Shown here: positions 1 to 64,000 of the stretch, piece by piece
How the letters are laid out: each line of letters opens with the position of its first letter
Position numbering within the stretch: position 1 is the stretch's first letter
NCBI RefSeq assembly: GCF_900167125.1
Contig: NZ_FUYC01000002.1
Coordinates: 186,001 to 250,000, forward strand
Length of the DNA: 64,000 nucleotides
Direction of reading: 5' to 3'
Origin: Paucidesulfovibrio gracilis DSM 16080
Lineage (GTDB): Bacteria; Desulfobacterota; Desulfovibrionia; Desulfovibrionales; Desulfovibrionaceae
The notes under the pieces: model-generated
The model's input: the letters and a program-made list of their open reading frames with translations, nothing else
Told to the model about the DNA's origin: nothing
Database searches by the model: none
Translations under genes and position numbers: made by a program

Positions 1-1351
1 GGCGCATTTTGCCCGCTTCCAGACGGGAAAGGTCCAGCAGGTCGTCCAAAATGGCTTTGAGGTTGCGGGCCGTGGACATGGCCGTTGTCACGTATTCGTC
101 CAGTTCCGGGTCCAGTTCCGCGGTCTGTGCCAGTTGGAGCATGCCGAAGATGCCGTTCAGCGGGGTGCGGATTTCGTGACTCATATTGGAAAGGAATTCA
201 TCCTTGGCACGACTTGCGGCCTCCGCGCGTTCCTTGGCGGCCAGGATCTGCTGCTCCTGTTCCTTGCGTTCGGAAATATCCTGTATGTTGGCAACCCGGT
301 AGAGAATATCCCCATCCTGGGCGAGGATGTTGGTCACATCGATCTGGGCCGGGAACTGGCTGCCGTCCTTGCGCTGTCGGGGCATCTCGAACGTATAGCG
401 TTCCCGTTGCTCCAGCAGTTTGATGTGTTCGGTCAGACTGCTGTGATAGCCTTCGGGGAACAGCTCCTGTGCCTGTTTGCCCACTAGTTCTTCGGGGGAG
501 TAGCCGTGCATTCGGGCGTATGCCGGGTTGACCATGGCCAGCTCGTATTGCTGGTCCGTGACGGAAACGCCCATGCCCGTATGTTTGAAGATCTGGCCCC
601 AGCGTTCCAATTCGTTTTCGGACTGCTTGCGCTCCGTGATGTCCGTGGAAAGAGTGATCTGCACTTTACGGCCATCGTCCCAATCCACTTGGCGGGTTTG
701 GTTGTGAAACCAACGTTGGGATTCTTCTGCTTTGGATTCCCAGACCAGAGGCTTGTCCGGTTGCTCGTTGCCCTTTTGTTCCCCCAGGGGACAGTTCGGG
801 CAGGGGGAAGACCGACCCGCCAAGGAGTCCCAGCATTTGCGGCCCACGATGTCCGGTCCCAAGTCGCGCATGGCGCAGTCGTTGGCAAAGAGCACTTCGT
901 TGGTTTCCGCGTCCGTGACATAGAGGTGGCTTTCAATGGCGTTCAGGGTTTCACGCAACCGTTCGTGAGCGAGTACCAAGCCGTTTTCACGGTGTTGCAG
1001 GGAGAGGTTGGCGGCTGTTTTGCATGCGGAAAGCTGCATGGCCTGGGCCTCGCGTTCCAGCAGCACCGCAAGCAGATCCACACTGTGGCGCACCAGGGTC
1101 AGTTCGTCCTCGGCCACGGCATCATCCAGGGGACCGTCCACCACGACCACGCCGTATTCGTCGGTCACGGTTTGCAATGGAAAGGCCGATTCCTGGGTGG
1201 AATCGGATTCCGGCGGCAGATAGCGGAATTCCAGTTCCGGGAAGATTTCCCCCATGGTGGCGCAATATGTGGACACGATGCGTTTTTGATCGTTTAAGCC
1301 GGAAAGGGCGGACATGAGAGTGAACAAATCCTGGGAGAGGCCGGCGCTCAT
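1..1351 (-). CDS. PAS-domain sensor histidine kinase, N-terminal part (3' end outside window)
   Basis: The reading frame stays open on the minus strand to the window edge, giving 450 residues. The ATG at 1349-1351 follows an AGGAGG ribosome site. An N-terminal region of about 120 residues is followed by a PAS domain (about 125-245) that carries a CPNCPL cysteine motif and ends in the usual DITERK signature. A second PAS domain (about 250-370, ending DISERK) and a HisKA dimerisation domain come next. The phospho-accepting histidine is His392 in the motif SHEIRTPLNG. The ATPase domain, and a receiver domain if there is one, would lie beyond base 1. No transmembrane segment is visible, so the sensor is probably cytoplasmic. 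It is transcribed divergently from the hydantoinase-like gene. The signal sensed is unknown. Confidence 0.9.
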   Translation of the reverse strand, partial: MSAGLSQDLFTLMSALSGLNDQKRIVSTYCATMGEIFPELEFRYLPPESDSTQESAFPLQTVTDEYGVVVVDGPLDDAVAEDELTLVRHSVDLLAVLLEREAQAMQLSACKTAANLSLQHRENGLVLAHERLRETLNAIESHLYVTDAETNEVLFANDCAMRDLGPDIVGRKCWDSLAGRSSPCPNCPLGEQKGNEQPDKPLVWESKAEESQRWFHNQTRQVDWDDGRKVQITLSTDITERKQSENELERWGQIFKHTGMGVSVTDQQYELAMVNPAYARMHGYSPEELVGKQAQELFPEGYHSSLTEHIKLLEQRERYTFEMPRQRKDGSQFPAQIDVTNILAQDGDILYRVANIQDISERKEQEQQILAAKERAEAASRAKDEFLSNMSHEIRTPLNGIFGMLQLAQTAELDPELDEYVTTAMSTARNLKAILDDLLDLSRLEAGKMR

Positions 1352-1592
1352 TGCCGATTTCCTCCTTTGTCGGCGTCATTCCGTCGCTGTATCACCGGAG
1401 GGACCGGATTTGACGGGGATACAATCTGCGTCGAGTGGATACCATACATTCGTATTTATCCTATTTCAGTTTTGCCTTGGGCTGTCAATGCGGGGTCGGA
1501 TGGGCGGGGTTTGCTTGACAACCTGCCGTGGAGGTCGCATTTTCCCTCAGTCCGTCCCGGGGGGCGGCAAAACAGGATCTGTGGGTGTGACA

Positions 1593-3296
1593 ATGGAAAA
1601 TGATTTTTTTGTTGCCGGAGTGGACACGGGCGGCACCTTTACTGACGCGGTGGTGCTCGGTCCGGGAGGCAAGGTCTTGGGGCGTGCCAAGCGCCCTACC
1701 CGGCACCATGATCTGGGGACCGGAACCCTGGAGGCCTTGGGTGAGGCGCTGCGCCAGGCCGGTGGCGATGCAGACCGTCTGCGTCGGGTGGGCGTTTCCA
1801 CCACTTTGGCCACCAATAGTGTGGTGGAGGGGCGCGGCGCCCGGGTCGGGCTGTTCCAGATCGGTGTCCGCAAGCCTGTGCGGCTTCCGGTGGTTTCGGT
1901 GGAGTTTGTCCAAGGCGGTCACATGGTGGGCGGCCGGGAGGAGGCTCCTCTGGACGTGCAGGCGTTGGTGAACGGCGTGCGCCGGTTTCAGGGGCATGTG
2001 GATGCCTACGCCGTGGCCGCGTCGGGCAGTTGCTTTAATCCCAACCACGAGCTGGTGGCGGCCAAGGCCATCTCCATGGTGGATCCCCTGCCGGTTTCCT
2101 GTGCCCATGAGGTCAGCGACCTGCCGTCCCATGAAGAGCGTCTGGCAACCGTGGCGCTCAATGCCGGGCTGTTGCCCGTGATGGAACATTTCTTGGAGCG
2201 ACTGCGTTCCGGGCTGGACGCTCTGGGGGTGCATGCCCCGGTGAGCGTGGTTTGCGGTGATGGAGAAAGCCTGACCCCGGAGCAGGCTTTGCACCGCCCC
2301 TTGTCCACGTTTGCGGCCGGGCCGGCGGCTTCGGCGCTGTATGGAGCGCATGCGGCCCTGGAACGCGGGCATGCGGACGCCCTGGTGGTGGATGTGGGCG
2401 GCACCACCACGGATCTGGTCACCGTGCGCGGCGGCGAGGTGCCGGTGCGAGACGGCGGCTCCATTATTGGTCCGTGGGAAACGCATGTGCGGGCTGTGGA
2501 GTTGCGTACCGTGGGCATCGGTGGAGACAGCCATGTCCGGGTGGAGCATGGCGCGATCCGCGTTGGTCCCCGGCGTATGCGGCCTTTGGCCCTGTTGGAC
2601 GACGCCGGTTCCGTGTTGGATCGCCTGGCCCAGGCCGAAGTGGACCGCGTGGTGCTGGTTCCCGAAGAGTGCCGGGACCGGGCCGAAAGCTTGGCGGGAA
2701 AAAGCCCGCTGTTGCGATATTTATTGGATCATGGTCCCAGCACGGCTTCGGAGTTGACCCGTGTGTTGGGACGCAATCTGGTTGAACTGGAACAGCGTCT
2801 TGAGGAGCTGGCCCGGGACCGTGTGCTGGTGGAAACCGGATTTACCCCCTCGGATGCGCTGCACGTGAGCGGGCAGGCCGCGTTCGGCGATTTCGATTCA
2901 GCGTCCCGTGGGGCGGCCATCTGGGCGGAGCGGCTGGGCCTTGATCCCAAGGCCTTTGCCGGGCAGGTGGTGGACGTTGCCTCCTGCGGGATCGAGGATG
3001 CCCTGGTGGAGCACATGCTGCGTGCCGAATTGGGACACGATCTGGCCGGGCTGGTGCGTCGCCGTCGGGAACTGCGGACCATTGCCCTGGAACTGCGTCC
3101 CCGGGTGCCGGTGGTGGCGCTCGGGGCGGCCGGGCGTCCGTTGTTGGAGGAAATGGGCCGTCGGTTGGGTGCGGAATGTATTTTTCCCCGGGAGCATGAA
3201 GTGGGCAACGCCGTGGGCGCGGCCCTGGTGGCGGAGCGGATCGCCCGCATGGAGCCGCCGACTCCCGGGCAGTCTGTTCAGGAGGAAAAGCAATGA
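1593..3296 (+). CDS. hydantoinase/oxoprolinase family protein (HyuA-like)
   Basis: This 567-residue protein belongs to the HyuA family, ATP-dependent enzymes that open cyclic amides such as hydantoins and 5-oxoproline. The N-terminal phosphate-binding motif DTGGTFTDAVV (about residues 10-20) and a second one, VDVGGTTTDLV (about 267-277), are the ASKHA-fold signatures. The ATG at 1593 was chosen because family homology begins directly after it; GTG codons at 1581 and 1587 are possible alternatives. No HyuB partner lies nearby. Around residues 379-420 a stretch rich in Leu and Glu (DHGPSTASELTRVLG) reads like a winged-helix segment, which is not a usual part of HyuA. The stop overlaps the start of the His-rich gene (ATGA), implying translational coupling. 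The substrate is unknown. Confidence 0.85.
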   Translation: MENDFFVAGVDTGGTFTDAVVLGPGGKVLGRAKRPTRHHDLGTGTLEALGEALRQAGGDADRLRRVGVSTTLATNSVVEGRGARVGLFQIGVRKPVRLPVVSVEFVQGGHMVGGREEAPLDVQALVNGVRRFQGHVDAYAVAASGSCFNPNHELVAAKAISMVDPLPVSCAHEVSDLPSHEERLATVALNAGLLPVMEHFLERLRSGLDALGVHAPVSVVCGDGESLTPEQALHRPLSTFAAGPAASALYGAHAALERGHADALVVDVGGTTTDLVTVRGGEVPVRDGGSIIGPWETHVRAVELRTVGIGGDSHVRVEHGAIRVGPRRMRPLALLDDAGSVLDRLAQAEVDRVVLVPEECRDRAESLAGKSPLLRYLLDHGPSTASELTRVLGRNLVELEQRLEELARDRVLVETGFTPSDALHVSGQAAFGDFDSASRGAAIWAERLGLDPKAFAGQVVDVASCGIEDALVEHMLRAELGHDLAGLVRRRRELRTIALELRPRVPVVALGAAGRPLLEEMGRRLGAECIFPREHEVGNAVGAALVAERIARMEPPTPGQSVQEEKQ

Positions 3297-3757
3297 GCCA
3301 TCATCAGGATTCCGGACCGCCTTCCAATGGAGAGCATGGACCGGACTGCGGTTGCGGCTGTCATGACCATGACCACGGACATGACCATCATTCACATGAC
3401 CATGACGGACAGGACGAGGGACACAAGCATTACCGGTCCCAGAGTTTTGAGGCCGTGCTCGAGGTGGTCAGCGAAAATGAAACCGCCGAGGCCGTTCACG
3501 GCTGGTTGAACAATGGGGACGAATGGTTTGTGCATGGCTGGGCCGAGGCCGAGGGCTTTGTGTTCGATCTGACCGAATCCCGCCGTCCCATCGAGCGTGC
3601 AACGTACTACGAGGCCAACCAGGTCTCGGAAGACCGCGTTCGTCGGTATTCCCGGGTGGAGTTTTTTACGCTTATGGCGGAGCGGGGCGATGTCGGCCCG
3701 TTTGACAAGGCCTTTTTTTATACCACAGTGACCCGCACCGATCCTCTCGAAAAATAG
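3293..3757 (+). CDS. His-rich putative metal-binding protein
   Basis: This is a 154-residue protein of unknown function. The ATG overlaps the upstream stop as ATGA and has a GGAGG site 8 bases before it. Residues 18-46 hold a CGCGCHDHDHGHDHH-type run, with more than a dozen His plus several Cys and Asp, as in nickel, zinc or cobalt carriers. From about residue 47 on, the protein is a compact soluble domain with no recognised family (conserved-looking FVHGWAEAEGFVFDLTE). No signal peptide or membrane segment is present. Coupling to the HyuA-like gene suggests it supplies a metal to, or is a subunit of, that enzyme. This is inference. Confidence 0.8.
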   Translation: MSHHQDSGPPSNGEHGPDCGCGCHDHDHGHDHHSHDHDGQDEGHKHYRSQSFEAVLEVVSENETAEAVHGWLNNGDEWFVHGWAEAEGFVFDLTESRRPIERATYYEANQVSEDRVRRYSRVEFFTLMAERGDVGPFDKAFFYTTVTRTDPLEK

Positions 3758-3790
3758 ACCACGGTTTATGGCTTTCGCGGGGCCGGGCCG

Positions 3791-4417
3791 CTACGGAAGG
3801 CGCACGTCCGCAAAGTGGCGGATGTGCGCTCCGGCTTCCAGGGTGGGGTCGGCGTAGGCCCAGAACGGAACGTTCGCATTGCGTGCGGTACGCTGGTCAA
3901 CGGCGGAGTCACCGATGTAGACAGCCTGTTCCGGCCGGATGCGGAAATGGCGCAGGATGGTTTCCACGCCGTCCGGCCAGGGCTTGCCCCGCGCCACATC
4001 CTCGGTGGTGATCAGCAGGTCGAAAAAGCCGAGCAGTCCATGACGTTCCAGAATGGTGTGCTGCTCCGCGCCTCCGTTGGTGCAGACCGCCAGACCTTTT
4101 CCCGCATTTTGCAGTCGTTCCAAGAGGTCCGCTACCCCTTCATGCGGACGGATCAAATCCAGGATTTCATTCAGATCAAAGGACTTCCATGCCTGGTCCG
4201 CCTGCTCGCGCCTGTCGGGTGGGATGATCATGTCCAGGCTTTCGGGAATCGTGCGGACAAAGCACGCCGCCTCCTCCTCGGGGGAAAGCGGCCCAAGCCC
4301 CACGGCTTGGCGCATGCTGTTGAAAAAAAATTTCCCGGCGTTCCAGGAATCCACGAGCACGCCGTCACAATCGAAGATCACGGCTTGGGTTGATGCGGGG
4401 AGGGTGAGGGTGGACAT
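3791..4417 (-). CDS. HAD-superfamily phosphatase (phosphoglycolate phosphatase/beta-phosphoglucomutase-like)
   Basis: The 208-residue protein begins with the HAD motif I FDCDGVLVDS, with nucleophile Asp16 and acid/base Asp18. Motif II is in AVCTNGG, motif III is the Lys of GKPWPDG, and motif IV is YIGDSAVD. An alpha-helical cap domain lies between motifs I and II, as in subfamily IA phosphatases. The ATG at 4415-4417 is preferred over an upstream TTG at 4456 because homology starts just after it, although its ribosome site is weak. It converges with the His-rich gene. The substrate (phosphoglycolate, a sugar phosphate or another monophosphate) cannot be told from sequence. Confidence 0.85.
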   Translation of the reverse strand: MSTLTLPASTQAVIFDCDGVLVDSWNAGKFFFNSMRQAVGLGPLSPEEEAACFVRTIPESLDMIIPPDRREQADQAWKSFDLNEILDLIRPHEGVADLLERLQNAGKGLAVCTNGGAEQHTILERHGLLGFFDLLITTEDVARGKPWPDGVETILRHFRIRPEQAVYIGDSAVDQRTARNANVPFWAYADPTLEAGAHIRHFADVRLP

Positions 4418-5015
4418 GGGTTGGGTTTCGCTTGATTGAGCGTTGCTGTCAATCAATGGGAAAATTTAGCATCGGCAAGGGAATATTCCATAATGGCGCG
4501 GATATAAGCGGGGCGGAATGTTTTGGTGTCAAACCGTGCAAAAGATGAAAAGGGTGTCATACCGTGGGGAATGGGACAAAGTGTCTCCACCGACAGGGAG
4601 CGCATCGTTTTTGAATTCCTCCTAGTATGTGGTGCGGCGGTGCATTGGCGAGGGCCGGGGAACCCCGGGGAGGCGTCCAATGCTGCCGCCGCAGTCCACG
4701 AAATGGAACGAGAAAATACTGTTTTTTCGTGTTGAATCGCTATGTTGAAACATATACATAGTGTTCATATTTTCACATAATGCTTGCGTTGGAGCGGTTA
4801 AGTAAGTAAGCCGCAGGGGTTCCAAAACCTTTGCGCGGGGAAGTCGAACTTCCTTTTTCCGGGCCTGATATGACGCTCCGGTCCCTGGCGGACTCGGCGT
4901 TCCCTGACATATTGGTGGAGGAATACGACGACGGCTGAGGTTTGTGCGTTTCGTGTCGGCTGCGGTCTGCCGAAATCGGAACGTACCCTGGCATTCATTC
5001 TGAAGCGAGGTGTCC
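4418..5015. other. 598-bp non-coding stretch upstream of ech
   Basis: No convincing gene is present. It contains the divergent 5' ends of the HAD gene and the ech operon. The part from about 4730 to 4800 is AT-rich and holds a good sigma-70-like promoter. The remaining 240 bases up to echA would be a long untranslated leader; short frames in it have no ribosome site or recognisable product. Confidence 0.6.
4745..4773 (+). promoter_or_regulatory. candidate sigma-70 promoter for ech operon
   Basis: TTGAAA at 4745-4750 and TATTTT at 4768-4773 are separated by 17 bases in an AT-rich patch. The -35 box is overlapped by a small palindrome, ATGTT-GA-AACAT (4742-4753), a possible operator. The predicted transcript would start near 4781 and carry a leader of about 235 bases before echA. 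Confidence 0.5.
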
Positions 5016-6905
5016 ATGTCCAACCTGCTTTTGATCCTCATTCTCCTGCCCGTGCTGTCGGCACTGGCCTGTTTCATCGTGCGTTCCGGCTCGGTGCGGC
5101 GGCTGGTGGTCACGGTCACGGGCGGCGTGCTTTCCGCGGCCTCGGTGGCGCTGCTTATGCAGGGCTCCTTTGAGGCGTGGTCTCCGGGCACGCTGTTCGG
5201 CCTGAGTTGGGACTTGATCATCGCTGTGCTCGACTTCGCACTGCTCGGTGTCATTCTCTTTTATGGTCTCAAACTCAAAAATCTGCTCATTCAGCTTTTC
5301 ACGCTGGCGCAGATCGTTCTTCTGGTGATCTTTGAATTCGTCATGGTGGAACACGCCGCGGTTCCCGCATTCCGTGCGGACAACCTTTCCCTGATCATGG
5401 TGCTGGTCATTTCCATCATCGGTTCCCTGATCTGCATCTTCGGCTTGCCCTACATGAAGAAGCACGAGGAACACCTGCACCTGAACAAGTCCAAACAGCC
5501 CCAGTTTTTCTTTTATCTGGTGCTGTTCCTGGGTGCCATGAACGGGCTGGTGCTGGCCAACAACATCCTTTGGCTCTACTTCTTCTTTGAAGTGACCACG
5601 TTCTGTTCCTTTATGCTCATCGGTCATGACGGCACCAAGGTCGCCGTGGCCAACGCCACCCGCGCCTTGTGGATGAACAGTCTGGGCGGTCTGGGTTTCG
5701 TGGTGGGCATCATGCTGGCTTACATGGCCTACGGAACGTTGTCCCTGGCGGCGATTTTGGCGGCCGGTCCGCAGGGAGCCTTGGCGCTCACGGGCGTTGC
5801 CCTGCTGTGTTTTGCCGGATTCACCAAGGCGGCCCAGGTGCCGTTCCAAAGCTGGCTGCTGGGTGCCATGGTCGCTCCCACGCCGGTTTCGGCCCTGCTG
5901 CACTCGTCCACCATGGTCAAGGCCGGTGTGTACGTCGTGCTGCGCATGGCTCCGGCTTACCAGGGAACCTTACTTTCCGAGCTGATCGCCGTCTGCGGCG
6001 CGTTTACTTTTGTGGCGTGCGCGGCCCTGGCCATCGGTCAGAGCAACGGCAAGAAGATTCTGGCTTACTCCACCATCTCCAACCTCGGGTTGATCATCGC
6101 TTGTGCGGGGCTGAACACGCCGCTGGCCATCACCGCCGCTATCCTGCTGATCATCTTCCATGCCATTTCCAAGTCCCTGTTGTTCCTTTGCGTGGGAACC
6201 ATTGAACAGGAAATCGGCAGCCGGGACATCGAGGACATGCGCGGTCTGTACGAACGCATGCCCCGGACCAGCTTCATCGCCGTGACCGGCGTGCTGACCA
6301 TGCTCCTGCCGCCGTTTGGCGTGCTTCTGGGCAAGTGGATGGCCATTGAGGCGGCGGCCGGTTCCATCTGGGTCATCATCATGCTGGCTCTGGGTTCGGC
6401 TCTGACCGTGGTCTACTGGGCCAGATGGGGCGGTGGCATGATGGGTTCCCGCAAGCCCGGGCAGCCCTCGGAAACCTTGCCCACGCTCATCAACCTGCCG
6501 TTGATGCTGCTTTGCGTCGGCGCGGTGGTGCTTTCCGCACTCACGCCCGTGATCTATGCCGAACTGATTCAGCCCATGCTGGCCTCTGCTGCTCTTGCCG
6601 TGGATACGGCTACGGGCAGCCTGGGCGCATTCACGGTGTACGGCCTGTATGCGGCCCTGGGCCTGGGATTGATCGTGGCCTTCCGTGCGGGTCGCCGGGC
6701 GCCTTCGCTGCGTCAGGTGGATCCCTACATGGGCGGCGCCAACCTTGGGCAGGACGGCTCCTTCAAGGGTCCGATGAACCAGCCCGTGGAATTCGGCGCG
6801 GGCAACCTCTACCTGTCCGAGCTGTTCGGCGAGCAGAAGCTGACCATGTGGGTCAACATCGCGGGCGCGGCGCTCATCGTGCTTATGATCGGAGGGGGGC
6901 TGTAA
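5016..6905 (+). CDS. echA: Ech hydrogenase subunit A (NuoL/antiporter-like)
   Basis: This 629-residue polytopic membrane protein is the proton/sodium-pumping subunit of an energy-converting hydrogenase, homologous to complex I NuoL and Mrp antiporters. It is almost wholly hydrophobic, with many membrane helices. It carries the Proton_antipo_M region, with conserved charged/His positions such as FTKAAQVPFQSWL and ALLHSSTMVKAGVY at about 270-305. The ATG at 5016 was preferred to an in-frame GTG at 5010 because the purine-rich site AAGCGAGG is correctly spaced from it. It is the first gene of echABCDEF and is separated by one base from echB. Confidence 0.93.
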   Translation: MSNLLLILILLPVLSALACFIVRSGSVRRLVVTVTGGVLSAASVALLMQGSFEAWSPGTLFGLSWDLIIAVLDFALLGVILFYGLKLKNLLIQLFTLAQIVLLVIFEFVMVEHAAVPAFRADNLSLIMVLVISIIGSLICIFGLPYMKKHEEHLHLNKSKQPQFFFYLVLFLGAMNGLVLANNILWLYFFFEVTTFCSFMLIGHDGTKVAVANATRALWMNSLGGLGFVVGIMLAYMAYGTLSLAAILAAGPQGALALTGVALLCFAGFTKAAQVPFQSWLLGAMVAPTPVSALLHSSTMVKAGVYVVLRMAPAYQGTLLSELIAVCGAFTFVACAALAIGQSNGKKILAYSTISNLGLIIACAGLNTPLAITAAILLIIFHAISKSLLFLCVGTIEQEIGSRDIEDMRGLYERMPRTSFIAVTGVLTMLLPPFGVLLGKWMAIEAAAGSIWVIIMLALGSALTVVYWARWGGGMMGSRKPGQPSETLPTLINLPLMLLCVGAVVLSALTPVIYAELIQPMLASAALAVDTATGSLGAFTVYGLYAALGLGLIVAFRAGRRAPSLRQVDPYMGGANLGQDGSFKGPMNQPVEFGAGNLYLSELFGEQKLTMWVNIAGAALIVLMIGGGL

Positions 6906-6906
6906 A

Positions 6907-7755
6907 ATGAAAGAACTGATTCTCATCATACTCGGCCTGGTGGTGGCTCCGCTGGTAGGCGGGCTGCTCGCGGGCATCGACCGCCGCATCACGGCCCGGC
7001 TCCAGTCCCGGCAGGGACCGCCCATCATGCAGGCCTTCTACGACGTGCTCAAACTGTTCGGCAAGGAAGCCCTGGCCCTGAACAAGTGGCAGATCATCTG
7101 CGCCTGGGTCTATGTGATTGCCGCGGCTGTGGCCTGCACGCTGTTCTTCCTGCAATCCGACCTGCTGCTGGTTTTCTTTGTCCAGGCCGTGGGCGCGGTG
7201 TTTCTGGTCATGGGCGCCATGGCCGGACGTTCGCCTTACAGTCAGGTGGGGGCGCAACGCGAACTCATCCAGGTGCTCACCTATGAGCCGCTGTTGGTGT
7301 TGGTGTTCGTGTGCATCTATCTGGCGACGGGCAGCTTCGACATCAGCGCTGCCTGGGCCGTGGAAAAGCCGCTCATTGCGCAGCTTCCTCTGGCCTATAT
7401 TGTGCTGACCTATACGCTGACCATCAAATTGCGGAAGTCGCCTTTTGACTTCTCCACCTCGCACCACGGACACCAGGAACTGGTCAAGGGCGTACTCACG
7501 GAGTATTCCGGGCCGTATCTGGCGCTCACCGAGGTGGCCCACTGGTACGAAACCGTGCTGCTGCTGGGCGTGTGCGCCTTGTTCTGGACCACCAGCTGGT
7601 ACTGGATGGCGCTGTTGCTCATCGGCACCTACTTCCTGGAAATTCTCATCGACAACACCATGGCCCGCATGACGTGGCGCTGGATGCTCAAGTACGTCTG
7701 GAGCGTTGGACTGGCCATGTCCGTCGTGAACCTCATCTGGCTGTACGCGGGGTAG
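6907..7755 (+). CDS. echB: Ech hydrogenase subunit B (NuoH-like)
   Basis: The 282-residue membrane protein is the NuoH/HycD-family subunit that links the soluble hydrogenase module to the membrane arm. Near the N terminus it has the family's RLQSRQGPPIMQAFYD motif (about 32-47), and later DFSTSHHGHQELVKG and a cytoplasmic Glu/Asp-rich loop (EYSGPYLALTEVAHWYE). It has about eight predicted membrane segments. The start codon follows the echA stop by one base, implying coupled translation. It acts together with EchA in coupling ferredoxin-dependent hydrogen production or consumption to ion translocation. Confidence 0.93.
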   Translation: MKELILIILGLVVAPLVGGLLAGIDRRITARLQSRQGPPIMQAFYDVLKLFGKEALALNKWQIICAWVYVIAAAVACTLFFLQSDLLLVFFVQAVGAVFLVMGAMAGRSPYSQVGAQRELIQVLTYEPLLVLVFVCIYLATGSFDISAAWAVEKPLIAQLPLAYIVLTYTLTIKLRKSPFDFSTSHHGHQELVKGVLTEYSGPYLALTEVAHWYETVLLLGVCALFWTTSWYWMALLLIGTYFLEILIDNTMARMTWRWMLKYVWSVGLAMSVVNLIWLYAG

Positions 7756-7759
7756 GGAT

Positions 7760-8203
7760 ATGTTCAAATCGATTATCAAGAATTCTCGCGCCAAGTCCCC
7801 GTGGATCATGCACTTCGACTGCGGGAGCTGCAACGGCTGCGATATCGAGGTGCTGGCCTGCCTTACACCACTGTACGATGTGGAGCGGTTCGGCGTGGTC
7901 AACGTGGGTAACCCCAAGCACGCCGACGTGTTGCTGGTCACCGGAACGGTGAACCACCGCAACAAAAAGGTGCTCAAGAACATCTACGACCAGATGCCCG
8001 AACCCAAGGCCGTCATCGCCATTGGCGCGTGCGGCGCCACGGGCGGCGTATTCCGCGACGCCTACAACGTCGTGGGCGGCGTGGACAAGGTCATCCCCGT
8101 GGACGTATACGTCCCGGGCTGCCCGGCCAAACCCGAGGCCATCATTGACGGCGTCGTGGAAGGGCTGAAGAAATTCCAGCAAAAGGTGGAGCAGGCCGGG
8201 TAA
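7760..8203 (+). CDS. echC: Ech hydrogenase small subunit C (NuoB-like)
   Basis: The 147-residue protein is the small, electron-transferring subunit of the [NiFe] hydrogenase. It binds the proximal [4Fe-4S] cluster through Cys21 and Cys24 in CGSCNGCDIE, with further Cys in GACGATGG (about 92-99) and VPGCPAKPEAI (about 118-128), the same pattern as NuoB and other group 4 hydrogenases. Like other Ech small subunits it lacks the extra cluster domain and twin-arginine signal of periplasmic hydrogenases, so it faces the cytoplasm. It lies four bases after echB. Confidence 0.95.
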   Translation: MFKSIIKNSRAKSPWIMHFDCGSCNGCDIEVLACLTPLYDVERFGVVNVGNPKHADVLLVTGTVNHRNKKVLKNIYDQMPEPKAVIAIGACGATGGVFRDAYNVVGGVDKVIPVDVYVPGCPAKPEAIIDGVVEGLKKFQQKVEQAG

Positions 8204-8228
8204 GGCCGCTCCGCAAGGGGAAATCGAC

Positions 8229-8600
8229 GTGAAAGGGAATGAAATCAGCGTGACCCGCGACAATCTCGTCAGCGAGGTCATGAATATGAAGAACGAAGGG
8301 TGCCGCTTCGTGACCATTTCCACGGCTCTTACGGCCGAGGACGCGGTAGACGTGCTGTACCACTTTGAAAAGGACTTTGAAGTGACGCACCTGCGGCTTT
8401 CGGACCATCCGTTGGCCGAGGCCATGCCCAGCATCTCCGGCGTGTACTTCGGCGCTCTGCTGGCAGAGAACGAGTTGCAGGATCTCTTCGGTATGAAATT
8501 CTCGGGCCTGGTGCTCGACTTTAATCGCACCCTGTACTTGGAAGAGGAGGTCACCGTGGTGCCCCTCGTGAACAATTGCAAGGTCGCGGGAACCAACTAA
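8229..8600 (+). CDS. echD: Ech hydrogenase subunit D (NuoC-like)
   Basis: The 123-residue protein matches the NuoC/30-kDa complex I family, a structural subunit of the hydrophilic domain without its own cofactor. The family signature is the stretch around VYFGALLAENELQDLFGMKF (about residues 76-95). The start is a GTG at 8229 with an AAGGGGAAA ribosome site; the nearby ATG at 8239 is in another frame. It lies between the small and large subunit genes, in the standard ech order. Confidence 0.9.
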   Translation: MKGNEISVTRDNLVSEVMNMKNEGCRFVTISTALTAEDAVDVLYHFEKDFEVTHLRLSDHPLAEAMPSISGVYFGALLAENELQDLFGMKFSGLVLDFNRTLYLEEEVTVVPLVNNCKVAGTN

Positions 8601-8612
8601 AGGGGGACGAAC

Positions 8613-9695
8613 ATGGCACGTACCGTTATTCCCTTCGGCCCCCAGCATCCGGTGTTGCCGGAGCCGATCCACCTCAAGCTGGTGGTCGAGGATGAAATCG
8701 TCAAGGAAGCCATTCCGGCTTTGGGATATGTTCACCGTGGTCTGGAAATGCTGGTGGCCAAGCGCGACTACCACCAGATGATCCAGGTTTGTGAACGCGT
8801 TTGCGGCATCTGCTCCATGATCCACGCGGTTTGCTACTCGCAGACCATTGAAGAGATGATGGGCATCGAAGTCCCCAAACGTGCGGAAATTCTTCGTGTG
8901 ATCTGGTCCGAACTGCACCGCATGCACTCCCACCTGCTCTGGCTCGGCCTTTTTGCCGATGCTTTCGGGTTTGAGGCGCTGTTCATGCAGATTTGGAAAA
9001 TCCGCGAACGCATCATGGACATCAACGAGGCCACCGCGGGCAACCGCGTCATCGTGTCCGTAAACGTCATCGGCGGCGTGCGCGCGGACCTGAGTCAGGA
9101 ACAGCGCGACTGGATCGAAAGCGAGCTGCGGATCATCGAGAAGGAGCTGAAGGAAATCCAGTCCACCATGCTCAACGACTATACGGTCAAGTCCCGTACT
9201 GTGGGCAAGGGCGTATTGACCTACGAGCAGGCCTGGGAACTGGGCGCGGCCGGCCCGACCCTGCGCGGCTCCGGCGTCAAGTCGGACATGCGTATGCTCA
9301 AGTACGGCGGGTACAGGCATCTGGATTTCGAACCCGTGGTGGAGACCTCGGGCGACTCCTGGGCGCGTGGGGCCGTGCGGTTCCGCGAGGTGCTCCAGTC
9401 CATCGACCTGGTACGCCAGGCCATTGCCAAGGTGCCTCGCGGGGATCGCGATCTGGCCGCCAAGGTCAAGGGCAACCCCGAGGGCGAGGGTTTCATGCGT
9501 GTGGAACAACCGCGCGGTGAATGCGTGTACTACATCAAGGCCAGCGGCAAAAAGAACCTGGACCGCATGCGCATCCGCACGCCCACGTTCGCCAACGTGC
9601 CGCCGTTGCTGGCCATGGTGCCCAATTGCGAGCTGGCCGACGTGCCGGTCATCGTGTTGTCCATCGACCCGTGCATCTCCTGCACGGAAAGGTAG
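8613..9695 (+). CDS. echE: Ech hydrogenase large subunit E (NuoD-like, NiFe site)
   Basis: The 360-residue catalytic subunit has both nickel-iron binding Cys pairs: Cys64 and Cys67 in RVCGICSMIH, and Cys354 and Cys357 in DPCISCTER at the extreme C terminus. This shows a true hydrogenase rather than a complex I NuoD, which lacks them. There is no long C-terminal tail beyond DPCISCTER, so cleavage by a maturation protease would remove very little or nothing, as described for some Ech enzymes. AGGGGGACGAAC precedes the ATG. Maturation (hyp) genes are not in the window. Confidence 0.95.
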   Translation: MARTVIPFGPQHPVLPEPIHLKLVVEDEIVKEAIPALGYVHRGLEMLVAKRDYHQMIQVCERVCGICSMIHAVCYSQTIEEMMGIEVPKRAEILRVIWSELHRMHSHLLWLGLFADAFGFEALFMQIWKIRERIMDINEATAGNRVIVSVNVIGGVRADLSQEQRDWIESELRIIEKELKEIQSTMLNDYTVKSRTVGKGVLTYEQAWELGAAGPTLRGSGVKSDMRMLKYGGYRHLDFEPVVETSGDSWARGAVRFREVLQSIDLVRQAIAKVPRGDRDLAAKVKGNPEGEGFMRVEQPRGECVYYIKASGKKNLDRMRIRTPTFANVPPLLAMVPNCELADVPVIVLSIDPCISCTER

Positions 9696-9705
9696 GGGGA
9701 CCACC

Positions 9706-10077
9706 ATGCTGTTTCTGACGCCCAGCGTATTGAAGAATGCGGCGAAAAAACCCGCCACCAGGAAATATCCCTTTGTGGTCCGCGAGCCGTTTGACCGCTA
9801 TCGCGGGGAATTGGTCATCAATGCCGAGGACTGCATTCTTTGCGGTTCCTGCATGCGGAAATGCCCGTCCCTGTGCATCACGGTGGACAAAAAAACCGAG
9901 ACCTGGGAATGTGACCCCTACGCCTGCATTTATTGCGGCCATTGCGTCACGGTTTGCCCGACCCACGCCCTGAGCATGAAGAGCGTCCACCGTGGCCCGG
10001 CACCGCAAAAGGTGACCATGAGCGAAAAAGGGCACCTGCCCAAGAAAAAGAAGAAAAAGGCCGAGGAAGCGGAATAG
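9706..10077 (+). CDS. echF: Ech hydrogenase ferredoxin-type subunit F
   Basis: The 123-residue subunit has two [4Fe-4S] motifs, CILCGSCMRKCPSLC (about 45-59) and CIYCGHCVTVCP (about 74-85), and takes electrons from reduced ferredoxin to EchC. The ATG at 9706 follows an AGGGGGACC ribosome site 10 bases after echE. An in-frame extension upstream is only echE sequence in another frame. The C terminus ends in a run of six Lys followed by AEEAE, a charged tail not essential to the fold. It is the last gene of the ech operon; a terminator follows within 30 bases. Confidence 0.94.
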   Translation: MLFLTPSVLKNAAKKPATRKYPFVVREPFDRYRGELVINAEDCILCGSCMRKCPSLCITVDKKTETWECDPYACIYCGHCVTVCPTHALSMKSVHRGPAPQKVTMSEKGHLPKKKKKKAEEAE

Positions 10078-10104
10078 CGTTTCCGGGCTGAATAGGATGA
10101 ATCG

Positions 10105-10137
10105 GCGGGGTCGCGCTCAGGCGTGGCCCCGCTTTTT
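10105..10137 (+). terminator. intrinsic terminator of ech operon
   Basis: A GC-rich hairpin pairs GCGGGGTC-type sequence at 10105-10112 with GGCCCCGC at 10125-10132 and is followed by TTTTT. It lies 28 bases after the echF stop. The next gene begins 16 bases after the T run. Confidence 0.75.
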
Positions 10138-10152
10138 ATCTCTTGCAGACAC

Positions 10153-10458
10153 ATGGAGCATGCCGTGGGAAAACAAGCCGTGGACCAAAAAGGGAACGCA
10201 TTGCATATTCAGGCCGATCCCGAGCTGGAATATCAGTATTACGACATTTTTAATGTCTATGTAGGAGCCGAGGAAGTGGTGCTGGAATTGGGAAATCGTC
10301 ACCGTTCCGACCCCGCGACCGGGGTGGTGCACCAACGTGTGGTGCTTTCGCCCGGCACGGCGCGACGGTTGGTCCGGACCCTGGGACAAGGGCTGGAGAC
10401 CATGGAGAAAAAGATCCGCTCCGCCTTGGATGAGGCTGGGAAATACCCGACCAACTGA
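10153..10458 (+). CDS. DUF3467-like conserved protein
   Basis: The protein has 101 residues and resembles the DUF3467 family: short soluble proteins of unknown role with a central YYDIFNVYVGAEEVVLELG strand pair and a C-terminal helix (ARRLVRTLGQGLETMEKKI). No signal, membrane segment or cofactor motif is present. The ATG at 10153 was chosen because the in-frame GTG at 10123 lies inside the ech terminator hairpin. No clear ribosome site is visible. It is expressed either by readthrough or from a promoter inside echF. It converges with the aldehyde oxidoreductase gene. Confidence 0.75.
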   Translation: MEHAVGKQAVDQKGNALHIQADPELEYQYYDIFNVYVGAEEVVLELGNRHRSDPATGVVHQRVVLSPGTARRLVRTLGQGLETMEKKIRSALDEAGKYPTN

Positions 10459-10508
10459 TCCAGCGGGAACGCGGGCAGCGGTCACTCCTGGCCGCGCCCC
10501 CCCCCTGG

Positions 10509-12257
10509 TCAGGTTTCCATACTCCAACCGCGGAGGCGGTAGTAGTCCGCCACCATGCGGTCCATGGCCTCGCGGCTGAGGTGTTTGCCGTCGGGCAGGG
10601 CTTCACGGGTCAGACGGGAGGGGAGTCGGTCCATGTCCGTGGTCAGACCTTCGCGCAGATTGAACTCTCGACTGAGCTGCACGGCCCTGGCTCCCAGGCG
10701 TTGCAGTGATTTTTTATCTCCGGGCAGGCCCGTGAGCCGTTCCATGAGTCGGCCCAGTTCTTCCCAGGTATACATGTCCCGGTAGAATCGGCAGAGGATC
10801 AGGTTGTCGAACAGGGCGAGACGGTCCTCAAAGTCGATGAGCAGTTCGGCCTTGCCCTCCACCTGATCGGGCGGAATCATGCCCGCCAGCTCCGGCTTGT
10901 AAAAGGTGGTGCGCAAGTGACACGCACCCCGCGCCGTGGTCGCATAGGTCAGGCCCATGCCCTGGAGGGCACGGGGGTCATAACCCGGCGGTTCCATGCC
11001 TTTGACGTGTACGGCCATGTCTTCCATGGCCCATTCCCGGGCCGCGTGGCGGATGCCCTGGGCCAGAATCTCTCCGATTCCCTGGCGGGCGGCCATGTTC
11101 CGCAGCAGTTCGGCGCAGCCTTCGGGATCGTTGTATCCCGGTGCCTGGTCGATGCGTCCGCGAAGGCCCGCCTCAATGGTCAGGCCGCAGAGGTTGCCTG
11201 CGGTGATGGTATCCAGACCGAGCCGGTCGCAGAGGTCGTTGAGGTGCACGATCTCGGCCATGTCGTCGATCATGCACAGGCCGCCGAAGGCATAGATGGT
11301 TTCGTATTCCGGTCCCTCCAGTCGCAGGCCGTTGTGCCGTCCGCCGCGCACCGTGGTCATGCGGCCGCAGGCCATGAAGCATTTGCGGCAGGCGTGGGGC
11401 CGGACATCGTGTTCCGCGTGAAAGGTCTCGCCGGAGAGCTGTTCCCAATGGTCGCAGCTGCCTTGGCTCCAATACTTGGCTGGGAACGCGCCCGCGGTAT
11501 TCATCAAGGCGACCATGGCCGTGGTGCCGAATTTTTTGTATCCCTTGGCTCCGGGCGTATCCTTCCCCGCCGCGAGAAATTGCTTGGCATAGTCGGAAGC
11601 GCCTTCCGGATCGGCCAGGGGGCGTTTTCGGTTTCCGGCAAAGACCACGGCCTTGAGTTGTTTGGACCCCATGACCGCTCCGGCGCCGCCCCGTCCGGCA
11701 CTGCGCCAGTAATCATTTTCCAGCAGGGCAAAGCAGACCTGTTTTTCCCCGGCCGGACCGATGACCACGGCTCCCGGTCGGGAATAGCCCACGGGGGCGA
11801 AGCGTTGCACCGCGGCATCCTCGGCCTGGTAGGTCTCCATACCCCAGAGGTCGCGGGCCAAATGAAAGTCGCATCCATTGGGGTGGATTGCCAGGACTGT
11901 GGGCCGGTCGGCGCGGCCGGTGATGACCACGGCATCGAAACCCGCCGCGTCCATGGATTCCGGGAGTTTCCCTCCGGCGTAGGACTCCAGATACAGCCCC
12001 GTGAGCGGGGATTTGGTATACACGCCGTAGCGGCTGCCTCCCCAGCTGGGACCGTTGCAGGCCGGACCCGTGGTGAAGATGAGGCGGTTGTCCGGGCCGA
12101 GGGGTTCGGTGCCGGGCGGGTTCTCGTCCAGCAACAGCCGGGTACCCAGAACCTTGCCTCCGGGGTGTCGGGTCAAAAATTCCTCGGAAAGGGGCACGAT
12201 GTCATACCAGCGCCGGGTCAGGTCAATGCGCAACATGCGCCCGTAAGCTCCGAACAT
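10509..12257 (-). CDS. aldehyde:ferredoxin oxidoreductase (tungsten AOR family)
   Basis: The 582-residue enzyme oxidises aldehydes to acids with reduction of ferredoxin, using a tungsten (or molybdenum) bis-pterin. The N-terminal AOR domain has the pterin-binding stretches GPACNGPSWGGSRYGVYTKS (66-83) and SAGRGGAGAVMGSK (186-199). The [4Fe-4S] ligands are Cys290, Cys293 and Cys297 (CRKCFMAC), with a fourth near the C terminus (LILCRFYRD, about 505). The ATG follows an AAGGAGAGAC ribosome site. It is the last gene of the leftward catabolic operon and probably handles an aldehyde made by the aminotransferases upstream. Reduced ferredoxin could feed the adjacent Ech hydrogenase (inference). Confidence 0.92.
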   Translation of the reverse strand: MFGAYGRMLRIDLTRRWYDIVPLSEEFLTRHPGGKVLGTRLLLDENPPGTEPLGPDNRLIFTTGPACNGPSWGGSRYGVYTKSPLTGLYLESYAGGKLPESMDAAGFDAVVITGRADRPTVLAIHPNGCDFHLARDLWGMETYQAEDAAVQRFAPVGYSRPGAVVIGPAGEKQVCFALLENDYWRSAGRGGAGAVMGSKQLKAVVFAGNRKRPLADPEGASDYAKQFLAAGKDTPGAKGYKKFGTTAMVALMNTAGAFPAKYWSQGSCDHWEQLSGETFHAEHDVRPHACRKCFMACGRMTTVRGGRHNGLRLEGPEYETIYAFGGLCMIDDMAEIVHLNDLCDRLGLDTITAGNLCGLTIEAGLRGRIDQAPGYNDPEGCAELLRNMAARQGIGEILAQGIRHAAREWAMEDMAVHVKGMEPPGYDPRALQGMGLTYATTARGACHLRTTFYKPELAGMIPPDQVEGKAELLIDFEDRLALFDNLILCRFYRDMYTWEELGRLMERLTGLPGDKKSLQRLGARAVQLSREFNLREGLTTDMDRLPSRLTREALPDGKHLSREAMDRMVADYYRLRGWSMET

Positions 12258-12296
12258 GTCTCTCCTTTCAGTTGTATGCGCCCCGCGTCCTTAACT

Positions 12297-12354
12297 GCTG
12301 ACGGCGCGCAGGCCGTTCTTCAACCGCTGACGGCGTGCAGGCCGTCCTTGAGGA
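12297..12354. repeat. 29-bp tandem duplication at the 3' end of the gabT-like gene
   Basis: Two nearly identical 29-base copies (12297-12325 and 12326-12354) differ at a few positions. The second copy encodes the last residues of the aminotransferase (DGLHAVSG) and the first reproduces the same peptide-like end (NGLRAVSS) just after the stop codon. It looks like a small tandem duplication of the gene end. Confidence 0.7.
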
Positions 12355-13621
12355 TGGACAGGCCGCGGTCCAGTTCCTGATCCGTGATCACCAGCGGCAT
12401 GAGGGTGCGGATGACGTTGCCGAAATTGCCGCAGGCCAGGATGATCAGCCCCTGCGCCCGGCAGTGGGCCACAAGAGCCTTGGCCTTGTCCGCGGCTGGC
12501 GTTTTGGTCTGGCGGTCTTGTACCAGTTCCAGCGCCAGCATGGGACCAAGGCCACGAACATCTCCCACGATTTCAAATTCCTGCTGAAAGCCGTCAAAGA
12601 CTTTGCGCACGTGCCGGCCCAGTTCTTGGGCGCGATGCAGCAGCCCGTCCTCCAGGAGTATGTCCAGCACGGCCAAGGCCGCGGCGCAGGCTGTGGGACT
12701 GCCGCCGTAGGTGCCGCCCAGGCCGCCCACGTGGGGAGCGTCCATGATTTCGGCCCGGCCCACCACGCCGGAAAGCGGCATGCCACCGGCAAGGGATTTG
12801 GCCACGGTGATCATATCCGGGGCCACGCCCCAGTGTTCGATGGCGAACAGCGTCCCTGTGCGGCCGAATCCGCTTTGCACTTCATCCACGATGAGCCGGA
12901 TGCCGTATTTGTCGCAAATACTTCGCAGCCGGGGAAAGTATTCAGGTGGCGGCGTGGCGAATCCGCCCTCGCCCTGGATCGGTTCCACCACCAGGGCCGC
13001 GGTGCGTTCGGCAGCCACGTGGGATACGAAAAATTCTTCCAAATAGTCGGCGCAGGCCGCTCCGCAGGCTGGATGCGTCAGCCCCAGCGGGCAGCGGTAG
13101 CAGTAGGCGTAGGGGGCGCGGTAAACCTCCGGAGCGAACGGTCCAAACCGATATTTGTACGGCTTGACCTTGCTGGTCAGGCTCATGGTCAACAGACTAC
13201 GGCCGTGGAATCCGTTTTGAAAGGCAATAACCGCAGGGCGGCCGGTTTCGTAGCGTGCGATCTTCACCGCGTTTTCCACGGCTTCGGCACCGGAATTGAG
13301 AAAGAACGATTTCTTGGCAAAGTCTCCAGGAGCCAGGGCGTTGAGACGTTCGGCCAGCTCCACGTATCCTTCATACATAACGACGTGGAAGCAGGTGTGC
13401 AGGAATTTTTCCGCCTGTTCCTGCACGGCCCGCACCACCTTGGGGTGGCAGTGGCCCGTGTTGACCACGCCGATGCCTCCGGCAAAGTCGATATACTCCC
13501 GCCCTTCCACGTCCGTGATGGTGGCTCCCCGGGCCTGGGCTGCAAATGCGGGCAACATGTTGGCCGGTCCCTGGGGTATGGCCTCTTGGCGGCGCCGGAG
13601 TAAATCGTTGTTGCTGACCAT
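12320..13621 (-). CDS. gabT: class III aminotransferase, 4-aminobutyrate type
   Basis: The 433-residue PLP enzyme matches 4-aminobutyrate/5-aminovalerate aminotransferases. The cofactor pocket is seen in NSGAEAVENAVKIAR (about 109-123), the Asp of LIVDEVQSGFGRTG (about 241-254) and the Schiff-base Lys in MITVAKSLAGGMPLSG (about 270-285). GGAGG precedes the ATG. It lies between the thiolase and the aldehyde oxidoreductase. Its likely role is to move the amino group of an omega-amino acid to 2-oxoglutarate, yielding a semialdehyde for the AOR. Substrate choice (GABA, 5-aminovalerate, a beta-amino acid) is not settled by sequence, so the symbol denotes the family. Confidence 0.85.
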   Translation of the reverse strand: MVSNNDLLRRRQEAIPQGPANMLPAFAAQARGATITDVEGREYIDFAGGIGVVNTGHCHPKVVRAVQEQAEKFLHTCFHVVMYEGYVELAERLNALAPGDFAKKSFFLNSGAEAVENAVKIARYETGRPAVIAFQNGFHGRSLLTMSLTSKVKPYKYRFGPFAPEVYRAPYAYCYRCPLGLTHPACGAACADYLEEFFVSHVAAERTAALVVEPIQGEGGFATPPPEYFPRLRSICDKYGIRLIVDEVQSGFGRTGTLFAIEHWGVAPDMITVAKSLAGGMPLSGVVGRAEIMDAPHVGGLGGTYGGSPTACAAALAVLDILLEDGLLHRAQELGRHVRKVFDGFQQEFEIVGDVRGLGPMLALELVQDRQTKTPAADKAKALVAHCRAQGLIILACGNFGNVIRTLMPLVITDQELDRGLSILKDGLHAVSG

Positions 13622-13671
13622 AAATATTCCTCCAATGTCGAGGTGTTGTCAATGGTTGTATGACAAGTGCT

Positions 13672-14880
13672 TCAGATGCGTTCGATGATGGTTGCCACGC
13701 CCTGGCCCCCGCCGATGCAGGAGGCGGCGCAGCCGAACCTGCCTTGTTCAGCTTCCAGAATGCGGGCCAGCGTACCCACGAGCCGCACTCCCGTGGCTCC
13801 CATGGCATGACCCAGGGCCAGACCTCCGCCTTTGACGTTGATCCGTCCCGCAGGGAGACCGAGTTGCCGCATGGCGTGGAGTACCACGATGGCAAAGGCT
13901 TCGTTGATTTCCCAATAGTCCATGTCATCCACGGCGTATCCGGCTTTTTCCAGGGCCATGCGCACGGCAGGCACGGGAGCCGTACCCATGACCGTGGGGT
14001 CCACGCCTGCAAACCCAATGGACCGGATTGCACCCAGGGGCTGGATGCCCAGCTCGGCGGCGCGTTCGCGGGTCATGAGCAGCATGGCTGCGGCGCCGGA
14101 ATTTAGAGGAGAGGCGTTCCCTGCGGTGATGCCGCCGTTTTCCTTGTCGAAAATTGGGGTCAGTCCGGCCATGCCGTCCAGATCCGCATTGTCCCGCACG
14201 GCCTGGTCCCGGTCGACGCGCAGGGTGGTTCCATCAGCTTGGGGGGCGTCCAGGGGCAGGATTTCCCCGTCAAAGAAGCCTTGTTCTCTGGCCTTGACCG
14301 CCAATTGATGGGAGCGCACGCCGAAGGCATCCATGTCCCGACGTGAAAAGGTACTTTGCTTCCAAAGCTTTTCTGCGGTTCGGCCCATGACCATGGTGGT
14401 ATTCATGTCCCAATGGTCGTAGCGGTCGTCCGTGAACAGCGCTGGATTCATGCTGATGGTGCCGTTTTCAAACAGGGTTGGTCCCATGGGAACGCGGGTC
14501 ATGTGCTCCATGCCGCAGGCCAGGACCGTGTCGGCGTACCCGGAAGCGATTTCCAGGTATCCCATGTGGATGGCGGCCATGCCCGAGCCGCATTGCTGGT
14601 CGAGAAAACGGGCCGGTACGGTTTCCGGCAGATTGGCCTGGAAAATGGGGGTGCGGCCGCCGAAAGTCCAGTTTTCCGCCACGCCCAGGGCGCAGCCCAC
14701 GAGAAAGTCGTCCAGGTCCGCGCCGCGCATTCCGGTGCGTTCCAGCAGTTCGGGGAGCAGAGCGCAGAGCAGGTCGTCGGCGCGCAGGGCGTGGAACCAA
14801 TCCCGCTCCGGATCCTTGGGCCGGGCGCGGGATTGAGCGGTTCGTAAATATCCGGCAATGACCACTTCTCGCATGGACAT
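13672..14880 (-). CDS. acetyl-CoA acetyltransferase family thiolase
   Basis: The 402-residue protein is a thiolase that cleaves or forms 3-oxoacyl-CoA. The nucleophilic Cys is in DQQCGSGMAAIHMG (near residue 92), the catalytic His is in NVKGGGLALGHAMGATG, and the second Cys is in ASCIGGGQG near the C terminus, so all catalytic residues are present. GGAGCC precedes the ATG. It lies in one direction with the CoA-transferase pair, which suggests that a CoA-activated keto-acid from this operon is split to acetyl-CoA and a shorter acyl-CoA. Confidence 0.9.
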   Translation of the reverse strand: MSMREVVIAGYLRTAQSRARPKDPERDWFHALRADDLLCALLPELLERTGMRGADLDDFLVGCALGVAENWTFGGRTPIFQANLPETVPARFLDQQCGSGMAAIHMGYLEIASGYADTVLACGMEHMTRVPMGPTLFENGTISMNPALFTDDRYDHWDMNTTMVMGRTAEKLWKQSTFSRRDMDAFGVRSHQLAVKAREQGFFDGEILPLDAPQADGTTLRVDRDQAVRDNADLDGMAGLTPIFDKENGGITAGNASPLNSGAAAMLLMTRERAAELGIQPLGAIRSIGFAGVDPTVMGTAPVPAVRMALEKAGYAVDDMDYWEINEAFAIVVLHAMRQLGLPAGRINVKGGGLALGHAMGATGVRLVGTLARILEAEQGRFGCAASCIGGGQGVATIIERI

Positions 14881-14899
14881 GGTGGCTCCTTTGGTTGTG

Positions 14900-16183
14900 T
14901 TATTCCACGAGTCCGCACCAGCGGGCCGCGAACAGGGCGTAGGCCCGGGCCGTATGCAGCACGCTTTCCAGGTTCACGCGTTCGTCCGGGCCGTGGATGC
15001 GTTCGGCCACCGGCCCATAGCAGCAGCCCCGGGCCGTACCGTGGGAGTAAAAGGCACGCAGGTCCGTGGTGCAGGTGGATATGTATTCCTGCGCATGCTG
15101 CCCGGTGAGGTCGCGATGGCACTCATTCAGGGTGGCCAGGGGTGGAGCCTGGCGGGATTCGATATGCCCGTCGGACCGGAATCCGTAAAAATCCACTTCC
15201 GGCGGGTTGGCCTCCAGCCAGGGATCCTGTTTGGCGGCCCGGGCCACGGTTTGTACCACACGGGCGCGAATGTCCTCGAAGCCTTGGCCGGGTGGATAAG
15301 CCATGCGGCAGTGGAATTCGGCTGAGGCCGGCACTGTGGACGGCCAGTCCCCGCTTTTCAGAACGCCCACGTTGAGATGCAGAGGGTGATCCATGTCGTC
15401 GTATGGTGGCGGAAGGGGAGCGTTGTTGCACTCCTGTTCCAGCTCCCGCAGAGCCTGGATCAGTGGGAAACATTTTTCCAGGGCGTTGGCTCCGGTGTCG
15501 GCCTCCTGGACGTGTACGGGGCGTCCGCCCACAACAATGCGGAACCAGAGCACGCCCACCTGGGCCGTGAGCAGACGGGGACCAAAGGGTTCGGGGATGA
15601 GCACCGCGTCCGCGTCCACTCCGGCGGCGCGGCAGGCCAGCGCACCGTTGCCCGAGCATTCCTCCTCGATGACTGTTTCGATGATCAGGGGGGCGGCCAG
15701 ACCGAATCCTGCTTTGCGTAGGGCATGGGCCGCATAGGTCATGGCTGCCACGCCCGATTTCATATCGCCGCTGCCCCGGCCGTACATCCAGCCGTCCTCC
15801 ACTTCGGGCCGGAAGGGATCACGGGTCCAAAGGTCCAGCGGTTCCGGGCTGACCACATCCAAATGACCGTTGAACACGGCGCTTCGGCCGTCCAGACCTT
15901 CCGGAGCGGTATGGTCCGGCTCCAGCCGGGCCACAACGTTCCAGCGGTCGTGTTCGGCCCAGGGGACCGGGGCGAATCCGGGGTGTACGCTCAGGGCGGT
16001 ATAGTCGATGGGGACATGCCGCAAAGGGAGGTCCAACCGGCTGAGTTCATCGGCCATGAGCCGCAGGGCGCCTTTTTCATGCCCCACGGTGCTGGGTTGG
16101 GCCACCAGTCGGGCCGTGAAATCAAACAGATCGTCCTCCAGGGACGTCACGGTATCCAGAATTTTTTGTTCCTTGGTGTTCAA
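14900..16183 (-). CDS. M20 family deacylase/peptidase (ArgE/DapE-like)
   Basis: The metal-dependent hydrolase (427 residues) cleaves an amide or N-acyl bond. Zinc ligands and catalytic residues are visible in FNGHLDVVSPEP (His, then Asp), GRGSGDMKSGVAAM (Asp) and TVIEEECSGNGAL (the Glu pair). A lid/dimerisation domain is in the middle. I prefer the TTG at 16181-16183, which has AAGGAAGG five bases upstream; an in-frame ATG at 16240 has no ribosome site and would add 19 low-complexity residues. In this operon it may release an amino acid or amine from an acylated substrate imported by the Pot-type transporter. Confidence 0.85.
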   Translation of the reverse strand: MNTKEQKILDTVTSLEDDLFDFTARLVAQPSTVGHEKGALRLMADELSRLDLPLRHVPIDYTALSVHPGFAPVPWAEHDRWNVVARLEPDHTAPEGLDGRSAVFNGHLDVVSPEPLDLWTRDPFRPEVEDGWMYGRGSGDMKSGVAAMTYAAHALRKAGFGLAAPLIIETVIEEECSGNGALACRAAGVDADAVLIPEPFGPRLLTAQVGVLWFRIVVGGRPVHVQEADTGANALEKCFPLIQALRELEQECNNAPLPPPYDDMDHPLHLNVGVLKSGDWPSTVPASAEFHCRMAYPPGQGFEDIRARVVQTVARAAKQDPWLEANPPEVDFYGFRSDGHIESRQAPPLATLNECHRDLTGQHAQEYISTCTTDLRAFYSHGTARGCCYGPVAERIHGPDERVNLESVLHTARAYALFAARWCGLVE

Positions 16184-16251
16184 GCGCCTTCCTTGGGTTC
16201 CGGTGGCAAATTGTCCGCTGGTCGCGGGGCATGGCGGCATGGGGGCATGGA

Positions 16252-16902
16252 TCAGAAACGGGGCGGGTCGTCCTCGGGCAGAATGACCCGGGCCTCAGTC
16301 TTGTCCAAAACGTCCTCCGGCCGGACGCCGTGGGCCAGTTCTCGCAGAAGCAGTCCCTGGGGCGTGGGATCCAGCACGGCCAGTTCCGTGATGATCCGGT
16401 GCACGCAGGCTTTGGCCGTGACGGGCAGAGTGCAGGAGCGCAGGAGTTTGGGCGCACCGGACCGCGTGGTGTGGGTGGTGGTCACGATGACGCGGCGGGC
16501 CTTTTGGGCCAGTTCCATGCCACCGCCAATGCCTGGGGCAAATTTTCCAGGGATGATCCAGTTGGCAAGGTCGCCGTTTTCCGCCACTTCCAGCGCACCG
16601 AGCACAGCCACGTCCAGCCGCCCGCCGCGGACCAGTGCAAAGGAGAGCGCGGAATCGAAAAATGCCGCACCGGAGCGGACGGCGATGTAATCCCCTCCCG
16701 AATCGATGAGCGCGGGATGAGCCTGACACGCCGGGCAGCGCGGACCCATGCCCAGGACGCCGTTCTCGCTGTGTACGAAGATCTCCAGATCCTCGGGTGT
16801 ATGGTTCAGCAGCAGGGTGGGCAGTCCGATGCCCAGGTTGACCACCTGGCCGTTTTGCAGTTCCCGGGCGGCGCGTTTGGCGATTTTATGTTTGGGCGAC
16901 AT
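16252..16902 (-). CDS. 3-oxoacid CoA-transferase subunit B
   Basis: The 216-residue beta subunit of a family I CoA-transferase contains the catalytic Glu in HSENGVLGMG (about residue 46), where a glutamyl-CoA thioester forms, and the later GGAMELA-like stretch IGGGMELAQKARRVI. The start is the ATG at 16900-16902, 17 bases inside the alpha-subunit gene, which is the usual overlap of these pairs. It converts a carboxylate to its CoA ester using acetyl-, succinyl- or another acyl-CoA; the exact acid (acetoacetate, butyrate, an amino acid product) is unknown. Confidence 0.9.
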   Translation of the reverse strand: MSPKHKIAKRAARELQNGQVVNLGIGLPTLLLNHTPEDLEIFVHSENGVLGMGPRCPACQAHPALIDSGGDYIAVRSGAAFFDSALSFALVRGGRLDVAVLGALEVAENGDLANWIIPGKFAPGIGGGMELAQKARRVIVTTTHTTRSGAPKLLRSCTLPVTAKACVHRIITELAVLDPTPQGLLLRELAHGVRPEDVLDKTEARVILPEDDPPRF

Positions 16903-17608
16903 GATGCTTGAGCACTCCGTAGTCTGACAGGGTGGTGTCCGCCGGTACGACATGGTCCACGAACGCACCCGGGAGGTGAATATGGTCCGGATCCAGTTCG
17001 CCGATGTCCACGATTTCCAGCGCCTCCACGATGACGAGGTCGGCTGCCGTGGCCATGAGCGGATTGAAGTTGCGTGCGGTTTTTTCAAATACCAGGTTGC
17101 CCCAGCGGTCGGCCCGGGCAGCGTGAATCAGGGCGGCATCCGCCCGCAGGGACGGTTCCACGATGCAGGTTTGCCCCTGAAATTCCATGGTTTGTCGCTT
17201 TTCCCGCAGGATGGTGTCCAGGCCGATATCCGTCAGGATTCCGGTCAGCCCGGCACCTGCGGCGCGGATTTTTTCGGCCAGCAGCCCCTGGGGATGCATT
17301 TCCACTTCCAGTTCCCCCTGGTTCATCATCTCGATGACCGCGCTGTTAAGCCCCATGTGCGAGACAACGAACCGACGGGCGCAGCCCGCTTCCATGAGCG
17401 TGGATACGCCGATGCCCTGTTCGTTGGCGTCGTTTTTAATCACGGTCAGACCGTGCGGAGCGCGTTGCAACAGGGCGGCCAGCAAGGTGAAGGGCGTCCC
17501 CGGTGAGCCGAATCCGCCCACCATGACGGAACTGTTGTTCGCGATGCGGGCCAGGGTCGTGGCAGGGTCCGTGGTTTTGTCGATGGCGGGGGGCAATGTG
17601 GGGGGCAT
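16886..17608 (-). CDS. 3-oxoacid CoA-transferase subunit A
   Basis: The 240-residue alpha subunit has the CoA-binding glycine loop MVGGFGSPGTPFTLL (about 29-43), corresponding to GGFGxxGxP in AtoD/ScoA proteins, and the segment LTVIKNDANEQGIGVSTLME. GGAGGCCGCGCC precedes the ATG. Its 3' end overlaps the beta-subunit start. It follows the transposase/aminotransferase fusion gene by 40 bases and is almost certainly co-transcribed with it. Confidence 0.9.
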   Translation of the reverse strand: MPPTLPPAIDKTTDPATTLARIANNSSVMVGGFGSPGTPFTLLAALLQRAPHGLTVIKNDANEQGIGVSTLMEAGCARRFVVSHMGLNSAVIEMMNQGELEVEMHPQGLLAEKIRAAGAGLTGILTDIGLDTILREKRQTMEFQGQTCIVEPSLRADAALIHAARADRWGNLVFEKTARNFNPLMATAADLVIVEALEIVDIGELDPDHIHLPGAFVDHVVPADTTLSDYGVLKHHVAQT

Positions 17609-17648
17609 GGCGCGGCCTCCGTTGCGGTTGTGCGGTTCAGGAGAAAAA

Positions 17649-19979
17649 TCAGCGATAATAGGGCGTGGCGGGCGTAGGGCCGGAGGCGCGTTCCTCGGCC
17701 AGGGTCGTTTCCAGGGCGTTCAGATGGTCGGCCGTCCGGGTCAGCGCCTTATCCAGTTTTTCCAGAAGCTCGGCGATTTGCGCCTCCCGCACGATCAGGG
17801 GGGGCGCCACGAGCACATGGTCGCCGTAGAGTCCGTTGATGGATCGGCGGGGATAAATCAGCAGGCCGTCGGCAAAGGCGTTGTCCGTGAGCAGCATGGC
17901 CGCGTTCCATTCCGGGGGGAAGGGCTCCCGGGTTTGTGGGTCGCGCACCAGTTCCAGGGCCGTGAGCAGTCCCAGGCCGCGCACCTCGCCGATAAAGCGG
18001 TGCTTGCGACCGAGCCGATTCAAGCCTTTGAGCAGGATTTTTCCCATGCGGTCCGCGTTTTCCGGGAGCTTGTCCTCCATGATGACGCGAAGCACCTCCT
18101 GCCCCACGGCGCAGGCCATGGGGTTACCCGCATAGGTATGGCCGTGGGCGAATCCGCCGCGCCGGACCACGACATCCACGATCTCATCCGTGGTCAGGAT
18201 GGCCCCGAGGGGATAGTAGCCCGAGGCAATGCCCTTGGACAGGGCCACCACATCGGCTTGCACCCCCCAATGTTCGTAGGCGAAGAGTTTTCCGGTACGG
18301 CCGAATCCGGTCATGACTTCGTCCAGCACAAGGAAAATGCCGTATTTACGGCAGATGTGCTGGATGATGCCGAAATATTCGTCCGGCGGCACCAGAGCGC
18401 CGGTGCTGGCCCCGCCCACGGGTTCCACCACAAAGGCCGCAATATTATCCGGTCCCTGTTCCAGCACGGTTTTTTCCAACGCCCAGGCGCACTCCAGCTC
18501 ACAGTCCGGATATTGCTTGTGGTACACGCAGCGGTAGCAGGTGGGGGCCGGAATTTTGGGATTGTCCCGCACCAGGGGTTTGAAGGCCACTTCCAGAGGG
18601 GCGTAGGACGTCAGGGACAGGGCGCCCAGGGTGGAGCCGTGGTAGGCGGGCACCCGGCTGACGAACTTGTACCGCGACCCTTCCCCGAGATTGAAGAAAT
18701 ACTGACGGCAGACCTTCATGGCCGATTCCACGGCCTCGGAACCGCCGGAAACGAAAAAGACCCGGTTCAGGTGGGGAGCGGAATGCTCCACGAGCTGCCG
18801 GGCCAGCTCCTGCGAGGGGCGGTTTTCGAACTGGGTGCGGTAGGCGAAGAAGGTTTGGCGGGACTGGCGTTCCACCGCGGCAATGACACGGCGGTTGCCA
18901 TGGCCGATGTTATTCACCACGGCCCCGGAACATCCGTCCAGATACTGCTTGCCCCGCGTGTCCCACATGTAGATGCCTTCGGCTCCGGCAATGATGGGCT
19001 GTTCCTTCTTGGTTTGGTAAAAAAGGTATTTTTCCTGGTCCGGATACGCGGCCAATTCCCCTGGATGCCGTTTGAAGAGGTCTGGGTGCGCTTCGTGGAA
19101 GCGGGCCAGTTTTTCCACGGGCGTGAGGCGTCCCATGGTCATCAGGGGGATGTGGTTGTTGTAGACGTGGGCGTGGGCCAGCAGTTTTTTTTCGATCTCC
19201 TCGGACGAGGCAAAGGAGGAAGGCTGCGAGGCTGTGGTCCCTGCGTGGTCGGGCAGAGGCTGGTGCGATTCCTGGGTGCGGGCCGGATAGGTGACGTGCT
19301 CCACGCCAAGCTCCTCGCAGGCCAGGCCAAAGGGATCGGGGTCTTCCTCGGCCGGGCGGAACAGGGGGCGGTCCGCCGTGAGTATCCGGCGCAGATGAAA
19401 GGGCGCTCCGTCTGAAAGGTCGCGTAAGAATGCGGCCGCCTCCTCAGGGGATCCGTCTTCCCGAGCTTCCAGGAAGAGCCAGCCCGAGGAGCGGTCCACG
19501 GCCATGAACAGATGTTTCCGGAATTCCTCATGCTGCACCCGGGGCAGGGTGCGCTCATGCACCCGCATGAACCCTGGAAGATAGGACTTGTATTCGCGCA
19601 GTACGCGGCGGTGTTCCTCAGGATCGGGTACCAGGTCGGCGATGCGGCAGACGCCGTGACGTCGCAGGAGCCGGTCCAGTGACGAACGGGAACAGGATGG
19701 CTGAATGAACATGCGCACCACGGCGAGCAGATCGTCCAGGGAGAGGAGCATGGAGCGCCTGATTTCCACGATGAGCGCCTGTTGGTCCGGGGTGAAGGAG
19801 GTGCGCGAGGGACGGGCGCGCCGATTTTCCTCGTAGCCTTCGGCGCGTTTTCGCCATTTGCGTACCGTGGACTCGCTGAGGCCCAGCTCCCGCGCCAATT
19901 TGGGGACGGATTTTTGCGATTCTCCGATGTATTTCCTGATGGCGGGGGTGGTTCGTTTTTTACGAAGCGTGAAGACCAT
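17649..19979 (-). CDS. fusion protein: degenerate IS481-type transposase domain + class III PLP aminotransferase
   Basis: This single open frame encodes 776 residues. Residues 25-45 form a helix-turn-helix (KLARELGLSESTVRKWRKR) and a second helical region follows to about 115. Residues 136-306 read like the integrase core and tail of IS481-family transposases: KHLFMAVDRSSGWLFLE, PFHLRRILTA, and the family-typical YNNHIPLMTMGRLTPVEKL at 273-291. The three acidic catalytic positions are not conserved: the HID motif reads HER, LTDNG reads LTADR, and the VERF motif is replaced by QESHQP. From about 314 to 760 there is a full class III aminotransferase with SGGSEAVESAMK, LVLDEVMTGFGRTG (Asp553) and Schiff-base Lys582 in ALSKGIASGYYP. 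The ATG at 19979 has GGAG seven bases upstream. It is the first gene of the leftward operon. I infer an aminotransferase-based regulator analogous to GabR, or a DNA-tethered enzyme; a purely catalytic role is the alternative. Confidence 0.9.
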   Translation of the reverse strand: MVFTLRKKRTTPAIRKYIGESQKSVPKLARELGLSESTVRKWRKRAEGYEENRRARPSRTSFTPDQQALIVEIRRSMLLSLDDLLAVVRMFIQPSCSRSSLDRLLRRHGVCRIADLVPDPEEHRRVLREYKSYLPGFMRVHERTLPRVQHEEFRKHLFMAVDRSSGWLFLEAREDGSPEEAAAFLRDLSDGAPFHLRRILTADRPLFRPAEEDPDPFGLACEELGVEHVTYPARTQESHQPLPDHAGTTASQPSSFASSEEIEKKLLAHAHVYNNHIPLMTMGRLTPVEKLARFHEAHPDLFKRHPGELAAYPDQEKYLFYQTKKEQPIIAGAEGIYMWDTRGKQYLDGCSGAVVNNIGHGNRRVIAAVERQSRQTFFAYRTQFENRPSQELARQLVEHSAPHLNRVFFVSGGSEAVESAMKVCRQYFFNLGEGSRYKFVSRVPAYHGSTLGALSLTSYAPLEVAFKPLVRDNPKIPAPTCYRCVYHKQYPDCELECAWALEKTVLEQGPDNIAAFVVEPVGGASTGALVPPDEYFGIIQHICRKYGIFLVLDEVMTGFGRTGKLFAYEHWGVQADVVALSKGIASGYYPLGAILTTDEIVDVVVRRGGFAHGHTYAGNPMACAVGQEVLRVIMEDKLPENADRMGKILLKGLNRLGRKHRFIGEVRGLGLLTALELVRDPQTREPFPPEWNAAMLLTDNAFADGLLIYPRRSINGLYGDHVLVAPPLIVREAQIAELLEKLDKALTRTADHLNALETTLAEERASGPTPATPYYR

Positions 19980-20010
19980 TCGAAACTCCGGTAGGTGTGC
20001 CGATCTCTTT

Positions 20011-20064
20011 TCGACACGTAATTTCAAAAAAAGCAATTACAGGTCGAAATCCAGACCTGTACTC
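20011..20064. promoter_or_regulatory. inverted half-site array, candidate operator
   Basis: The sequence TCGACACGTAATT (20011-20023) is repeated in inverted orientation as the complement of AATTACAGGTCGA (20035-20047), with 11 of 13 positions matching and an 11-base spacer. The right arm also forms a perfect 7-base inverted repeat, ACAGGTC (20039-20045) with GACCTGT (20054-20060). Three copies of a GACCTGTA-like half-site in alternating orientation therefore lie 32-85 bases upstream of the fusion gene start. It could bind the fusion protein's HTH (inference). Confidence 0.5.
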
Positions 20065-20468
20065 GTATTCTGTCGATGGTAAACGTGGTTCATTTGACGA
20101 AAGCGTTGTAAGGCGATTTTTAGTCAGTCTGCCTTGGGTAACTATTTTTCAAGAATCTAACAGAAAATTCAAAAAAATCAAAATAGTTCTTTTGAACGTA
20201 TGCAACCGTAGGATTCCTAACGTTTCGCTTAAGTTGTGTTGAAAAGCTGAAAATGATTTTTGTAGTGATAAAATAGGTAAAAATTTTTTTGATTTTTGAA
20301 AAAATGAGTTTAAAAAAAGTGCTGAATGGTCCTCCAATAATATGTATGAGACAAAAAAAGGAATATGACCTTGACTTAATTTAAAAATCCACCTAGTAAC
20401 AAACAACCCATTAACAAAAATGTTAGTTCAGAGTACCTCCGAATCGGGGGTGGAGAGAAGTTGTTCCC
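20061..20468. other. AT-rich divergent control region
   Basis: About 400 bases without a credible gene separate the leftward catabolic operon from the potB-type gene. The base composition is strikingly AT-rich, with many A and T runs (for example around 20270-20320), in contrast to the GC-rich genes on both sides. Short frames here lack ribosome sites. It probably holds the divergent promoters and could be a remnant of transferred DNA. Confidence 0.6.
20371..20399 (+). promoter_or_regulatory. possible promoter of the amine importer operon
   Basis: TTGACT at 20371-20376 is followed after 17 bases by TAGTAA at 20394-20399, about 70 bases before the potB start. The -35 box is good and the -10 box poor, so this is tentative. 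Confidence 0.35.
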
Positions 20469-21338
20469 ATGAATGAAAATCAGCACTCCCGCTGGCGACC
20501 CTGGGCGTTGCTGGCTCCCTCGCTTAGCGCCGTCTTCCTGCTGCTCGTGGTCCCCGTTTGTTTTATCGTGGTGTACAGTTTTTGGCTTCGCGCCCCGTCG
20601 GGGGCGGATATTGTGGCCTTCCAGTTCGGCAACTATGCAAAGTTCTTCCAGGATTTTTTCTATCCCTCCATTCTGTTGCGTACCATTCGCGTGAGCCTGG
20701 AGTGCGTATTCCTCTGCCTGGTCATGGGCTACATCCCGGCCTATTTTTTCTATCGCAGCAAAACGCGATTCAAGTCTTTGCTCATGCTTCTGATCATGCT
20801 GCCGTTTTGGATCAGCTTCATCATCCGGACCCTGTCCTGGATCAATATCCTGGGCGACACGGGCCTGATCAACTATCTGCTGGTATCCGCCGGGATCATC
20901 CAGGAGCCTTTCGGCATGCTCTACAACGAGGGAGCCGTGCTCATGGGGCTGATCCAGTATCTTTTGCCGTTCATGATCCTGAATATCTACGTGAGTCTGG
21001 AAGGCATCGACCGGAGTCTGCTCGAGGCGGCCCGGTCCATGGGCTGCACCGAATGGCAGGCCTTTCGCGAGGTGACGCTGCCTCTGTCCCTGCCCGGGGT
21101 GAGCGCAGGCAGTCTGCTGGTTTTCGTGCTGTCCGCGGGAACGTATCTGCCGCCCATGATCCTGGGCGGACCGGGTAACGAGATGATCGCCAACCTGATT
21201 TTCAAGCGGGTCATCGGCACGTTGGACTGGCCGTTCGGCTCGGCCATCAGCGTGATTCTGCTGCTCCTGGTGGGCACCATCGTCTGGACCTACAATCGCT
21301 ATCTGGGCATCAACCAGGTCTTCAAGGCCATGCAATAG
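20469..21338 (+). CDS. potB: ABC transporter permease, PotB family
   Basis: The 289-residue inner-membrane permease has about six membrane helices and the EAA cytoplasmic loop EAARSMGCTEWQAFREVTLP (about 189-208) that docks on the ATPase. It resembles the spermidine/putrescine permease PotB. A GGAGAG site lies about 11 bases before the ATG. It is the first of four genes in the order B-C-D-A, opposite in direction to the fusion gene operon. The gene name gives the family; the substrate could be putrescine, spermidine or another cationic amine. Confidence 0.88.
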   Translation: MNENQHSRWRPWALLAPSLSAVFLLLVVPVCFIVVYSFWLRAPSGADIVAFQFGNYAKFFQDFFYPSILLRTIRVSLECVFLCLVMGYIPAYFFYRSKTRFKSLLMLLIMLPFWISFIIRTLSWINILGDTGLINYLLVSAGIIQEPFGMLYNEGAVLMGLIQYLLPFMILNIYVSLEGIDRSLLEAARSMGCTEWQAFREVTLPLSLPGVSAGSLLVFVLSAGTYLPPMILGGPGNEMIANLIFKRVIGTLDWPFGSAISVILLLLVGTIVWTYNRYLGINQVFKAMQ

Positions 21339-21350
21339 GGCGGTATCCGA

Positions 21351-22142
21351 ATGTTCAAAATCACCGGCTGGTCTCTAATCCGGCTCTACACGACCCTGGT
21401 CTACGTATTCATGTTCGCCCCCATCGCCGTGGTGGTGATCCTTTCCTTCAATCCGCAGCAGTTCGGATCCTTCCCCATGGACGGGTTCAGCCTGCGCTGG
21501 TACGCGGAATTGGCAGGCAATGCCGACATTCTGGAGGCATTCGGCAATTCCCTGGTGTTGGGGGGGCTGACGGCCATCTGCACCACGGCTGTGGCCATTC
21601 CCGCAGCAATGGCGTTCGTACGGTACGACTTTCCCGGCAAGAACAGCCTGAATACCCTGCTGTTGGCACCCATCATGGTTCCGGAGGTGATTCTGGGCGT
21701 GGCCCTGCTGCTGTTCATGCGCTGGCTCCAGCAGCCCAAGAGCTTCGCCATGCTGCTCATCGGCCACGTGGTCATCACCCTGCCGTACGTGCTGCTGGTG
21801 GTGCAGGCCCGGCTCGTGGGCATCCGCACCGACTATGAGGAAGCGGCCAAGTCGCTGGGGGCCAATCCGCTGCAAACGTTCCGCGAGATCACCTTTCCGT
21901 TGCTTATGCCCGCCATCCTGGCCGGAATGCTGTTCTCGTTCACCATTTCATTTGACGACATCACGGCCACACTGTTTTGGGCCACTGCCGGCAATCAGAC
22001 CGTGCCGGTGAAAATTTTCGGCATGCTTCGCAACTCCATCAGTCCCGAGATCAACGCGTTGGGCGCGGTCATGATCGTGCTCACTGTTTCCACGCCGCTT
22101 TTGGCCGGGTATCTGGCCCGCCGGTTTGCGCGCGGAGGTTGA
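21351..22142 (+). CDS. potC: ABC transporter permease, PotC family
   Basis: The second permease subunit has 263 residues and about six membrane segments, with the EAA loop EEAAKSLGANPLQTFREITF (about 163-182). It begins 12 bases after potB and pairs with it to form the membrane channel. The C-terminal half carries the ISFDDITATLFWATAGNQTVPVKI stretch typical of PotC proteins (described here by key residues FDD near 202-204). Confidence 0.88.
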   Translation: MFKITGWSLIRLYTTLVYVFMFAPIAVVVILSFNPQQFGSFPMDGFSLRWYAELAGNADILEAFGNSLVLGGLTAICTTAVAIPAAMAFVRYDFPGKNSLNTLLLAPIMVPEVILGVALLLFMRWLQQPKSFAMLLIGHVVITLPYVLLVVQARLVGIRTDYEEAAKSLGANPLQTFREITFPLLMPAILAGMLFSFTISFDDITATLFWATAGNQTVPVKIFGMLRNSISPEINALGAVMIVLTVSTPLLAGYLARRFARGG

Positions 22143-22243
22143 TGGAGACGGGATCCTGCCCGGAGCGGCAAAGCGCGACGACGTCCCCCCGGGGCGCAAC
22201 GCATGCCCGGCTGAACCGGGCCAAATTCAGAGGAGGACACATC

Positions 22244-23413
22244 ATGGACGACCACAAAGGCAAGGAGTGGAGCAGGCGGCTAAACGACGTACACGCCCGG
22301 TACCAGGCCGGCCACGTCTCTCGACGCGATTTTTTACGGTTCCTGGGTATCGCGGGCGCTGCCGCAGGGTTGTGCGGCGGTCCCTTCGGCTTGTTGCGTT
22401 CGGCGCAGGCGGCTCAGTCCATCCGTTTCGACGGCTGGGGAGGCACCACCTCGGAAGCCTTCCGCACGTATGCGTTCGAACCGTTCACCAAGGCCACGGG
22501 CATTGACGTCATTGACGGCGAGTTCGGCAACATGGACTCCTACCTCACCCGAGTGAAGGCCTCGTATCCTCCGGGAGGCGAATTCAACCTGGCGCACCTC
22601 TCCGGCGTGTTTGACTACGCGCGGTATGTGGGGTTGGGATTCCATTCCGAGTTGGACGAGAGCGGCATCCCCAATCTGGCCAATGTCATGACCGCCATGG
22701 TCGAGCCGTACCGGGCCATCACGCCGAAGAGTCTGTCCGCTGTTCCCTACGATCTGGGGCAGACCGGCATCGCCTACAACACCAAATACGTGTCCAAGGA
22801 ACAGGCCGAGAAACTGGGCGCGGGATTGCTTTTTGACGAACGTCTCAAGGGCAAGCTCGGTTCCTGGACAGACTGGCGCACCAACATTTGGTACGCGGCC
22901 CTGGCCACGGGCCAAAGCCCCAACGACATCACCGACCTGGATAAGGTCTGGGCCGCGCTCCGCAAGCAGCGCGACCTGGTCAAGAAGTACTGGGGATCCG
23001 GTGCGGAGCTTATGAGTCTTTTGGCCAACGAGGAAATCTATGCCACTCCGGCCTGGTCCGGACGTGTGGCGCACTTGCAGGAGCAGGGGCATCCCATCGG
23101 CTATCTGCAGCCCGAGGGAACGTATTCCTGGCAGGAGTGCATCTTTGTGCTCAAGGGGTCGGATACGGATGTGGCGCAGCAGCTGCTCAACTACATGCTG
23201 GAGCCGGAAGCGGCCGTGGCCGTGGCAGAGGCCCAGAAATATCCGCCATCCCTGGATCCCACCAAGGTGGAGCTGTCCGACACCGTGCGTGCGCTGCCTG
23301 CCTTCGACCCCACGGGCAAGCTGGACGGATATCTGTTTGGTGTTCCCGAATATTGGAATGGGCATCAACTGGAATGGGCCGAGATGTGGGACCGCATCAT
23401 GGCCGGAGCCTAA
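22244..23413 (+). CDS. potD: periplasmic substrate-binding protein, PotD family, Tat-exported
   Basis: The 389-residue solute-binding protein has a twin-arginine signal, SRRDFLRFLGIAGAAAG (about 26-42), ending near AQA. Most PotD proteins use the Sec route, so the Tat motif is notable. The mature part has the bacterial extracellular solute-binding fold (FDGWGGTTSEAFRTYAFEPF, VPYDLGQTGIAYNT, PEGTYSWQECIFVLKG). The ATG at 22244 follows an AGAGGAGG site; a longer in-frame start at 21977 lies inside potC. It delivers the substrate to PotBC. Confidence 0.88.
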   Translation: MDDHKGKEWSRRLNDVHARYQAGHVSRRDFLRFLGIAGAAAGLCGGPFGLLRSAQAAQSIRFDGWGGTTSEAFRTYAFEPFTKATGIDVIDGEFGNMDSYLTRVKASYPPGGEFNLAHLSGVFDYARYVGLGFHSELDESGIPNLANVMTAMVEPYRAITPKSLSAVPYDLGQTGIAYNTKYVSKEQAEKLGAGLLFDERLKGKLGSWTDWRTNIWYAALATGQSPNDITDLDKVWAALRKQRDLVKKYWGSGAELMSLLANEEIYATPAWSGRVAHLQEQGHPIGYLQPEGTYSWQECIFVLKGSDTDVAQQLLNYMLEPEAAVAVAEAQKYPPSLDPTKVELSDTVRALPAFDPTGKLDGYLFGVPEYWNGHQLEWAEMWDRIMAGA

Positions 23414-23562
23414 GAGCCTTTTGTTCGGAGCCTGGCGGCTTTTCCGGCGGAGCGAATGTTCGGCCGGAGCCTGTCGCCACAGCGGCCTGAATCGCAAACA
23501 TGACGTGGAGGTCCGCAACGGGCGGGCCTCCCTTTCCCCAACACAACCAAAGGAAAACATTC

Positions 23563-24783
23563 GTGCAGAACCACAGTCCCGACACTCGGCACAGTTCCCA
23601 TGCCCCGCACGTTCCGCAAGCGTCCGGTTCTTCCGGGGCCGTACCCGAGGCGGCCGCGTCCCCCTCCCGGGACGCTGTCGGCCATGAGCCAGCCGTGCGG
23701 CTCCAGGGGTTGATGAAGCGTTTCGGCAAGACCGTGGCCGTGCAGGAAACCGACCTGACCATTGAAACCGGCGAACTGGTGACCCTGCTCGGTCCTTCCG
23801 GATGTGGAAAGACCACCATCCTGCGCATGATTGCCGGGTTGGAGACTCCCACCAAAGGGGACATCTACATCAAGGGCCGCCGCATCAACGATACGCCCAT
23901 CCATAAACGGAATTTGGGCATGATCTTTCAGAACTACGCCCTGTTTCCCCATAAGACCATTTTCGAGAACGTGGCCTTTGGTCTCAAATATCGCAACGTC
24001 TCCCGCGAGGAGATGCGTGAAAAAGTTGCCCAGGCACTGGAAATGGTGCGTTTGCCGGGCGTGGAAAAACGCTACGCCTCCCAGCTTTCCGGAGGCCAGC
24101 AGCAGCGTATCGCCCTGGCCAGGGCCATTGTCATCGAGCCGGATGTGCTGCTCATGGATGAACCGCTTTCCGCACTGGATGAGAAGCTTCGTGAGGAAAT
24201 GCGCATGGAGATCGACAACATCCAGCAGCAGCTCAACCTCACCACCCTGTTCGTGACGCACGACCAGCGCGAGGCCTTGTCCATGTCCAACAAGATCGTG
24301 GTGATGAAGGACGGGCGTAAGCAGCAGGAAGGTACGCCCGAGGACGTGTACGATTATCCCGACAACTATTTCGTGGCCGACTTTCTGGGACACGCCAATT
24401 TTTTCGATGCCAGGGTGCTGGAAGTGCTGGACAACGACCAGGTACGCGTGCGTATCGCCGAGGGGCTGGAGTTCACGGCAGACCATGTGGGACGCTGGCG
24501 CCAGGGGCAGGACGTGCATTTGGTCATGCGCGCGCAAAAGATCAACGTGACCAGCCCGGACCTTGCCGACGAGGAACTGGAGTCCACGGACTTGAATTAT
24601 TACCCCGGTAAGATTTACGATCGCAGTTACATGGGCGGGGAAACCAGCTATTTTGTCGAACTGGCCAATGGCGTGCGTCTGCACATCATCAGCATGGTCC
24701 GCCGTCGGCCCCATCGCATTGGAGATGAAGTGGTCCTGCATGTGCCGGCCAGGCATTGCGGCCTGCTTCCCCGGGAGGCGTAG
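23563..24783 (+). CDS. potA: ABC transporter ATP-binding protein, PotA family
   Basis: The 406-residue ATPase has Walker A LLGPSGCGKTTI, the signature LSGGQQQRIALARA, Walker B VLLMDEPLSALD, the H-loop VTHDQRE and a C-terminal TOBE domain that regulates polyamine importers. A hydrophilic N-terminal extension of about 45 residues rich in Ser, His and Pro precedes the ATPase domain. The GTG at 23563 with AAAGGA upstream is the best start. It is the last gene of the four-gene importer and drives PotBC. Confidence 0.88.
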   Translation: MQNHSPDTRHSSHAPHVPQASGSSGAVPEAAASPSRDAVGHEPAVRLQGLMKRFGKTVAVQETDLTIETGELVTLLGPSGCGKTTILRMIAGLETPTKGDIYIKGRRINDTPIHKRNLGMIFQNYALFPHKTIFENVAFGLKYRNVSREEMREKVAQALEMVRLPGVEKRYASQLSGGQQQRIALARAIVIEPDVLLMDEPLSALDEKLREEMRMEIDNIQQQLNLTTLFVTHDQREALSMSNKIVVMKDGRKQQEGTPEDVYDYPDNYFVADFLGHANFFDARVLEVLDNDQVRVRIAEGLEFTADHVGRWRQGQDVHLVMRAQKINVTSPDLADEELESTDLNYYPGKIYDRSYMGGETSYFVELANGVRLHIISMVRRRPHRIGDEVVLHVPARHCGLLPREA

Positions 24784-24910
24784 CTCCGTCCCGGACAAGC
24801 CCGAAGTGCCTCGGTCCGACCGGTATCGTACCCAGGCGAGAAGACCACGCAGCCACCTGCAACCGCGCCGCACGGTTCCCGTGGACCGGGCGGCTTTGGC
24901 GTGAGGACGC

Positions 24911-25978
24911 ATGGACCTGACACGCATTGAGGCGGCCTTTGCCGGGCGTTGGCCCGGTGAATTGCTGACAGTGGATTCCCACACCGCCGGAGAAGGCACC
25001 CGGCTCATCGTGGGCGGCGTGCCGCATCTCGCCGGAATGACCATGGCCCAGAAGCGGACCGCCTTCATGGAACAGCACGACCGCATACGCCTGCTGCTCA
25101 CCCGTGAACCACGCGGCCATCGCGATTTGTTGGCCGCGGTGGTGACGGAACCCTGCACTCCAGGGGCGGACTTCGGCCTTATCTATATGGATGCCAAGCG
25201 GTATCCCCAATTGTGCGGGCATGCCACCATCGGTGCGGTGACGACCCTCATCGAATGCGGGGCATTGCCTGTGTTCGGCGGCGACGAGGTGCGCGTGGTC
25301 GTGGACACGCCTTCCGGTCCCATGCCCTGCACCGCGCGGATGCGGGCCGGACGCGTGGAGTCCGTGGCGTTTCGTTCGGTACCAGCGTTTGTTTGGGAGC
25401 AGAACGCGCCTTTGGACTTGACCGGGCTGCAACCCCGTGGTTGCCCCCCGCTGGGCATGGTGCACGCGGATACGGTCTGTGTGGGCGGCTTTTTCGTCAT
25501 GATCGACGAACGCTCCGTGGGCATTGAATTGCGGGCGGACAACGGCCCGCGGTTGGTGGAATTGGGCATGCGCATCATTGAAGAGGCCAACCGGCAATTT
25601 ACCGTCCGCCACCCGTTGCGCGGGGACGTACACACCGTGGACGTGGTGGAATTTTATGGCTCCCGGGAGACAACCGAGGGCGTGGTGGGTGTGAACGCCG
25701 TGGTATACGGGGAAGCCCATCTGGACCGCTCGCCCTGCGGTACCGGAACCACGGCCAAGTTGGCTCTGCTGCACCGGCGGGGAGAGCTGGCCGCGTACCA
25801 GCCTTACGTGAACCGCAGTTTCCTCGGCTCCACATTCACTGGCCGGGTGGTGGAAGAGTCCCTGGTGGGCGGAATTCCCGCCGTTGTGGCGGAGATTGAA
25901 GGCAGCGCGCAGGTCACGGGCCTGCATCGCTTCGTACTTGACGAAACCGACCCCTTCCCGCAAGGCTTGTTGCTGTGA
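24911..25978 (+). CDS. proline racemase family protein (proline/4-hydroxyproline epimerase-like)
   Basis: The 355-residue enzyme has both catalytic cysteines of the family: Cys102 in LCGHATIG and Cys276 in DRSPCGTGT. Two cysteines indicate a racemase/epimerase (proline racemase or 4-hydroxyproline 2-epimerase); dehydratases of the family have Thr at the second place. The phosphate-like carboxylate-binding loop TVDSHTAGEGTRLIVGG is at 20-36. It follows the importer by 127 bases and overlaps the amidohydrolase start by four bases. It probably inverts the alpha-carbon of an imported imino or amino acid. Confidence 0.85.
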   Translation: MDLTRIEAAFAGRWPGELLTVDSHTAGEGTRLIVGGVPHLAGMTMAQKRTAFMEQHDRIRLLLTREPRGHRDLLAAVVTEPCTPGADFGLIYMDAKRYPQLCGHATIGAVTTLIECGALPVFGGDEVRVVVDTPSGPMPCTARMRAGRVESVAFRSVPAFVWEQNAPLDLTGLQPRGCPPLGMVHADTVCVGGFFVMIDERSVGIELRADNGPRLVELGMRIIEEANRQFTVRHPLRGDVHTVDVVEFYGSRETTEGVVGVNAVVYGEAHLDRSPCGTGTTAKLALLHRRGELAAYQPYVNRSFLGSTFTGRVVEESLVGGIPAVVAEIEGSAQVTGLHRFVLDETDPFPQGLLL

Positions 25979-27615
25979 GCACACCCAATCTAATTCTTTT
26001 CAACGGCGTTTTTCGTACACAGGATCCCCTGCAGGAGCGTTCCGGCACCTTGCCCACGGCGTTGGCTGTTGCGGACGGCCGTATTCTGGCCTTGGGCAGT
26101 GACGATGACGTGCGGGCGCTGGCCGGACGGCATACCCGGCTTTACGACATGGCCGGGCGGCTCGGCCTGCCCGGGTTCATGGATTCACATTTTCATTTTC
26201 ACGATTGGAGCCTGTACAGTGATCTCTCGCGGGTGGGCAGTTTTGCCGGGCTTGAGCGAATTTTAGGAGAAACGGCCGCAGACCGCACCCCGGAATCCTG
26301 GATTCTCGGACATGGCTTCAATGAAACGGATTGGCCTGACGGCCGTCTGCCCGAACGGCAGGATCTGGACCGGGCCGTCCCTGGTCGTCCGGTGATCATC
26401 TGGCGATGCGACCTGCACTTGGCCGTAGCCAGTTCCCGGGCCTTGGAATTGGCCGGAGTGAACGCGGCCACGGTGGACCCGCCGGGTGGAGTGATTGCCC
26501 GGGATGCTTCCGGAAATCCCACCGGCGTCTTGCGGGAGACCGCCATCAACCTTGTGCGCGATGCGGTTCCGCCGCCCACGGATCAGGAATTGTCCACGGC
26601 CATGCTTGCGGCTCAGGCGCGGCTGCACGCCATGGGCGTTACCGGGTTGCACGATGTGCGTCTTTTTGAGGAAGCGGCCGCGGCCCGCACGGTCCGGTGT
26701 CTGCAACGACTGCATTCCGAGGGGCGGCTGCACCTGCGTACCTGGACCAGCCTGCCCGGTGAGCGGCTCGACGCCGTGGCGGACATGGGATTGCTCACAG
26801 GGTTTGGGGACGAGGTGTTGCGGCTGGGACACGTGAAATTTTTTACCGACGGCGGCATGGGGGCGCGTACCGCGTACCTGACCGGGTCGTATCTGGATGC
26901 GGACAGGGGGCTGTTGCAGATGGAGCCTGGGGAGATCGCCCGGGTGGTGCGTACCGCGGATGCCGCGGGGTTGGCCGTGATGATGCATGCGGTGGGGGAT
27001 GGGGCTGTGCGCCACGTTATCGAGGCCTTTGAAGCGTTGGAGCATTGGCGGCGTAGCCCCGAGGCCGCGCATCTCCCGGTGCCGCGCCAGATGCACCGCA
27101 TGGACCATGTGCAGATGATTCGGGCCGAAGACCTGCCCCGGCTGGGACGGCTGAATGTGGCCGTGGGCATGCAGCCCAGCAATATGGTCCTGGATTTCAA
27201 TCTGATTGACCGTTGCCTGGGACCGGAAGGCCGCCGCACCTACGCGTTCCGTTCCATCCTGGACAGCGGCGTGCTCACGCTTTTCAATTCGGATTGCCCG
27301 GTGAGTGATCCTGACCCGCTGCTGGGCATCCATGCTCTGGTTACCCGCCAACGCCCCGATGGAACGCCGGAGCCGGGATGGTACCCACAGGAACGCATCC
27401 GTGTGGATGAGGCCGTGCGCGGGTATACCGCTTCCCCGGCCCGGGCATACGGATGCGGCAACGAGTTGGGAACCCTGGCTCCCGGGCTGCGTGCGGACCT
27501 TTGCGTACTGGATCGGGATATCTATCGCTGCCCCCCCCGGGAGATTGCCCAGGCACGTGTGGACCTGACGATCTTTGCCGGGCGTTCCGTGTATGAACGT
27601 CCTGGGGCTGAATAA
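25975..27615 (+). CDS. amidohydrolase family protein (YtcJ-like)
   Basis: The 546-residue metal-dependent hydrolase belongs to the YtcJ/amidohydrolase 3 group. Metal ligands appear in MDSHFHFHDWS (about 62-72), a later His in MMHAVGDGAVRHV (about 336-348) and Asp in FNSDCPVSDPDP (about 439-450). The GTG start overlaps the previous stop as GTGA, so the two enzymes are translationally coupled. Such proteins hydrolyse amides, cyclic amides or aryl-amides; here it may act on an imported amide or cyclic product. The exact substrate is unknown. Confidence 0.85.
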   Translation: MSTPNLILFNGVFRTQDPLQERSGTLPTALAVADGRILALGSDDDVRALAGRHTRLYDMAGRLGLPGFMDSHFHFHDWSLYSDLSRVGSFAGLERILGETAADRTPESWILGHGFNETDWPDGRLPERQDLDRAVPGRPVIIWRCDLHLAVASSRALELAGVNAATVDPPGGVIARDASGNPTGVLRETAINLVRDAVPPPTDQELSTAMLAAQARLHAMGVTGLHDVRLFEEAAAARTVRCLQRLHSEGRLHLRTWTSLPGERLDAVADMGLLTGFGDEVLRLGHVKFFTDGGMGARTAYLTGSYLDADRGLLQMEPGEIARVVRTADAAGLAVMMHAVGDGAVRHVIEAFEALEHWRRSPEAAHLPVPRQMHRMDHVQMIRAEDLPRLGRLNVAVGMQPSNMVLDFNLIDRCLGPEGRRTYAFRSILDSGVLTLFNSDCPVSDPDPLLGIHALVTRQRPDGTPEPGWYPQERIRVDEAVRGYTASPARAYGCGNELGTLAPGLRADLCVLDRDIYRCPPREIAQARVDLTIFAGRSVYERPGAE

Positions 27616-27823
27616 ACCAAGGTTCCGGTATTTCGGATGGATACGCATCCCGCGCCGTAATTGCGTTGCCGCCAAGGCGGGCGAATTCGCGTGCGGCACT
27701 GTTTCTTGAATTTTCCTGCCGCAGCAAGTAGCGTGAACAGACGTCCCGGTTCGGTTTTCCGGTCCGGCGGCGTGCCGGTGCGTTTGGGGCGCTACGGGAT
27801 CATCTTTTGCCGTTGGGGGGCGT

Positions 27824-29083
27824 TTGAAGGGGTCAAAATGCCGTCGTACGGGTCTGCGGTACCGATTGTCTCCGCCGGGAGTGGTTTTGCTCGGCATGAT
27901 GCTGATCGTGCTGGGCATAGTGGGATGCCGAGGCCAGGGGGAATCCCAGGGCAATGTATCCATCCCGCCCGGAGTCACGGACAAGGAAATTGTGCTTGGG
28001 TCGTCCCTGGCCCTGACCGGTCATGCCGGGTATCTTGGTACCCAGACACTGCGCGGGGCCGAGGCATACCTGCGACAGGTCAACGAAGAAGGCGGCGTCC
28101 ACGGACGACGCATCCGCATTCTGGCCCGGGACGACGCCTATGATCCGCCCCGTTGTCTGGCCAACACCCAGCAATTCATCATCAACCGTGAGGTGTTCGG
28201 GCTGTTTTGCTACGTTGGCACGCCCACCACGCTGAAAGCCCTGCCCATGGTGGATGAGGCACGTATTCCCTTGTTGGGAGTGTTCACCGGTGCCAATGCC
28301 CTGCGAGAGCCGTTCAACCGGTACGTGATCAATATCCGTGCTTCCTATTATGAAGAAACCCTGGCCGCGGTCCATCATCTGGTGGAAGATTTGGGATTTA
28401 CGCGAATTGCCGTGTTTTACCAGTATGATGCTTATGGATTTGACGGGCTGGTGGGAGCCGAGCTGGCGCTTCAGGATTTCGGTCTGGAACCGGTGGCGCG
28501 CGGATCCTACATCCGCGGCACCCAGAATGTGGAAGAAGGTCTGGCCCGCATTCGTGATTCCGAGGCCGAAGCTGTGGTCATGGTGGGAACGTACGGCGCC
28601 TGTGCCCGATTCATTCGCAGGGCCGGGGAACTGGGCTTTGATCCGGTGTTTTATAATGTGTCCTTTGTTGGAGCCGAGGCCTTGGCGCGTCGGCTGGGAA
28701 CCAATCATGCCCAGAAGGTGATCATGTCCCAGGTGGTGCCGCCGGTTCCCCGTGGGCGCCAACCGTTGCAGAGCAGCGGTGTGGATGTGGAGTATGTGCG
28801 GGCGCTGCAACGGTTTTTCCCAGGGGAACCTGCCAGCTTTGCCGGGCTGGAAGGGTATCTCAATGCCCGTATTCTGGTGGAGGGGTTGCGCCGGGCCGGA
28901 CCGCATCTGACCCGGGAGGGGTTTTTGGACGCCATCGAATCCATCCGGGGGATGCGGCTTTCCCCGGACTTGGTCTTTACTTTCGGTCCCCGCGATCACC
29001 AGGGCATGGATCAGGTTTACTTCACCCGACTGGTGGAGGGGCGGTTTGAGCTTTTCGAAGACTGGGAAGTGTTGCACCCATGA
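27824..29083 (+). CDS. periplasmic amino-acid-type binding lipoprotein (Peripla_BP_6), sensor-associated
   Basis: The protein has 419 residues from a TTG start at 27824 with a GGGGGG ribosome site; the N terminus is basic and then hydrophobic, ending in a lipobox LGIVGC (Cys at about 35). The mature part matches type I branched-chain amino acid binding proteins (DKEIVLGSSLALTGHAGYLG, VHGRRIRILARDDAYDP). No transporter genes accompany it. Instead, its stop overlaps the start of a histidine kinase gene (ATGA), so I infer that it presents a ligand to that sensor rather than to a permease. A downstream start cannot be excluded. Confidence 0.85.
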   Translation: MKGSKCRRTGLRYRLSPPGVVLLGMMLIVLGIVGCRGQGESQGNVSIPPGVTDKEIVLGSSLALTGHAGYLGTQTLRGAEAYLRQVNEEGGVHGRRIRILARDDAYDPPRCLANTQQFIINREVFGLFCYVGTPTTLKALPMVDEARIPLLGVFTGANALREPFNRYVINIRASYYEETLAAVHHLVEDLGFTRIAVFYQYDAYGFDGLVGAELALQDFGLEPVARGSYIRGTQNVEEGLARIRDSEAEAVVMVGTYGACARFIRRAGELGFDPVFYNVSFVGAEALARRLGTNHAQKVIMSQVVPPVPRGRQPLQSSGVDVEYVRALQRFFPGEPASFAGLEGYLNARILVEGLRRAGPHLTREGFLDAIESIRGMRLSPDLVFTFGPRDHQGMDQVYFTRLVEGRFELFEDWEVLHP

Positions 29084-31095
29084 AATCGAAGAAGCGGTTC
29101 ATCGAGCGGGTCCACGCCCTGTTTTCCCGTCTGAGTCTGCGGAACAAGCTGCTCGGCTCCATGCTGGTGGCCGTCTTGTTTATCAGTATCGGAATCGCGT
29201 TCGTGGCTCGCTGGATTCTGGTTTCCTCCCTGACCAATGAGCTGGAGATGCGCGGCAGCGCCATTGCCCATTCCGTGGCCGAGCGGGGGGCCAGTTATCT
29301 TTTGGACAATGACGTGCCGCCGTTGTTGAGCCTGATTTTCGATGAAGTGCGCCTGCATGAGCGGCGCGATCTGATTTCCTACATTTTTATTGAGAACCAG
29401 GACGGCATGGTCCTGGCGCACACCTTGACCCGGCGCCTGCCTGACTCGTTGCGCCGCAATCGTCTTCCAGCGGACGCTTCCGAGAGTATTCGTCTTTTAC
29501 GCGATGACGACCGCTGGATCTACGACATAGCGGTTCCCATCAATGAAGGGTTGTACCGCATCGGCGCGGTTCATGTGGGCCTGAGCAAGGACCACATCGA
29601 CAACCTGGTGGGCAAGCTGCGCTTGACGTTTTTCGGGTTCATCTCTGGCGTGATCCTCGTTGCCCTGGGCATCAGCAGCGGCATGACCCGGCATATCGCC
29701 AGGCCGTTGACCCGGCTAACCGGGTTGGCCGACGAAATCAGCCGGGGCAATTTCGATGTTCCGCTGGCCGTAAACGGGGAATCGGATTGGGATACCAGCG
29801 CTTGCCCCGCGTATACCAATACCGACCTTCCCTGCTGGCATCTGGACCAGTCCACGTTTTCCGGGGAAGTGCGGCGGTGCGCGCATTGCGCTTTCTATCA
29901 CGAAGTCAAAGGCGATGAATTGGTCCAGCTGGGCAATTCGTTTCGCAACATGGTTTGGAGCATCCGGCTCTACCGGCAACGGCTGCGCGAGTCCGAGGAG
30001 AAATATCGTTCCTTGTTTGATAGTGGGCCGGAACCGGTGCTTGTGGTGGATTTGGGGTCGGGCAACATCAAGGACGCCAATCCCCGGGCCGAGGAGTTGT
30101 ACGGTTATGCTCCGGGCGAGATGCTCGGGCGGCCGTTCGTTTCCCTGGGACCGCAGGTCAATGCCGAATGTCTGCAACGCTTCCAGGAGGAGACCGTCTC
30201 CGGGTGTCTCTACTATCCCAAACTGGTGCATTATCGCCGTGACGGGGAACCGTTTTTCGTGAACATGCATGCCTGCCCCATTGCGTATCGCGGGCGGGCG
30301 GCCATCATTGTGGCGGCCGTGGATATTACGGAAATGATGGAAAAGGATGCCCAGCTCATTCAGGCATCCAAGATGAAGACCCTGGGTGAGATGAGCGCGG
30401 GCATGGCGCATGAGCTGAATCAGCCCCTGAACGCCATCCGCATGGGCAGCGAGTTTTTGTCCATGGCCGAGGAAGGGGTGGAGGTCGCCCCGGAGCAGCG
30501 GCGCGAGGTCTTGCGTGAAATCGGCGTGCAGGTGGATCGTGCCGCGGAAATCATCAATACGTTGCGGGCCTTCGGACGTAAGGCCGACCTTGTGCGGGAG
30601 CGTCTGGACTTGAACAAGCCGGTGCTGGCCGTGCTTTCTATGTTGCGTCGGCAGTTTGAGCTGGAAAACGTCCGGTTTGACCTGGATCTGGCCGAGGGCT
30701 TGCCGCCCGTGTATGCTCATAACAACCGGTTGCAACAGGTTTTTTTCAATTTGCTCACCAATGCCCGTGACGCCTTGGACGCCATGCGGAGTGAAGCGGC
30801 AAAGCGCGGTGTGACCATTTCGCCGTGCATCCGCATCCGCACGGGAGTTTCCGGGCGGCAGGTCTATGCCGAGGTGGAGGACAACGGTCCCGGCATTCCG
30901 GAAATGGTCCGCGCCAAGATATTCGAACCGTTTTTTACCACCAAGGAAACCGGGCAGGGCATGGGCCTGGGGCTTGCCATCACCTATGGAATCGTGAAGG
31001 ATTATGGCGGTGACATCCACATTGAAGGGGAAGAGGGGAGCGGCACTGTGTTTCGGGTCATGTTCCCTTGTGCTCCGGGAGAGGATCAGGAATAG
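29080..31095 (+). CDS. membrane histidine kinase with HAMP, Cys-rich two-CW-like segment and PAS
   Basis: The 671-residue sensor has an N-terminal membrane helix (about 22-46), a periplasmic domain, a second helix (about 186-207), HAMP (about 208-240), then a Cys cluster with Cys242, Cys252, Cys267 and Cys270 (motifs CPAY, LPCW, CAHC), a PAS domain (about 310-425), HisKA with His444 in [13 protein letters not shown], and a HATPase domain with [10 protein letters not shown] and [15 protein letters not shown]. The Cys spacing resembles the domain NCBI calls two-CW, whose ligand is not established. It is coupled to the binding lipoprotein gene and followed by a response regulator. Confidence 0.9.
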
Positions 31096-31256
31096 GGTGT
31101 GATTGAACACCTTGGTTTGTCAGGTGAATTTTTCGAGTTGTTGAACGTGGTCCACGGTGTCTGCGCGAAGGGTTGATATTTTTTTACGCCTTGTAAGGCA
31201 CGAGTGATGAAGAGCCTGTGATGCCGTTGAACATGGCGGGCTGATAAGGAGGAGGC

Positions 31257-31949
31257 GTGGAAAAACGCATTTTGGTCATAGACGACGAGCAACCCACTCT
31301 GCGTATTTTTCGTATGCTGCTTGCCGTGTACGGCTATGAGGTCCATACCGCGGAAAACGGACGCGAGGGACTGGCCGTGTTTGAGGCGCAACGGCCGGAT
31401 ATTGTGCTCACGGACATCAAAATGCCCATCATGGACGGCATTGAGGTGCTCAAAAGTATCAAGGAAACCAACCCCTATGCTGAGGTGGTGGTCATCACCG
31501 GTCATGGGGACATTGATTTGGCATTGCAGGCGTTGCAATTCGATGCCACGGACTTCATCAACAAGCCCGTGCGTCGGGAGGTGCTGGAAAAAGCGTTAAA
31601 GCGCGCTGAGGAGCGGCTTGCCATTTCCCGCCGTCAGGAGGAGCAGATCGCCCTGGAACGCGGCACGGAGCAGGAGACCGTGGTCCGGGTGCGGGGTAAT
31701 GTCTCGGCGCTTACGGTGCCGCGCTTGCGCAAGGTGTTTGCCGAGGCGTGCGACCTGGGTGCGGGGCGGCTTCGCGTCTGCTTCGATGACAACGTCTCCA
31801 TCAATGGGGCGGGAATATCCGCTCTGCACGAATGTCTGCGTTCCTGCGAGGAGCATGGTTTCCGGCCGGTGCTGGAAGGGTTGGCACCCAACTTCCGCAC
31901 TGTGTTCGAGATGGTGGGCATTACCCGTCTGGCGGATATGTCGTCCTGA
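31257..31949 (+). CDS. response regulator, REC-STAS architecture
   Basis: The 230-residue protein starts at a GTG with an AAGGAGGAGG site. The receiver domain (1-120) has acidic residues DDE at 9-11, phospho-acceptor Asp53 (LTDIKMP) and Lys103 in INKPV. A short helix links it to a STAS domain (about 138-230) in which the usual DSSG phosphorylation motif reads NGAG (183-186), so the serine target is missing. There is no DNA-binding domain. It is probably the partner of the preceding kinase and acts by protein-protein contact. No anti-sigma factor or kinase target is seen nearby. Confidence 0.88.
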   Translation: MEKRILVIDDEQPTLRIFRMLLAVYGYEVHTAENGREGLAVFEAQRPDIVLTDIKMPIMDGIEVLKSIKETNPYAEVVVITGHGDIDLALQALQFDATDFINKPVRREVLEKALKRAEERLAISRRQEEQIALERGTEQETVVRVRGNVSALTVPRLRKVFAEACDLGAGRLRVCFDDNVSINGAGISALHECLRSCEEHGFRPVLEGLAPNFRTVFEMVGITRLADMSS

Positions 31950-31958
31950 TCCGGCAGG

Positions 31959-32582
31959 TTATTTCTTGTCTGCTGGAGAGAGCTTTTCCACCTCCTGCAT
32001 GATTTTCCCCAGTTCCGGCCGTTTGTTGATGTCGTGGACGTCCACAAAGCGAACCACGCCTTGTTTGTCGATGAGAAACAGGGCGCGCTCGCTCATGCCG
32101 TCCGAGCGCAGGATGCCGTAGCGGTTGGCCACGCCCCCGTGAGGATGGAAATCCGACAGAACGGGAAATTCCAGGCCGTGCATGGCATTTGTCCAGGCCG
32201 AGAGGCTGGGCAGGTTGTCGACGGAAATGCCGATTACCTCGGTGCCGTGTTTGCGAAACAGCGGTAGCGCCAGATTGTAGCCGGGCCATTGCCCGGAGCA
32301 GACCGGGGTCCAGGCCGCGGGAACGAAACTGAGCAGCACGTTTTGCTTTCCCCGGTAGTCCGAAAGCCGCACCATGCCGTGATGCAGGGAGGGCAGGGCG
32401 AAGTCCGGGGCCATGTCCCCGGGATGGACCTTGAGTTCGCTGTCCTGCGGTGCCAGCTTGCCAAGGTCGTAATGCCCCGGCTTGGTTGCATGGTCGGCCC
32501 GGGCGCTGTTTGCCATGGGCATGCTGGCCAGGAGTGTGAAGAGCAAAAGCAGCAACAGGTTCGTATACGGTTTTCGACTCAT
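31959..32582 (-). CDS. exported peroxiredoxin-like (AhpC/TSA) protein
   Basis: The 207-residue protein has a Sec signal peptide (about 1-29, ending SARA-D) and an AhpC/TSA thioredoxin fold. The peroxidatic cysteine is Cys95 in FVPAAWTPVCSGQ; no second conserved Cys is visible, so it would be a 1-Cys type or use an external thiol. It is probably periplasmic. Its start overlaps the previous gene's stop as ATGA. The neighbour has a CxxC thioredoxin motif and could reduce it (inference). Confidence 0.85.
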   Translation of the reverse strand: MSRKPYTNLLLLLLFTLLASMPMANSARADHATKPGHYDLGKLAPQDSELKVHPGDMAPDFALPSLHHGMVRLSDYRGKQNVLLSFVPAAWTPVCSGQWPGYNLALPLFRKHGTEVIGISVDNLPSLSAWTNAMHGLEFPVLSDFHPHGGVANRYGILRSDGMSERALFLIDKQGVVRFVDVHDINKRPELGKIMQEVEKLSPADKK

Positions 32583-33205
32583 TGCAGGCCCGCCTTGCGC
32601 AGCATGGTGGCGAACATGGCATCCATATTGTCGGGCGCGCCTTCCACGGAGTGAATCACCTCAAGCTTTCCTGGCCCAGCATTGCGCAGCAGCAAGTAGT
32701 AGGGAGTTCCCACGTTGCCCAGCGCCGAGTGCATAGTAAAGTCGTTGTCCGGCAGTAGCGGGAACCGGGTCTGGAATTGTTCGGCGTAGACATCCACCTC
32801 ATATTGGGTATTGCCGGTGCCGATACCCACAAAACGGAGTTCCTCCCAGAGGTTCGAGGAGCGGACTTCCTCGAATATCCGGTTCACTTCAGGGGCGTCC
32901 CGTTGGCAGTACGGGCAGTACATGCTGAAGATCTCCACAAAGAGAAACGGTTTGGGTACGTCCGAAAGCCGGAATGGGGTGCCGGAAATGCCGAGTTGTT
33001 CCACCATCTCCGGTTCCAGCTGGCCTTGCAGCGACAGATCCGGAAACAGGGCTGCATCCTCCTGGGCGTCGGCAGCTCCCGGACACAGCAGGCCGAGCAG
33101 CAAGGCTCCGGCCAGCAGTGCGGTCCCCAGTTGAAGCGATAACATGGCCGGGTCGGCACTTTTGGGTGATCGTCCGGCACAACGGCGGAAAAATAGGGAA
33201 GTCAT
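32579..33205 (-). CDS. exported thioredoxin-fold protein with CPYC site
   Basis: The 208-residue protein has a hydrophobic export signal (about 22-48, ending ADAQ). The thioredoxin active site is Cys97-Pro-Tyr-Cys100 in IFSMYCPYCQRDAP, and the cis-Pro region is GNVGTPYYLLL. It resembles TlpA/DsbA-type periplasmic thiol proteins. The ATG at 33205 has GAGAGG upstream; longer frames are spurious. It lies downstream of fdhAB in the same direction, separated by a hairpin, and could help formate dehydrogenase assembly or serve the coupled peroxiredoxin. Confidence 0.8.
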   Translation of the reverse strand: MTSLFFRRCAGRSPKSADPAMLSLQLGTALLAGALLLGLLCPGAADAQEDAALFPDLSLQGQLEPEMVEQLGISGTPFRLSDVPKPFLFVEIFSMYCPYCQRDAPEVNRIFEEVRSSNLWEELRFVGIGTGNTQYEVDVYAEQFQTRFPLLPDNDFTMHSALGNVGTPYYLLLRNAGPGKLEVIHSVEGAPDNMDAMFATMLRKAGLQ

Positions 33206-33321
33206 AAGCCTCTCGGGGTTGAGTGAAAGAGTGTACTGCATCCTATCACGATCCGGTGGAGAAAGACAAAGACGGTCCCGGTCGGCCAATGCCGCATCCG
33301 GGACCGCTATACTCCGGACTC

Positions 33322-33344
33322 CCGGCGGGAACCATTCCCGCCGG
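33322..33344 (-). terminator. perfect hairpin between fdhB and thioredoxin-like gene
   Basis: CCGGCGGGAA (33322-33331) and TTCCCGCCGG (33335-33344) form a perfect 10-bp stem with a 3-base loop. No T run follows in either direction, so it may be an attenuating or mRNA-protecting hairpin rather than a full intrinsic terminator. Confidence 0.4.
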
Positions 33345-33369
33345 AAGTTTCGGAGGTGTTCCTGTGGCG

Positions 33370-34104
33370 TTACGCCCGGGTCATGCGTCTGGCCGGATCG
33401 TTCATCTTGGCCAGGAACTGCTGCTTGTCCATGGGCGTGCGACGCACGGGCGAGGCGTCGGCATAGGCCGAAAGCGTGGCGTAATACTTTTCGGGAGCGA
33501 ATCCAGCAAGATAGATTACGCGTACGTCTTCCGGGTCCACAAGCTGGGCTTCGGGATACTTTTCCCGGGCCTCGTTGAGGCTCTTTTCCGCCAGCTTGAG
33601 CATGTCTTCGCGGTCGCCGAAGTTCATGGTCCCGGTGGGACAGCTTTGGACACAGGCCGGGAGCAGTCCCTCCCGAACCCTGTCGATGCACATGTCGCAT
33701 TTGTAGATGATCCCGGTTTCCGGATCCTGCCGCGGGATGTTGTAGGGGCAGGCGTCAAGGATGTCCTCGAAGGTTTCCTTGGCCGTGAGTTCCGTGTAGA
33801 TCACGGCGCCGGTCTCCTCGTCATGGAGGATGGACCCTTCCTCATAGGTGGCCATCTGGCAGGGAGGGATCACGCAGTGCCGGCACTGCTCCGGGAAGAA
33901 GAGCCAGTGCAGATTGCCGTCCACCACCTGTTCGGAGAATCGGACCAACCGAATGGTCTTGTCCGAGAGGTCTTCCGGGTTTTGGTGCGACCCGCGGTTC
34001 ACGGTTTTTTCCGCGGGGAGTTTTTTCCATTGCTTGCAGGCCACCTGGCAACCCCGGCAGGCCGTGCATTTGGTCAGGTCGACAAAGAAGGTCTTTCCGT
34101 CCAT
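33370..34104 (-). CDS. fdhB: formate dehydrogenase beta (iron-sulfur) subunit
   Basis: The 244-residue electron-transfer subunit has four [4Fe-4S]-type Cys motifs: CTACRGCQVACKQW (about 12-25), CRHCVIPPCQMATY (about 77-90), CPYNIP (about 123-128), and CDMCIDRVREGLLPACVQSC (about 140-159). It lacks the C-terminal membrane anchor of E. coli FdnH, as do the soluble periplasmic FdhAB enzymes of Desulfovibrio. It follows fdhA by 10 bases. It probably travels with the Tat-exported alpha subunit and passes electrons to periplasmic cytochromes c. Confidence 0.92.
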   Translation of the reverse strand: MDGKTFFVDLTKCTACRGCQVACKQWKKLPAEKTVNRGSHQNPEDLSDKTIRLVRFSEQVVDGNLHWLFFPEQCRHCVIPPCQMATYEEGSILHDEETGAVIYTELTAKETFEDILDACPYNIPRQDPETGIIYKCDMCIDRVREGLLPACVQSCPTGTMNFGDREDMLKLAEKSLNEAREKYPEAQLVDPEDVRVIYLAGFAPEKYYATLSAYADASPVRRTPMDKQQFLAKMNDPARRMTRA

Positions 34105-34114
34105 GTCTGCTCCT

Positions 34115-37100
34115 TTACGCCTTGCGGACGTTGACCATGAAGGCCTTGGTTTCGGGAATACCCGTGTTCGGGTCGCCTACGGACGGGGTCAGGATGTTGG
34201 CGGAGTCGCCGCCATCCTTTGGCCATGTCCAGCCGAAGTGCCAGGGCAGCCCCACCTGATGGACTTCCACACCCTGGATGGCGAAGGGCTTCATACGCCG
34301 CGTCACAATGGCCACGGCCCAGATGGAGCCGCGCAGGCTGTCCACCATGACCTTTTCGCCGTTTTCGATGCCGCGCATTTTTGCCAATTCCGGGCTGAGT
34401 TCCACAAAAACCTGTGGTTCGGCCTCGGTGAGCCAACCCTGGTTACGTGTCATCACGCCGGTCTGCCAATGTTCGGTAACGCGATAGGTGGTACCCACGA
34501 ACGGGAAGCGCGGATCACACACGGCCTTTTGCTCGTCGTCGAAGCTAATGGCCGTGGGGTTGTGCAGCCGTCCCGAGAAGGGATGACTTTTGACCGGGCA
34601 TTCCAGGGGTTCGTAGTATTCGGGCAGCGGACCGTCCGCGCGTCCAGGGCCGAATATCTGGCCATAGCCGTGCTTGCGCATGATGAAGGCGTGCTTGGTG
34701 CCGGGCTTCCACCCGCCGTCGGGTACGTCGCCCACCCACTTGGCGCCGTCCCATTGGATGACGGGCTTTTGCGGGGCGTAGGGCTTGCCCTTGAGGTCCA
34801 CGGAGGCGCGGTTGTAGAGGATGCGCCGGTTCACGGGCCAGCACCAGCTCCAATTGGGGTACAGGCCGATTTTGGCTTGTTCCGGGGTCTGGCTCGGGTC
34901 GCGGCGGGCGGCCATGTTGCCTTTTTCCGTGTAGGAGTGGCAGTACAGCCAGTTGCCGGACATGGTGGAGCCGTCTTCCTGGAGGTAGGCGAAACTTGGG
35001 ACCAGGGTACCCTTCTTGTAGAGCTTGCCCTTGATCTCCACGTCACGGGTGAAGTAGCCGTTGATGAGCTTGGCCACCTTGTGGGCGTCGAACACGCCGT
35101 CCGTGGCGATGGCGTCCCAGCTGAGCTTGGTGATGGGTTCGGGGTATACGCCGCCTTTTTCTTTGTAAAGGTGGCGGATCTTTTCCATCAGTTCATACAT
35201 GATGTCGCCGTCGGGCTTTTGGCCGTTGGGCGCGTCCGGTCCCTTGTAGCGCCACTGCATCCAGCGGCCCGAGTTGGTCACGGAGCCTTCCTTTTCCACG
35301 GAAACCGCGCAGGGCAGGAAAAAGACCTCGGTCTTGATCTCCTTGGGATTCATGTCCGGGCCTTCCCAGAACCATCCGGTTTCGTTGGGGAAGATGTTCA
35401 CGTTCACAAGCCAGTCCAGCTTGCTCAGCGCCTGGCGCGTCTTGTTGGAGTTTGCTCCCGAGCAGGCCGGGTTCATGCCCCAGGAGAACAGCCCCTTGAA
35501 CTGCCCTTCGTCCATTTTGTCGAACAGGGTCAGCCACGCGTATTCCGAGGCCTTGCGGTTGTCCAGCTTGGGCAGCCAGGTGTAGGCCTCATCGGGATCA
35601 GCGTCCTGCCACATGGATTTGAGCAGGCTGTTCATGTACTTGGGATAGTTCTGCCACCAGTTGGCCGATTCGGGATCGTTGGAGACCGGCGTGTACTTGG
35701 TGTTGTGCTTTTCCAGGCTCTGTTCGTCCACAAGGGGCGTCTTCAGGTAGCCCGGCAGGATGTGGTAGAGTAGGCAGTGGTCCGTGGACCCCTGCACGTT
35801 GGATTCTCCGCGCAGTGCATTCACCCCGCCGCCGGAAACGCCGATGTTGCCGAGCAGCAGCTGGATCATGGCCATGCTGCGGATGTTCTGCACGCCCACG
35901 GTGTGCTGGGTCCAGCCCATGGCGTACATGATGGTGCCGGACTTGTCGGGGGCGCCGGTGGCCGCATAGGTCTTGTAGAGTTGTTCCAGTTCGGCTTTGC
36001 TCAGGCCCGAGATGGCCGAGACCTTATCCAGCTCGTAGCGCTCATAATGCTTTTTGAGCAGCTGATACACGCACCGGGGGTTCTTGAGGGACGGATCCTG
36101 CACGGGAACGCCCTGATCGTCGGTCTCAAACGCCCACTGCTTCTTGTCGTAGGAGCGGGTTTTGGGATCGTAGCCGGAGAACAGTCCGTCCTCAAAGGAA
36201 TACCCTTTGCCCACCACAAAGGCGGCATTGGTATAGTTGACCACGTATTCCTTGAAGACGAGGTCGTTGTCCAGGATGTACTTGATCATCCCGCCGAGCA
36301 CGGCGATATCCGAGCCGGAGCGCAGACCCATGTAGATGTCCGCTTTGGCCGAGGTGCGGGTGAACCGCGGATCCACGTGGATCAACGTAGCACCCCGTTC
36401 CTGGGCACGCGTCACCCATTTGAAGGAGATGGGATGGTTTTCGGCAGCGTTGCTGCCCATGATCAACACACAATCACTGTTCTGGATGTCGATCCAGTGA
36501 TTGGTCATCGCGCCGCGTCCGAACGACTCTGCCAGAGCCGCAACAGTGGCGCTGTGTCAAATCCGCGCCTGGTGCTCGATGTAGACCAGGCCGAGGGATC
36601 GGAGCATGGTTTGGTAGGCCCAGCACTCCTCGTTGTCCAGGGCCGCGGAACCGAGGGACGCGATGGCGTCGGTCCGGTTGATTACCTGTCCTTTGGGATT
36701 CATCTGGTGGAAGGACTTGTCGCGCGTGGTCTTGACCCGCTCGGCAATCTGTTCCAACGCCCATTCCCAGGAAACTTCCTTGAATTTGTCGGACCCGGGC
36801 GCGCGGTACAGCGGCGACGCGGGGCGGCGGTCGTTTTCCGCCAGCTGCCAGATGCTGGCACCCTTGGCGCAGAGTGCGCCTTCGTTCACGGGGTGGTCCG
36901 GGTCGCCTTCGATGTTCACGGCCTTATTGTTTTCAAGGGACGTGTTCACGATAAGCCCGCAACCCACGGCGCAGTAACAGCAAACCGTCGTGGTCTGCTT
37001 GCTCCATTTGGGCTTGAGCATGGCGGCGCGGTCCATGGCTTGCGCCGTGTTTTGGATCCCTAGCCCCCCAAAGGCCGTCACCGCGGCGGCGGTGGCGGAA

Positions 37101-37132
37101 AGCTTCAGGAAGTGCCTTCGATTCATGTTCAT
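34115..37132 (-). CDS. fdhA: formate dehydrogenase alpha subunit, selenocysteine-containing, Tat-exported
   Basis: The full product is 1005 residues if the in-frame TGA at 36557-36559 is read as selenocysteine (Sec192). Residues 3-32 are a twin-arginine signal (NRRHFLKLSATAAA). CCYCAVGCG with Cys further on (EGALCAKGAS) binds [4Fe-4S]. Sec is followed by HSATV, the canonical metal-ligand context where many homologues have Cys or Sec. The rest has bis-MGD-binding segments (VLIMGSNAAENHP, IHVDPRFTRTSAKAD) and a C-terminal dinucleotide-binding domain. AGGAGG lies seven bases before the ATG. It oxidises formate in the periplasm with W or Mo. Without recoding it would be mis-called as two genes. 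Confidence 0.95.
36518..36559 (-). promoter_or_regulatory. UGA selenocysteine codon with downstream SECIS-like hairpin
   Basis: The TGA at 36557-36559 sits inside fdhA. Directly after it, ACT can pair with AGT and TGC with GCA (minus strand), leaving an unpaired U beside the stem and a GGCTCTG loop that includes a G and U. This matches the position and general form of bacterial SelB-binding SECIS elements. The fold is hand-drawn. Confidence 0.7.
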
Positions 37133-37167
37133 GCAAATCCTCCTTCTACCGATCATGTGTGTGCGGG

Positions 37168-37398
37168 TCAGCGTCCTCGAATCTCGCGGCCCAGAGCCAC
37201 GAGCCGTTCATAGCCCGGTACCGACGGGACGCGTTTCGGTCGCGGCGGCCAACGCCGGGGCTGTTTGCCGGGGGAAGCCGGACAAAGCCGCAGGCAGGAC
37301 GCCGGACCACGCAGCGCGTTTAGATCGTGCCCAAGCCCGGAAAAGGGCAGGCCCGCATTGCGCATGGTCGGTCGCGTGGGGTTGGATGATTGATGCAT
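37168..37398 (-). CDS. small hypothetical protein upstream of fdhA
   Basis: A 76-residue frame starts at the ATG 37396-37398 with AAAAGGAGCGTCT in front, a good ribosome site. It ends 35 bases before fdhA. The product is basic and rich in Pro, Arg and Ser, with no recognised domain, signal or membrane segment. The codon context is not strongly coding-like. It may be a leader gene of the fdh operon or non-coding leader sequence. Confidence 0.4.
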   Translation of the reverse strand: MHQSSNPTRPTMRNAGLPFSGLGHDLNALRGPASCLRLCPASPGKQPRRWPPRPKRVPSVPGYERLVALGREIRGR

Positions 37399-37501
37399 AG
37401 ACGCTCCTTTTCCTTTTCTGAGTATCTCAATTAGCAGAATCGATATCGAAGACAACTCCGAGGATCAGTACATGACTATCACACTGCTCAGACGGACATA
37501 A

Positions 37502-37541
37502 TAAAAAGCCGCGCCATTCCTATCATACGGAACGGCGCGGC
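37502..37541 (-). terminator. intrinsic terminator of the exporter operon
   Basis: On the minus strand GCCGCGCCGTTCC pairs with GGAATGGCGCGGC (12 of 13 pairs, 37508-37520 with 37529-37541), followed by TTTTTAT. It lies downstream of the ABC-2 permease gene and upstream of the fdh operon, separating the two. Confidence 0.8.
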
Positions 37542-37674
37542 GTGTCCTGCGCGAGAAGTGATTGAAAAAGGCCACGTCCCGGACCGTTCGGAAGGGGAAT
37601 GCGGGGGCGCGCGTCTTGTCCGCTTCGTTGGAACCGGAGAGGCAACAACACGGGTCGTGGTTTGGGGCGGCCCG

Positions 37675-38808
37675 TTAATCCAGGGTCTGGCGGAAGCGCT
37701 TCAGCCCCACGGCAACGATTATGGCCCAGAACAGCAGGATGGGCCAGGTATGGTGCAGGGAATCCACAGCGCCGTTTCCCTTGAGCAGAATGCCGCGCAC
37801 CAGCCGCAGGTAATGGGTCAGCGGCAGTACAGAGCCAAGGTATTGCGCCCATTGGGGCATGCCCCGAAAGGGGAACATGAAGCCCGAAAGCAGCAGGGAG
37901 GGCAGGAAAAAGAAGATGGACATCTGCACGGCCTGCAACTGGTTGCGTGCCATGGTGGAAATGGTCACGCCCACGCTCAGGTTCGCGCCGATGAAGATCA
38001 GAGTCAGGGTCAGGAGCAGCAGTACGGAACCGTGCATGGGGACATGGAAAAGAAGCGCGGCGGCCGTGAGGATCAGCAGTACCTGGATGTAGCCCACCAT
38101 GACATAGGGCAGGATCTTCCCCACGGTCACTTCCAGGGGCCGCACCGGTGTGGTGAGCAGGTTTTCCATGGTGCCGCGTTCCTGTTCTCTGGTGATGGCC
38201 AGGGATGTGATCATGGTCAGGGTCAGGGTCAGGATTACGCCCATGAGTCCGGGGACGATGTTGTACTGGGTTTCGGCTTCGGGATTGAAGTCCGCATGGG
38301 CGCGCAGAGTTACCGGGGACGGACCCGCCCGCAAATGCTCCAGAGGACCGCGGAGCAGGGGATCCAGGCCTTGGTCCACGATGGCCGGAAGATTTTTCAA
38401 CGCCCCGCCTGTGGCCACGGGATCGGTGGCGTCGGCTTCCATGAGCAGGACGGGCCGCTGCCCCCGTATCAGGTCGCGGCCGAAATCCGGGGGGATGGTC
38501 AGCGCGAATTGTACTTCGCCCCGGCGCAGCAGATCGCGCACCTGTTCCCGCGAATCCGCATGGACCCGGATAGTGAAGTAGTCGCTGTTCTGCATGGCCG
38601 CTACCACGGCCCGGGAGTAGGGGGAATTGTCCGCCGAGAGCACGGCCGTGGGCAGGTGGCGCGGGTCCGCGTTGATGGCGTAGCCAAAGAGCACCAACTG
38701 CACCAGGGGGATGCCGATGAGCATGGCAAAAGTGAGGCGGTCGCGCCGCATTTGCACGAATTCCTTCCGTACCACGGCCTTGAAGCGGCTCCAGGAGAAG
38801 TTGCGCAT
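37675..38808 (-). CDS. ABC-2 type exporter permease
   Basis: The 377-residue permease resembles YhhJ/YbhR/YbhS proteins. It has one N-terminal membrane helix, a large extracytoplasmic domain (about 50-170), and five more helices in the C-terminal half (for example PGLMGVILTLTLTMITSLAI). The REQERGTMENLLTTPVRPLEV motif at the cytoplasmic coupling helix is characteristic. It is the last gene of the TetR-HlyD-ATPase-permease operon. There is only one permease, so a homodimer is likely. It exports drugs or toxic compounds from the inner membrane. Confidence 0.88.
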   Translation of the reverse strand: MRNFSWSRFKAVVRKEFVQMRRDRLTFAMLIGIPLVQLVLFGYAINADPRHLPTAVLSADNSPYSRAVVAAMQNSDYFTIRVHADSREQVRDLLRRGEVQFALTIPPDFGRDLIRGQRPVLLMEADATDPVATGGALKNLPAIVDQGLDPLLRGPLEHLRAGPSPVTLRAHADFNPEAETQYNIVPGLMGVILTLTLTMITSLAITREQERGTMENLLTTPVRPLEVTVGKILPYVMVGYIQVLLILTAAALLFHVPMHGSVLLLLTLTLIFIGANLSVGVTISTMARNQLQAVQMSIFFFLPSLLLSGFMFPFRGMPQWAQYLGSVLPLTHYLRLVRGILLKGNGAVDSLHHTWPILLFWAIIVAVGLKRFRQTLD

Positions 38809-38809
38809 T

Positions 38810-39772
38810 TCAGTTTACCTCGGCGTTGCGCATCAGGTCGATGAAAACCATTTCCAGACTGGTTTCCGACGCGTTCCAGGAAAATTCCGTTGCATATTCG
38901 TCGGCCAGACTTTGCAATGTACGGCTGTCGCGCCCGCAGACGCTCAGACTAACGCCGACGGGAACCACTTGATCCACGCCGGGGCGGTGCTCCAACTCCC
39001 TGGAGAGCTGGAACACGGCTTCGTCGTCGCCGTTTTTGGAGCGCACGGTCCAGGTGATCAACCCAGAGCCGCGGACCAGTTCTTCGGTGGTTCCCCGGGC
39101 CAGGAGCTTGCCGTAGGCAATGTAGGCCAGGCGGTGGCAGCGTTCCGCCTCATCCATATAATGCGTGGAAATCAGGGCGGTGAGTCCCTGCCCGGCCAGC
39201 TTGTGCACCTCGTCCCAAAAGTCGCGGCGTGCTCCGGGGTCCACACCGGCCGTGGGTTCGTCCAGGAGCAACAGTCGGGGGTTGTGCTGGGTGCAGGCAC
39301 CAAGGGCCAGACGCTGCTTCCAGCCACCGGAGAGCGACCCAGCCAGATTGCGGGCATAGCGTTCCAGACCCATGCGTTGGATGGTGGCGTCCACGGTGTC
39401 CCGGATGTGCTCCAGGCCATAGACCCGGGCCATGAATTCCAGATTTTCCTTTACGGTGAGGTCTTCGTAAAGGCTGAAGCGCTGGGCCATGTATCCAACC
39501 TGGGGCTTGATGCTCGCAGCCTGGGTGCGAATATCCAGGCCCAGGCAGGTGCCTTCGCCGCTGTCGGGCCGCAGCAATCCGCAGAGCATGCGGATGAACG
39601 TGGTTTTGCCCGAACCGTTGGGACCGAGAAAACCGAAAATCTCCCCTGCGCCCACCTGCATATCCAGGCCGTCCACCACCACGCGGTCGCCGAATTGTTT
39701 GGTCAGCCCGTGAACACTGATGACCGGATTGTCCGGGGCGTGTGTTTCGGCAAGAAGCGGCTCGGCAGTCAT
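38810..39772 (-). CDS. ABC exporter ATP-binding protein
   Basis: The 320-residue ATPase has Walker A GFLGPNGSGKTTFIRML (about 47-63), the signature LSGGWKQRLALGACTQHN, Walker B LLLLDEPTAGVDP and the H-loop ISTHYMDEAERC. A C-terminal extension is typical of DrrA/YbhF-type exporters. Its ATG overlaps the stop of the HlyD gene (39769-39772), and it ends one base before the permease start. It energises the partner permease. Confidence 0.9.
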   Translation of the reverse strand: MTAEPLLAETHAPDNPVISVHGLTKQFGDRVVVDGLDMQVGAGEIFGFLGPNGSGKTTFIRMLCGLLRPDSGEGTCLGLDIRTQAASIKPQVGYMAQRFSLYEDLTVKENLEFMARVYGLEHIRDTVDATIQRMGLERYARNLAGSLSGGWKQRLALGACTQHNPRLLLLDEPTAGVDPGARRDFWDEVHKLAGQGLTALISTHYMDEAERCHRLAYIAYGKLLARGTTEELVRGSGLITWTVRSKNGDDEAVFQLSRELEHRPGVDQVVPVGVSLSVCGRDSRTLQSLADEYATEFSWNASETSLEMVFIDLMRNAEVN

Positions 39773-40764
39773 GCGTCCTCCCCGGTCCCGGCTGGAGCTT
39801 GCGGTTGCAGGGTAACGTCCACGGGTTGCCCGGGACGCAGCAGCGCGGCGTCTTCTGGATCGGGCCGGGCTTCCACCCGGAAGACCAGCTTGGCGCGGTT
39901 TTGGCTCGAATAGATCACGGGCGGGGTGTATTCGGCCTGGTCCGCAATGTGGGTGATTGTCACGTCCACCGGGTTCGGGGAACCGTCAAAACTGACCAGG
40001 GCGGCGTGTCCGGGTTGAATGGTTCCGGCCATGGTTTCCGGCAGGAAGAAGATCACCTTCACGTTGTCCGAGGGCAGCAGGGAAATCACGGGCCGCCCCA
40101 TGGCCACCCATTCTCCTGGTTCGTAATAGGTGTCGAAGATAGTTCCCGAAGCTGGGGCCGACTGGCTTTTTTGGTCCAGATTCCAGCGCGCCTGTTCCAG
40201 CTTGGCCCGGGCCGCGTCCAGTTCGGCTTGTGCCGCGGCCAGTTCATCGCTTCGCCCTCCCAGCCGGGCCGTACCCAGTTCCGCTTCAATGCGGCGCACG
40301 GATTGGCTTGCGGTTTCGTATTCGGTGCGGGCGCGATCCAATTCCTGGGCAGAGATGGTCTCCTCGGCAAAGAGGCGCTTTTTCCGTTCGTAGTCGGTGC
40401 GGGCAAAGGACAGGCTGGAGCGGGCCTCATGCAGCCGGGCCTGAATGGCAGCGATTTCCGTGGGACGTTGGCCCTTGCCCAGGTCCGCAAGGGAATTATC
40501 CGCACGCAGCACGTTTTGACGCGCTTCATCCACGGCGGCCTGTTCGAAGTTGTTTTCCAGCTCGAACAGCGGCTCGTGCGCCTGGACGGTCCGGCCTTTG
40601 CGGACATGCAGGCGTGTGAGCTGTCCGGCCAGCGGAGCGGCCACCTCCACGTATTCCCCTTCCACGTATCCCTGCAGGGGCGCGGTGTCGCCGCAGCCAT
40701 GCAGCAAAAAGAGTCCGGTGAACAAAAGAAGGCGGAATCCGAAAGCGTTGCGTGTGGATGTCAT
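39769..40764 (-). CDS. HlyD-family periplasmic adaptor lipoprotein
   Basis: The 331-residue protein has a lipoprotein signal ending LLHGCG (Cys at 27) and the membrane-fusion/adaptor pattern: a lipoyl half (VEVAAPLAGQLTRLHVRKG), a long coiled coil (about 80-190, QAAVDEARQNVL onward), a second lipoyl half (APASGTIFDTYYEPGEWVAMG) and a beta barrel. It would join the ABC exporter to an outer-membrane channel, as YbhG does. Both ends overlap neighbours by four bases, so the operon is tightly coupled. Confidence 0.88.
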   Translation of the reverse strand: MTSTRNAFGFRLLLFTGLFLLHGCGDTAPLQGYVEGEYVEVAAPLAGQLTRLHVRKGRTVQAHEPLFELENNFEQAAVDEARQNVLRADNSLADLGKGQRPTEIAAIQARLHEARSSLSFARTDYERKKRLFAEETISAQELDRARTEYETASQSVRRIEAELGTARLGGRSDELAAAQAELDAARAKLEQARWNLDQKSQSAPASGTIFDTYYEPGEWVAMGRPVISLLPSDNVKVIFFLPETMAGTIQPGHAALVSFDGSPNPVDVTITHIADQAEYTPPVIYSSQNRAKLVFRVEARPDPEDAALLRPGQPVDVTLQPQAPAGTGEDA

Positions 40765-41384
40765 GCGGTCTCCTCCTCGGGACGCTTGGCGCGCAGCATA
40801 TCACGAACAACCTTCCAGTTGCGTTGCACCTGGGCTTGCAGGTCGAATTCCCCCTGACGGATGAAGTGCATGTGGACCGGCAGAAGCATTTGCCCCAGAA
40901 ACAGGATGGCCAGATCCTTGGCGTATGCATCCGAACGGATTGTTCCGGCTTCCTGCCCCCGGGCAATGATGGCGGCGATACCGGCAACGAGGTTGTCCTG
41001 CCCGGCGATGAGCATATCGCGAAACGGGCTGCCCGATCCGGCTACATCTTCGGAGAACAGAATGCGCGGAACCGCCCCCTGGCTGAGGATCAGGCCGATA
41101 TGTCGTTGCCAGAAGCGTTCGAGTGCGATCAGGGTATCCGGTTCCATGGAGGAGGCCCGGACGTTTTCTTCCAGCATGGAACGCAGGTGCATGAACGCGG
41201 CCCGCAACATCTCGTTGCGGTTTTTATAGTGACGATACAAGGCCGAGGGGACCACGCCCACGGCCTCGGCCACGGCCGATACCGTGACAGCACGGATGCC
41301 GTTGGCGGCCAGCTCCAGAGCGGCTTGTGCAATTTGGGCCTTGCGTTCCTGGGTATGCAGTCGGGGTGTATGTTCTTCGTTCAT
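40761..41384 (-). CDS. TetR-family repressor of the exporter operon
   Basis: The 207-residue regulator has an N-terminal helix-turn-helix (VTVSAVAEAVGVVPSALYRHYKNRNEML, key residues VAEAVGV..ALYRHY at about 34-55) and an all-helical C-terminal ligand domain. It is the first gene of the operon. The ATG at 41384 follows an AAAGGAG site; the much longer upstream frame is spurious. A palindrome lies 17-40 bases upstream, so autorepression relieved by a ligand is likely. The arrangement resembles CecR-YbhGFSR. Confidence 0.88.
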   Translation of the reverse strand: MNEEHTPRLHTQERKAQIAQAALELAANGIRAVTVSAVAEAVGVVPSALYRHYKNRNEMLRAAFMHLRSMLEENVRASSMEPDTLIALERFWQRHIGLILSQGAVPRILFSEDVAGSGSPFRDMLIAGQDNLVAGIAAIIARGQEAGTIRSDAYAKDLAILFLGQMLLPVHMHFIRQGEFDLQAQVQRNWKVVRDMLRAKRPEEETA

Positions 41385-41400
41385 GATGGTCGGCTCCTTT

Positions 41401-41424
41401 TGTGAATGTGAATTCACCTTCACA
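41401..41424. promoter_or_regulatory. palindromic operator upstream of the TetR gene
   Basis: A 24-base palindrome has a perfect core GTGAATTCAC and outer arms TGTGAA/TTCACA; only one position per arm breaks symmetry. It lies between the TetR gene and the divergent tandem ABC gene and is a strong candidate TetR-binding site. Confidence 0.65.
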
Positions 41425-41539
41425 AAACGTCCAACGGATGTCAACAGGTGACCGGATATTTTCTTGCCGCAGGACCAGAGGGGAGGAAAGGCGGTGTTCC
41501 GGCTTGCGATTCCCCGCTTGAGCGGGCAGGATTCGGGCC

Positions 41540-43003
41540 ATGGATAGACAGGTGCCTTTGATCCGTTTGCGGGATGTCGTGGTGCGTCGGGGCGAATCCC
41601 TCTTGTTGCGGGGGCTGGATCTGGAAGTATGCGCCGGGGAGCATGTGGCGGTGTTGGGGAGCAACGGGGCGGGAAAGTCCACGTTGCTGGCCCTGCTGCG
41701 GGGAGATCTGCCTCCCACGTCCGGGCTTCGCGAGTATGACTTTGGCTCTGGTGCGCAGTCTTCGCCCATTGGCCTGCGACAACGAATGGGTCTGGTGTCT
41801 CCTGCGTTGCAGGATCGTTTCGTCGGTGCGGATTGGTCCCTGAGCGCCCGACAAGCGGTTTGTGCCGGATTCCATGATTCCTGGCTTTGCCATGTACGTC
41901 CCACGGAAAAGGAGTGGGAACAGGCCGGGCAATGGTTGGAGCAAATCGGCGCGGCAGAGTTGGCGGATCGGCCCGTGTGCCGCCTTTCCACCGGGCAATT
42001 GCGCCTGGTGCTCCTGGCCAGGGCATTGGTCACGGAACCCGTGCTGCTGTTTTTGGATGAGTATCTTGACGGGCTGGACATGCAGGCCCGGGCGCGTCTG
42101 TTGGAGGCCATGTCCCGTGCCGGGCGATCCTGTACGCTGGTTTGCGCGGTGCATGACGAGGCGGACCTGCCTGCTTGTGTGCACCGGGGCGTCCTGTTGC
42201 GCGAGGGGCGCGTCGCGGCCCGGGAATCCGTGTCCGGTCTTTCGGCCCGGCGTCGAAAACCCGTTGCAGGTCTTCAACCGGATCCGCCGACCCCGGAGCC
42301 GGTGCGGGCCTCCTGGCTGTTTCGGCTCACGAATGTTTCTGTGCTGTTTGAGGGCAGAGCGGCCTTGGACGGTGTGAATTGGACTGTGCGCCCCGGAGAG
42401 CACTGGGCCGTGTTGGGCGGTAACGGCGCGGGCAAGTCCACGTTGTTGCGTGTGCTGCTTGGGCTGGAGGATGTTTATCCCGGAGGACGGATGGGCTGGT
42501 TCGGCGTGGACAGGCTGCCGGATTTAACCGAGGTTCGGCGGCGCGTGGGATATGTGTCCGGGCATTTGCAAGGCACCTATTCCTATGATCTGAGCGTGCG
42601 CGAAATCGTGTGGTCCGGTTTTTTCGGCAGTGTGGGGCTGTACGATCTTCCCGATGAAGCGCAGCGGGACCGCGCGGAACGAATGCTTGCCTTTTTCGGT
42701 CTGACGAAGCTGGCGGATCGGCGCATTCGCTCGTTGTCCTATGGGCAGTTGCGCCGGGCGCTCCTTGCGCGGGCCACGGTGGGTGGGGCGCCGGTTTTGT
42801 TGCTGGATGAGCCGTTGACTGGACTGGACAAGCAGGCGCGGCCCATGGTTTTGGCCTCGTTGGAGCGGTTGGCGGATGCTGGAACGCACCTGGTATACGT
42901 GACCCACCATGTGGGGGAGTTGATTCCCGCACTTAGTCATGTGCTGTGTCTGGATCAGGGGCATGTTACGTATTGCGGCACTCGGGCCGGAGCAGGGTTG
43001 TAA
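41540..43003 (+). CDS. tandem-domain ABC ATPase (ModF/PhrA-like)
   Basis: The 487-residue protein holds two complete ATP-binding cassettes in one chain. Cassette 1 (about 5-235) has LGSNGAGKSTLLALL, LSTGQLRLVLLARA and LLFLDEYLDGLD; cassette 2 (about 260-487) has [29 protein letters not shown] and VLLLDEPLTGLD. The signature motifs are slightly unusual (STG and SYG in place of SGG), as in ModF. No permease or membrane helix is present, so it may be a soluble regulatory or molybdate-linked ATPase. It is divergent from the exporter operon. Confidence 0.85.
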   Translation: MDRQVPLIRLRDVVVRRGESLLLRGLDLEVCAGEHVAVLGSNGAGKSTLLALLRGDLPPTSGLREYDFGSGAQSSPIGLRQRMGLVSPALQDRFVGADWSLSARQAVCAGFHDSWLCHVRPTEKEWEQAGQWLEQIGAAELADRPVCRLSTGQLRLVLLARALVTEPVLLFLDEYLDGLDMQARARLLEAMSRAGRSCTLVCAVHDEADLPACVHRGVLLREGRVAARESVSGLSARRRKPVAGLQPDPPTPEPVRASWLFRLTNVSVLFEGRAALDGVNWTVRPGEHWAVLGGNGAGKSTLLRVLLGLEDVYPGGRMGWFGVDRLPDLTEVRRRVGYVSGHLQGTYSYDLSVREIVWSGFFGSVGLYDLPDEAQRDRAERMLAFFGLTKLADRRIRSLSYGQLRRALLARATVGGAPVLLLDEPLTGLDKQARPMVLASLERLADAGTHLVYVTHHVGELIPALSHVLCLDQGHVTYCGTRAGAGL

Positions 43004-43562
43004 TGCCCGCTGCTCGCGGTCGATATGGCCGGATTGCTCCTTGTCGCCATCTCCCGCGGCTTGCATCGCGCTCGGGGCGAGACGTCTGGCCTCGGGTTTT
43101 TAACGGTGAGATGGATGATTACGAAGAATTCGGGACCATGAGCGCATTTTCCTGTGCTTGCCGTCTTGACCACCCCTTACGGTCGGAGTTCTCGGTTTCC
43201 CGTACGGCCTTCCCCTTTCTTTTGCATTGTTTCAATAGAAGGAATGTCATTGGGTTCGCGCCCGATGCGGATCAACGGATTTCCATATTTTGTTGTTTAT
43301 TGTTGATCAAACAAAGTAAGCTGACCCAATATATCTAGATATTTATGATTTGATCAACGATGATCAGCAGTGAACAATTGACTTGCTCCCCCAGCGCAGG
43401 CCAGGGAGGACTTGCGCGTTTTTTGACGCCCTGATTTGCGGGAGGCTGCCCAGTTGAGCGGAGGGAAGCATTGCCTGGCCGGGATCAGCTTCGCGTGTGG
43501 AGGGAAGCGTTGTCTGGCCGGGATCAGCTTCAGGTGCTGACGAACGCGTTGCCTGCTCGGGA
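43004..43562. other. 559-bp non-coding stretch between convergent genes
   Basis: No credible gene is present. It holds an AT-rich patch (about 43240-43375) with palindromes and, next to the HD-GYP gene, three 39-bp tandem repeats. Frames crossing the repeats give only repetitive peptides without a ribosome site. Confidence 0.6.
43303..43357. repeat. cluster of short palindromes
   Basis: Two perfect TTGATCAA palindromes (43303-43310 and 43350-43357) flank a perfect ATATCTAGATAT palindrome (43331-43342). A further TGATCA lies at 43361-43366. It could be a protein-binding site cluster in an AT-rich setting. Confidence 0.5.
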
Positions 43563-43581
43563 TCAGCTTCGCGTGTGGTCG
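43465..43581. repeat. three tandem 39-bp repeats
   Basis: Units at 43465-43503, 43504-43542 and 43543-43581 share a GGGATCAGCTTC core and differ at several places. The third unit overlaps the last codons and stop of the HD-GYP gene. The unit length is a multiple of three, so the alternative minus-strand frame through the array stays open and encodes READPGQ-type repeats. Confidence 0.75.
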
Positions 43582-44795
43582 TGGAATTTGGCTTTGATGG
43601 CCTGGATGGTGTCGTAAATCTCGAAAAACGCATCCACGACCTGGGGATCAAAATGTTCGCCCCGTTCGGAGCGGATCAGTTCCAGTATTTTTCCTTCGGG
43701 CCAGGCTTCCTTGTAGGAGCGTGAGGAACCCAGGGCGTCATACACGTCGGCCAGAGCGCAGATGCGTGCCGCCAGGGGGATTTCTTCCCCGGCCAGGGGG
43801 CGTTGGCAGATGGTGTCCGCCTGGGAGAGGTCTTCCGGCAGCTTGCCGGGATATCCTCGGCCGTTCCACCGTTCATGATGGTGCAGGGCAATGTCCCGGG
43901 AGAGGACGTCCAGTTCGGATGTGGTATTGGCGAACAGGGCGGCTCCATACACGGTGTGCCATTGGATGGTGTCGAATTCCTCACGGGTGAGTTTGCCCGG
44001 TTTTTTTAAGATGGAATCGGGAATCCCCACCTTGCCCACGTCGTGCAGCATGGCGGCCAGTCTGATGATGTCCTTGGTCCGGCGGGCCTCGGTTTCATCC
44101 TGTCCTTTTGTTATGGCTATTTTATGAAAAATCTCTGCACTGTATGATCCAACACGCATGACGTGAGCGCCGGTTTCCGCCGGGTCGCGCATTTCCGCCA
44201 TCTTCATCATGCGCAAAATCAGTTCCCGGGTCATGACCCCGCGTTCAATGGCTACGGAAGCGTGGTTGGCAAAGAATGGGGCGTAATTGACGTCCTCCTC
44301 GGAAAAGGGACGCACTTGCCCTTGTTCATCCATGGCGTTGATCAACTGGAGCACGCCAACGCGGTTTCCCCGAAGCGTCTTCAGCGGAATGGTCAGTATG
44401 GAGTGGGTGGCGTAGCCGGATTCGCGGTCAAAGGAGCTGTTGAAGTGGTACGGCAGGTCCGGGTCCAACGTGTAGGCGTCGTCGATGACGAGGGTTTCCC
44501 CGGTGAGGGCCGCATATCCCACGATGGACTTGTCGTTCACAGGCAGGCTGAAGTCCGTATAGATGTGCTTGGTTGCGCCTTGCTTGCCAAACAGCGTGTC
44601 ATTGTGGACATAGCTGAAGTGCAGGTGGCCATCCTGAAGCAGGAAGATGGATCCGGCGTCCGCGTTGGTCAGTTGCCGGGCCTGGTACAAAACCCTGTCG
44701 AGAATGGTATCCACGTCTTTGAGGTGATTGAGTTCTTCGATCACCCGCATTATGTCTTTCACGATGTCTCTGGGGCGTTTTCCCGCTTCCGGCAC
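43563..44795 (-). CDS. GAF and HD-GYP domain protein (cyclic di-GMP phosphodiesterase family)
   Basis: The 410-residue protein has an N-terminal GAF sensor domain (about 20-165) and a C-terminal HD-GYP domain (about 200-395) with HDVGKVGIPDSIL, the His pair in ALHHHERWNGRGYPGKL and the intact GYP triad. All metal-binding residues appear present, so it probably hydrolyses cyclic di-GMP. The GTG start at 44795 has GGAGG six bases upstream. The 3' end runs into the 39-bp repeat array. No membrane segment is seen; the ligand of GAF is unknown. Confidence 0.88.
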   Translation of the reverse strand: MPEAGKRPRDIVKDIMRVIEELNHLKDVDTILDRVLYQARQLTNADAGSIFLLQDGHLHFSYVHNDTLFGKQGATKHIYTDFSLPVNDKSIVGYAALTGETLVIDDAYTLDPDLPYHFNSSFDRESGYATHSILTIPLKTLRGNRVGVLQLINAMDEQGQVRPFSEEDVNYAPFFANHASVAIERGVMTRELILRMMKMAEMRDPAETGAHVMRVGSYSAEIFHKIAITKGQDETEARRTKDIIRLAAMLHDVGKVGIPDSILKKPGKLTREEFDTIQWHTVYGAALFANTTSELDVLSRDIALHHHERWNGRGYPGKLPEDLSQADTICQRPLAGEEIPLAARICALADVYDALGSSRSYKEAWPEGKILELIRSERGEHFDPQVVDAFFEIYDTIQAIKAKFHDHTRS

Positions 44796-44860
44796 AGGGA
44801 ACCTCCGGCACTCTAGATCTTGTACCCACTCTTTACACTGCCCGGGAGGGAAAATAAAGG

Positions 44861-45571
44861 ATGTTCAGGAACCATATAACGAGAACTTTTCCCATTGTTC
44901 AAATTGCCGGTATTCGCGACCTGGAGGAAGCTCGGCTGTTGGCGGCGCATGGTTGCACGCACCTGGGGTTTCCCATGGGACCGGGCGTGGTGGAGGAGGA
45001 CTTGCCTCCGTTCCGGGCGGAGCGCGTGGTACAGGCGTTGCACCGGGAGTTCGGCTCGCATGCTCCTTGCTGCGTGACCATCACCTATTTGAGCGAACCA
45101 AAGGACATATTGCGATTGCTGGATGCGGCCGGAATGCGGGCCGTGCAACTGCATGGGCGGATTGCCGTTACCCAGGCGGCCCGCTTGCGAAGGGAACGGC
45201 CGGAGCTGCTGATATTTAAAAGTCTCGTGGTGGGGCGCGACCAGGATGTGCTGGCGCAGGCCCGGGCATTTGCACCCCACGTGGATGCCTTTTTAACGGA
45301 TACGCACAACCCGGAAACAGGGGCGGATGGGGCCACAGGACTGGTTCACGACTGGGACGTGAGCCGCGCCTTGGTTCGTTCGGGTCTGCGCCCTGTGATC
45401 CTGGCCGGAGGACTCGGCCCGGAGAACGTGGTCCAGGCCGTGCGGACGGTTCGGCCCGCCGGGGTGGATGCCCATACCGGACTGGAGGGTGCCGAGGGAA
45501 AAAAGGACGCCCAAAAGGTGCGGACCTTTTGCCGTCGTGCTCTCCGGCTATTGCCTAACGCTGCGGAGTAG
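44861..45571 (+). CDS. TrpF-like (phosphoribosylanthranilate isomerase family) protein, catalytic Cys missing
   Basis: The 236-residue protein has the TrpF (beta/alpha)8 fold pattern: VQIAGIRDLEEARLLAAHG at the start, AVQLHGR in the middle and LAGGLGPENV near the end. True TrpF has a catalytic Cys in KxCG; here that position is Ala16 (QIAGI). The catalytic Asp may remain in AFLTDTHNPETG. The substrate-binding GFVF..SPR region is also different (GFPMGPGVVEEDLPP). It is not next to other trp genes but to infA. I infer a diverged paralogue with another function. Confidence 0.75.
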   Translation: MFRNHITRTFPIVQIAGIRDLEEARLLAAHGCTHLGFPMGPGVVEEDLPPFRAERVVQALHREFGSHAPCCVTITYLSEPKDILRLLDAAGMRAVQLHGRIAVTQAARLRRERPELLIFKSLVVGRDQDVLAQARAFAPHVDAFLTDTHNPETGADGATGLVHDWDVSRALVRSGLRPVILAGGLGPENVVQAVRTVRPAGVDAHTGLEGAEGKKDAQKVRTFCRRALRLLPNAAE

Positions 45572-45614
45572 GATAAGGAATGGCAACCTTTTCTGACGTA
45601 AGCGAGGGGGATGT

Positions 45615-45833
45615 ATGGCGAAAGAAGAAGCCATCGAGGTGGAGGGTACTATTCAGGAAGCCCTTCCCAACGCCATGTTTCGTGTTGAGTTGGAGAATGG
45701 CCATATGATTTTGGGCCATATTTCCGGAAAAATGAGAAAGCATTACATCCGCATTCTGCCCGGCGACAAGGTCAAGATCGAACTCTCGCCGTACGACCTG
45801 ACCCGTGGCCGCATTACTTATCGCATGCGTTGA
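45615..45833 (+). CDS. infA: translation initiation factor IF-1
   Basis: The 72-residue protein is an S1/OB-fold factor that binds the 30S A site. It shows the conserved [38 protein letters not shown] and [13 protein letters not shown] segments, with length identical to bacterial IF-1. The ATG follows a GAGGGGGATGT ribosome site. It stands alone after the TrpF-like gene and before a cold-shock gene. Confidence 0.97.
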
Positions 45834-45993
45834 TTTTCCGCCTCGGGCGCTCTGCCCTTCATGACCCGTTTTGTCCGCGCGCCGGGAATTTTTTTCTTCG
45901 GCACAAAGGTGTTGTTCGTTCGGTTGCAACGGATACGGAACCGGGATATCCTCTGGACGTATCCCCGGGATTCGGCAACCAACGGAGGCGGCT

Positions 45994-46206
45994 GTGGGCA
46001 GACAAAGCGGCACTGTTACGTTTTTTAACGAGATCAAGGGGTTTGGTTTTATCCGTTCCGAGAACGGACGGGACGTGTTCGTGAGCTATCAGGAGATCGT
46101 GCGAGACGGCTTTCAGACCCTGGCAGTGGGCGAGGCCGTTCATTTTGATTTGGAAGGAGAGGATCACGCGCCCCGAGCCGTACGCGTGGTGCCTGAGTCC
46201 GCCTGA
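45994..46206 (+). CDS. cold-shock domain protein (Csp family)
   Basis: The 70-residue single-domain nucleic-acid-binding protein has RNP1 KGFGFI (about 15-20) and RNP2 DVFVSY (about 26-31), where most Csps have DVFVHF. The GTG at 45994 with GGAGG 6 bases upstream is the start that fits the family; a longer frame is spurious. It is an RNA chaperone or transcription antiterminator. It converges with a hypothetical gene. Confidence 0.88.
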   Translation: MGRQSGTVTFFNEIKGFGFIRSENGRDVFVSYQEIVRDGFQTLAVGEAVHFDLEGEDHAPRAVRVVPESA

Positions 46207-46237
46207 TTTTCGGTATAACGTTGTTGTTTGCGGAGCA

Positions 46238-46561
46238 TCAGGACATGCCCCGCATTTCCGGCGTGCCAATGGAATTGAAGTCCTGGTGCTTGGCGGTCCA
46301 GCCCTGCGGCGTGACGCGGTAGCGGATCAGCTCCTGCCCCAGGTGGTCCAGAAAATCCACTTCTCCCCAGCCGTCCGGCTCCAGCAGAGGAGCCAGTTCA
46401 TCCAAAAAACTCTCCACATCGATGTATTGGCCTTCGTGGTCCAGATGCAGCTTGCCCTCGGCGAAGCGCACTTCGGAAAACGGAATACCGCCCTTCAGCT
46501 TCTGGAAGGCGTCTTCGGACAGTCCAAAAATATCGCCATAGCAGCGTACATCGTCACGCAT
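46238..46561 (-). CDS. conserved hypothetical protein next to lpxB
   Basis: The 107-residue soluble protein has a mixed alpha/beta pattern (YGDIFGLSEDAFQKLKGG, VDFLDHLGQELIRYRVTP) and no recognised motif, signal or membrane segment. The ATG at 46561 lies 8 bases inside the end of lpxB, implying coupling. Its function is unknown. Confidence 0.7.
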   Translation of the reverse strand: MRDDVRCYGDIFGLSEDAFQKLKGGIPFSEVRFAEGKLHLDHEGQYIDVESFLDELAPLLEPDGWGEVDFLDHLGQELIRYRVTPQGWTAKHQDFNSIGTPEMRGMS

Positions 46562-47732
46562 GGGGAGGCTCCGTAGCCAACGTTCGCAGATCGTTGAGAA
46601 TAATGTCGGCCGCCCGCTGCGGTGCGCCTGGCTCCCCCACCATGGTTCGCAGGGCCGCAAGGTCGGCCAGGGCCGCGTGGCGTTTGGGACCGTCGAGCAA
46701 TAATTCCAGTGCGGTGCGGGCCATGCCTTCGGGTTCGGCTTTTTCCTGGATTAATTCGGGAAAGACCTCCCGCTTGTGGATCAGGTTCGGCAGTCCCGCG
46801 AATTCCACATTTACCAACCAGTTGGTCAGCTTGAATTCAAAGGGAGAGAGCTTGTAGGCCAGCAGGCCGGGCGTGCCGATGAGCGCGGCCTCCAGGGTCA
46901 CGGTGCCGGAGGCGGCCAGGAGCACGCGGCTGCGGCGCATGGCGGCGTAGCGGGCTTCCGGCTCAACCATCTCGCAGGGGAGGTCGTCGGGCCAGAGACT
47001 GCGGAGCAGCGATTCATCCGCTCCAGGGGCGCGAACCAGTCGTACGTGACGGATGGGATGCTCCCGCGACATGCGGCGCACGGCCTCGGCGAACACGGGC
47101 AGCAGCGTGGCGATTTCCCGCCGCCGGCTTCCAGGCAGGATGCCCACGCTGTCCGGGTCCACGGGCAGGGCGTCCAGCTCGGCAAGGGGGAGCCTGTCCA
47201 TGAGCGGGTGGCCCACGTACTGGGCGCGCATGCCCCGTTGCTCATAAAAACTCTTTTCAAACGGCAGGATGCAGAGCACCTCACGTACGTGTTTTTTTAG
47301 GAAGTTAACCCGTCCGGAACGCCAGGCCCAGATTTGGGGGCTGATGTAGTAGTAGACCGGAATACCGAGTTTGTGGGCGATTTTGGCCACGCGGAAGTTG
47401 AATTCCGGGCAATCCACCAGGATGACGGCCTTGGGCCGTAATCGTTTTAAATCGTGCTTGATGCGTCGCAGCAGGGCCAGGATTCCGGGCAAGCCGCGTA
47501 GAATGCCCCCCAGTCCCACCAGGGAGACCAACTCCATGCCGTGGCGAACGTGGCAGCCTGCATCGGCCACGGCCATGCCGCCCATGCCGGTGAACGCAAG
47601 GCTCGGATCGCGTTGTTTCAGGGCGGAAAGCAAAAGGGCCGCGTGCATGTCGCCCGAAGGCTCGCCCGCGCTGATCCATATGGTAGCATTGGAGGAAACG
47701 CCGGTTTGGGGGGAAGGATGCTTCGCTTGCAT
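46554..47732 (-). CDS. lpxB: lipid-A-disaccharide synthase
   Basis: The 392-residue glycosyltransferase (GT19) joins UDP-2,3-diacylglucosamine and lipid X. Family motifs are SAGEPSGDMHAA (about 21-32), DCPEFNFRVAKIAHKLGIPV, YYISPQIWAWRSGR, GHPLMDRL, ILPGSRRREI, and the C-terminal ASGTVTLEAALIGTPGL. It is a peripheral membrane enzyme of outer-membrane biogenesis. It diverges from the Gfo/Idh oxidoreductase. Confidence 0.95.
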   Translation of the reverse strand: MQAKHPSPQTGVSSNATIWISAGEPSGDMHAALLLSALKQRDPSLAFTGMGGMAVADAGCHVRHGMELVSLVGLGGILRGLPGILALLRRIKHDLKRLRPKAVILVDCPEFNFRVAKIAHKLGIPVYYYISPQIWAWRSGRVNFLKKHVREVLCILPFEKSFYEQRGMRAQYVGHPLMDRLPLAELDALPVDPDSVGILPGSRRREIATLLPVFAEAVRRMSREHPIRHVRLVRAPGADESLLRSLWPDDLPCEMVEPEARYAAMRRSRVLLAASGTVTLEAALIGTPGLLAYKLSPFEFKLTNWLVNVEFAGLPNLIHKREVFPELIQEKAEPEGMARTALELLLDGPKRHAALADLAALRTMVGEPGAPQRAADIILNDLRTLATEPPHA

Positions 47733-48096
47733 GGCGGCAAATTAGCCGGAAACGCCCCTGTGGGCAAGCAAGGGGATCGGATTGCCATGCTTCCGTGGGG
47801 AACCGCTGGGGCGTATGGCGGCCATGCCCCGCGCTCCCGGCAGCACCGCATGTCCGTTGGTCACGGCGGTGAACCGTTCCAGGCCGGGAATGGTGACCTG
47901 GACACAGGCAGTGTGCCGGAATGGAGCGGAAATGTCGGCATGAAAGAACTGATAACCGCATTGTCTGGAATAATGCGTATTTTATGTATAATGAAATATT
48001 TATCCCCGCGATGGTGGAGCAGCCTTGCCAAGGACGCAAGGAGCGGGTACCTTCCGGCGCATCTTTTGGACCGCCAACACAAGACAGGAAAATACC
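47733..48096. other. 364-bp divergent intergenic region between lpxB and oxidoreductase
   Basis: No credible gene is present. The rightward part (about 47940-48010) is AT-rich and has a TATAAT at 47987-47992 about 105 bases before the oxidoreductase start; the best -35 candidate TTGTCT (47961-47966) is 20 bases away, so promoter assignment is tentative. Confidence 0.45.
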
Positions 48097-49026
48097 ATGC
48101 TGAAAGTGGGCGTTATCGGATTGGGCTGGATGGGCCGCATTCATCTGCGGAATTATACGGAAATGCCGGACGTGGAAGTGGTCGGTGTAGTGGACCCGGA
48201 TGAGGGGGCGCGTCAGGCGGCCACCGAGTCTTTCGGGGTCGCCGCCTATGCGGACCTGGAGGAATTGTTGCGGCACAAGCCGGACGCGGTGAGCGTCTGT
48301 GTTCCTACCGTGCTGCACCGCGAAGTGGCGCTCAAGGTCATTGCTGCGGGCAGCAATCTGCTGGTGGAAAAGCCGCTGGCAGCCACGGCCGAGGAAGGTC
48401 ACGAAGTGGTCGAGGCGGCCCGGGCCGCCGGGCTGACCCTGATGGTGGGCCATGTGGAGCGCTACAATCCTGCGGTGCAGCGGGTCAAGGAGCTGCTTTC
48501 CGAGGAAGCGGACGACACCATTTCCATCACCATTGAGCGGGTGGGACCGTATCCGCCGCGCATTCAGGATGTGGGCGTTATCAAGGATCTGGCCTCCCAT
48601 GATCTGGATTTGCTCCGCTTTCTGACGGGATCGGAATTCAAGAGCATTTACGCGGTCACCTCCACCAGTCTGGGCAAGCATGAGGACACGGCTCTGATCA
48701 CTGCCCAGATGGAGAACGGGGTGCTGGCCAATATCTCCACGAACTGGGTCACGCCCTATAAATCGCGCAAGATTCAGGCCGCGTGCAAAAGCAAGTACGT
48801 GGAAGCCAACCTGATCACCCAGGAAGTGAAGGAATATTCCAGTTTTTCGTCCTACGACAAGAGCTATTCGGTTCGGGAGTGGCCTTTGGTATACCGCGAG
48901 CCGGTCAAGGAAGAACTGAAGGACTTTCTTGGTGCGGTGCGCGCCGCAAGTCAGGCGCCCATTCGGGGCGAAGACGGGCTGGCCGTGTTGCGGGCCTTTG
49001 ATCGTATCTTTGAGTGCGCCTGCTGA
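48097..49026 (+). CDS. Gfo/Idh/MocA family NAD(P)-dependent oxidoreductase
   Basis: The 309-residue dehydrogenase has the Rossmann motif VGVIGLGWMGRIHLRNY at the N terminus, the EKPLAAT catalytic Lys motif (about 97-103) and a C-terminal alpha/beta domain with the DLASHDLDLLRFL stretch. It probably oxidises a sugar hydroxyl, perhaps a UDP-sugar, given its lipid A neighbour; a GnnA-like role in amino-sugar lipid A is possible. AGGA precedes the ATG at 48097. A strong terminator follows. Confidence 0.88.
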   Translation: MLKVGVIGLGWMGRIHLRNYTEMPDVEVVGVVDPDEGARQAATESFGVAAYADLEELLRHKPDAVSVCVPTVLHREVALKVIAAGSNLLVEKPLAATAEEGHEVVEAARAAGLTLMVGHVERYNPAVQRVKELLSEEADDTISITIERVGPYPPRIQDVGVIKDLASHDLDLLRFLTGSEFKSIYAVTSTSLGKHEDTALITAQMENGVLANISTNWVTPYKSRKIQAACKSKYVEANLITQEVKEYSSFSSYDKSYSVREWPLVYREPVKEELKDFLGAVRAASQAPIRGEDGLAVLRAFDRIFECAC

Positions 49027-49086
49027 TACGATTTTTCTGTCAAAGAGCAAAAGCGACATGATTCTCGGTGTGCCGGGAAGCTGTCG

Positions 49087-49130
49087 AAAAAACACCCGGG
49101 ACAACGCCGATCGGCCTGTTCCGGGTGTTT
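49087..49130. terminator. bidirectional intrinsic terminator
   Basis: AACACCCGGGACA (49091-49103) pairs with TGTTCCGGGTGTT (49117-49129) except at one position. It is followed by T runs on both strands (the plus side after 49128, the minus side at 49084-49091). It separates the convergent oxidoreductase and BON genes. Confidence 0.75.
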
Positions 49131-49146
49131 GCTTTGAATTGGGAGA

Positions 49147-49746
49147 TTAGCCGCGGACTGCGAGGTAGGAACGGATTTCTCCGATCCCATGGACTGTTCG
49201 GAGCATGGATTCCAGTTTTCGTTTTTGTCCGGGATCGGCCACCCGGCCCATGAGCACGGCGTTGCGTTGCAGGATGCCCACACGGATGCGAGCGCTTTGC
49301 AGGGTTTGGTCGGTTTCCAGCCGTTGGGCGATGCGTCGGGCCAGTTCGTGATCAGCAGTTGAGGAGGCGTTGCCGGGAGCGGGGCGGAAAAATGAGCAGG
49401 TCAGCCGCCGTACGCCGGGAACATTTCGGGCAATGCGCCGGGCGCGTTCCGCCTGATCCGGGTGGTCGAAAACGCCCAGCAGGAAGAGATGCCCGTCCAG
49501 GGCAAAGGGAGCGGCACTCACGTAGCGGACATGCTGTTCCCGCAGACGTTTGACCACCTCATGTTCAATGTTTTTGTCCTCCACGCTTACGCCGAGGAAA
49601 TCCACCCGGGAACGGGGCATGATCACGTCGCTGTAGTCGTAGGCGGTCTTGGCCATTCCTGCGGCCTGGATGACGGGCATGGCCGGCGTACCGCACGCGG
49701 CAAGCATCGCCAGCCACAACAGCAAAGCGAGGAACACAAAGCGCAT
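49147..49746 (-). CDS. BON-domain outer-membrane lipoprotein
   Basis: The 199-residue protein starts at an ATG with AAGGGAG upstream and has a lipobox LAACG (Cys at 18). Two BON domains follow: one about 60-120 (DKNIEHEVVKRLREQHV) and one about 135-199 (DHELARRIAQRLETDQTL, GIGEIRSYL). It resembles DolP/OsmY-type envelope proteins that bind anionic phospholipids. It lies downstream of the ArnT-like gene but in its own segment. Confidence 0.85.
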   Translation of the reverse strand: MRFVFLALLLWLAMLAACGTPAMPVIQAAGMAKTAYDYSDVIMPRSRVDFLGVSVEDKNIEHEVVKRLREQHVRYVSAAPFALDGHLFLLGVFDHPDQAERARRIARNVPGVRRLTCSFFRPAPGNASSTADHELARRIAQRLETDQTLQSARIRVGILQRNAVLMGRVADPGQKRKLESMLRTVHGIGEIRSYLAVRG

Positions 49747-49852
49747 AGATTCTCCCTTGCGAAACCGTGGGTCGTGTGAAATCCGTGTCAACGCACAGAT
49801 CTATGCAAGAAGCGGTGCAGGGAAGAATTGTTTTTATATTTAAAGTCCTTGT

Positions 49853-51532
49853 CTATTCCAAAGAGGCATTTTTTTCCGGTCCGTCACTGACGGCCAAGAC
49901 ATAGGGCTGGTCCGCGATGAACTGTTCCAGCACCGGGCGCAGCTCTGCGGGCCGATCCGGCCAGCGGTCCCAATGTTTTTTCTTCATCACCAGCACGGTC
50001 TTGGGCTGTTCACGGAGCACGTCTTCCAGCCTGTCATAGTTTTTGGGCAGCTCCAGGATGTTTTCCCCTGCGTACCAGGTGAAGATGCCGGAATAAATGT
50101 CGCAGGCAACGGGCGTGTATCCCTGGTCGATGTATTCGCCCATGCGCTCCCCGGTGAGCCGGGGACTCATGATCGAATCCAGCGAGGGAACCGTTACGCG
50201 GGCCGCGGTTTGGATCCAGGCCGTCACGCCCAGCAGCAGGCAGAGCAAGAGAATGCGTGCGTCGCGTTTGCGCATGGCCAGGAGCAGGGCCGCGGTAACG
50301 AGAAACACGCCGCCCGTGAGAGGCAGGCCCGTGAGTTCCACGGGCAGGGGCAGCAGGCGGTTGCCCAGGAGCACTCCCGCGCCGAGCAGACCGAAGAAGA
50401 CGGCAAAGGCCCAGGCGAGGCGGACTCGACGGGCGCGGTCCCATTGGAACAGGCTGTCCGCCGTGAGGATGGCCATGGGTGCGAAGAGCGGCAACACGTA
50501 TATGACCACCTTGCCGCTCAGACAGGAAAGCAGCACGAACGCGGCCAGGGCGTGAAGCCAGAGCCAGGTGCGGCCAACGGCGCGGTCGCTTTGTTCGTGT
50601 CGTTCCGCCCGGACCTGCTTCCAAAAATCGCGTTGCCACAGCCGGGCCACGGGCGCGGCAAAGAGCGCCAGGGTCCAGGGCAGCCAGGTGGCGGGAAGCA
50701 CTGCAAAGTAATAGAACGGTCCTTCTTTATGGTGAAAGGTGTTTGTCGCGCGTTGGAATATTTGTTCCACAAACACGGTTCGGACGAAGTCACTTCCTTC
50801 CACGGCCAGAGCCGCCGCAATCCAGGCCGCGGCCACAATGCAGAAGCAGCCCAGCCCGGCCAGGGTGCGAAGGCTGAGGAAGCGCTTCCATTCCCCCCGC
50901 CATCCCAGATAGGCCGCCAGGCCCACCAAGGGGAAAAGGATGCCGAGCGGTCCCTTGACCAACACGGCCAGTCCGGCCACGGAGAACCCGGCCAGGGTCC
51001 AGCCCACACCCGAACCGTCCCGGGTTTCCGGGTCCGCATAGCCCTTGAACAGGCAGGCTTCGGCAAAGATGATCAGGGCCGCGAACAGCAGATCCATGCG
51101 GGAATAATGCAGGATGCCCGCCACGAATAAGCTGGTGCCGCAGACCAGGGCCGAGGCCAGGGCCACTTCTTTGGTCAGGCGCATGCTGCGGGCCAGGGCA
51201 TAGGTGGCGAAGAGCAGCAGCAGGCCGGACAGGGCCGCGCCCAGGAAAAACACTGACGGTGGATCCAGGGGCGTAATCTCGTCCAGCAAGGCCAAAAACC
51301 AAAAATAGATCGGCGGCTTGTCCGGGTAGGGCATGCCGTTGAGGGAGAGCACCACCCAGGTTCCGGCGCGGTGCATATTTTCATAGGCGTTGGCGTAGCG
51401 TACCTCGTCGGAAAACCAGAGGGCGCGTTCGTTGAGCAGGAAAGCGGTCTGCATGAACACGGCGGCGCTCATGGCCAGCCAGGGGTGGGCGCTGAGGCGG
51501 TCCCAGATTCGTTCCCAGAGGGTGCGGGGCAT
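49853..51532 (-). CDS. ArnT-like (GT-83/PMT) membrane glycosyltransferase
   Basis: The 559-residue protein has about twelve membrane helices and the PMT_2/ArnT catalytic loop: ALWFSDEVRYANAYENM, with the acidic pair at about 42-43, and PYPDKPPIYFWF. Such enzymes use undecaprenyl-phosphate sugars to modify lipid A or glycans on the outer face of the inner membrane. It follows a PAP2 phosphatase gene by four bases, consistent with lipid A remodelling or undecaprenyl-phosphate recycling. The sugar is unknown. Confidence 0.85.
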   Translation of the reverse strand: MPRTLWERIWDRLSAHPWLAMSAAVFMQTAFLLNERALWFSDEVRYANAYENMHRAGTWVVLSLNGMPYPDKPPIYFWFLALLDEITPLDPPSVFFLGAALSGLLLLFATYALARSMRLTKEVALASALVCGTSLFVAGILHYSRMDLLFAALIIFAEACLFKGYADPETRDGSGVGWTLAGFSVAGLAVLVKGPLGILFPLVGLAAYLGWRGEWKRFLSLRTLAGLGCFCIVAAAWIAAALAVEGSDFVRTVFVEQIFQRATNTFHHKEGPFYYFAVLPATWLPWTLALFAAPVARLWQRDFWKQVRAERHEQSDRAVGRTWLWLHALAAFVLLSCLSGKVVIYVLPLFAPMAILTADSLFQWDRARRVRLAWAFAVFFGLLGAGVLLGNRLLPLPVELTGLPLTGGVFLVTAALLLAMRKRDARILLLCLLLGVTAWIQTAARVTVPSLDSIMSPRLTGERMGEYIDQGYTPVACDIYSGIFTWYAGENILELPKNYDRLEDVLREQPKTVLVMKKKHWDRWPDRPAELRPVLEQFIADQPYVLAVSDGPEKNASLE

Positions 51533-51536
51533 GGGT

Positions 51537-52184
51537 TCAGTCCTTTGCGGAAAAGAGATGGACGCCGAATCCGGCTACGCCGCCCAAGGCCCAGCCGAAG
51601 AATACGTCGGAAGGATGGTGCCAGCCGAGATAGATGCGTGAGAAACCGAGCAGGGCCAGCATGCAGCCGAAGCCCAGCGAGGGGATCCACCGTCCCACCC
51701 GGGCGGCCAGGGCCGTGCAGGTGGTGGCGGCTTCCGTGGTGTGGCCCGAGGGCAGGGAATGGTGCGAACCATGATTGGTCATGGACTGGAACAGTCCATC
51801 CGCGTCGGGCCGGGGGCGGCCGATGATGCTTTTGGTCACCCGTACCAGGAGCAGGGAAACCAGCAGTTGCATGGCGATCCAGGCCAGCACGAACCGGCGC
51901 AGCCCCGGGCGGCGTTCACGCCATGCCTTGATCAGCAGCCAGAGAAACACGCCGTAAAAGAGCGGATTGAACAGATCCGTGATGAGTTCCAGGCCGTGGC
52001 GAAGCCAGGGGTGGGCCTGCCGGTGCGCTTTAAAGTACGGAATCAGCGCGGTTTCATCACCGCAAAATCCCACGGCCAGGATGGCCAATACCAGCAGCAA
52101 CGGCGCGGAAACCGGCAGCCAGGACCGAAAGAACGCTCGGGCCGAATGGCGCGGAAATGCGGATGGAGAGAGCGGAAGGCGCAT
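51537..52184 (-). CDS. PAP2-family membrane phosphatase
   Basis: The 215-residue membrane phosphatase has the three PAP2 motifs: KSIIGRPRPDA (about 112-122), HHSLPSGHTTEA (about 137-148) and SRIYLGWHHPSDVFFG (about 179-194), all catalytic residues intact. It has about five or six membrane helices. Likely substrates are undecaprenyl diphosphate, lipid A phosphates or phosphatidylglycerol phosphate. It is coupled to the ArnT-like gene. Confidence 0.88.
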   Translation of the reverse strand: MRLPLSPSAFPRHSARAFFRSWLPVSAPLLLVLAILAVGFCGDETALIPYFKAHRQAHPWLRHGLELITDLFNPLFYGVFLWLLIKAWRERRPGLRRFVLAWIAMQLLVSLLLVRVTKSIIGRPRPDADGLFQSMTNHGSHHSLPSGHTTEAATTCTALAARVGRWIPSLGFGCMLALLGFSRIYLGWHHPSDVFFGWALGGVAGFGVHLFSAKD

Positions 52185-52238
52185 GGGGGCGTTATAGGGG
52201 GAAACGCGAAACCTGGCAACCGGCGCGCAGCAGTGCCG

Positions 52239-52433
52239 TTATTCCCCGTCTTCGGCCGGCTCGGGCATCCGGGGCAGGTAGCGCAGCAGCACGTCTTCCG
52301 GGGCGTGCAGTTCCTGGAGCAGTTCGCTCATGCTTTTGCCTTCGGGCTTCCAATATTTGTCCGCGTTGTCCGGGCAGGCAAAGGGGATGACCAGGTCGCC
52401 GTTTTCATTCAGATAGGGTTTGTCGTTGGGCAT
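52239..52433 (-). CDS. small conserved hypothetical protein
   Basis: A 64-residue acidic protein starts MPNDKPYLNENGDLVIPFAC. It looks well folded and coding (balanced residues, KYWKPEGKSMSELLQELHAP) but has no known motif, signal or membrane part. The ribosome site is weak. The gene lies between the PAP2 phosphatase and the MptE-like gene, in the same direction. Confidence 0.65.
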   Translation of the reverse strand: MPNDKPYLNENGDLVIPFACPDNADKYWKPEGKSMSELLQELHAPEDVLLRYLPRMPEPAEDGE

Positions 52434-52572
52434 GGGCAATGCTCTACAGCGAAACCCGCGCCGGGGCAACTCGCGGTTCGGGTCCGGGGGTTGCGGCCCG
52501 TGGGAACACCAAGTCCGGTGTCCTGAAGGGCGTTCCCACGGATGTTTTGCGCATGACCGCAATGTGTGAAGG

Positions 52573-54369
52573 CTATGCGGCGTTGCGATCCGTTTTATGG
52601 TCTCCTTCCTCTCCCGCAAGGGAGCGGTCCACTTCCTTGACCTTGCGCAGCACGCTTCGCATGATGCGCCGGAATTCTCCCAGATCGCGTGGTTCATAGC
52701 GCGCCTTGGCCTGGGTCAGGCCCGCCAGTTCCAATGTCTCGTTATAGAGATAAGGCAGGTACAGGGGATCCTGCTTGATGAACAGGGTCACCTGATGCAT
52801 GAGCTTGTGGATTGCCTCCTGGTTTTTGTTCACGCGGCGGAACAACTTACCCATGCGTTTTCCGGCTCTGTGCAGGTTGGCGCTCCAGGTGTGGCTTTGC
52901 GGCTCAAAGGTGAACTCCCGGCAAAAACTTTTGCAGGAGCCGAGCCGGTCCAAAAAATGTTGCAGACTGCCCGGGACCGAGGCCAGGGCGCCTTGCATGG
53001 TGGCTTCCCGAAGGGTCAGGGGCGTGGCTCCCTGGATGGGGGCCAGCCCGCCGTAGAGGTAGCTGATGGGAAACGGCGCTTCGCGGATGTCGTTTTCAAG
53101 GTCGCGTTTGGCCGCGAGATACTGACGGGAGGAAATCACGGTTTCCCCTTCCAGGTTGGCGATCCGTTCGTGAATCTTGGGATTAAAGGCATGGTTGGGG
53201 TTGTGGGCGTGGTGGCCCTTGACATGGGTGGCCCCTTCCTTCCAGGCAAAATCCTGCCCCACCAGCGTGATTCCCTGGATTCCGGCCCAGCGCAGCAGGC
53301 GGATCAGGGCGATGCTCACGTTGCCGCCTGCGTCCAGCACCAGTTCCTTTTCCTGCAACACGAAGGTAGCCATGCCGCCCAGGGTCCAGAGCGGAATGGT
53401 GGGACCGGGGTAGGCTTCCACCACGCGGGGATCCACCTTGGTGGAATAGATCAGGGGTACGTCTCGTGCGGCGCGCATGTCCAGCCGGGAATACAGCTTG
53501 AGCATGTGGTCGTTGAAGTCCAGAGCCAGGCAGAAATGGGGAGTGAGTCCGAACCGCTGAAGAGCGGGCAGGGTCTGGAGCGATGTGGCGTAGAGTACGT
53601 TGCCCGGGTTTTTTACCAATTCCGGGGCGAATTGTTCCAGGGATGGTCCTGCGCCCAGAATGACGGCATTGAGTCCCTTGGCGGCGTCCCGTAGCGGGCT
53701 GAGGCTGCCTTCGGCCATGGCCCGGCGGAAGTTTTTCAACTCGTTGCCGACCATCACATCCTGCCGGTAGCGCAAGGTGTTCAGCTCCACGGAAAAGTTT
53801 TCCAAGCGTCCGCGCACCTTTTGCACCCACTGGGAATAAAGGCTGGAAATTTGGCTGGAGGGCAGGTCTTGCCGCAGGTGGATGCGGCCATACAAGAACT
53901 GGAGATCCAAATTTTGGACCACTCCCGCGATGTAGGTGTCGTCCGGCGGCAGGAAGTGGAGCTTTTTGGCATCAAAGGCCGGTTCGTAATCGGTTTGGCC
54001 GAGGCAGCAATAGAGCTGCACCGGGTCCGGTTCCAGAACGATCACCTTGTGTGAAAGGGGCGTGTTGGTGCAGAGGTGGTTGATCCCGTAGCCCAGGTTG
54101 CAGCCCACGACGATGCTGGCACCGGTGGCGGCCTTGTCCTGGGGGATCCAGTCCTTATATAAGGGGGCCGGGGGCATGGACTCGAACATGCCCTTGCCGT
54201 CCGGGAGGCGCAGGTCCAACAGCTCCCAGCGGTTGGTAAAGATGCGCTCTTCAGCGGCGCGAACCAGCCCATCGTGGGCCTGGGGCTGTGCGTCCAGCCA
54301 GCGGGCCAGTTCAGGCATGCGTTGGCGAATGGCCGTGAGATTTTTGTCAAGATGGGGAAGCAGCGTCAT
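52573..54369 (-). CDS. MptE-like/DUF115 (motility-associated factor, glycosyltransferase-like) protein
   Basis: The 598-residue protein has a central DUF115/6-hydroxymethylpterin pyrophosphokinase MptE-like domain: AVILGAGPSLEQFAPEL (about 241-257), CLALDFNDH (about 290-298) and TLVGQDFAWKEGATHVKG. Proteins of this type in flagellated deltaproteobacteria and Campylobacter are linked to flagellin glycosylation (Maf). The N-terminal 150 residues hold a second Rossmann-like part (SIVVGCNLGYG). The ATG at 54369 has AAGGACG upstream. It is divergent from the cysteine synthase fusion gene; no flagellar genes are in the window. Confidence 0.8.
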   Translation of the reverse strand: MTLLPHLDKNLTAIRQRMPELARWLDAQPQAHDGLVRAAEERIFTNRWELLDLRLPDGKGMFESMPPAPLYKDWIPQDKAATGASIVVGCNLGYGINHLCTNTPLSHKVIVLEPDPVQLYCCLGQTDYEPAFDAKKLHFLPPDDTYIAGVVQNLDLQFLYGRIHLRQDLPSSQISSLYSQWVQKVRGRLENFSVELNTLRYRQDVMVGNELKNFRRAMAEGSLSPLRDAAKGLNAVILGAGPSLEQFAPELVKNPGNVLYATSLQTLPALQRFGLTPHFCLALDFNDHMLKLYSRLDMRAARDVPLIYSTKVDPRVVEAYPGPTIPLWTLGGMATFVLQEKELVLDAGGNVSIALIRLLRWAGIQGITLVGQDFAWKEGATHVKGHHAHNPNHAFNPKIHERIANLEGETVISSRQYLAAKRDLENDIREAPFPISYLYGGLAPIQGATPLTLREATMQGALASVPGSLQHFLDRLGSCKSFCREFTFEPQSHTWSANLHRAGKRMGKLFRRVNKNQEAIHKLMHQVTLFIKQDPLYLPYLYNETLELAGLTQAKARYEPRDLGEFRRIMRSVLRKVKEVDRSLAGEEGDHKTDRNAA

Positions 54370-54501
54370 GATATCGTCCTTGTTCCGGGTTCTGGCAACC
54401 CACTTTGCAAGGATCGTGCAAGCTTCTTGCGGGCCATGCGGATTTACCGTACATCTCAACCCGGCGATCAACACAAAAGCATTGGAACAACGAGTGGCGC
54501 A

Positions 54502-56802
54502 ATGATTTATAAGGACGTTCTCTCACGCATCGGCAACACCCCTCTTGTGGAAATCAACCGGCTGAATCCGTATCGGTCCGACGTCAAAATTCTGGCCAAG
54601 ACCGAATGCGTGAACCCGGGCGGCTCCATCAAGGACCGCGTGGCCCTGACCATGATCGAGGCCGCGGAGCGCTCGGGAGAACTGACCCCGGAAAAGACCA
54701 TCATTGAGGCGACCAGCGGGAATACCGGCATTGGCCTGGCCATGGTGGCCGCGGTCAAGGGGTACAAGCTGACCCTGCTCATGAGCGAGCGCGCTTCCGA
54801 GGAACGCAAGATGATTGTGCGGGCCTACGGTGCGAACATTCTGCTCACGCCCGGGCATCTCTCAACGGATGGCGCCATTGAAAAAGCCTACCGCATGGCC
54901 CGCGAAGAGCCTGAAAAATATTTGCTCATGGATCAGTTCAACAACCCCGCCTCCATTGAGGCCCACTACCTGGGTACGGGGCTGGAAATCTGGGAGCAGA
55001 CCAAGGGCGAGGTCACCCATGTGGTGGTGGCCCTGGGGACCACCGGAACCTGCATGGGCATCACCAAACGGATGCGGGAAATGAATCCGAGCGTCCAGGT
55101 TGTGGGCGTGGAGCCGCATGCCGGGCATAAGATTCAGGGACTCAAGAATATGCATGAGTCCTACCCTCCGGGCATCTGGGACAAGCATGTGCCGGACCGG
55201 GTCGTTCGCGTGGATGACGACGCTGCCTTTGAGTACTGCCTGCGTCTGGCCCGGGAAGAGGGCATTTTCGCGGGCATGAGTTCGGGCGCGGCCCTGGCCG
55301 CCAGCGTGGAGCTGGCCCGGGAGCTGTCCGAAAAAGGCGAATCAGGCCACATCGTGACCATTTTTCCGGATTCCGGGGAGCGCTATCTCTCCACTCCGCT
55401 GTTTTCCGCCGGCGCAGTTAAAGGATTGGCCCTTCGCAACGCGGCCACGGCCAAGGATGTGGATGTCACGGCATCGGGCAAACGCGGCCTGTATGTGGTG
55501 GGACCGAGTCTGGACGAGCCGGAGGAGCTGGGAGCCTGGCGGCGGGTGGTGCTGTTGGACGTGCTGGCGCGGGCGTTGGAAGAACGCGGTGCAGACGTAC
55601 ATGCCGCCGTGGGCCTGATGGACCTGGACGATCGCGCCATGCGCGCAGCCCGCGAAGCGGGCCGCAGCCGGGCCGGACACGCCAAGGCCGTGCGTGCGGG
55701 CATCCAGGAACGGGCCGCCCTGTTCGGGGTCCGTCCGCAGACGGCTTTTCCGTTGGCTTCCGAGTTCTCGGAGCAGAGCGTGGCCCTGACGCGCAAGCTC
55801 ACGGAAAAGGGCTTGGCTTATGAAAAACTTCGCAGCGTGTATTTCGACGTGTTGCGCGATGATCGCTACGGCGCCATGGCCTTGCAGGATGTGGACAAGA
55901 TTTCCGCAGGCAAGACCGTGGACCTGGACGATTATGTGAAGGCCAACCCTCTGGACTTCACCCTGCTCAAGCGCGCCAGCCTCCAGGATCTCAAGGAGGG
56001 CGAGGTACTGGAAACCTCCTGGGGCAACGTGCGTCCCACGTGGTTCCTTCAGGTGGCTGCGGCCGGTTTTGCGGCGTTGCCTTCCGTGGACGTGTTCTTG
56101 GCGGATGAATCCCAGAGTTTTCCGCATCTGGAAAATTTGCGCGCCATCTGGTCCGTGGCCGGACGCGAGGTCCAGGCCTGGATGCTGGGGCAGCAGACCG
56201 TGGTGGAAGACGGACTGCGGTTTGAGGATTTGCTCCAGGAGGCCGGGCATCCCCTGGCCCTGCGTATGTGGCTGCTTTCCGGATCCTACCACAAAACCCA
56301 GACCGCCACATTGCAGGCTGTGGGCATGTGGGCGCGCAACTGGCGGCGCGTGCAGGATGCGGCCGCGACCCTGGCGCTGGCTCAGGCCGCGGCGGGGGAC
56401 GATGTTCCCCAACCCGCGCAACAGGCCGTGTTCGACCTCAAGACCGGGCTTTCCGAAGCTGTGGACAATGATTTGTCCCTGCACCGCTTCTGGCCTGCCC
56501 TGTTCAAGTTTGTGAAGGACGTTCACCAGCTCGAATCTTCGGGACGGCTCACAGGAGCCGCGGCCAAGGTCTGCCTGCGGCAATTGCGCGCCGTGGACCG
56601 GGTGCTCGGCATTTTGGATGCGGAGGCACTGCCCGTCTCACCCCAGGATTTGCCCGAGTCGGTACGTGCCTTGGTGGGCAAACGGCAGGTGGCCCGTGAA
56701 GCCAAGGATTTTGCGGCTTCGGACGCCTTGCGTGAGGAACTGGCGGCGCAGGGGTACCGGGTGGAGGATTCTCCCAAGGGACCGCGTATCTATAAAATGT
56801 AG
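54502..56802 (+). CDS. cysK: cysteine synthase fused to a degenerate cysteinyl-tRNA synthetase-like domain
   Basis: This is a 766-residue fusion. Residues 1-302 are a full PLP cysteine synthase: Lys44 in PGGSIKDR, SGNTG at 72-76, GTTGTCMG near 179-186 and a C-terminal IFPDSGERYLST. Residues 329-766 align in pattern with cysteinyl-tRNA synthetase (LYVVGPS for MYxCGPT, DLDDRAM for DxDDKI, FAASDALREELAAQGYRVED at the C terminus, as in CysRS). The zinc Cys is Val333, the HIGH motif is replaced by ELGAW, and no KMSKS is evident, so aminoacylation is unlikely. Start ATG 54502; its ribosome site is weak. It probably makes cysteine from O-acetylserine; the second half may be structural or regulatory. 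Confidence 0.9.
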   Translation: MIYKDVLSRIGNTPLVEINRLNPYRSDVKILAKTECVNPGGSIKDRVALTMIEAAERSGELTPEKTIIEATSGNTGIGLAMVAAVKGYKLTLLMSERASEERKMIVRAYGANILLTPGHLSTDGAIEKAYRMAREEPEKYLLMDQFNNPASIEAHYLGTGLEIWEQTKGEVTHVVVALGTTGTCMGITKRMREMNPSVQVVGVEPHAGHKIQGLKNMHESYPPGIWDKHVPDRVVRVDDDAAFEYCLRLAREEGIFAGMSSGAALAASVELARELSEKGESGHIVTIFPDSGERYLSTPLFSAGAVKGLALRNAATAKDVDVTASGKRGLYVVGPSLDEPEELGAWRRVVLLDVLARALEERGADVHAAVGLMDLDDRAMRAAREAGRSRAGHAKAVRAGIQERAALFGVRPQTAFPLASEFSEQSVALTRKLTEKGLAYEKLRSVYFDVLRDDRYGAMALQDVDKISAGKTVDLDDYVKANPLDFTLLKRASLQDLKEGEVLETSWGNVRPTWFLQVAAAGFAALPSVDVFLADESQSFPHLENLRAIWSVAGREVQAWMLGQQTVVEDGLRFEDLLQEAGHPLALRMWLLSGSYHKTQTATLQAVGMWARNWRRVQDAAATLALAQAAAGDDVPQPAQQAVFDLKTGLSEAVDNDLSLHRFWPALFKFVKDVHQLESSGRLTGAAAKVCLRQLRAVDRVLGILDAEALPVSPQDLPESVRALVGKRQVAREAKDFAASDALREELAAQGYRVEDSPKGPRIYKM

Positions 56803-56826
56803 ACCGGATTCGGTCGTGGCGAGAAG

Positions 56827-56857
56827 AAAGGGGCGATGCCGCATGGCACCGCCCCTT
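56827..56857. terminator. terminator between convergent cysK-fusion and uracil permease genes
   Basis: AAAGGGGCGATGCC (56827-56840) pairs with GGCACCGCCCCTTT (56844-56857) around a four-base loop with one mismatch. A T-rich tail follows on both strands, so it can end transcription from both sides. Confidence 0.75.
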
Positions 56858-56884
56858 TGTTGTGTTTGACGGTTGGGATGGCCG

Positions 56885-58294
56885 CTACTCGTTACAGTCC
56901 TTGCAGGGCAGTACGAGATTCAGGAGCACGCCGACGATTCCGGCCAGGCCGATGCCGCCCATCTGGAGCTTGCTGATACTGATCTCCATGCCCATGATGT
57001 CGCCCAGGGCGTTGATGGGAGCACTCAGGGGGACGGTGAGTCCGCCGATGCCCACCACCAGGATGATGCCCACCACGGCCATGTTGCGGGGCAGCATGAG
57101 GTCGTGGCCGGCCTTGACCAGGGTGTTGATGCCGATGGTGGTAATGGCGCCGAAGAGCAGCACCATGATGCCGCCCATGACCGGGGTGGGAACGCTCTGC
57201 AGCAGCCCGCCCAGTTTGCCAACAAAGGCCAGCAGGATGGCGGCGATGGAGGCCCAGGTCATGACCGCGGGGTTGAAGGCGCGGGTCAGAGCCACAGCAC
57301 CGGAAACCTCGGAGTAGGTGGTGTTCGGCGGACCGCCAAACAGGGCGGCCAGGGAGGTGGCCACGCCGTCGCCGAGCATGGTGTTCTTGATGCCGGGATC
57401 CTTGACGTAGTTCTTTCCGGTGATGCCGCTGATGGCAATGACATCGCCGAAGTGCTCGATGGCCGGAGCAATGGCCACGGGAACGATGTAGAACACGGCC
57501 GCCCAGTTCCAGTTGCCCCAGGAGGGGAACGAGAAGTTGGGAACGCCGAACCAGGAGGCCTCACGCACGATTTGGAAGTTGATGAGGTGGTCCGAGGCCA
57601 GCGTGGGTAGCAGCACCGCTCCGGCGGCTTCCTTGGCGGCGCGTTCGGTCATGAATTCGTTGAACGCCGAGGCCGTGAAACCGGAGGCGTCGAGAATGTA
57701 TGCGGTCAGGTAACCGGCCAGAATGCCGCAGAGGATGGGAATGAGCCGGAACCAGCCTTTGCCCAGCAGGGAGACCAGTACCGTGGTGGTCAGCGCCACC
57801 AGCGCGGCGATGGCCGCGGCCTTGGGCGGGGCAAGCACCACGGAGGCGTCGCCGCCGAGTCCCATGGACATGTTTACGGCCACGGGCGCGAGGAACAGGC
57901 CGATGACCATGATCACCGGGCCGGTGACCACTGGCGGCAGCACGCGGGCCAGAGCCTCGTTGCCGCGCCAGCGGATGATCAGGCTCAGCAGGATATACAG
58001 CACGCCTGCCGCGAACAGGCCGCACATGGTTCCCTCAATGCCCCATTCCTTGACCCCGAAGGTGATGGGCGCGATGAACGCAAAAGACGAGGCCAGAAAA
58101 ATGGGAACGCGTCCCCGGGTGATCAGTTGAAAGGCCAGGGTACCCAAACCGGCCGTGAACAGGGCCACGTTGGGGTCCAGACCGGACAGCAGCGGGACGA
58201 GGACCAGCGCGCCGAATGCCACAAACAGCATTTGCGCGCCGAGCACTCCGTCCTTGAACCGAAAATTGTACTCCGTCGATTCCAAGTTGCTCAT
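56885..58294 (-). CDS. uraA: uracil permease (NCS2 family)
   Basis: The 469-residue membrane protein has about 14 helices and NCS2 motifs: NVALFTAGLGTLAFQLIT (about 41-58), the substrate-binding Glu region of AIEHFGDVIAISGITGKNY and FGGPPNTTYSEVSGAVALTR. It imports uracil with protons. It is downstream of upp, separated by a hairpin terminator, and the pair forms a pyrimidine salvage unit. GGAGGAG lies before the ATG. Confidence 0.93.
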   Translation of the reverse strand: MSNLESTEYNFRFKDGVLGAQMLFVAFGALVLVPLLSGLDPNVALFTAGLGTLAFQLITRGRVPIFLASSFAFIAPITFGVKEWGIEGTMCGLFAAGVLYILLSLIIRWRGNEALARVLPPVVTGPVIMVIGLFLAPVAVNMSMGLGGDASVVLAPPKAAAIAALVALTTTVLVSLLGKGWFRLIPILCGILAGYLTAYILDASGFTASAFNEFMTERAAKEAAGAVLLPTLASDHLINFQIVREASWFGVPNFSFPSWGNWNWAAVFYIVPVAIAPAIEHFGDVIAISGITGKNYVKDPGIKNTMLGDGVATSLAALFGGPPNTTYSEVSGAVALTRAFNPAVMTWASIAAILLAFVGKLGGLLQSVPTPVMGGIMVLLFGAITTIGINTLVKAGHDLMLPRNMAVVGIILVVGIGGLTVPLSAPINALGDIMGMEISISKLQMGGIGLAGIVGVLLNLVLPCKDCNE

Positions 58295-58330
58295 TACTCC
58301 TCCTCAGGATCAGTGATGGTGCGAAGCGCC

Positions 58331-58355
58331 CAAAAAAAACGGGCCGAAGCCCGTG
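58331..58355 (-). terminator. upp-uraA intergenic terminator/attenuator
   Basis: On the minus strand ACGGGC-TTCG-GCCCGT is followed by eight T. The stable UUCG tetraloop stem ends upp transcription, so uraA would be expressed at a reduced level by readthrough or from its own promoter. Confidence 0.75.
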
Positions 58356-58359
58356 GAAA

Positions 58360-58986
58360 TTATTTGGTGCCGAAGATTTTATCCCCGGCGTCGCCGAGGC
58401 CGGGAAGAATGTAGCCCACGTCGTTGAGCCGGTCGTCAACAGACGCCACATAAATATCCACGTCCGGGTGTTCTTTTTCGAGCCGGGCGATGCCTTCGGG
58501 CGCAGCCACGAGGAACAGGCCGCGGATTTTGGGGCAACCGGCTTCCTTGAGCAGCTTGATGGTGGCCATGAGCGTGCCGCCGGTGGCCAGCATGGGGTCG
58601 AGGATAAAGGCCATGCGCTGTTCGATGTTTTTGGCCAGCTTCACGTAGTACTGCACCGGCTCGAGGGTCTCCTCGTTGCGATAAAAGCCCACCACGCTGA
58701 TTTTTGTTCCGGGGATCATGTCGATGACGCCGTCCATCATGCCCAGACCGGCGCGCAGGATAGGCACGACAGTGATCATCTTTCCGGAAATGGTATCGAC
58801 CTGGATGTCTCCGGCCCAACTGGTGATGCCCAGGGGTTCGGTTTCCAGATCCTTGGTGGCCTCGTAGGTCAGCAGACGGGTGATCTCAATGGACAAGGCC
58901 CGAAACTTACTCGTGCTGATGTCGTGGGTACGCAGCAGGCCGAGCTTGTGCCGGATCAGTGGATGATCCACAACGGTTACTGACAC
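58360..58986 (-). CDS. upp: uracil phosphoribosyltransferase
   Basis: The 208-residue salvage enzyme makes UMP from uracil and PRPP. The PRPP loop is [15 protein letters not shown] (about 128-142), and the C-terminal uracil-binding segment is [18 protein letters not shown], both typical. The start is a GTG at 58986 with CGGAGG upstream; a longer frame on this strand is spurious. It is followed by uraA. Confidence 0.95.
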
Positions 58987-59143
58987 TGTAATCCTCCGAA
59001 AATGTTGAATGAATCGAAAATATGCGGACAAACTTTTTATCTTTACTCGGAAAACGGGGAAAAGGTCAAGTCTTGTTTGGTCCGGGCAATACATACGGAA
59101 AAAGGTGTTTTGCCATGGGGCACATCCAGGTATATTAGAGGGT

Positions 59144-60829
59144 ATGCATACTGAGCGTGAAACCACAATGCCCGGGGAAACGTCCGCGTCCGTCCGGGCC
59201 GAACAGGTCTGGCGGCGCGAAGTGGAGCCGGAAAATAGCGGCCTGCGTCTGGATCGGTATTGGGCCGGAGTGCTTGAACTCGAGGGCGTCTCCCGGGGTA
59301 AGGTGCAGGAATGGATCAAGGCGGGGCGCGCCATGGTGGACGGCCGTGCCGTGCGGAAGCCGCGTCTGGCCGTGCTTGCCGGGCAGATGTTGGAATTGCG
59401 CGGCAAACGGCCCGATGCAGGAGCCGTAGCCCAACCCGGTCCTCTGGACGTGGTCTATGAAGACCGAGAGTTGGTGGTCATTTGCAAGCCGGCGGGGTTG
59501 ACCACGCATCCCGCGCCAGGGGAGCCGGACGGCACCCTGGTGAACCGGCTGCTGGCCCGATGGCCGGACATGGCGGCCGAACGTTCGGGCATGGACCCGC
59601 AACGACCCGGCATCGTGCATCGGCTGGACAAGGACACATCCGGCCTGATGGCAGCGGTGCGCACCGAGGCGGCGCGATTGCGGCTGGCCGAGGATTTTGC
59701 TGAACGCCGTGTGGCCAAGCTTTATTTAGCCTTGGTGCATGGACAGCCCGACCCAAAGCAGGGCGAGATCAATCGTCCCATCGGGCGTGACCCACGTCAC
59801 AAGACCCGCATGGCCGTCCTGCCCAAGGGGGGACGCGAGGCCCGCACCAGCTACCGCACCCTCTGGAGTGCGCCCAATGACCCGGCCTCTTTGGTGGCGG
59901 TACGGATTCATACCGGCCGGACCCATCAGGTACGCGTCCACATGGCGGATGTGGGGTGCCCCTTGCTGGGGGACGCGGTATACGGTTCCCGCGCCGAGGC
60001 GCACTGGCGCGAGCAGGGGCGCTGTACCGTGGAGCGGCAGATGCTGCATGCCTATGCTTTGCGCCTGACCCATCCTTCCACGGGTGAACGGCTTGGATTT
60101 GTGCGGGAGCCGATCGAGGACTTTTCCGCAGTGCTGGGCGAGCTGGCCCGCACCGGTCTCCGTGTGGGGCTGGTCGGTCCTCCGGGGGGAGGGAAGTCCA
60201 CGTTGCTGCGGGTGTTGGGCGAGGCTGGAATACCGACATTCAGCGCGGACGCGGTGGTGGCGGAGTTGTACCGGCCCGGAGGCGACGGAGCCGCGTTGCT
60301 GGCCCGACGCTTCGGGGATGCCTACGTGGATGCTTCCGGCGGGGTGGATAAGTTGTCCTTGTTCCGAGGTATGCGGGAGTCCGATCGGGTGCGTCGGGAG
60401 GTCGGCGAATTGGTACACCCCCTGGTGCGGCATGCGGCCGAGGAATTTTTTCGCGTCCACGCACGGCAGGTGGCCGTGGCCGAAGTGCCATTGCTTCTCG
60501 AGGGAGGCTGGCACGAGCGGGACGTGGTGGATGTGGTGGCCGGGGTGTTTTGTCCCCGGGAGCGCCGGTACGGACCGTTTCGCGAAGCCCGGGGCTTACG
60601 CCCCGAGACGCTGGCGTTATTGGATTCCTGGCAGTGGCCCGAGGAGCAAAAGCGGTCAGCCTGTGCTTATCAAGTGGAGAATGACGGGGATTTGGATGCG
60701 TTGCGGCGCCGGGGGCTGGCCTTGGTCGAGCAGTGGGAGGTGGAGCGCAACGCCCGGGAGAACGCGGAGTTGGAACGCGTTTACGCGGCCATGCGTGAGG
60801 CGGCAGGGCAACTGGAGGATGCGCAGTGA
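59144..60829 (+). CDS. pseudouridine synthase (RluA/RluD) fused to dephospho-CoA kinase
   Basis: This is a 561-residue two-enzyme fusion. The first part (1-330) has an S4 RNA-binding domain (about 33-90) and an RluA/RluD catalytic domain with the active Asp162 in [10 protein letters not shown] and [12 protein letters not shown]. The second part (338-540) is dephospho-CoA kinase, with Walker [10 protein letters not shown] (Lys351) and [18 protein letters not shown]. The C-terminal tail is a charged helix. The ATG at 59144 is uncertain; ATG 59168 is also possible, as neither has a strong ribosome site. Its stop overlaps the rhomboid gene (GTGA). The fusion joins rRNA modification with the last step of CoA synthesis. 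Confidence 0.88.
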
Positions 60830-61539
60830 TTCCTCTGTACGATAATGTACCGCGGGTGCATCCACCCTATGCCGTGCTGGGTATTTTGGTATGCAACGTG
60901 CTGGCGTTTTTGTATGAATTGCAGCTCTCCCCTCAGGATCAGATGTTTTTCTTTCATCTGTTCGGAGTGGTTCCGGCGCGGTTCAGCCATCCGGGTTGGG
61001 CGTTCATGGCCGGGTATCCCGATGCCACGGTGTGGCCGTTTCTTACTTATATGTTCCTGCATGCGGATTGGCTGCACCTGATTCTGAACATGTGGATGCT
61101 TTGGATTTTTGCGGACAACATCGAGGATGTGACCGGACATTGGCGTTTTTTGGGGTTCTACATCTGTTGCGGCCTGGCCGCTGTGTTGCTGCATCTGCTG
61201 TTCAATCCGACATCGCCCCTGCCCATAATCGGCGCTTCCGGCGCCGTGGCCGGAACCCTGGGAGCGTATATGGTGCTCTACCCGCACGGCCGGGTTACCA
61301 CCCTGGTGTTGATTTTTATTTTCCAGTTCCGGGCCGCGCTGTTTCTGAGTGTCTGGTTTGGCGTGCAGATTCTTTCCGGCATTCAGGAAACCAGCCAGGA
61401 CATGGTGGCGGGCGTGGCGTGGTGGGCGCATGTGGGCGGATTTCTGGCAGGCATGGTGCTGATCCGGTTCTTTCGCCGTAAGGACCGCTGTTACTATTGC
61501 TACAATTCGGAACGGAAGTATTATGATTTGTTGGATTGA
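60826..61539 (+). CDS. rhomboid family intramembrane serine protease
   Basis: The 237-residue membrane protease has about six helices. The catalytic Ser138 is in IGASGAVAG, and His202 is in WWAHVGGFLAG, the Ser-His dyad of rhomboids. The C terminus has a CYYCYN pair of Cys. The GTG start overlaps the preceding stop, with GGAG about 10 bases before it. The substrate is unknown. Confidence 0.9.
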   Translation: MIPLYDNVPRVHPPYAVLGILVCNVLAFLYELQLSPQDQMFFFHLFGVVPARFSHPGWAFMAGYPDATVWPFLTYMFLHADWLHLILNMWMLWIFADNIEDVTGHWRFLGFYICCGLAAVLLHLLFNPTSPLPIIGASGAVAGTLGAYMVLYPHGRVTTLVLIFIFQFRAALFLSVWFGVQILSGIQETSQDMVAGVAWWAHVGGFLAGMVLIRFFRRKDRCYYCYNSERKYYDLLD

Positions 61540-61591
61540 GTGGACCCGGGATCCGTGGGCCGGATCGGGCGGGAAGGTCGCCGACCCCGGG

Positions 61592-61619
61592 TTGACTGTG
61601 CGCTGAATCGGCTTATTGT
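61592..61619 (+). promoter_or_regulatory. candidate promoter of cbpA-cbpM
   Basis: TTGACT at 61592-61597 and TATTGT at 61614-61619 are spaced by 16 bases, about 50 bases before cbpA. A vegetative promoter is the simplest reading; no clear heat-shock consensus is seen. Confidence 0.5.
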
Positions 61620-61667
61620 ACTTTATTGCCGGAGCGTTCCGGACGAGAAAATAGGAGTCGATAGCCC

Positions 61668-62624
61668 ATGGCCGTTGAATACAAGGATTACTACCAGACC
61701 CTCGGGGTTTCCAAGAGCGCCGGAAAAGAGGAGCTTTCCAAGGCGTTTAAGAAGCTTGCCCGCAAATATCATCCGGACCTGAACCCCAACGACAAGGACG
61801 CCGAGACCAAATTTAAGGAGATCAACGAGGCCTACGAGGTGCTCAAGGATCCTGAAAAGCGTAAAATGTACGATCAGCTCGGTCCCAATTGGGAGCAGTA
61901 CCAGCAGGGCGGCTTCCAGCGGCCTCCGGGGTATGAAAACGTGCAGTTCGATTTTGGGTCTGGCGGCGCCGGGGGCTTCAGCGATTTTTTCGAGACCATC
62001 TTCGGCGGCGGATTCGGTGGCGGTGGATTCCAGCGTGAGGGATTCGGCGGACGGCAGAACTATCAGCGGCGTCCGCGTCGCGGATCCGATTCCGAAGCCA
62101 CGTATGAAATCACGTTGGAAGAGGCCTACCGCGGCGGGGAAAAAACCATCACCCTCCAGGAGCAGGGCGCGCCTGGAACAGGCCAGAGCAAGACCCTGGA
62201 GGTCAAATTGCCGCCGGGCGTCAAGGATGGGCAGCGCATCCGCCTGACTGGACAGGGCAACCCCGGATTCGGGGGCGGGCCTGCCGGTGATTTGTATTTG
62301 AAGATCCGCATCATGCCGCACCACCTCTATAAAGTGTCGGACAACAACCTGGTGCTCGATTTGCCGTTGGCTCCCTGGGAAGCTGCTTTGGGATCCAAAG
62401 TGCGGGTCCCCACCCTGGACGGGGCCGTGGAAATGAACATCCCGGCTGGCATTCGTTCCGGAAAGAAGTTGCGGGTGCGCGGGCGCGGTTTGGGCAGTGG
62501 AGGCAAAAAGGGTGACCAGCTGGTACGGATTGTCATCGCCACCCCTTCCGATTTGACGGATCGGGAGCGTGAGTTGTGGCAGCAGCTGGCCGAGGAATCC
62601 AGCTTCGAGCCGCGGCCCTATTGA
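61668..62624 (+). CDS. cbpA: DnaJ-like co-chaperone CbpA
   Basis: The 318-residue protein has a J domain (1-70) with the HPD motif in KYHPDLNP, a Gly/Phe-rich linker (about 95-130) and two C-terminal substrate-binding beta domains, but no zinc-finger domain, as in type II CbpA. It stimulates DnaK. It is followed by a cbpM-like gene. Confidence 0.92.
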   Translation: MAVEYKDYYQTLGVSKSAGKEELSKAFKKLARKYHPDLNPNDKDAETKFKEINEAYEVLKDPEKRKMYDQLGPNWEQYQQGGFQRPPGYENVQFDFGSGGAGGFSDFFETIFGGGFGGGGFQREGFGGRQNYQRRPRRGSDSEATYEITLEEAYRGGEKTITLQEQGAPGTGQSKTLEVKLPPGVKDGQRIRLTGQGNPGFGGGPAGDLYLKIRIMPHHLYKVSDNNLVLDLPLAPWEAALGSKVRVPTLDGAVEMNIPAGIRSGKKLRVRGRGLGSGGKKGDQLVRIVIATPSDLTDRERELWQQLAEESSFEPRPY

Positions 62625-62709
62625 ACAGGAGCGGAAATAAAATGTTTCCGACTGCCCAACGGCACGTTTGGAAAACAACCCACCATTTTCAACCGGAAAG
62701 GCGGAATCC

Positions 62710-63045
62710 ATGACTACCAAACGCCTCAAGGAAATATTGTGCAAGGTCGAGCGGCCCAACCTGCCCGAACGATCGGAGCTGGTGGCCTGGGCGCAGCTTG
62801 TGGAGATAACCCGGGTGGAGCCGGCGCACGTGTCCGAATTGTTGGAGCTGGGCTGGATCAGCCCGGTGAAGACCCGGGCCGAGGAATATTTGTTCCGGCT
62901 CCGCGACGTGTACCGTATCCAAAAGCTCATGCGCCTGTGCCGCGATCTGGACATTTCAGTGATGGGCGCGAGCATCGTGGTGGATTTGCTGGAACGCATC
63001 GAGCAGTTGGAGGACGAGCTGGAACGCACCAAGCGTTTGATTTGA
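62710..63045 (+). CDS. cbpM: chaperone modulator CbpM-like
   Basis: The 111-residue protein has a MerR-like helix-turn-helix fold (VEPAHVSELLELGWISPV, about 39-56) and a C-terminal coiled coil (LLERIEQLEDELERTKRLI), the pattern of CbpM proteins that inhibit CbpA. The ATG at 62710 has AAAGGCGG upstream. It lies 85 bases downstream of cbpA in the same direction. Confidence 0.82.
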   Translation: MTTKRLKEILCKVERPNLPERSELVAWAQLVEITRVEPAHVSELLELGWISPVKTRAEEYLFRLRDVYRIQKLMRLCRDLDISVMGASIVVDLLERIEQLEDELERTKRLI

Positions 63046-63074
63046 ATCCGACATTTGATCCTGGTCCGTGTGTT

Positions 63075-63100
63075 GCCCCGGCGGGTTTCGCAGCCGGGGC
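63075..63100 (+). terminator. hairpin after cbpM, without T run
   Basis: GCCCCGGC (63075-63082) pairs perfectly with GCCGGGGC (63093-63100). No T tract follows, so it is only a possible terminator between cbpM and clpB. Confidence 0.4.
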
Positions 63101-63322
63101 GTTGCTGCGGCCGATTGTTCCCAACCCATCCCGCCTTTTTCGACCGTTACCACTGTTTTGAACATTTTCCACAGGCTCCCCTTGCCAGCGGGGAAAGCGT
63201 GTTTATCTCTTGCTTGACGAAGTCTGAATGAGAAATGACATTGTCTTTCAACAACTTTACTTGTGGAAAACTTTTAGGACGGACCCGGGTGAATCGGTCG
63301 TCCACAGAGACAAGGAGGCGAA

Positions 63323-64000
63323 ATGGACCTCAATAAACTGACGCAAAAAACCCAGGAGGCCGTGTCCCAGGCCCAGGCGCTGGCCGTAAAGCGGGGGCAT
63401 CAGCAGATTGATGTGGAGCACCTGCTTTCTGCTTTGGTGAGCCAGGAAAAGGGGTTGGTTGCCCGCATTCTCAAAAAGGTGGATGTGGATGCCCACGCCT
63501 ATGCTCAGGCCGTGGACGAGGAAATCGGCAAATTGCCCAAAGTGTCCGGCCCGGGTGCCAGGCCCGACCAGATCGTGGTTACCCATCGGCTCAATTCCGT
63601 ACTCGTGCGGGCCGACGAATCCCGCCAGCGCATGCAGGATGAGTTCGTGAGCGTGGAGCATGTCTTCATGGCGATCTTGGATGAGCCGCCCAGCACGGGT
63701 GCCGGTCGGGTGAACAAACGTTTCAACATCAACCGGGACGCAGTGTACGCGGCTCTCACCAAGCTGCGTGGGAATCAGCGTGTGACCTCGGATAACCCCG
63801 AGGCCTCCTATGAGGCGCTGACCAAATATGGTCGCGACCTTGTAGAGGAGGCGCGTCAGGGCAAGCTGGATCCGGTCATTGGCCGCGATGCGGAAATCCG
63901 CCGGGCCATCCGTATTCTCTCCCGCCGTACCAAGAACAACCCCGTGCTCATCGGCGACGCGGGCGTGGGCAAAACCGCCATCGTGGAGGGATTGGCCCAG
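63323..64000 (+). CDS. clpB: ClpB disaggregase, N-terminal part (3' end outside window)
   Basis: The first 226 residues are present and the frame is open at the window edge. The N-terminal Clp repeat domain (1-145), with VEHLLSALV and VEHVFMAIL, is followed by the start of the first AAA+ domain: [14 protein letters not shown] and Walker [17 protein letters not shown] precedes the ATG. It is an ATP-dependent protein disaggregase acting with DnaK, consistent with the adjacent cbpA/cbpM chaperone genes. Confidence 0.93.

Follow-up and report, generated by a model that had tools for sequence, protein, structure and literature searches.

An inactivated IS481-type transposase fused in frame to a class III aminotransferase in a Desulfovibrio-related genus: a possible enzyme and autoregulator of a catabolic operon

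The gene at positions 17649-19979 (minus strand) of the window, i.e. the whole stretch of 64,000 nucleotides that was analysed, encodes a protein of 776 amino acids in which a nearly complete but dead IS481-type transposase (residues 1 to about 306) is followed by a complete class III aminotransferase. At a probability of roughly one half, we propose that this is a bifunctional protein which arose by in-frame insertion of an IS481-type element and which would act both as a pathway enzyme and as a DNA-binding autoregulator of its operon and of the importer encoded opposite. The transposase half would bind DNA within the 489-bp divergent region and would couple the expression of operon and importer to the substrate occupancy of the enzyme half. 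We infer DNA binding, operator, ligand coupling and exact substrate alike from sequence, and we find an enzyme that is also an autoregulator, with a logic like that of PutA, a better reading than a pure sensor of the GabR type. If true, a DNA-binding protein linked to an aminotransferase would have been invented a second time, independently and out of an insertion sequence, which would show a route from transposition to new regulator architectures.

The fusion gene and its distribution

The original prediction was of one uninterrupted frame joining a transposase to an aminotransferase, and this is what was found: from its ATG the frame runs over 776 codons without internal stop. A GGAG is located 6 nt before the ATG (19986..19989, minus strand), and it also precedes the same fusion ATG in the two other species, referred to below as G054 and G013. 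A frameshift or assembly join, or absence from related genomes, had been named as what could overturn the prediction. The fusion is present in 3/3 genus genomes searched, at 94% identity in G054 and 81% in G013; for G054 the value of 94% is over residues 1-725, up to a contig end, while residues 697-776 (89% identical) open another contig. Since the same fusion occurs in all three genomes, an assembly join is ruled out and the fusion is a real gene. We count as refuted the idea of an assembly or frameshift artefact uniting two genes, as it would have to have produced the identical frame in three separate assemblies at 81-94% identity. Pfam recognizes HTH_Tnp_1 at residues 14-56, HTH_29 at 24-68 and Aminotran_3 at 329-746 (333.2 bits for a cut-off of 30.5). 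Thus, two of the domains that had been proposed for the search, HTH_29 and Aminotran_3, were matched, whereas the third, rve, gave no Pfam match at E up to 10. The junction was placed by alignment with IS481 relatives and with the N-termini of unfused aminotransferases at residues 303-316 (19032..19073, minus strand): similarity to the transposase extends to about residue 306, and the enzyme N-terminus is expected at about 313-316.

Among 348 genomes of the order, 7 were matched by a profile made from the three N-terminal halves; in 3 of them, all of this genus, the match is the fusion. A class-level search with the N-half, also of 348 genomes, matched the same seven (the best 5-6 candidates were scored per genome in both searches). 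When a phylum sample was searched with this profile, again on the best 5-6 candidates per genome, 4 of 395 genomes matched, namely the window's genome and three whose elements are partial or stand alone (open frames of 154-355 aa). A contig scan with two short exact patterns, by design a narrow one, returned one fusion (that of G054) and one transposase. The enzyme half was found at E up to 1e-100 in 3/149 family genomes, all of this genus; with the limit set at E 1e-90, 65 other genomes among the 395 of the phylum have it. The transposase half is absent from the six frames read of these 65 (L045, L046, L049, L052, L060 and L069), and with this coverage no second transposase-aminotransferase fusion was found in the class and phylum samples. 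Recurrence in many genomes, which had been put forward as a source of support, was not observed: the fusion is limited to a small group of Desulfovibrio-related bacteria, one genus in the genomes searched. Two candidates for a second fusion were rejected, an open frame of 752 aa in genome G518, which is a spurious GC-rich extension, and a Shinella hit (H4), which consists of an aminotransferase gene and then a separate IS481 copy. In Shinella sp. PSBB067 (NZ_CP069303.1; locus L106, 3938-7680), an IS481 copy lies directly 3′ of another class III aminotransferase gene, unfused, and the next gene, named by eye, is deacylase-like.

The transposase half: descent, selection and origin

The NCBIfam IS481 model NF033577 matches residues 20-290 over profile positions 11-283 of 284 (E 8e-32, 110.8 bits). 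Its cut-off of 224 is not reached by residues 1-320 of the fusion (110.8 bits), while three intact relatives score 253, 292 and 262. Being collinear over the whole transposase, this half is, as judged from the alignment, a member of the IS481 family by descent. An alignment with 8 IS sequences revealed that, at the catalytic positions, one D is replaced by H, the other by A or S, and the E is lost, in 3/3 species. The claim of an IS481-like helix-turn-helix (HTH) plus integrase-core region with its three acidic residues replaced is therefore borne out by both the family match and the alignment; intact DDE residues, named beforehand as an observation that would speak against it, were found in none of the three species.

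To compare the parts of the protein, dN/dS was obtained from Nei-Gojobori counts between the window and either G054 or G013; in the latter comparison synonymous change is near saturation, which applies to every second value given here. The N-half as a whole has ratios of 0.07 and 0.18, and the enzyme half of 0.05 and 0.12. The first HTH (residues 14-56, HTH_Tnp_1; 19812..19940, this and the following parts being on the minus strand) is included in residues 1-60, with 0.04 and 0.12. A second HTH-like helical region (residues 61-128; 19596..19799), overlapped by a match to HTH_32 at residues 38-105 which at 25.1 bits is below the cut-off of 33.7, has 0.02 and 0.15. The dead integrase-core region covers residues 129-256 (19212..19595), with 0.07 and 0.15 in residues 129-200 and 0.31 and 0.39 in residues 201-256. 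The C-terminal tail of the transposase (residues 257-306; 19062..19211) is conserved across the genus, with 98% identity to G054 and 86% to G013 and ratios as low as 0.01 and 0.09. The contrast is also seen in the protein alignments: between the window and G013, 100/120 positions are identical in residues 9-128 versus 21/56 in residues 201-256 (Fisher p 2e-9), and the same test with G054 gives p 3e-5; residues 201-256 are far less conserved than the HTH part in 3/3 fusion pairs. Between two unfused elements (L074 and L027), in contrast, the corresponding values are 66/120 and 45/65 (p 0.06), and of 8 element pairs, 5 show higher conservation in residues 201-256 than in residues 9-128, 2 equal conservation and 1 slightly lower conservation, so that the contrast with the fusion is not uniform. 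The segment TVRKWRKR of the HTH part is identical in the three species and near the sequence of the unfused transposases. In short, the N-half is under purifying selection, the HTH part and the tail being retained and the catalytic segment eroded. The host has retained the DNA-binding-like parts and given up the cutting centre.

These data bear on two alternatives. According to the first, the enzyme is mainly made alone, by starting at codon 309, with the transposase half left to decay as a passenger. Codon 309 (19053-19055, minus strand) is located near the enzyme's expected N-terminus and is a possible start in all three species (TTG, TTG and ATG), but in none of them is there a well-spaced Shine-Dalgarno sequence (G-rich bases are 0-2 nt away or missing), the GGAG before the fusion ATG is retained, and the N-half dN/dS is well below 1, its highest values (0.31, 0.39) being confined to the dead core. 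We regard this as very improbable. The second is dominant-negative immunity, in which the dead transposase, its DNA-binding-like part being retained, could sit on the ends of IS481-type elements and block them, the enzyme fusion being incidental. It is barely credible, since the only IS481-like stretch in the genome is the fusion itself, with no other relative to be blocked, the HTH part is 37-47% identical to the IS relatives compared, and the fusion is kept inside one catabolic operon.

Structure prediction relied on shallow alignments (8 sequences for the N-half and 7 for the full-length protein), and mean pLDDT was 53.7 and 44.0, respectively. Because of these poor values, no domain arrangement was taken from the AlphaFold models, and the full-length one (mean pLDDT 44) was set aside as unusable. 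Only the two N-terminal helical (HTH) regions are fairly predicted (block pLDDT of 74-89 for residues 11-40), and in the N-half model the core is poor; in a Foldseek search with that model the best hits, retroviral integrases and the IstA transposase, have E values no better than 7e-3, which is only suggestive.

How such a fusion may arise is indicated by the right ends of IS481 relatives. Those of genome G669 constitute a multi-copy element of about 1.08 kb, with copies 80-97% identical to L074. Right ends were read in 11 relatives, where the transposase frame crosses the end of the element. It terminates at the TAG of a flanking CTAG in 4/11 (L077, L081, L082 and L083; the left flank of L082 is not CTAG) and at a TAA just outside the element in 1/11 (L080), while it continues into the flank in the other 6/11 (L074, L078, L079, L012, L027 and L011); five of the eleven (L077, L078, L079, L080 and L027) have a stop or frameshift further upstream in the transposase frame. 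Termination of an IS481-type transposase by a TAG from the target is described for ISRe46 (PMC6794481). Since the relatives' frame has no stop inside the element, an in-frame insertion without a target TAG makes a fusion at once. An apparently young fusion of this same type is that of L011 (genome G026, one of the other matches to the N-half; contig C17, transposase on the minus strand), where the DDE residues are intact and the frame, open over 722 aa to the contig end, enters an autotransporter-like coding sequence.

We infer an insertion as the origin of the aminotransferase fusion too. An IS481-type element would have inserted in frame, immediately 5′ of the aminotransferase gene; without a target TAG, the transposase frame would have read on into the adjoining gene; the fusion would then have been retained, with death of the DDE centre and preservation of the two N-terminal helical (HTH) regions and of the tail. 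The short gap between the transposase end (about 306) and the enzyme N-terminus (about 313-316) is what would be expected of an insertion just upstream of the gene. No left IS end scoring above shuffles was found in the intergenic regions of the three species, to which the search was confined, with a position matrix of 11-mers built on 15 ends (of which one was shifted by a base) and tested against 300 mononucleotide shuffles. The half-site TACAGGCC in the G054 leader, which resembles the L011 left end GTACAGTCCC, was considered as an IS-end remnant and rejected, there being nothing above shuffles in the three regions. If true, the proposal offers a plausible one-step origin, as the element need not own a stop codon, and predicts that other IS481 insertions without a target TAG left domesticated fusions elsewhere. 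More tentatively, and somewhat short of even odds, IS481-type elements may by borrowing their stop from the target be natural makers of C-terminal fusions, one of which was kept here as an enzyme-regulator: a DNA-binding module of transposase origin would be attached directly to the first enzyme of the pathway, in a cluster that has, in two unfused relatives, a LysR gene in its place.

The aminotransferase half and its operon

The class III domain (PF00202, 333.2 bits; residues 329-746, 17742..18995, minus strand) contains K582 (18234-18236, in ALSKGIASG) and D553 (18321-18323, in VLDEVMTG), and both motifs align with those of the solved transaminase 6io1, in agreement with the original claim of a full enzyme with Lys582 and Asp553 intact. 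The PRK06917 model gives 445 bits, below its cut-off of 535. The PRK06917 type is that of Bacillus subtilis YodT, and the gene set of the operon resembles yodQRST. No paper on yodT was found in the literature search; PMC3149608 is about another lysine-pathway class III enzyme.

The fusion is the first gene of an operon on the minus strand, whose following genes encode subunits A (16886..17608, TIGR02429) and B (16252..16902, TIGR02428) of a 3-oxoacid CoA-transferase, an ArgE/DapE family M20 deacylase (14900..16240, NF005306, PRK06837), a thiolase of the acetyl-CoA C-acetyltransferase family (13672..14880, NF005033, PRK06445), a second, unfused class III enzyme, 4-aminobutyrate (GABA) transaminase (12320..13621, TIGR00700), all over the cut-offs of these models, and an aldehyde ferredoxin oxidoreductase family protein (10509..12257), for which AFOR_N and AFOR_C are over cut-off and the sole NCBIfam match is below. 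On the opposite side is a divergent Pot-type ABC importer (20469..24783, plus strand), with permeases at 20469-21338 and 21351-22142, a binding protein ending at 23413 and an ATPase at 23500-24783; its PotB model, at 193 bits, is below the equivalog cut-off of 348. The position foreseen, first in a catabolic operon and opposite a divergent importer, is thus confirmed, with this reserve on the PotB assignment. G013 has the same gene order, both for the six genes that follow the fusion and, on the divergent side, for the importer, the racemase-like gene and the amidohydrolase gene; in G054 these operon and divergent genes are likewise all present, over three contigs. The racemase-like (proline racemase-like) and amidohydrolase genes follow the importer at 24911-27615 (plus strand) in the window. 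Beside the aldehyde oxidoreductase gene, at 6907-10077 (plus strand), Pfam identifies complex I/hydrogenase-like subunits (NADHdh, 49-kDa family) and a ferredoxin-type protein.

Unfused homologues (49-50% identical) provide a useful comparison. In two alphaproteobacterial plasmids of like layout, one is found directly before the genes for CoA-transferase A and B, M20 deacylase and thiolase, in the order of the fusion operon. These copies differ from the fusion in that the importer genes precede the aminotransferase on the same strand and a LysR gene is nearby, upstream. Of the 26 plasmid records matching the aminotransferase half at E 1e-100, 7 were examined: the same operon is present in 2, a gene for beta-keto acid cleavage adjoins the aminotransferase in 3, and the neighbours are others in the remaining 2. 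In the phylum, none of 20 regions around unfused aminotransferase hits (two of them cut by contig ends) has a CoA-transferase or M20 gene at E 1e-15, while a thiolase is present in 1 (35%) and an aldehyde oxidoreductase in 4. Because the Lys and Asp are kept, because the gene is first in the operon and because in the two plasmids unfused relatives precede this set of four genes, the aminotransferase half is probably still an enzyme. It would carry out the first step, probably the conversion of a beta-amino acid to a beta-keto acid, which would be followed by CoA transfer, thiolysis, deacylation to GABA, GABA transamination to succinate semialdehyde and oxidation of the latter to succinate. From this gene content, N-acetyl-beta-lysine would be the obvious candidate for the substrate. 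A gene elsewhere in the genome is over the cut-off of the lysine 2,3-aminomutase family model, which is not specific, as it also responds in E. coli and others.

The alternative closest to the known GabR/MocR regulators, and the one originally proposed, is a pure sensor, with an aminotransferase half that is no longer metabolic, senses an amine via PLP and gates the transposase-derived DNA-binding half. The joining of a DNA-binding-like N-half to an aminotransferase C-half and the divergent promoter position are what such a sensor would have. We nevertheless disfavour it as quite unlikely, because the catalytic residues and their flanking active-site motifs are intact, because the operon has no other aminotransferase besides the GABA transaminase and because the unfused relatives, annotated as aminotransferases, stand before the same four genes (two plasmids); the strong constraint on this half (dN/dS 0.05 and 0.12) is a further argument against it.

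Known systems and the divergent region

PutA is a trigger enzyme with a ribbon-helix-helix domain and a proline dehydrogenase; the fusion would be like it in combining, within one chain, a pathway enzyme with a DNA-binding autoregulator, while the parts are unrelated. With MocR/GabR it shares a DNA-binding N-half and an aminotransferase-type C-half in one chain, as well as the adjoining amine/GABA metabolism. However, MocR regulators have a GntR domain fused to a class I aminotransferase homologue (PMC5320631), whereas the fusion has an IS481-type HTH, a dead integrase core and a class III enzyme; the distinction from this architecture made in the original prediction was upheld, as there is no Pfam match to GntR at E up to 10 and the C-half is PF00202. 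The IS481 transposases (NF033577, ISRe46, the multi-copy element of G669) are collinear over the N-half and have the same HTH segment, and the read-through right end of the relatives would make fusions; the fusion differs in that it is a single copy, fused to an enzyme, below the family cut-off, without the DDE residues and with no left end found. It is therefore MocR-like in layout and PutA-like in proposed logic, and a member of neither. The architecture had been thought to be undescribed, and no description of it came up in a literature search, which dealt with titles and the starts of abstracts and covered few subscription papers. Transcription factors derived from mobile elements are treated in a review of elements recruited by prokaryotes (PMC8987985), the available portions of which contain no transposase-enzyme fusion.

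The candidate target of the fusion protein is the divergent intergenic region of 489 bp (19980..20468). Of the other gene products encoded between 10.5 and 27.6 kb, 12 were typed, and none of these matched a transcription factor. The leader contains a palindrome, TACAGGTC-N8-GACCTGTA, with a T-run (20038..20061, minus strand), which is terminator-like and may serve as an operator or in attenuation. One of its pairs is changed on both arms in G054, with pairing kept. The palindrome was not found in the G013 intergenic region, and its pattern fits a second place in the genome (one place for a reversed-pattern control); it was therefore rejected as a proven operator and kept as a candidate. A riboswitch was dismissed, no Rfam family being near its gathering score in the leader.

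The operator being unproven, with no IS-end-like site above shuffles and a palindrome pattern that is not unique, one may think of an N-half that no longer binds DNA and instead provides the enzyme with a scaffold, with a means of oligomerisation or with stability. The conservation of the tail that adjoins the enzyme (98% and 86% over residues 257-306) would suit this role. But strong conservation is also seen in the HTH part, whose TVRKWRKR is unchanged in three species and which is not obviously needed by a scaffold; we hold such a module to be unlikely, though worth keeping in mind beside the enzyme and autoregulator that we prefer. In the intergenic region of G013, inspection by eye revealed a different palindrome, TGATTCC-N9-GGAATCA.
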